Source: Sphingobium sp. (GTDB taxonomy: Bacteria > Pseudomonadota > Alphaproteobacteria > Sphingomonadales > Sphingomonadaceae). From it: DNA of 18,464 nt. Below the pieces are notes generated by a model that was given only the letters and a program-made list of their open reading frames with translations, was not told where the DNA came from and searched no databases. A program made the position numbers and the translations under genes. Shown piece after piece: positions 1-18,464 of this stretch; within the stretch, counting starts at the first letter, position 1, and the number at the start of each line of letters is the position of its first letter. The stretch is from the NCBI GenBank assembly GCA_030148625.1, contig JASBTC010000172.1, forward strand, positions 1 through 18,464. The letters are read 5' to 3'.

Positions 1-103
1 GGATCACCTCCGCGCCCATCTGCGCCAGATGCAGGCCGCAGGACGGACCAGCGATAAATGCCGCGCCTTCGACGACGCGCAGGCCATGGAGAAGATCGTA
101 CAT
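1..103 (-). CDS. CaiB/BaiF family (class III) CoA-transferase, N-terminal fragment cut by window edge
   Basis: Only the first 34 codons are inside the window. The reading frame begins at an ATG at 103-101 and stays open to position 1. The translation begins MYDLLHGLRVVEGAAF, followed by IAGPSCGLHLAQMGAEVI. This is the usual start of class III CoA-transferases: a short strand with 'LRVVE', then the Rossmann-like 'AGP.C...LA.MGAEVI'. These enzymes move CoA between carboxylic acids in the cytoplasm. The start codon overlaps the stop of the preceding oxidoreductase gene (TGATG), so the two are probably translationally coupled and this is the fourth gene of the leftward operon. The catalytic aspartate lies outside the window. 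The family is fairly certain; the substrate cannot be told. Confidence 0.8.
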   Translation of the reverse strand, partial: MYDLLHGLRVVEGAAFIAGPSCGLHLAQMGAEVI

Positions 104-1107
104 CAGCCGAGCTTTACCAGCGTGCGGCCGAGATTCGCGCCCGAAAAAAGACCGAAAAAGCCATCCAGCGCATGATCCACGCCGTCATAGACGGTTTCCG
201 CCTGGGTCAGCTTGCCCGCCTGATACCATGACGTCACTTCGCGCAGCAGCGCCGGTTCCAGATGGAAATAGTCGAGCGCGATGAAGCCCTGAAGGCGCAG
301 GCTCTTGACCACGGCCTGCATCAGGTTGCGCGGTGCGGCATTGGGCTCGGTCGCATTATATTGCGAGATCATGCCGCAGAGCGCGAAACGCGCCTTGGGA
401 TTGGCGATGGCGAGCGCGGCCTGGAGATGATCGCCGCCGACATTCTCGAAATAGACGTCGATCCCCTCGGGCGCGGCGCGCGCGAGCGCCTTGGTCAGGC
501 TGGGTTCCGCCTTGTAGTCGATCGCCTCATCGACGCCGAGCACGTCCTTGAGATACGCGACCTTCTCCGGCCCGCCGGCCGCGCCGATCACCTTGTGCCC
601 CCTCAATTTGGCGAACTGGCAGACATTGGAGCCGACGCCGCCCGACGCCGCGGAGACGAACACGACATCGCCCGGCTTGAGCGCCGCCACTTCGAACAAC
701 CCCGCATAGGCGGTCAGCCCGGTCATGCCGGCAAAACCGAGATAGGCGCGTTCGGGCAGGATGCTGCAATCGCGCGGTTTGAGCGCACTGGCCGGCGCAT
801 TGAACGCCTCGCGCCAGCCCAGCCGCGAAAACACGATATCGCCGGGGGCGAAAGCGGGGTCGTTGGACGCGACCACCGCACCGATCGCCGGCCCTTCCAT
901 CGCGGCGTCGAGCACGAAGGGCGGGATATAGGATTTGGCGTCGCTCATCCGGCCGCGCATCGCCGGATCGACCGCCATCCAGTGATTGCGTACCTGGACC
1001 TCCCCGGGCCCCGGCGCAGGCAGTTCGACCGATGCGATCTCGAAATCGTCGGGGACGGGCATGCCCACCGGCCGGCTGACCAGCCGGACTTCGCGCGACA
1101 TGGTCAT
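103..1107 (-). CDS. NADP-dependent oxidoreductase, MDR superfamily (CurA / prostaglandin reductase type)
   Basis: 334 residues, full length for zinc-free medium-chain reductases that use NADPH to reduce the double bond of enones and related alkenals, such as CurA and leukotriene B4 12-hydroxydehydrogenase. Visible marks are the N-terminal GroES-like domain with 'WMAVDPAMRGRM' (residues 43-54), the 'GMTGLTAYAGL' helix (127-137) and the NADPH-binding loop 'AASGGVGS' (153-160). No structural-zinc cysteine cluster is present. The start at 1107 is supported by AGGAGA six bases upstream; a second in-frame ATG two codons later has worse spacing. It lies 35 nt after the small acyl-CoA dehydrogenase subunit and overlaps the CoA-transferase gene by one base. 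In this operon it probably reduces a double bond in a catabolic intermediate. Family confidence is high; substrate unknown. Confidence 0.85.
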   Translation of the reverse strand: MTMSREVRLVSRPVGMPVPDDFEIASVELPAPGPGEVQVRNHWMAVDPAMRGRMSDAKSYIPPFVLDAAMEGPAIGAVVASNDPAFAPGDIVFSRLGWREAFNAPASALKPRDCSILPERAYLGFAGMTGLTAYAGLFEVAALKPGDVVFVSAASGGVGSNVCQFAKLRGHKVIGAAGGPEKVAYLKDVLGVDEAIDYKAEPSLTKALARAAPEGIDVYFENVGGDHLQAALAIANPKARFALCGMISQYNATEPNAAPRNLMQAVVKSLRLQGFIALDYFHLEPALLREVTSWYQAGKLTQAETVYDGVDHALDGFFGLFSGANLGRTLVKLG

Positions 1108-1142
1108 CTATCGTCTCCTGTCCCGATCACGCGCATTGCGGC

Positions 1143-2282
1143 TCAATGTCCGGTGAGCGTCGCAAAACGCTCGCGGTGATAGGCGGCGCTGCCATAGCTC
1201 ATGTCGGCGACACGGGCGTGCTTGTAATAATGACCCGCGTCATGCTCGTCAGTCATGCCGATCCCACCATGAAGCTGGATCATCTCGGCGGAGACGAGGC
1301 GAAGCGTCTCTCCCGCCAGTACCTTTGCGATCGATGCCAGCTCGGCAACATCGGGTCCGTCGCGATCGAGCGCGGCCAGCGCCGCCTCGACCGCCGAACG
1401 CGTCAGTTCGATTTCGCCGTAAAGCGCCGCCACGCGATGCTGCAGCGCCTGGAAAGTGCCGATGATCTCGCCGAACTGGACGCGCGTGCGCAGATAATCG
1501 AGCGTCGTGTCGAACGCCTCCTGCGCGGCACCGAGCATTTCGGCGGCGGCGCCGATGCGCGCGCGATCGAGGATCGCGTCGAGCAGCGCTGCGCCCTTCC
1601 CGGCCTCTCCCAGCACGGCGTCCGCGCCTAGCATCACATCGTCGAAATCGATCGCGGCCGCACCGCGCGTCTCGATTTCGACCAGCCCGGTCCGTTCGAC
1701 GCCATCGGCATCGGCCGCGACCAGGAAAAGCGTGAGGCCATCGCTTTCGCCAGGCGCGCCCGCACTGCGCGCCGCGACGATCAGCAGGTCGGCGGCCATG
1801 CCGTGCAGCACCGGCTGCTTGCTGCCGGTCAGCCGCCAGCCGGCACCATCGGCTTGCGCGCGCAGGCCGATGCCCGCCGGATCATGGCGCGCGCCCTCGT
1901 CGACGGCGAGCGTCGCGATCGCCGACCCGTCGGCGATGCGCGGCAGCCATTGCGCCTGCTGCGCGGCGGTGCCGCCCAGGCGCAACGCACTCGCGCCGGC
2001 CAGCGCGGAGCTCAATAGAGGGGAAGCGACCAATGTCCGCCCAAGCTGTTCGAGCACGAGCCCCAGGCTGGCATAACCGAAATCGGCACCGCCATGCGCT
2101 TCGGGCACGATCACGCTCGCCCAGCCCATTTCGGCGATCTCGGCATAGGTTGCGGGATCGAATCCCCGCACCGCCGCGCCATTGCCGCGCAATTTGCGCA
2201 AGGCGCTCACCGGCGCGCGCTGGCGCACCCAGGACTGGGCGGCATCGCGGAGCATGATCTGTTCTTCGGTGAGTTCGGACAT
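1143..2282 (-). CDS. Acyl-CoA dehydrogenase family protein, likely non-catalytic partner subunit
   Basis: 379 residues with an acyl-CoA dehydrogenase fold: alpha-helical N-terminus (SELTEEQIMLRDAAQSW), middle beta domain, and a C-terminal four-helix domain with 'RTRVQFGEIIGTFQALQHR' and 'QLHGGIGMTDEHDAGHYYKH'. The usual catalytic glutamates are not visible. At the helix-G site used by isovaleryl-CoA dehydrogenase the motif reads 'ILDRARIG' (Asp-Arg, not Glu), and at the C-terminal site the expected YEGT/EIQ region reads 'MSYGSAAYHRER'. This fits the partner subunit of heteromeric (alpha2beta2) dehydrogenases such as the mycobacterial steroid side-chain ChsE pairs. The gene starts 11 nt after the stop of the other subunit gene and has no clear Shine-Dalgarno of its own, so coupled translation is likely. 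The substrate is unknown. Confidence 0.87.
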   Translation of the reverse strand: MSELTEEQIMLRDAAQSWVRQRAPVSALRKLRGNGAAVRGFDPATYAEIAEMGWASVIVPEAHGGADFGYASLGLVLEQLGRTLVASPLLSSALAGASALRLGGTAAQQAQWLPRIADGSAIATLAVDEGARHDPAGIGLRAQADGAGWRLTGSKQPVLHGMAADLLIVAARSAGAPGESDGLTLFLVAADADGVERTGLVEIETRGAAAIDFDDVMLGADAVLGEAGKGAALLDAILDRARIGAAAEMLGAAQEAFDTTLDYLRTRVQFGEIIGTFQALQHRVAALYGEIELTRSAVEAALAALDRDGPDVAELASIAKVLAGETLRLVSAEMIQLHGGIGMTDEHDAGHYYKHARVADMSYGSAAYHRERFATLTGH

Positions 2283-2293
2283 GTCGGGACCGT

Positions 2294-3451
2294 TCAGCGT
2301 GACGGAAGGCCAAGCACGCGCTTGGCCGTGATGTTGTTCTGGATCTCGAAGCTGCCGCCATAGATCGAGAAGGCGCGGCTATGCAGCCAGGCGCGGGTCG
2401 CCTCGAGCTCATCCTCGGCAAAGCCCGGCGCTTCCCAGCCCAGCCCCTGGTTGCCGAGAATATCGACGACGAGTTCGGCGCGTTCCTGCGAAACCGCGGC
2501 GCCCAGATTCTTGAGCACCGAGACGGCGGCGCTGACGCCATTCTCCGCCCTGGCCGCCGCCGCCGACCGATTGACATAATGGGTATAGGCACGGTTGCGG
2601 ATCGCATTGTCGACGATGCGCTGGCGCAGCACGGGGTCGGCAATCCGGCCGCGCTCGTCGACCCCCAGATAGCGCTTGGCGAATTCGGCCAGGCTCGGCG
2701 CATCGACACGCCCGGTCGCCAGGCTGTCGCGCTCGAACTGGAGCAGGCGCTTGGCGATCCCCCAGCCCTGGTTGATCCCCCCGACCATATTCTCCTTGGG
2801 GACCGCGACGTCGGTGAAGAAGACCTCGCAGAAATGCGTCGATCCGCTGATGAGCTCGATCGGCCGCGCCTCGACGCCCGGCGCATGCATATCGATCAGC
2901 AGGAAACTGATCCCGCCCTGCTTGCGACTGGTGTCGGTACGGACCAGCGCAAAACACCAATCGGCATGGTTGGCGCCGGAGGTCCAGATCTTCTGGCCAT
3001 TGACCAGCCAGTGATCGCCCCTGTCCTCGCAGCGCGTCTGCAGCGAGGCGAGATCGGAGCCGGCGCCGGGCTCGGAAAAACCCTGGCACCAGCGCACTTC
3101 GCCACGCGCGATCGGCGGAACGAAACGGCTTTTCTGCTCTTCGGTGCCATATTCGAGCAATGTCGGGCCGAGCATCATCTGGCCATAGGTGCGATTGGGC
3201 GGGAAGGCGCCGATCCGCGTCATCTCCTCCGCGATGATCCGGGCCTCGTCCTCCGACAGGCCGCCGCCGCCATAATCGACAGGCCAGGTCGGCGCGCCCC
3301 AGCCGCGCTCGACCACGCGTTTCAGCCACAGGCCGAAATCGGGATCCGCATCGGCATAGGCGGCGTCGGTCTGATAGGGTTGCGGGCTCTTGAAAGCGAG
3401 CGAGCGCGGAAAATTCGCGTCGAGCCAGGCCGCGACCTCCGCGCGAAACAT
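2294..3451 (-). CDS. Acyl-CoA dehydrogenase family protein, likely catalytic subunit of a heteromeric pair
   Basis: 385 residues from the chosen start. It contains the flavin/substrate signature 'WCQGFSEPGAGSDLASLQ' (residues 121-138), 'KIWTSGANHADWC' (154-166) and the C-terminal 'YGGSFEIQNNI'. The MCAD-type catalytic Glu after the Tyr is replaced by Gly, but 'LLQFERDSLATG' supplies Glu240 at the position of the isovaleryl-CoA dehydrogenase base, so this is probably the subunit that carries out alpha,beta-dehydrogenation. The frame is open to an ATG at 3502, but that codon has no ribosome binding site. The ATG at 3451 has GGAGGA six bases upstream and begins MFRAEVAAWLDANFP, the normal N-terminus of the family. 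It is the first gene of the leftward operon and is divergent from the TetR gene at 3749. Confidence 0.88.
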   Translation of the reverse strand: MFRAEVAAWLDANFPRSLAFKSPQPYQTDAAYADADPDFGLWLKRVVERGWGAPTWPVDYGGGGLSEDEARIIAEEMTRIGAFPPNRTYGQMMLGPTLLEYGTEEQKSRFVPPIARGEVRWCQGFSEPGAGSDLASLQTRCEDRGDHWLVNGQKIWTSGANHADWCFALVRTDTSRKQGGISFLLIDMHAPGVEARPIELISGSTHFCEVFFTDVAVPKENMVGGINQGWGIAKRLLQFERDSLATGRVDAPSLAEFAKRYLGVDERGRIADPVLRQRIVDNAIRNRAYTHYVNRSAAAARAENGVSAAVSVLKNLGAAVSQERAELVVDILGNQGLGWEAPGFAEDELEATRAWLHSRAFSIYGGSFEIQNNITAKRVLGLPSR

Positions 3452-3457
3452 TTCCGT

Positions 3458-3463
3458 TCCTCC
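3458..3463 (-). promoter_or_regulatory. Shine-Dalgarno sequence deciding the start of the first acyl-CoA dehydrogenase
   Basis: GGAGGA on the minus strand lies six bases before the ATG at 3451. It favours that start over the in-frame ATG at 3502, which has no such motif. Confidence 0.7.
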
Positions 3464-3584
3464 CTGCCCGTTCACGTCCACCCCTCTCCACTTCCCTTCC
3501 ATCGGCCCGCTTGCATCGCCATCCCATTGGGGACAGCCGCCATATCCGGTTCAACCGCCGCAATTCGCGGGCTCTGATCCGACT

Positions 3585-3608
3585 AAAATTGCATTGCCGT
3601 ATACTTTT
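3585..3608 (+). promoter_or_regulatory. Candidate operator (motif A) in the divergent acyl-CoA dehydrogenase / TetR intergenic region
   Basis: The 297-bp gap 3452-3748 has no gene. It contains an AT-rich patch unlike its GC-rich surroundings, with the core ATTGCATT followed by GTATAC. A related sequence on the opposite strand precedes the hydratase-family gene (4505-4528); about 16 of 24 aligned positions agree. Both sites flank the TetR gene, so they could be its binding sites. The dyad symmetry is weak, and a shared 8-mer alone is not significant. Confidence 0.25.
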
Positions 3609-3664
3609 GTGGCACAGTTCGCGCTGCGGAGCAAGGCCGTGTTGGCATGGAGGCGGGAGCAAAC

Positions 3665-3692
3665 TTGCGTGATGGAGCAAGATTTCTATAGT
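3665..3692 (+). promoter_or_regulatory. Candidate sigma-70 promoter for the TetR gene
   Basis: TTGCGT at 3665-3670 and TATAGT at 3687-3692 (five of six matches to TATAAT) are separated by 16 bases. This predicts a transcript start near 3699, about 50 bases before the TetR ATG at 3749. It is sequence-based only, and the -35 element is weak. Confidence 0.35.
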
Positions 3693-3748
3693 GAGCGGAG
3701 GCGCGTGACGGCTGCGCGCCCCGGGATCCCGCAGGACAATAGAGCTTA

Positions 3749-4468
3749 ATGACAATCGAACCGGACCGGGGACTCGTTTATTCCAGCGCGGCCATTCACG
3801 AGCGCCGCCGCCGCATCCTCGAAGAGACGCGCAAGATGATCGCCGAGCGGGGGCTTTCGGGCTTCAGCATGGACGAGATCTGCAAGCGCTCCGGCGTCGC
3901 GAAGCGCACCCTCTACAATGCGTTCCAGACCAAGGAGCGCATGGTCGCGATCGCGATCCACGAATATTTCGAACGCTTCATCTCGCGCCTGCCCTATACG
4001 GGCCCGCAAGGCACGATGAAGCGCAACATCGAGCGGATGGTGTTCGTGATCGAGCGCAACCGCCAGATCCGCAACTATATCAGCGCGATCATGTCGCTCT
4101 ATTTCGCGCCCAATGCCGATCCCGACATCTGGACGACGATGCATTCGATGGCGGTGAAACCCAATCTGCAATGGATCCAGGCGCTGAAGGCCCGCCGCCA
4201 GCTCCAGCCCTGGATCGACGTCGACACGCTGGCCGACGATATCGTGCGCTGCGAATATGCGATCGTGAACGACTGGTGCCAGGGGCGCATCGAGGATGAC
4301 GGCGTGACGCTCCATCTGGTTTCGAGCGTGCTGACGGTGATGGCGGGCGCAACGCGCGGCATGGCGCGCCGCGAGATCGAACAGGCGCTGCAGGATTATC
4401 AGCAATCGGGCCCGCCCGTTTCCGCGCAGCCGGCGATGCGGATCGAGGACGCCGTCGCGCAAGGCTGA
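3749..4468 (+). CDS. TetR/AcrR family transcriptional regulator
   Basis: 239 residues. The N-terminal DNA-binding domain is clear: 'RRRRILEETRKMIAERG' followed by the helix-turn-helix 'FSMDEICKRSGVAKRTLYNAF' (residues 39-59) and 'TKERMVAIAI'. The C-terminal helical ligand-binding part is not recognisable to a subfamily. The ATG at 3749 is the only reasonable start; AGGA lies about a dozen bases upstream, so translation may be weak. The gene is divergent from the acyl-CoA dehydrogenase operon and in line with the hydratase-family and flavin-reductase genes. The simplest inference is that it controls both sides in response to an acyl-CoA or related intermediate. Confidence 0.9.
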   Translation: MTIEPDRGLVYSSAAIHERRRRILEETRKMIAERGLSGFSMDEICKRSGVAKRTLYNAFQTKERMVAIAIHEYFERFISRLPYTGPQGTMKRNIERMVFVIERNRQIRNYISAIMSLYFAPNADPDIWTTMHSMAVKPNLQWIQALKARRQLQPWIDVDTLADDIVRCEYAIVNDWCQGRIEDDGVTLHLVSSVLTVMAGATRGMARREIEQALQDYQQSGPPVSAQPAMRIEDAVAQG

Positions 4469-4504
4469 ACCGGGCGAATCCGCAGGCCAGCGCAAACGGG
4501 CTAG

Positions 4505-4528
4505 AATTTTAACCTGTAATGCAATATT
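4505..4528 (-). promoter_or_regulatory. Candidate operator (motif A, second copy) upstream of the hydratase-family gene
   Basis: The 106-bp gap between the TetR stop and the next start has an AT-rich segment whose minus-strand reading contains ATTGCATT followed by a GGTTA block, related to the patch at 3585-3608. It would lie in the promoter region of the hydratase-family gene. This is a weak resemblance seen by eye. Confidence 0.22.
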
Positions 4529-4574
4529 GGAGCGGGACGGCGACGATAACGACCGGAGAGCGAGGCGTGGCGCG

Positions 4575-5375
4575 ATGACGAATTCACACCCATCGGACGG
4601 CGCCGTCACGCCGAAACTCCTGGCCGAACGCCGCGATGGCGACGTGGTTCTCGTCACACTCGACCGGCCCGAGGCGAAGAACGCCGTTTCGTTCGAAATG
4701 TGGCGCGCCTTTGCCGAATTGCTCGATTCGCTCGACCATGAGACGCCGGCGCGCGCGCTGGTGATCCACGGCGCCGACGGCTTTTTCTCGGTCGGCGGCG
4801 ACCTGAAGATCCCGCCGGCGCGTGGTGAAGGTGCGCTGGCGCTCGCGACACGGCTCGAATGGGGCCAGCGCGTGATCGCCCGGCTGCGACGACTGCCGAT
4901 CCCGGTGATCGCCGCGGTCGAAGGCGGCGCCTATGGCGTGGGCTGGGGCCTGGTTCTGGCCTGCGACATGGTCTTCGCATCGTCGAGTGCGCAGTTCGGC
5001 GCGCCGTTCGTCGATTTCGGACTGGTGCCCGATGGCGGATCGGCCTGGTTCCTGACCCGACAGCTCGGCCGGCACCGCGCCGCGGATCTGCTTTTCTCCG
5101 GACGAACGGTCGACGCGGCGGAAGCGCTTGCGCTGGGGCTCGTCAGCCGGCTGCACGATCCCGGCACCGTCACCGATGCGGCGCTGACCTTTGCCGCGAC
5201 GATCGGCAAGGGCAATCGCCACGCCGTCGAACTCACCAAAAGGCTGCTCCAGACCGCCAGCGGCAGCGACCTGGACGCGGCGCATGCGTTGGAACTCGCT
5301 TATTGCGCGATCCTGCAGGATGGCGACGAACTGGCACGGGCGCGCGAAGCCTTTGCCAAGCGCCCAAAGGCCTAG
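4575..5375 (+). CDS. Enoyl-CoA hydratase/isomerase family (crotonase) protein, isomerase-like active site
   Basis: 266 residues from the ATG at 4575. The frame can be extended to a TTG at 4527, but that adds a charged, non-conserved leader; GAGG lies about nine bases before 4575. The crotonase fold is clear: 'LVTLDRPEAKNAVS' (26-39), the oxyanion-hole segment 'GADGFFSVGGDL' (67-77), 'VEGGAYGVGWGLVLACD' (115-131) and 'GLVPDGGSAWFL' (149-160). Both glutamates of classical hydratases are replaced: Val127 at the rat Glu144 site and Phe145 at the Glu164 site. Asp153 stands where dienoyl-CoA isomerase and PaaG-type isomerases keep an Asp. It is therefore more likely a double-bond isomerase or other crotonase activity than a hydratase. 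It is followed after three bases by the flavin reductase gene. Confidence 0.85.
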   Translation: MTNSHPSDGAVTPKLLAERRDGDVVLVTLDRPEAKNAVSFEMWRAFAELLDSLDHETPARALVIHGADGFFSVGGDLKIPPARGEGALALATRLEWGQRVIARLRRLPIPVIAAVEGGAYGVGWGLVLACDMVFASSSAQFGAPFVDFGLVPDGGSAWFLTRQLGRHRAADLLFSGRTVDAAEALALGLVSRLHDPGTVTDAALTFAATIGKGNRHAVELTKRLLQTASGSDLDAAHALELAYCAILQDGDELARAREAFAKRPKA

Positions 5376-5378
5376 CGC

Positions 5379-6017
5379 GTGGAACTCGACATGCGCAGCC
5401 TGCCGCTCGCGGCACGCTACAAGATCCTCAATTCCACGGTGACGCCACGCCCGATCGCCTGGATCACATCATTGTCGGAAAGCGGCGTGCTCAACGCGGC
5501 GCCCTACAGCTTCTTCAACGCGGTCGGCGACGATCCGCCGATGCTGGTGCACGGGCTGCTCAAGCATCATGTCCATAAGGGCCTGAAGAACACGGCGTCG
5601 AACATCGTCGCTACGCACGAATATGTCGTCAATCTGGTGTGCGAGGACGATGCCGAACGCATGGTGCTGACCAGCGTCGATGCGCCCGACGAGGTCAGCG
5701 AGATCGACTATGCCGGGATCGAGACAGTGCCGTCGACCGCGGTAAAACCGCCACGGATCGCGAGCAGCCCGGTCAGCTTCGAATGCCGCCTGGTGCAGGT
5801 GATCGACTTTCCGCGGCAATCGGTGGTGCTGGGCGAGATACTGGTGACGCACATCAAGGACGAATTCGTGCTCGATCCCGTCAAACTCTATCTGGACACG
5901 CCGGCGATGAAGCTAATCGGACGCACGCATGGCAGCGGCTGGTATGTCCGCAATTCGGACCGGATGCAGATCGACCGGCTGGATTATGATCCGGATTGGA
6001 TGGCGAAGGGCGGCTGA
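5379..6017 (+). CDS. Flavin reductase family protein (FMN-binding split barrel, DIM6/NTAB type)
   Basis: 212 residues. The FMN-binding split-barrel signature is near the N-terminus: 'TPRPIAWITSLSESG' (about 22-36) followed by 'NAAPYSFFNAVGDDPPML' (38-55). The rest has the family's 'NIVATHEYVVNLV' and 'SFECRLVQVIDFP' strands. Such proteins are NAD(P)H:flavin reductases that feed two-component monooxygenases, or flavoredoxins. No monooxygenase partner is in the window. The start is GTG at 5379, three bases after the previous stop, with AAAGG eight bases upstream; the ATG at 5391 is an alternative. It ends the rightward TetR-crotonase-reductase unit. The family is also structurally related to F420-binding FDORs, but the sequence looks like the flavin branch. 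Confidence 0.85.
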   Translation: MELDMRSLPLAARYKILNSTVTPRPIAWITSLSESGVLNAAPYSFFNAVGDDPPMLVHGLLKHHVHKGLKNTASNIVATHEYVVNLVCEDDAERMVLTSVDAPDEVSEIDYAGIETVPSTAVKPPRIASSPVSFECRLVQVIDFPRQSVVLGEILVTHIKDEFVLDPVKLYLDTPAMKLIGRTHGSGWYVRNSDRMQIDRLDYDPDWMAKGG

Positions 6018-6052
6018 GCGTCGGTCTTCGTTCGACGGCCAGCCTCCCCCCC

Positions 6053-6140
6053 GTCACCCTGAACTTGTTTCAGGGTCCATGCCGAAACGGACGTGAGGGT
6101 GCGGGTTGCGGCATGGATGCTGAAACAAGTTCAGCATGAC
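6053..6140. repeat. Paired palindromic intergenic repeat (REP/BIME-like) between convergent genes
   Basis: Two 32-base arms, 6053-6084 and 6109-6140, are inverted copies of each other separated by a 24-base loop. They differ at four places. Each arm is itself a hairpin: CCCTGAA/TTCAGGG in the left arm and ATGCTGAA/TTCAGCAT in the right arm, around a 5-base loop. The arm differences keep the pairing inside each arm intact. The element lies in the gap between the flavin reductase stop (6017) and the convergent lipoprotein stop (6191), where it could act as a bidirectional terminator or RNA stabiliser. I recall very similar sequences scattered through sphingomonad genomes. Confidence 0.85.
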
Positions 6141-6190
6141 GAAGTGAGCCGCGGCTTCAAAAAATACGTCCGGGATGATGGATGCCCCCT

Positions 6191-7234
6191 TCAACCCCGC
6201 CAGTGCGGCAGCGGCAAGCCCGGCGTGTCCACCCGCAGTTTCCACAATTTCCCGTTGCGCATCGACGCGATGTAAAGCTCGCGCAGGTCCGGGCCACCAA
6301 AGGCGAGGCCGGTCGGCATCTGGATCTTCGCCGATCCGGCATCGACGATCACGTCGATCACTTGCCCCCGGGGGGTGATCGCGACGATGCGGTTGGCGAA
6401 GGGAATGGTCGCCCAGAGATTGCCCGCAGCGTCGAAGGCGATGCCGTCGGGATGGCCGAGCCGGACGCGCTCGGCGGGCGGCATCGCAACGATCGTGCTG
6501 GCCTGGAGATTGTCGGGCGCCTCGCCGAGTTGCGGGCCCCAGATGACGGGATCGCCATAGCCCCCGTCGCGGCCGCGGGTGAGCCGGACGATATTGCCGG
6601 CCGCGGTCTGCGCGACGTAAAGATGGCTGAAATCGGCATCGAAGCAGCAGCCATTGGCGCCGCGAATACCCTCATGCACCATCTCCACCCGGCCCGCCGG
6701 ATCGACGCGATAGACGAAGCCCGCCGGGTTGGTCGTGCCGATATTGGTGGGATCGGACCAGGTGGAATGGGTGCAATAGACCGATCCATCCTGGCCGAGC
6801 GCCGGGCCGTTCGAGGCGACGAGGGGGCGTCCGCCAATCTCCGCGGCGATGGTCTCGATCGCGCCGCTCTCCAGATCCAGCAGCTGGAGCGTGCCGGGCA
6901 AATTCTTGAGCAGCCCGAAATTGGCGATGATCATCCGCCCCTGACGATCGAGCGCGATGCCATTGGCAGCCGGCGCGACACCGATCGGGCGCCTTGCACC
7001 GCCCGGCGCGATCTCGATCACCGCGGCGGCGGCGGAAGAAACATAAGCGCGGCCGTCCCGCGCCAGCGCGACGCTTTCGGGGCGTTCGATCCCGTCGGCC
7101 ACCAGTTCCAGCGCCTCCAGCGACATCGGTCGCGGCGATACGCCGCCAGCAAAGTCGGAACGCGAGCACGCAGCGAGCGTGGCCGTCGCCAGCAGCGAGC
7201 CGAGCATCGTCCGGCGCGGAATCGGTGGCATCAT
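6191..7234 (-). CDS. SMP-30/gluconolactonase-like beta-propeller protein, Tat-type lipoprotein
   Basis: 347 residues. The N-terminus 'PIPRRTMLGSLLATATLAAC' has a twin arginine (7-8), a hydrophobic stretch and a lipobox ending at Cys23. This predicts Tat export and lipid anchoring facing the periplasm. The mature part has repeated propeller strands: 'GIERPESVALARDGRAYVS', 'PNGIALDRQGRMIIANF', 'NGCCFDADFSHLYVAQ' and 'HPDGIAFDAAGNLWA'. The Glu, Asn and Asp residues fit metal ligands of the SMP-30/gluconolactonase superfamily, whose members hydrolyse lactones. Strictosidine-synthase-like propellers are the alternative. It is the last gene of the long leftward operon and overlaps the preceding gene's stop; the start may be 7234 (ATGA overlap) or the next ATG at 7231. 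A periplasmic lactonase role is an inference. Confidence 0.82.
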   Translation of the reverse strand: MMPPIPRRTMLGSLLATATLAACSRSDFAGGVSPRPMSLEALELVADGIERPESVALARDGRAYVSSAAAAVIEIAPGGARRPIGVAPAANGIALDRQGRMIIANFGLLKNLPGTLQLLDLESGAIETIAAEIGGRPLVASNGPALGQDGSVYCTHSTWSDPTNIGTTNPAGFVYRVDPAGRVEMVHEGIRGANGCCFDADFSHLYVAQTAAGNIVRLTRGRDGGYGDPVIWGPQLGEAPDNLQASTIVAMPPAERVRLGHPDGIAFDAAGNLWATIPFANRIVAITPRGQVIDVIVDAGSAKIQMPTGLAFGGPDLRELYIASMRNGKLWKLRVDTPGLPLPHWRG

Positions 7235-9291
7235 GGCGTGGAGAATCCCTTGCCCGCTGCCACCAGCCGTTCGAGCAGCGGCGCGGGTCGGAATTCCTCG
7301 CCATGTTCGGCATGGAGGGCGCGGAGCCGGTCGAGGATCTTTGGCAACCCCTCCAGTTCCGCCCAGAACATCGGCCCGCCGCGATAGGCGGGCCAGCCAT
7401 AGCCGGTGATCCAGACGGCATCGATGTCGGACGCGCGTGCCGCGATGCCCTCGTCGAGGATCTTCGCGCCTTCATTGACCATCGAATAGAGACAGCGTTC
7501 GACGATCTCCTGGTCGGAGACCGAACGACGGACAATGCCCTGCCGTGCCGCGAAATCGAGGATCACTGTCTCGGCCACGGGGGACGGCGTGCCTTTGCGC
7601 GCCGCGTCATAATCATAATAGCCGGCGTCGGTCTTCTGGCCGCGCCGGCCCATTTCGTTGAGAATCTCGCGCACGGTGGACGACGAAGACGTCTCGGGAT
7701 TCCAGCCCACATCCATGCCCGCCATGTCACGCATCTGGAACGGCCCCATCGGGAAACCGAAATCGTGGAGCACACGATCGACGTCCCAGGGCAAGGCGCC
7801 TTCCAGGATCAGCTTTTCCGCCTCGCGCTGGCGCTGCGCGAGCATGCGATTCCCGACGAAACCGAAGCAATTGCCGACGACCACGCCGACCTTGCCGATG
7901 CGTTTAGCGACCTGCATCGCCGTCGCGATCGCATCGGCACTGGTCTCGCGGCCGCGCACGATCTCGAGCAAACGCATGACGTTCGCCGGCGAGAAGAAAT
8001 GCAGGCCAATGACGTCGGCGGGGCGCGCCGTCGCGGCCGCGATTTCATCGAGATCGAGATAGGAGGTGTTCGACGCAAGGATCGCCCCCTGCTTCGCAAT
8101 CGCATCGAGCCGCGCGAACAGCGCGGTCTTGATGTCCATCTGTTCGAACACCGCCTCGATGATCAGGTCGCAATCGGCGAGGTCGGCCAGGTCGAGCGAC
8201 GGTGTGAGCAACGCCATGCGACCCGCGACATCTTCGGGCTTCAGCTTTCCCTTGCTCGCGCTGACATCATAGTTGCGGCGGATCACCCCAAGGCCGCGAT
8301 CGAGCGCGTCCTGCGCGGTCTCGACGATCGTCACCGGCAGGCCGGCATTGAGGAAATTCATCGCGATGCCGCCGCCCATCGTGCCCGCGCCGATCACGCC
8401 GACCCTGGCGACCGCCCGCACCGGCGTATCGGCATCGATGCCCGGCACCTTGGCGGCCTGGCGTTCGGCGAAGAAGACGTGCCGCTGCGCGGCGGATTGC
8501 GAACCGGCAAGCAGCCCCTCGAACAAACGGCGTTCCTTGCGCTTGCCGGCATCGAAATCCATGGAGACGGCCGCCTCGATGCAGCGGATGATCGCCTCGG
8601 GCGCATCGAAGCCGCGAAACTTGCGGGCATTGGCCTTGCGGAACGTGGCGAAGACCCCGGGATCGGCTTCGAGCGGAAGATCGCGGATCCGCCGCAACGG
8701 TCGCGCTTCGGCGACGACGGTCCTGGCCAATGCGATCGCGCCCGCGCGTAATCCGCCTTCATCGGCGAGCGCGTCGATCAGGCCGGTGTCGTGCGCCTCC
8801 CGCGCGGGAACCTGCCGGCCGCTGGTGATGATCTCGAGCGCCGCCTCGACGCCGACGATGCGCGGCAATCGCTGCGTACCGCCCGCACCCGGCAGCAGGC
8901 CGAGCTTCACTTCGGGCAGCCCGAGTTTGGCCGACGGCACAGCGATGCGATAATGTGCGACCAGCGCCAGTTCGAGCCCGCCGCCCAATGCCGTGCCGTG
9001 GAGTGCCGCGATCACGGGCTTCGACGCCGCTTCGACGACAGACTGCAACTCGACGAGAGTCGGGCTGACCGGCGGCTTGCCGAATTCGGTGATGTCGGCG
9101 CCGGCGAAGAAAGTGCGGCCTGCGCAGATCAGCACGATCGCGGTCACGTCCGGATCCGCGACCGCGCGTTCCACGCCATCACGAATGCCCGTGCGCACTT
9201 TTGCCGAGAGCGCGTTGACCGGCGGGGAATCGATCGTGACGACGGCAATGCCGTCTTCGAGCGCGTAATCGGTCACATCGTTCAACGTCAT
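7231..9291 (-). CDS. Bifunctional enoyl-CoA hydratase / 3-hydroxyacyl-CoA dehydrogenase (FadB/FadJ or peroxisomal MFE-1 type)
   Basis: 686 residues. The crotonase domain (about 1-180) has the oxyanion-hole segment 'CAGRTFFAGADITEF' and both hydratase glutamates, Glu107 in 'GGGLELAL' and Glu127 in 'LPEVKLGLLPGAGGTQRL'. The NAD-binding dehydrogenase domain begins near 295 with 'VGVIGAGTMGGGIA' and has the catalytic His431-Glu443 pair ('HFFSPANVMRLLE'). The C-terminal dehydrogenase domains follow from about 475 ('NCFGFVGNRML'). It should hydrate trans-2-enoyl-CoA and oxidise the (S)-3-hydroxyacyl-CoA to 3-ketoacyl-CoA in the cytoplasm. Its start overlaps the quinohaemoprotein stop by four bases (ATGA). 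No thiolase follows. In this operon it would process what the ACAD-type enzyme releases. Confidence 0.93.
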   Translation of the reverse strand: MTLNDVTDYALEDGIAVVTIDSPPVNALSAKVRTGIRDGVERAVADPDVTAIVLICAGRTFFAGADITEFGKPPVSPTLVELQSVVEAASKPVIAALHGTALGGGLELALVAHYRIAVPSAKLGLPEVKLGLLPGAGGTQRLPRIVGVEAALEIITSGRQVPAREAHDTGLIDALADEGGLRAGAIALARTVVAEARPLRRIRDLPLEADPGVFATFRKANARKFRGFDAPEAIIRCIEAAVSMDFDAGKRKERRLFEGLLAGSQSAAQRHVFFAERQAAKVPGIDADTPVRAVARVGVIGAGTMGGGIAMNFLNAGLPVTIVETAQDALDRGLGVIRRNYDVSASKGKLKPEDVAGRMALLTPSLDLADLADCDLIIEAVFEQMDIKTALFARLDAIAKQGAILASNTSYLDLDEIAAATARPADVIGLHFFSPANVMRLLEIVRGRETSADAIATAMQVAKRIGKVGVVVGNCFGFVGNRMLAQRQREAEKLILEGALPWDVDRVLHDFGFPMGPFQMRDMAGMDVGWNPETSSSSTVREILNEMGRRGQKTDAGYYDYDAARKGTPSPVAETVILDFAARQGIVRRSVSDQEIVERCLYSMVNEGAKILDEGIAARASDIDAVWITGYGWPAYRGGPMFWAELEGLPKILDRLRALHAEHGEEFRPAPLLERLVAAGKGFSTP

Positions 9292-11378
9292 CTGATTCCC
9301 TCTGATGCTCCGGTGGGGGCGGCTTGCGACGACGCCTTGCCGCTGATCGCGGCGCGTGCCTCGCTGCGGATGAAATGGCGCATGGTGTCGAGATCGGCCG
9401 GCGAGAATTCGGCGAATTTCGGCATGCCGTTGGGAACGAGCGCCCCCTCACTGACAACCGCGGCGAAGCTCCCGGCGTCGAGCGGCACTGGTGAGCTACG
9501 CAGATCGGGTGCCGCGCCGCCGGCCTTGAGGCCCGCGCCGTGGCACAGGCCGCAATGCGCGCCGACGAGCGCGCGGCCGCGCTCGACCTTGGCCGGATCG
9601 AGCTTGAAGGCGGGATCGTCCTGGAACGGCAGGCGCGTCATATCGGCGGCGGGCAGCTTCGCCTTGCCGCCCAGCGCGAAGGTGAGCACGCGGCGCTTCT
9701 GCTGGCGATAGTCCCAGCCGAGCCCCGGCCCCATTTCGGTGCTGGCCCGCCAGCTGGCGATCACGCTCACATATTGGACGCCGTCGACCTCATAGCTGAT
9801 CGGATGGGCGAGGATGCCGTTCTGTGCATCGAACGACCAGATCTTCCGGCCGGTCTTTGCGTCATAGGCCGCGAACTCGCCCTTCACATTGCCCTGGAAG
9901 ACGAGGTTGCCGGCGGTCGCCATCGTCCCGCCATTCTTGAAACCGGGAAGCGGGATCGACCAGGCCGGCTTCTGCTTCACCGGATCCCAGGCGAGCAGCG
10001 TGTTCGTGTTGCCGGGTTCGACCTTGCTGCCCGGCGGCGGCGCGCCGACGCCGTTGTTGATCACCTGGCCCGGCGCGAATTTCCACTGGCTGAGATCGCC
10101 GGGCGGATCGGCATAGATGCGCCCCTGTTCGATCGCATTGATATAGACGAGCCCGGTGTTCGGGCTGAACGCCATCGCCTCCACGCTGTGCGCGCCGACC
10201 GGCGAGGGAAAGACGGTGAAGGGCTTGCCGCCCGGATAGCGTGCCGCCGGATTCTCGACCGGGCGGCCGGTCTTGATATCGATGCGGTCGGCCCAGGTGA
10301 CGGTCTTCACGAATTTCTCGGCCGAGAGCAGCTTTCCGGTCTCGCGATCGATCACGTAGAAAAAGCCGTTCTTGGGCGCGTGCAGGATCACCGGCCGCGT
10401 CTTGCCGTCGATCGGCAGGTCCGCCAGCGTGATGTCCATCGCAGCGTTGTAGTCCCAAGTCTCGCCGGGATTGATCTGATAGTGCCAGACATATTTGCCG
10501 GTATCGGCGTCGAGCGCGACGATCGAGCAGACGAACAGATTGTCACCGCCGCCGGGGCTGCGGATCTTCTGGTTCCACGGCGTGCCGTTGCCCGTGCCGA
10601 TATAGATGCGGTTGAACTTGGGATCGAAGGTGATCGCGTTCCATGCGGTGCCACCGCCGCCATATTTCCACCACTCGCCCGTCCAGGTCTTGGCGGCCAT
10701 CGCCTGGGTCTCGTCCTCGAAGCCCTTCGCCGGATCGCCGGGCACGGTGTAGAAACGCCAGAGCTGCTTGCCCGTCTTCGCGTCATACGCCGTCACATAG
10801 CCGCGCACCGGGGCGAAATCGCCGCCACCATGGCCGATGATGACCTTGCCGTTGAAGAAGGTCGGCGGGCCAGAGATGTAGCGGCCGTCGTTCGCTTCGA
10901 TCGTCATCGCCGACCAGAGCGGCTTGCCGGTCTTCGCATCGAGCGCGATCAGCCGGCCATCGACGGTGCCCGTGTAGATGCGGCCGTCGCCATAGGCGAT
11001 GCCGCGAATGCCCCAGGCCGAGCGCAGCTTCTCGCCCGCCTTTTGCGGTGCTTCGGGATCGTAGCGCCAGAGCTCCGTGCCGCTTTTCGCATCGAGCGCA
11101 TGGACGATGCTGTGGCCGGCCGCGAAATAGTAGACGCCGTCGACCGCGATCGGCGCGGTCTGCGCGCTCGGCATCACATCGATGTCGTGAAACCAGGCGA
11201 GGCCGAGCTGTCCGACATTGCCGGCATCGATCTGCGTCAGCGGGCTGAAATGGCGTTCGGTATGATCGCCGCCATAGCCGGGCCAGTTCCTGCCGTCGCC
11301 GCCATTGTCAGCGGAATATCCGCTGCATGCCGCGATCAGCAACAGGCCGCACAGGGCCGCCAATCCACGCAGACCCAT
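9288..11378 (-). CDS. PQQ-dependent quinohaemoprotein alcohol dehydrogenase with C-terminal cytochrome c, lipoprotein
   Basis: 696 residues from the preferred start at 11378. A lipobox signal peptide ends at Cys18 ('GLLLIAAC'), followed by an eight-bladed PQQ propeller with the tryptophan-docking repeats 'ALDAKSGTELWRYDPE', 'ALDAKTGKPLW', 'AYDAKTGKQLWRFYTVPGDP' and 'AYDAKTGRKIW'. The catalytic region 'PGETWDYNAAMDI' is present. A cytochrome c domain has CGLCH at 609-613 and a likely Met652 axial ligand ('PNGMPKF'). Type II enzymes of this kind oxidise primary or secondary alcohols and pass electrons to the respiratory chain. Oddities: the vicinal Cys-Cys typical of the family is absent ('WGIRGIAYGDG'), and the calcium-ligand Glu site reads 'GHGGGDFAPVRGY'. 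The residue two after the catalytic Asp is Asn, not the Asp of lanthanide enzymes. Confidence 0.9.
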   Translation of the reverse strand: MGLRGLAALCGLLLIAACSGYSADNGGDGRNWPGYGGDHTERHFSPLTQIDAGNVGQLGLAWFHDIDVMPSAQTAPIAVDGVYYFAAGHSIVHALDAKSGTELWRYDPEAPQKAGEKLRSAWGIRGIAYGDGRIYTGTVDGRLIALDAKTGKPLWSAMTIEANDGRYISGPPTFFNGKVIIGHGGGDFAPVRGYVTAYDAKTGKQLWRFYTVPGDPAKGFEDETQAMAAKTWTGEWWKYGGGGTAWNAITFDPKFNRIYIGTGNGTPWNQKIRSPGGGDNLFVCSIVALDADTGKYVWHYQINPGETWDYNAAMDITLADLPIDGKTRPVILHAPKNGFFYVIDRETGKLLSAEKFVKTVTWADRIDIKTGRPVENPAARYPGGKPFTVFPSPVGAHSVEAMAFSPNTGLVYINAIEQGRIYADPPGDLSQWKFAPGQVINNGVGAPPPGSKVEPGNTNTLLAWDPVKQKPAWSIPLPGFKNGGTMATAGNLVFQGNVKGEFAAYDAKTGRKIWSFDAQNGILAHPISYEVDGVQYVSVIASWRASTEMGPGLGWDYRQQKRRVLTFALGGKAKLPAADMTRLPFQDDPAFKLDPAKVERGRALVGAHCGLCHGAGLKAGGAAPDLRSSPVPLDAGSFAAVVSEGALVPNGMPKFAEFSPADLDTMRHFIRSEARAAISGKASSQAAPTGASEGIR

Positions 11379-11383
11379 CGCCT

Positions 11384-12931
11384 TCATCCTCCTATCGTCC
11401 GGCCGGTCGGCCAGAAGCGCTGCTTGAGCGCGCGCTTGTTGACCTTGCCCATCGCGTTGCGACCGATATCGTCGACGAATTCATAGGAGCGCGGGCATTT
11501 ATAGCCGGCGATCCGTTCGCGGCAGAAAGCGTTGAGCGCCTCCGGCGTCGGCGGCGAGGCTGGATCGGCGGCAATGACGAGCGCCTTGGCTTCCTCCCCC
11601 ATTTCCGCATTGGGCGCGCCGATCACCGCGACGTCGGCGACGCCGGGATGCTGGAGCAGCACATGCTCGGCTTCGGCCGGATAGATATTGACCCCGCCCG
11701 AGACGATCATGTCGGAGATGCGATCGGTGATGAAGACATAGCCTTCATCGTCGACATAACCCATCTCGCCGAGGGTGAAGACGCCGGGGGAGACATGCGC
11801 CGCCGCCGTCTTCTCCGCATCATTGTGATAGACGATGCCGCGCCCGGTGGTGTCGCGGAAGAAGAGCTGGCCGACTTCGCCGGTGCCGAGCTCGCTGCCG
11901 TCCTCGCCCAGGATCACCGCCTCGAAGGGGGAAACCGCCTTGCCGACCGAACCCGGTTTCCGCAGCCATTCGGGCGAGGTGATCATCGTCGTGGTGCCGG
12001 ATTCGGTGCCGCCATAGGCCTCGACCAGCACCGGCCCGAACCAGTCGATCATGCGCTGCTTCACGTCGCGCGGGCAGGCCGCGCCGGTATGCGCCAGCCG
12101 CTTCATCGACGAGAGGTCGTAACGCGCGCGGATATCGTCGGGCAGCGACAGCAGCCGCTGGAAATGCGTCGGCACCATCACGCAGCCGGCGATGGCTTCG
12201 CGTTCGATCGTCGCGAGCACGGTCTGGGGATCGAAATGCTCGACCGTCACCAGCGGCGTGCCGCCGATCACCGCGCGGACCGAAGTGAGCGGGCCGGTGT
12301 GATAAAGCGGCCCCACCGCCATCGACGGACCATCGGGCAGCGCGGCAGCGCGCGCGCGCATGATTTGCGCATAGTCCGCGATGGTCTCGGCCGGCGGAAA
12401 ATAGCTGGGCGGCGTGTCGGTGCCCTTGGGCTTGCCCGTGGTGCCCGAGGTATAGTGGAGATGCGGTGCGGGCGTCATGTCGCTTGGCGGCTCGGCATCG
12501 GAGGCAGCGGCCAGCCAGTCATCCCAGCCCATCACGCCTTCACGCGATGGAGACCGCCAGGCGATCACCGTCGAGACCCCCGCCTCGCGCGCGGCCTCGA
12601 TCGCCTTGTCGAGCGTTTCGGGGCCACAGAACAGCGCGCTCGCCTGAGAGTCGGAGAGGATATAGGCAAGCTCGCCTGCGGTCAGATGGAAGCTTGCGGG
12701 CACGGTCGAGATGCCGCCGAGCAGGCCCGCGACATAAGCGATCACGGGTTCGGCGGCGTTGGGCGCGAACACCGCGACGCGGCGTACGCGATCGAAGGGC
12801 AGCGCCAGCATCGCATTGACCGCGCGGTTCATCACCGCATCCAGTTCCGCCCAGTTCAGGCGCATCCGCTCGTCGGCAAGGGCGAGCCGGTCGCGCCGTT
12901 CGGCGCTCATGTCATGGATCAACAGCGACAT
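11384..12931 (-). CDS. AMP-dependent acyl-CoA synthetase/ligase (fatty-acyl or 4-coumarate-CoA ligase type)
   Basis: 515 residues. The adenylate-forming signatures are in order: P-loop 'YTSGTTGKPKG' (160-170), 'YGGTE' (306-310), the ATP/ribose motif 'GYVDDEGYVFITDR' (391-404), the hinge region 'SDMIVSGGVNIYPAE' and the C-terminal catalytic lysine in 'NAMGKVNK' (Lys496). The enzyme should activate a carboxylic acid to its CoA thioester through an acyl-AMP, in the cytoplasm. The frame is open far upstream to 13237, but that extension lies inside the transporter gene. The ATG at 12931 overlaps the transporter stop (TGATG) and begins a normal N-terminus. Next to a transporter and ahead of CoA-dependent enzymes, it probably activates the imported acid. 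It occupies the position of LvaE in the P. putida levulinate pathway by analogy. Confidence 0.92.
   Translation of the reverse strand: MSLLIHDMSAERRDRLALADERMRLNWAELDAVMNRAVNAMLALPFDRVRRVAVFAPNAAEPVIAYVAGLLGGISTVPASFHLTAGELAYILSDSQASALFCGPETLDKAIEAAREAGVSTVIAWRSPSREGVMGWDDWLAAASDAEPPSDMTPAPHLHYTSGTTGKPKGTDTPPSYFPPAETIADYAQIMRARAAALPDGPSMAVGPLYHTGPLTSVRAVIGGTPLVTVEHFDPQTVLATIEREAIAGCVMVPTHFQRLLSLPDDIRARYDLSSMKRLAHTGAACPRDVKQRMIDWFGPVLVEAYGGTESGTTTMITSPEWLRKPGSVGKAVSPFEAVILGEDGSELGTGEVGQLFFRDTTGRGIVYHNDAEKTAAAHVSPGVFTLGEMGYVDDEGYVFITDRISDMIVSGGVNIYPAEAEHVLLQHPGVADVAVIGAPNAEMGEEAKALVIAADPASPPTPEALNAFCRERIAGYKCPRSYEFVDDIGRNAMGKVNKRALKQRFWPTGRTIGG
11388..11393 (-). promoter_or_regulatory. Shine-Dalgarno deciding the quinohaemoprotein dehydrogenase start
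   Basis: AGGAGG on the minus strand touches the ATG at 11387 with no spacer, but lies nine bases before the in-frame ATG at 11378. The latter is therefore the better start, and the ligase stop codon (11386-11384) falls between the motif and the start. Confidence 0.65.
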
Positions 12932-14277
12932 CAGCCCCGGCCCTCCGCGCGTTCGATTGCCGGCCCGAGATAAAGCAGCGCCATCCGCATCGTCAGGAAC
13001 GCGATTCCGTAGCAGCCGACGACGACGATCATCATCGACGTGCCGATCCGCGCATCCGACGCGAAGACGAAGGTGGTCAGCGCGCCGACCAGCGCCGGAC
13101 CGGCGCCCAGGCCGAGCATGGTGAAACAGAACAGAAAGCCCGCGATCAGCTTGCCGCGCACCCGATTGGGCGCAAGCAGCGAAACCACCGACGATGCGTA
13201 GACCATGAACGGCACGGTCGCGAACTGCACGACGCAATAACAGGCCAGGAAGATATAGGGGCTGCCGGTGATGAACAGCATCACAGCGGCAGGCGCGATG
13301 ACGAGCAGCAGCCAGGAATAGACGCGCAGATGCGCATCCTTCATCCCCCGCTTGGCGAAGAAATGATCGACCACCGCGCCGGTGACGAGCAGCGATGCGC
13401 CGCCGATCAGGTTCAATATGCTGACGGGAAGGCCATATTGCAGTGGCGTCCAGCCGAATGCGCGCGTCAGATAGGTCGGCACCCAGTTGGTGAGCGTGTA
13501 GCCGCAGATCGCGAGCGACGAGAAGCTGAGCAGCATCAGCACCATCAATGCCCGGTGGGTGCGGAGGAATTCGCCGAGCAGCGCCCAGTCGGACTGGGCC
13601 GCCATCTGGGCGGCGGTCGCCGGATTGCGGCGGGCGGGTTCGCGGAAGGTGAAGAGCAGCAGCGCAAGAATGAAACCGGGCAGGCCGACCATCGCGAAGA
13701 CGATCTGCCAGGGTTCGGCATAGCCGAGCAAAGGCAGGTTGGTGCCGTGCAACGTCGCGGCATAGGCGATGGCGATGCCGCCGAGCGCGAAGGCGGCGGC
13801 GGATCCGGCCTTGCCCCCCATCTGGAAAGTCGAGGTCGCGAGCGTCAGCCGCTCACGCGGGAATTCGTCGGCAAGCAGCGAATAGGCGGCGGGCAACAAG
13901 GCCGCTTCACCGATGCCGACACAGATCCGTGCGATCAGCAGATGGGCAAAGCTGTCCGCCATGCCCGATGCGACCGTCGCCGTCGCCCAGAGCAGCACGC
14001 CGCCCAGGATGATCCAGCGCCGGGTGAAGCGATCGACCGCCCAGCCGAGCGGCAGGCCGAATATCGAATAGGCGATGGCAAAAGCGGTTCCGGTGAGCAG
14101 CCCGATCTGGAAGTCGCTGACGCCCAGATCGGCCTTGATCGGGATCACCAGCATGCTGATGATCAGCCGGTCGAGCCAGGAGAAGACGTAGAGCGTGAAC
14201 AGCACCGCGACCATCCACCAGCTGCGGAAGGGCACAGCGATGTTCGGGGCTGTCGCGGTCGGTTGCTCGGTCGCCAT
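12931..14277 (-). CDS. Major facilitator superfamily transporter
   Basis: 448 residues with about twelve hydrophobic segments, the first near 22-46 ('VAVLFTLYVFSWLDRLIIS'). The MFS motif A 'GWAVDRFTRR' is at 78-87, and 'RICVGIGEAALLPAAYSLLADEFP' follows. The overall pattern resembles the spinster-type and hydroxy/carboxylate transporters common in sphingomonads. It lies in the inner membrane and probably takes up an organic acid, since the next gene is an acyl-CoA ligase. The frame can be read from a TTG at 14280, but the ATG at 14277 has a GGAGGAG element at good spacing. It begins 23 nt after the ACAD stop. The substrate cannot be read from the sequence. Confidence 0.9.
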   Translation of the reverse strand: MATEQPTATAPNIAVPFRSWWMVAVLFTLYVFSWLDRLIISMLVIPIKADLGVSDFQIGLLTGTAFAIAYSIFGLPLGWAVDRFTRRWIILGGVLLWATATVASGMADSFAHLLIARICVGIGEAALLPAAYSLLADEFPRERLTLATSTFQMGGKAGSAAAFALGGIAIAYAATLHGTNLPLLGYAEPWQIVFAMVGLPGFILALLLFTFREPARRNPATAAQMAAQSDWALLGEFLRTHRALMVLMLLSFSSLAICGYTLTNWVPTYLTRAFGWTPLQYGLPVSILNLIGGASLLVTGAVVDHFFAKRGMKDAHLRVYSWLLLVIAPAAVMLFITGSPYIFLACYCVVQFATVPFMVYASSVVSLLAPNRVRGKLIAGFLFCFTMLGLGAGPALVGALTTFVFASDARIGTSMMIVVVGCYGIAFLTMRMALLYLGPAIERAEGRG

Positions 14278-14300
14278 CAACTCTCTCCTCCCCCGCCCGC

Positions 14301-15527
14301 TCAGCGCAACGGCCGGCTCGAATATTCGGCGACCTTCATCTTGCCGAGCTGCGCCATGTGCACTTCCTCGGGTCCGTCGGTCAGGCGCACGAAACGATTG
14401 ACCAGGAAGAGCTGGGCGATCGGCGTGTCGCCGCTGACCCCCATCGCGCCATGCGCCTGGAGCGCGCGATCACCGACGGTCTGCGCCATGGTCGGCGCGA
14501 CGATCTTGATCGCGGCGATCAGATCCTTGGCGACCTTGTTGCCATAGCGGTCCATCGCGTCTGCAGCCTTCAACGTCAGCAGCCGCGCCTGTTCGATCTC
14601 GCAGAAGGAACGCGCGATATCCTGGCGGATGCTGCTCTGTTCGGAGAGCTTGCGGCCGAATGCGACGCGGCTTTCGACACGATGCGCCATATATTCGAGC
14701 ATGCGCTGCGCCTGTCCGATCGAGCGCATGCAATGATGGATGCGGCCGGGCCCAAGCCGGCCCTGCGCGATCTCGAAACCGCGGCCTTCGCCGAGCAACA
14801 GATTCTCCCTGGGCACGCGGACGTCGTTGAAGCGCAGTTCGGCATGGCCGCCCGGCGAATGAACGGTGCCGAACACGCTCAAGGGGCGCACCACTTCGAT
14901 GCCCGGCGTGTCGCGCGGGATCAGGATCTGCGAGAAACGCTGGTGGCGTGGCGCATCGTCCGAGGTCTTGCCGAGCAGGATCAGGATCCCGCAGCGCGGA
15001 TCGAGCGCGCCCGAAATCCACCATTTGCGGCCGTTGATCACATAATCGTCGCCATCGGCGCGGATCGTGGTCTCGATATTGGTCGCATCGGACGACGCCA
15101 CCTGCGGCTCGGTCATGACATAGGCGGAGCGGATCTCGCCGGCGAGCAACGGCTTCAACCAACGTTCCTGCTGTTCGGGCGTGCCGTATTTCGCCAGCAC
15201 TTCCATATTGCCGGTGTCGGGCGCGTTGCAGTTGAAGAATTCCGACGCCCAGCTCACCCGGCCCATCGCCTCGGCCAGCGGCGCATATTCGAGATTGGTG
15301 AGGCCGGGGCTCCATGCGCCATATTCGTGCGGCAGGAACAGGTTCCACAGCCCCGCCTCGCGCGCCTTGGCCTTGATCGCATCGGTGCCCGGCCAGACCT
15401 TCCAGAGATTATTCTGGTCGTGGATGAACGCGCTGCGCTCCGCCTCGATCGGATAGACATGTTCGTCCATGAAGCTCTCGACCTGGGCGAGCAGCGCCTT
15501 CACCTTGTCCGAATATTCGAAATTCAT
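14301..15527 (-). CDS. ACAD10/ACAD11-type acyl-CoA dehydrogenase (LvaC-like)
   Basis: 408 residues. Unlike the pair at 1143-3451, this protein has the signatures of the ACAD10/ACAD11 branch: '[15 protein letters not shown]' (138-152), '[13 protein letters not shown]' (165-177), 'RPLSVFG' (214-220), '[23 protein letters not shown]' split over 247-268, and 'DGPEEVH' (384-390). In mammals these domains are fused to an APH-fold kinase; here the kinase is a separate gene two places upstream. Related enzymes remove phosphate from 4-phosphoacyl-CoA during 4-hydroxy acid breakdown. Ordinary acyl-CoA dehydrogenation remains possible. The chosen ATG at 15527 has GGAG seven bases upstream; the longer frame to 15935 runs through the SDR gene. 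It starts 20 nt after the SDR stop. Confidence 0.88.
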
Positions 15528-15547
15528 CTGCGGTCTCCGATTGGGCG

Positions 15548-16282
15548 CTAAAGCGTGAGGCCGCCATCGACGAGGATCGTCTGGCCGGTGACATAGGCGG
15601 CGAGCGGCGAGGCCAGGAACAGGGCGACGCCCGCCATGTCCTCGGTCGTGCCGAACCGGCCGAGCGGCATCTTGGCGAGCGCCTTTTCGCGGCGGTCTGG
15701 ATGATCCATCGTCACCTTGGTGAGCTTGGTCTCGACCAGCGACGGCGCGAGGCCGTTGACGCGGATACCCTCGGGCGCCCAGGCCTGCGCCAGCGTGCGG
15801 GTGAGATTGACCGCCCCCGCCTTCGACGCGGCATAGGCCGGATTGCCGAGCGTCGCGCGGAAACCGGCGACCGAGTTCACCACGACGATACTGCCCTGCG
15901 TCGCCGCCAGCATCGGCTTGAAACGCTCCGAACAATGCATGACGCTGTCGAGGTTGATCGCCATGACCTTGTCCCAGCCGGCGCGCTCGAATTCCTGGCG
16001 GCGATAGAGCACCGCGCCCTGCGAGAGGACGAGGATGTCGAGCCCGTCGAACGGCGCAGGCGCCGCCGCGATCGCATCGGGATCCGAAACGTCGACGCTA
16101 TCGTAACCGAGGCCCGTCAGGTCCGACCCCTCATCGGCGGAATAGTCGGCCGCGCTCGCCCGGGTGCCCCAGACATGGACGTCCGCACCACGCATGCGAA
16201 AGGCGTGCGCGATACCGTTGCCGATCCCGCTCGACCCGCCGACGACCAGGACCGATTTTCCGGTGAAATCGAGCTCGTTCAT
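15548..16282 (-). CDS. Short-chain dehydrogenase/reductase (SDR) family oxidoreductase
   Basis: 244 residues, the usual length for classical SDRs. The nucleotide-binding motif is 'VGGSSGIG' (14-21). The catalytic set is Asn110 ('INLDSV'), Ser137 ('NSVAG'), Tyr150 and Lys154 ('PAYAASKAG'). The C-terminal '[10 protein letters not shown]' is typical. The structural NNAG motif is replaced by 'LSQGA' (86-90), a mild departure. It interconverts a hydroxyl and a keto group with NAD(P)H in the cytoplasm. It lies between the kinase and the ACAD genes, gaps of 18 and 20 nt, as LvaD accompanies LvaA and LvaC in the P. putida levulinate cluster. It may reduce a 4-keto acid or oxidise a hydroxyacyl intermediate; which cannot be told. 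Confidence 0.9.
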
Positions 16283-16300
16283 TCTGTCATTGCCCTTTTG

Positions 16301-17323
16301 TCATGCGATGCGGCGCAGTGCGCGTTCGAACAGGCGGACGGCGCGGTCGTGAAGCTTGTCGCCGGTCTCCTTCGGCGCCTTTCCGGCAGCGGCGCGCGCA
16401 TGGGTGCCTTCGAGGAGGATGCCGAGCTTGTAGCAGGCGAGCACCGCGTACCAGTCGACCGCCGACAGATCGCGCGATGAATTGGCGGCATAGGTGTCGA
16501 CCAGTTCCTGCGCGGTCGGGAAGCCGATCCAGGGTTTGACGCTGACCATCGGCACCGTCTCCACCGGATCGAGCCAGGTCGCGAGCAGCCAGCCCAGGTC
16601 GATCAGCGGATCGCCGATCGTCGCCAATTCCCAGTCGACGATCGCGGCGAGCTCGCCCGAGTCATTCTGGTACATCACATTGGCGAGGTGATAGTCGCCA
16701 TGCATGATGCCCGGCGTGAAATGCTGCGGCCGGTGCGCGTCGAGCCAGGCGGCGACGCGGTCGACTCCGGGCAGGTTTGCCGCACCCGCCCACCCCGCGA
16801 ATTCGCCATAGCTTTCGAGCTGCGCTTTCCAGCGCGCCACTTGCCGCGCAAGATAATTGTCAGGCTTGCCGAAATCGGAGAGGCCGAGCGCGGCATGATC
16901 GAGCGCGCCCAATGCCGCGATCCCGTCGACCAAGGCAATGCCCATGCGGTGCTGGATCTCGGCCGATCCGGCATGGAGCGCCGGCAGCCCCGCCACCGGA
17001 TTGAAGCCGGCGATCGGCTCCATCAGGTAGAATGCCGCGCCGAGCACGCTTTCGTCGCCGCATGCCGCGATCAGGCGCGGATGCGGCACCGCCGTATCGG
17101 CGATCGCGGCGAGCAGACGTGCCTCGCGCCGCATCGTCTCGTTGGAATTGCCGCGCAGATGCTGCGGCGGACGGCGTAGCACATAGGGCCGGCCGGCGCG
17201 TTCGAATCGGATCAGGATGTTCTGCGTACCGCCGGTCAGCGCCTCGACATTCTCGATGGCACCGGCGCCGAGTCGCTCGGCGTCCATCCAGTCGGTCAGC
17301 GCGGAAACGTCGATCTGATCCAC
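16301..17323 (-). CDS. Aminoglycoside phosphotransferase-fold kinase (LvaA-like, ACAD10/11 N-domain-like)
   Basis: 340 residues. The small-lobe beginning 'LTGGTQNILIRFERAGRPYVLRR' is split around 29-51. The Brenner motif 'HGDYHLANV' (208-216, with Asp210 and Asn215) and the metal-binding 'VDWELATIGDPLIDLGW' (Asp230) mark a phosphotransferase of the APH/choline-kinase fold. Bacterial proteins of this sort beside acyl-CoA dehydrogenases correspond to the kinase half of ACAD10/ACAD11 and to LvaA of P. putida, which phosphorylates the 4-hydroxyl of 4-hydroxyacyl-CoA. Drug resistance is unlikely given the operon. The start is GTG at 17323 with GAGG shortly upstream; it heads the eight-gene operon. 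Confidence 0.87.
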   Translation of the reverse strand: MDQIDVSALTDWMDAERLGAGAIENVEALTGGTQNILIRFERAGRPYVLRRPPQHLRGNSNETMRREARLLAAIADTAVPHPRLIAACGDESVLGAAFYLMEPIAGFNPVAGLPALHAGSAEIQHRMGIALVDGIAALGALDHAALGLSDFGKPDNYLARQVARWKAQLESYGEFAGWAGAANLPGVDRVAAWLDAHRPQHFTPGIMHGDYHLANVMYQNDSGELAAIVDWELATIGDPLIDLGWLLATWLDPVETVPMVSVKPWIGFPTAQELVDTYAANSSRDLSAVDWYAVLACYKLGILLEGTHARAAAGKAPKETGDKLHDRAVRLFERALRRIA

Positions 17324-17360
17324 CCTTTCCTCATCCTCTCGCCTGTTCTAATTCATTTGG

Positions 17361-17389
17361 ATAATGCGCTTGACGTGGAGGCTTGGCAA
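17361..17389 (-). promoter_or_regulatory. Candidate sigma-70 promoter of the eight-gene operon
   Basis: Reading the minus strand, TTGCCA (17389-17384) and CATTAT (17366-17361) are separated by 17 bases. The transcript would start near 17354, about 30 bases before the GTG at 17323. It is the only good match in the short divergent gap 17324-17404. Confidence 0.45.
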
Positions 17390-17398
17390 TGAAATTCT
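17370..17398 (+). promoter_or_regulatory. Candidate promoter of the second TetR gene, overlapping the divergent operon promoter
   Basis: TTGACG (17370-17375) and a weak -10, AATTCT (17393-17398), are separated by 17 bases. The predicted transcript start falls at about the ATG (17405), so the mRNA could be leaderless; no Shine-Dalgarno is visible. The elements overlap those of the opposite promoter, so one bound regulator could block both. Confidence 0.3.
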
Positions 17399-17404
17399 GC
17401 ACTC

Positions 17405-18088
17405 ATGGTTAGATTGTCTCCGAAACAGCCTGGCATGGCAGCCGAACATATGAAGCGCGTCGCGCGCCGGCTGTTCGCCGAACGCGGCGTCGACGGCGTG
17501 ACGGTGCGCGATATCGCGGAAGCCGCGGGCCAGCGGAATCACGGCGCAGTCAGCTATCATTTCGGATCGAAGGAAACTCTGGTCCGCGAGATCATCCGCG
17601 ACGGCGCGATCCTGATCGACGAACGGCGCAACGCCGCGCTCGACGCGCGCGAGGCGGATGGCGGCCCGGCGACGATCAGCGAGGTCGTCGACATCCTCGT
17701 CTACACCGCGACCGCGATGGACGAATCGGCGGTGGGCGAGGACAGCTATATCCGCTTCGTCACCATGCTGGGCATGACTCACCGCGAACTGTTCCTGAGC
17801 GCGCTCGAAGGGCGCTGGAACTCGGGCTATCTGCGCTGTCTCGACCATCTGCGCCGGCTGATGCCCGCCGACATGCCGTCCGCGATGAAGAATCAGCGCT
17901 TCGTCTTCATGGGCGCCTATCTCAGCAGCATCCTCTCGCTGCGCGAAGCGGCACTGACCGACACGAGCCGCGCGCACCCGATCTGGCAGTCGGAGCAGAC
18001 ATTGCGGCATTTTGCGAGCACTCTGACCGCGCTGATCGAAGCGCCCGGCGATGAAGAGGCGCGCGGTACCGTGAGAGGGCGAGGATGA
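17405..18088 (+). CDS. TetR/AcrR family transcriptional regulator, coupled to the FO synthase gene
   Basis: 227 residues. The DNA-binding domain has 'MKRVARRLFAERGVDGVTVRDIAEAAG' split over 16-42, then 'HGAVSYHFGSKETLVREII' (46-64), a standard TetR helix-turn-helix. The C-terminal domain has no mark I can assign, but the length is normal. The start at 17405 lacks a ribosome binding site, as does the alternative ATG at 17435. It is divergent from the kinase-led operon across an 81-bp gap and probably controls it. Its stop TGA (18086-18088) overlaps the ATG of the FO synthase gene (ATGA), so the regulator and that enzyme are on one transcript. The ligand is unknown. Confidence 0.9.
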   Translation: MVRLSPKQPGMAAEHMKRVARRLFAERGVDGVTVRDIAEAAGQRNHGAVSYHFGSKETLVREIIRDGAILIDERRNAALDAREADGGPATISEVVDILVYTATAMDESAVGEDSYIRFVTMLGMTHRELFLSALEGRWNSGYLRCLDHLRRLMPADMPSAMKNQRFVFMGAYLSSILSLREAALTDTSRAHPIWQSEQTLRHFASTLTALIEAPGDEEARGTVRGRG

Positions 18089-18464
18089 TCGACAGCATTG
18101 CCGCTTCGACTGCAGACGCATCGCTGCGTGCCCATCTGCTCGACACCGATCTCGCCACATTGATGGCCGAGGCGCGCAGCCTGCGCGATGCCGGCCATGG
18201 CCGGTTGCAGAGCTGGTCCCCCAAGGTCTTCATCCCGCTGACCCAGCTTTGCCGCGACCTTTGCCATTATTGCACCTTCTCGCGACCGCCCGAACGCGGC
18301 GCCCGGGCCTATCTGACGCGCGACGAGGTGATCGCGATCGCACGCGCCGGCCAGCAGGCCGGATGCACCGAGGCGCTGTTCACATTGGGCGAGAAGCCCG
18401 AGTTGCGCCACCGGCTGGCACGCGAGGAACTCGACCGGCTGGGCCACGCGACCACCCTCTCCTA
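18085..18464 (+). CDS. fbiC: FO synthase, CofG-type radical SAM domain (FbiC/CofG), N-terminal fragment cut by window edge
   Basis: 126 complete codons are present. The reading frame starts at ATG 18085 and is open at the right edge. The translation has 'SWSPKVFIPLTQLC' leading into the radical SAM cysteines Cys56, Cys60 and Cys63 ('CRDLCHYCTFSRPP'), then 'YLTRDEVIAIARAG' and 'GCTEALFTLGEKPE'. This matches the start of the CofG half of FO synthase (FbiC in actinobacteria), where the cluster binds an [4Fe-4S] centre. CofG with CofH joins a diaminouracil and tyrosine to make FO, the deazaflavin of coenzyme F420 and a photolyase antenna. Whether the CofH half is fused or separate lies beyond the edge, so 'cofG' could be the right symbol. 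Confidence 0.88.
   Translation, partial: MIDSIAASTADASLRAHLLDTDLATLMAEARSLRDAGHGRLQSWSPKVFIPLTQLCRDLCHYCTFSRPPERGARAYLTRDEVIAIARAGQQAGCTEALFTLGEKPELRHRLAREELDRLGHATTLS

Follow-up and report, generated by a model that had tools for sequence, protein, structure and literature searches.

Gene content of the locus

We analyzed an 18,464-nucleotide stretch of DNA from Sphingobium sp. ("the window"). Open reading frame calls place a run of eight genes at positions 6191..17323, all on the minus strand. From the first gene of the run to the last, these are:

16301..17323, minus strand: APH-fold kinase, predicted to be a 4-hydroxyacyl-CoA kinase (GTG start; Pfam APH, 1.7e-40)
15548..16282, minus strand: short-chain dehydrogenase (SDR; Pfam adh_short_C2, 2.7e-53)
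14301..15527, minus strand: acyl-CoA dehydrogenase (ACAD) of the ACAD10/11 (LvaC) type, with predicted phosphate elimination (bit scores, residues, and tree)
12931..14277, minus strand: MFS transporter (Pfam MFS_1, 8.9e-44)
11384..12931, minus strand: AMP-forming acyl-CoA ligase (Pfam AMP-binding, 8.4e-50)
9288..11387, minus strand: quinohaemoprotein (PQQ and cytochrome c) alcohol dehydrogenase (PDB 1kv9; TIGR03075)
7231..9291, minus strand: FadJ-like enoyl-CoA hydratase / 3-hydroxyacyl-CoA dehydrogenase (HAD; Pfam ECH_1 and 3HCDH_N)
6191..7234, minus strand: SMP-30/gluconolactonase-like protein with a lipobox-like LAAC (Pfam SGL, 1.9e-28)

For each of the eight genes, the Pfam matches agree with the assigned family. 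The coordinates bear out the order and spacing that were originally predicted: there are gaps of 18 nt (kinase/SDR), 20 nt (SDR/ACAD), and 23 nt (ACAD/MFS), followed by a 1-nt overlap between the MFS and ligase genes (the ATG of the ligase is at 12931) and by overlaps of 4, 4, and 4 nt at the three later junctions. The two narrow gaps around the SDR also agree with the prediction that there is no LvaB-like small gene. Because homologs of the operon's genes, at about 41-83% identity, keep the same order elsewhere, we consider the eight open reading frames to be real genes.

The other side of the window, beyond the SMP-30-like gene, contains:

103..1107, minus strand: RED, NADPH-dependent alkenal/curcumin-reductase-like (NF058644, 326 bits, below its cut-off)
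1143..2282, minus strand: ACADs, PimD-like acyl-CoA dehydrogenase (TIGR03203, 237 bits, below its cut-off)
2294..3502, minus strand: ACADl, PimC-like acyl-CoA dehydrogenase (TIGR03204, 261 bits, below its cut-off)
3749..4468, plus strand: TetR1, TetR-family regulator (NCBIfam TetR-family matches, all below cut-off)
4575..5375, plus strand: ECH, enoyl-CoA hydratase/isomerase (NCBIfam crotonase families, below cut-off)
5379..6017, plus strand: FLR, flavin-reductase-like (Pfam Flavin_Reduct, 1e-20; PDB 4z85 and 1eje)

The TetR-ECH-FLR block is found again in relatives, and RED adjoins ACADs in two of the relatives' loci (L074 and L175).

The acyl-CoA dehydrogenase and the kinase

We assign the ACAD to the ACAD10/11 (LvaC-type) group, as originally predicted, because its sequence score, its active-site residues, and its position in a tree agree. 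It scores 410 bits against ACAD11 (PDB 8v3u), versus 139 bits against the next PDB chain that is not of the ACAD11 type. Across 378 aligned residues it shares 51% identity with mouse ACAD11, and R257, H265, R268, and D384 align with R626, H634, R637, and the catalytic D753 of mouse ACAD11 (in a numbering whose offset of 1 was derived from the D753 mutant chain). These four are active-site residues named in PMC12440821. In a tree that contained mouse ACAD11 and 4hr3 as long rows, the ACAD grouped with ACAD11, apart from ordinary ACADs (branch support of 100/98). At the position of human ACAD11 P463 (the human-mouse offset is itself inferred), the window's ACAD and most of the bacterial rows have Ser. 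The ACAD by itself is unremarkable, because ACAD10/11-type enzymes are common in the order of genome G306 (139 of 244 genomes at E ≤ 1e-110).

For the kinase, the PDB matches were 9o56, 3dxp, and 8v3v. D210, N215, and R160 align with D220, N225, and R176 of mouse ACAD11, so that the catalytic Asp and Asn and the equivalent of the CoA-contacting Arg176 are all kept; no single residue of the window's kinase could be matched to the published kinase R86 in the alignment. The predicted APH fold thus stands, and the catalytic residues are intact, but the placement in the ACAD11 kinase clade does not hold. The window's kinase is 28% identical to the mouse ACAD11 kinase over 286 aligned residues. In a tree built by a quick method (with 23 of 65 inner branches left open), it falls within a clade of 43 rows that has a separate, long branch from the kinases of ACAD11 and 3dxp. 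Because the kinase lies outside the ACAD11 kinase clade, its substrate may differ.

An ordinary beta-oxidation operon with an unrelated, resistance-like kinase would account for the APH and ACAD domain matches, which are generic. We consider this to be very improbable, given the ACAD11-specific residues and the tree position of the dehydrogenase. Furthermore, 23 of 28 kinase loci have an ACAD11-type gene beside the kinase; three do not (L084, L096, and L102) and two are incomplete (L091 and L097). The SDR sits between the kinase and the ACAD in 18 of the 28.

A kinase, an ACAD, an SDR, and a ligase also occur together in the levulinate operon of Pseudomonas putida (LvaABCDE), with a predicted 4-phosphoacyl-CoA chemistry (PMC12440821 and PMC11342911). 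Unlike the lva operon, the operon in the window has no LvaB-sized gene among the kinase, SDR, and ACAD, and it adds the MFS transporter, the PQQ dehydrogenase, the FadJ-like enzyme, and the SMP-30-like protein. Unlike in mammalian ACAD10 and ACAD11, the kinase and the ACAD are separate proteins. The comparison to Lva rests on these papers because no clear lva-order locus turned up in G306's order: among ACAD loci from 244 genomes (+10 and +20 regions), none clearly had the order kinase-small gene-ACAD-SDR-ligase.

The PQQ dehydrogenase and the SMP-30-like protein

The PQQ dehydrogenase scores 634 bits against 1kv9 and 546 bits against TIGR03075 (cut-off 480). Like the type II quinohaemoprotein alcohol dehydrogenases (1kv9, 1yiq, and 1kb0), it combines a PQQ propeller with a C-terminal cytochrome c, according to both domain and PDB matches, and it keeps the positions of an Asn and of the catalytic Asp. 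Where these enzymes have a metal-ligand Glu, however, the aligned residue of the window's enzyme is Asp, although Asp is also found there in some homologs with a vicinal Cys pair. Such a pair is typical of type II enzymes. In the window's enzyme the pair is replaced, and our residue scan found it to be absent from 65 of 97 homologous stretches as well; none of the other 32 exceeds 47.2% identity to the window's enzyme. By its residues, we place the enzyme in a subfamily that lacks the vicinal Cys pair.

The SMP-30-like protein has its lipobox-like LAAC at residue 20. Its putative metal-site residues (E53, N142, N194, and D263) are invariant in 8 sequences, including its own, and correspond to the mutated DFPase residues E21, N120, N175, and D229 by order and fold rather than by superposed coordinates. 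The structure nearest to its predicted model (pLDDT of 85) is the beta-propeller lactonase RPA3624, so the protein looks like a lactonase.

Related clusters in other genomes

We compared the locus to 14 genomes with the cluster (G001-G010, G209, G220, G304, and G520), not all of which are complete. The order APH-SDR-ACAD11-MFS-LIG-PQQ-HAD is found in 7 of the 14 (G001, G002, G003, G004, G008, G209, and G520); the run in G209 additionally contains an inserted receptor and another PQQ gene. This operon order is common to sphingomonads and G520, which lies outside of the alphaproteobacteria (its order was sampled through a Pseudomonadales record). At their loci, G304 is without the SDR, ACAD11, ligase, and HAD; G006, G010, and G220 have no HAD; and in G005, G006, and G007 the MFS gene is missing from its usual place. 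In G009, about 28 kb of a single contig separate the cluster's two parts, and in G010 the parts are split over two contigs.

Three more genomes have near variants: in G164 and G093, TetR-ECH-FLR follows the genes from kinase to ligase, and the PQQ gene lies in another place; the contig of G214 ends past the SDR, and this genome was assigned by its thiolase neighbor and its kinase. A further 15 genomes have the kinase without the cluster. Twelve of these have a kinase-SDR-ACAD11 triad (G011, G013, G032, G104, G106, G110, G120, G171, G232, G260, G388, and G490); the contig of G167 ends past the SDR; and G261 and the better copy in G289 have no ACAD11 beside the kinase.

Other genes recur at the loci of the relatives, including an aldolase-like LTP with an OB-fold partner, tandem CoA-transferases, paired ACADs, and Mo-enzyme-like genes. 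On a plasmid of Novosphingobium capsulatum (NZ_CP140001), a kinase, an ACAD, two SDRs, HAD, a ligase, further ACADs, MaoC, a thiolase, and a quinone-oxidoreductase-like gene are in one run. That cluster differs in having a P450 gene nearby, and its gene table, which omits some genes, lists no PQQ dehydrogenase.

Taken as a whole, the explanation that we favor, with modest confidence, is that the eight genes form the central part of a larger catabolic locus, conserved among proteobacteria, in which a novel form of the Lva/ACAD11 module is linked genetically to the rare cofactor F420. The original prediction of a complete route for gamma-lactones was too strong: searching the window by tblastn with the THL and LTP of relatives found no thiolase, and in relatives the operon is part of a larger cluster with many more genes.

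Alternatively, simple gamma-lactones and straight-chain 4-hydroxy acids might be degraded by a self-contained route whose front end consists of the PQQ enzyme and an SMP-30 lactonase. Such a route would fit the lactonase-like model and the conserved putative metal-site residues of the SMP-30-like protein, and the ligase, kinase, ACAD11, and HAD families are all present. Besides the missing thiolase, it would leave the LTP, its OB-fold partner, the tandem CoA-transferases, and the paired ACADs unneeded. The proposed opening of a lactone has the residues and the model in its favor, but the SMP-30 gene is at the locus in only 7 of the 14 cluster genomes and is absent there in the other 7. We consider this route to be unlikely. 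The surrounding genes of relatives fit a bulkier substrate better. The substrate is probably not a straight-chain gamma-lactone but a bulky or alicyclic compound.

Clusters for steroid or terpenoid side chains contain LTP, ChsH2-like OB-fold proteins, and paired ACADs. The context of the kinase recalls these clusters, and, together with its long branch, this suggests that it might act on a polycyclic or isoprenoid acyl-CoA at another hydroxyl, for example a ring hydroxyl or a 5-hydroxyl, and that the ACAD11-type enzyme would be adapted to this. But the ACAD residues that are proposed to bind 4-phosphoacyl-CoA are intact, and LvaA and ACAD10/11 are reported to act on 4-hydroxyacyl-CoAs (PMC12440821 and PMC11342911), which makes another hydroxyl a rather doubtful target.

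In the pathway that we favor, the gene set probably acts by first oxidizing an alcohol and later removing a hydroxyl, which would let beta-oxidation complete the degradation. The periplasmic PQQ-cytochrome c dehydrogenase would oxidize the alcohol, perhaps of a 1,4-diol, to an acid or lactone; the SMP-30 protein, where present, would open the lactone; and the MFS protein would bring the acid into the cell. There, the ligase would form the 4-hydroxyacyl-CoA, and the SDR would set its 4-oxo/4-hydroxy state, by interconverting the two, or its stereochemistry. The APH kinase would then phosphorylate the 4-hydroxyl, the ACAD11-type flavoenzyme would remove the phosphate to give 2-enoyl-CoA, and the FadJ-like enzyme would hydrate and then oxidize the 2-enoyl-CoA. 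Thiolysis or retro-aldol cleavage would be carried out by enzymes that are encoded outside of the window. If confirmed, this would place ACAD10/11-LvaC chemistry in a further setting that has a kinase clade of its own. Searches of the open-access PMC literature turned up no title or abstract that describes this gene combination.

Linkage to F420 biosynthesis

The kinase end of the operon faces two genes on the other strand:

17324..17404: intergenic region of 81 nt between the kinase and TetR2 genes
17349..17367, minus strand: operator-like site GCATTATCCAAATGAATTA; it overlaps a CATTAT that resembles a -10 element (promoter identified by eye)
17405..18088, plus strand: TetR2, TetR-family regulator (58% identical to L003's TetR2 across 207 residues)
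18085..18462, plus strand: start of FbiC (CofGH, F420 biosynthesis), cut by the end of the window

These two genes are additional to those in the original prediction. The scores of the FbiC fragment (1.2e-42 for NF006687 and 5.7e-30 for TIGR03550) are below the cut-offs because the gene is incomplete. The end of the TetR2 gene overlaps the start of FbiC by 4 nt.

What is new here is a kinase operon that diverges from a TetR2-fbiC pair with a conserved operator-like site in between. TTATCCA is present in 21 of 22 TetR2-kinase intergenic rows. The operator-like pattern has a single match in the window (0.02 expected), although it was partly drawn from that site. Across 12 genomes, we found 11 sites and no control matches. 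That 9 of the 11 are at the kinase promoter is expected, because the pattern was drawn from such sites; the result is its scarcity elsewhere. Of the 14 cluster genomes, 10 have a detected TetR2 next to the kinase; the exceptions are G005, G006, G007, and G220. TetR2 probably controls the kinase operon via the site in its promoter, and the operon is probably co-expressed with F420 biosynthesis.

CofG is present in all 17 genomes with the cluster or its near variants, versus 0 of the 15 with a close kinase but no cluster, in groups that were drawn after the first CofG result had been seen. Two other genomes, G102 (with CofG) and G103 (without), are outside of this count and were treated as "other" in the Fisher tests below; overall, CofG is present in 18 of the 34 genomes examined. 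In a 298-genome sample of the family, CofG is present in 9/9 of the cluster group versus 1/15 (p = 7.6e-6), or, considering strict cluster genomes only, in 6/6 versus 4/18 (p = 0.0016; Fisher tests, both of which ignore shared ancestry). Among relatives, the F420 genes CofC (L141), CofD (L003), CofE (L109), and Fno (L062) score above curated cut-offs.

The linkage might nevertheless be an inherited neighborhood only, with an operon that works as described and neither needs nor drives the synthesis of F420. Although FbiC adjoins the kinase in 10 of the 14, it is not adjacent in the cluster genomes G001, G004, G304, and G520, and G004 has no F420 gene beside the kinase. We looked in the relatives for an F420-dependent enzyme common to the cluster and found none. 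F420 also has other uses, because 35 of the 44 CofG-bearing genomes in the 298-genome sample lie outside of the cluster group (34 without a close kinase, and G102 with a kinase at 49% identity). Arguing against mere inheritance are the 81-nt shared promoter region, the overlap of TetR2 with FbiC, the distribution of CofG (17/17 versus 0/15), and the fact that even in G520, outside of the alphaproteobacteria, Fno adjoins the kinase. We regard an inherited neighborhood as quite conceivable, if somewhat short of probable.

More tentatively, we suggest that F420 might be made for, and co-regulated with, a pathway that begins in the periplasm and removes a 4-hydroxyl by phosphorylation and elimination, with the distinct kinase clade and the PQQ subfamily without the Cys pair being adapted to a bulky substrate. 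If so, F420 would have a concrete physiological role in Proteobacteria. Why Proteobacteria synthesize F420 is listed as unanswered in a 2021 review (PMC8498797), and a kinase operon that in relatives usually lies near F420 genes may help to explain its production in some of them. With a promoter region and a putative TetR operator common to fbiC and the catabolic operon, F420's role becomes open to a direct test.

We also considered two candidate F420 enzymes from the relatives. The conserved LLM protein had seemed a likely one, but its matches do not support this: its nearest PDB entries are FMN luciferases, and its NCBIfam scores are nearly tied (89 bits for an FMN type versus 83 bits for an F420 type). 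A two-component Baeyer-Villiger role for LLM and FLR was considered as well, but no LLM gene was seen in the window. LLM2 passes an F420-type cut-off, but it was set aside as a general F420 enzyme: among the 34 genomes, besides G209 itself, a close relative (66%) is found only in G520. Weaker relatives of LLM2 are present in G102 (48%) and G004 (44%).

A conserved catabolic core with predicted ACAD11-type chemistry

The eight-gene run on the minus strand (6191..17323) is present in the window with the intergenic gaps originally reported (the ligase start, ATG 12931, overlaps the MFS stop by 1 nt), and profiles uphold the families: APH, SDR, ACAD, MFS, AMP-ligase, PQQ dehydrogenase with cytochrome c, FadJ-like, and SGL. 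The opposite flank of the window carries RED-ACADs-ACADl (reductase-like gene and paired ACADs) and TetR1-ECH-FLR (ECH is a hydratase/isomerase and FLR is flavin-reductase-like). The original prediction was of a complete route. We find that these genes are a conserved catabolic core with predicted ACAD11-type chemistry for hydroxyl removal; the core is less complete than was read, and it is part of a larger locus that is genetically tied to F420.

The ACAD scored 410 bits against ACAD11, versus 139 bits for the best-scoring chain outside the ACAD11-like ones. In an alignment, it keeps the residues for phosphate recognition and catalysis that are named for an ACAD11-type enzyme in PMC12440821. 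In a 70-row tree, it lies within a 15-row clade (support 100/98) that is nested in the ACAD11-containing group and is distant from ordinary ACADs. This clade comprises the window, the cluster and near-variant loci, and one further locus from G209 (L110), which has the kinase-SDR-ACAD11 triad without the PQQ block.

The kinase has intact catalytic residues (by alignment). A 68-row tree, made by a quick method (23 of 65 inner branches are open), puts the 43 window-type kinases in a group of their own, with a long branch between them and the other 25 rows, among which are 3dxp, 9o56, and the ACAD11 kinase. The original prediction named a position of the two enzymes outside the LvaA/LvaC and ACAD10/11 clades as grounds for refutation. 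In these two trees, this applies to the kinase, which is outside the ACAD11 group, and not to the ACAD, which is inside it.

Genetic link to F420

Across 298 genomes of the sampled family, CofG (F420 biosynthesis) is found in 44 (42 over the cut-off) and a close kinase in 24. Among the kinase-bearing genomes, CofG is present in 9/9 with the cluster or a near variant versus 1/15 others (p = 7.6e-6), or, for strict cluster genomes only, in 6/6 versus 4/18 (p = 0.0016); these groups were defined after the distribution of CofG in the family sample was seen, and the p-values are inflated by shared ancestry. Over 34 examined genomes, the counts were 17/17 with the cluster or a near variant versus 0/15 with the kinase and no cluster (G102, positive, and G103, negative, stand apart from this count). 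Most CofG genomes of the family sample (35 of 44) fall outside the cluster group.

Of the 14 cluster genomes, 10 have FbiC adjoining the kinase; G001, G304, and G520 have a different F420 gene (CofD or Fno) there, and in G004 no F420 gene was seen at this position. TetR2 was detected next to the kinase in 10 of the 14, the exceptions being G005, G006, G007, and G220. As a side observation, an LLM protein (L141:12527-13486 and L212:2646-3548) is over a curated F420-family cut-off and adjoins a thiolase in G209 and G520.

An operator-like site

Upstream of the kinase, the window contains:

17349-17367: operator-like site GCATTATCCAAATGAATTA
17405-18088, plus strand: TetR gene (TetR2), whose last 4 nt are shared with the start of FbiC

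Among 22 distinct TetR2-kinase intergenic rows (only from loci where TetR2 was found), 21 share TTATCCA, the exception being L101, and nine, all from loci without the cluster, contain the perfect palindrome TTATCCANNTGGATAA. The site at 17349-17367 is the only match in the window at up to 3 mismatches, versus 0.02 expected and matches in 4 of 200 shuffles, with a pattern drawn partly from this site itself. Searching 12 genomes with a stricter pattern, we obtained 11 sites, of which 9 are at the kinase promoter; the 11 come from 9 genomes, and G220, G110, and G011 have none. A control pattern had zero matches in the 12. Of the two extra sites, one is upstream of an ECH-FLR operon in G520, and the other, in G009, adjoins a CitE-like gene and a thiolase; they are consistent with a single regulon that would take in beta-oxidation genes missing from the operon itself.

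Neighborhood in relatives

Of 97 loci confirmed in a scan for homologues of the PQQ protein, 80 were kept, and the triad accompanies the PQQ gene in 8 of the 80 (L002, L003, L004, L005, L008, L012, L014, and L062). In G520, a member of the order sampled via a Pseudomonadales record, the order of seven genes is identical to the window's, and Fno adjoins TetR2. Several relatives have extra genes: LTP (an aldolase-like thiolase), a ChsH2-like OB-fold protein, SnoaL-like, LLM, and tandem CoA-transferases. Using the relatives' proteins in tblastn, we found none of these, nor the relatives' thiolase THL, in the window. L109 has a TonB receptor gene, and L212 (by eye L210 too) has xanthine-dehydrogenase/aldehyde-oxidase-type genes that score below NCBIfam cut-offs.

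In L205 (Sphingomonas sp. JE1 plasmid pJE1), SDR-kinase-ACAD-SDR is accompanied by carboxylase, MaoC, thiolase, and OB-fold genes, a module of the same kind in a different catabolic context. In PLSDB, a stretch that matches the ACAD11-type gene is labelled vanG/Van ligase in Sulfitobacter plasmids (NZ_CP081118, AP027374, and NZ_CP049346), which looks like an annotation artefact.

PQQ dehydrogenase and SMP-30 protein

The SMP-30 protein is at the locus (E ≤ 1e-20) in 7 of the 14 cluster genomes (G001, G002, G003, G005, G008, G010, and G220). E53, N142, N194, and D263 are invariant across 8 sequences, and the closest match to its predicted model (pLDDT 85) is RPA3624, a beta-propeller lactonase (23% identity). 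It has a lipobox-like motif, as does the N-terminus of the PQQ dehydrogenase (IAAC, residue 18), so the latter may be membrane-anchored.

The PQQ protein is similar to 1kv9 (634 bits), an enzyme of a type in which a vicinal Cys pair is typical. The Cys pair is absent from the window's protein and from 65 of 97 homologous stretches; among the 32 stretches that bear it, identity to the window's protein does not exceed 47.2%. At the position aligned with the metal-ligand Glu of 1kv9, the window and its cluster homologues have Asp, and likewise some other homologues. The window's gene (9288-11387) and the compared loci include a subfamily of quinohaemoprotein alcohol dehydrogenases without the Cys pair, whose cluster members have the Asp as well. 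Seven loci have at least two PQQ dehydrogenase genes each (L004, L008, L012, L063, L074, L109, and L112). L023 and L025 are from MAG records titled Klebsiella pneumoniae, and their PQQ genes are like those of environmental gammaproteobacterial MAGs; these titles look wrong.
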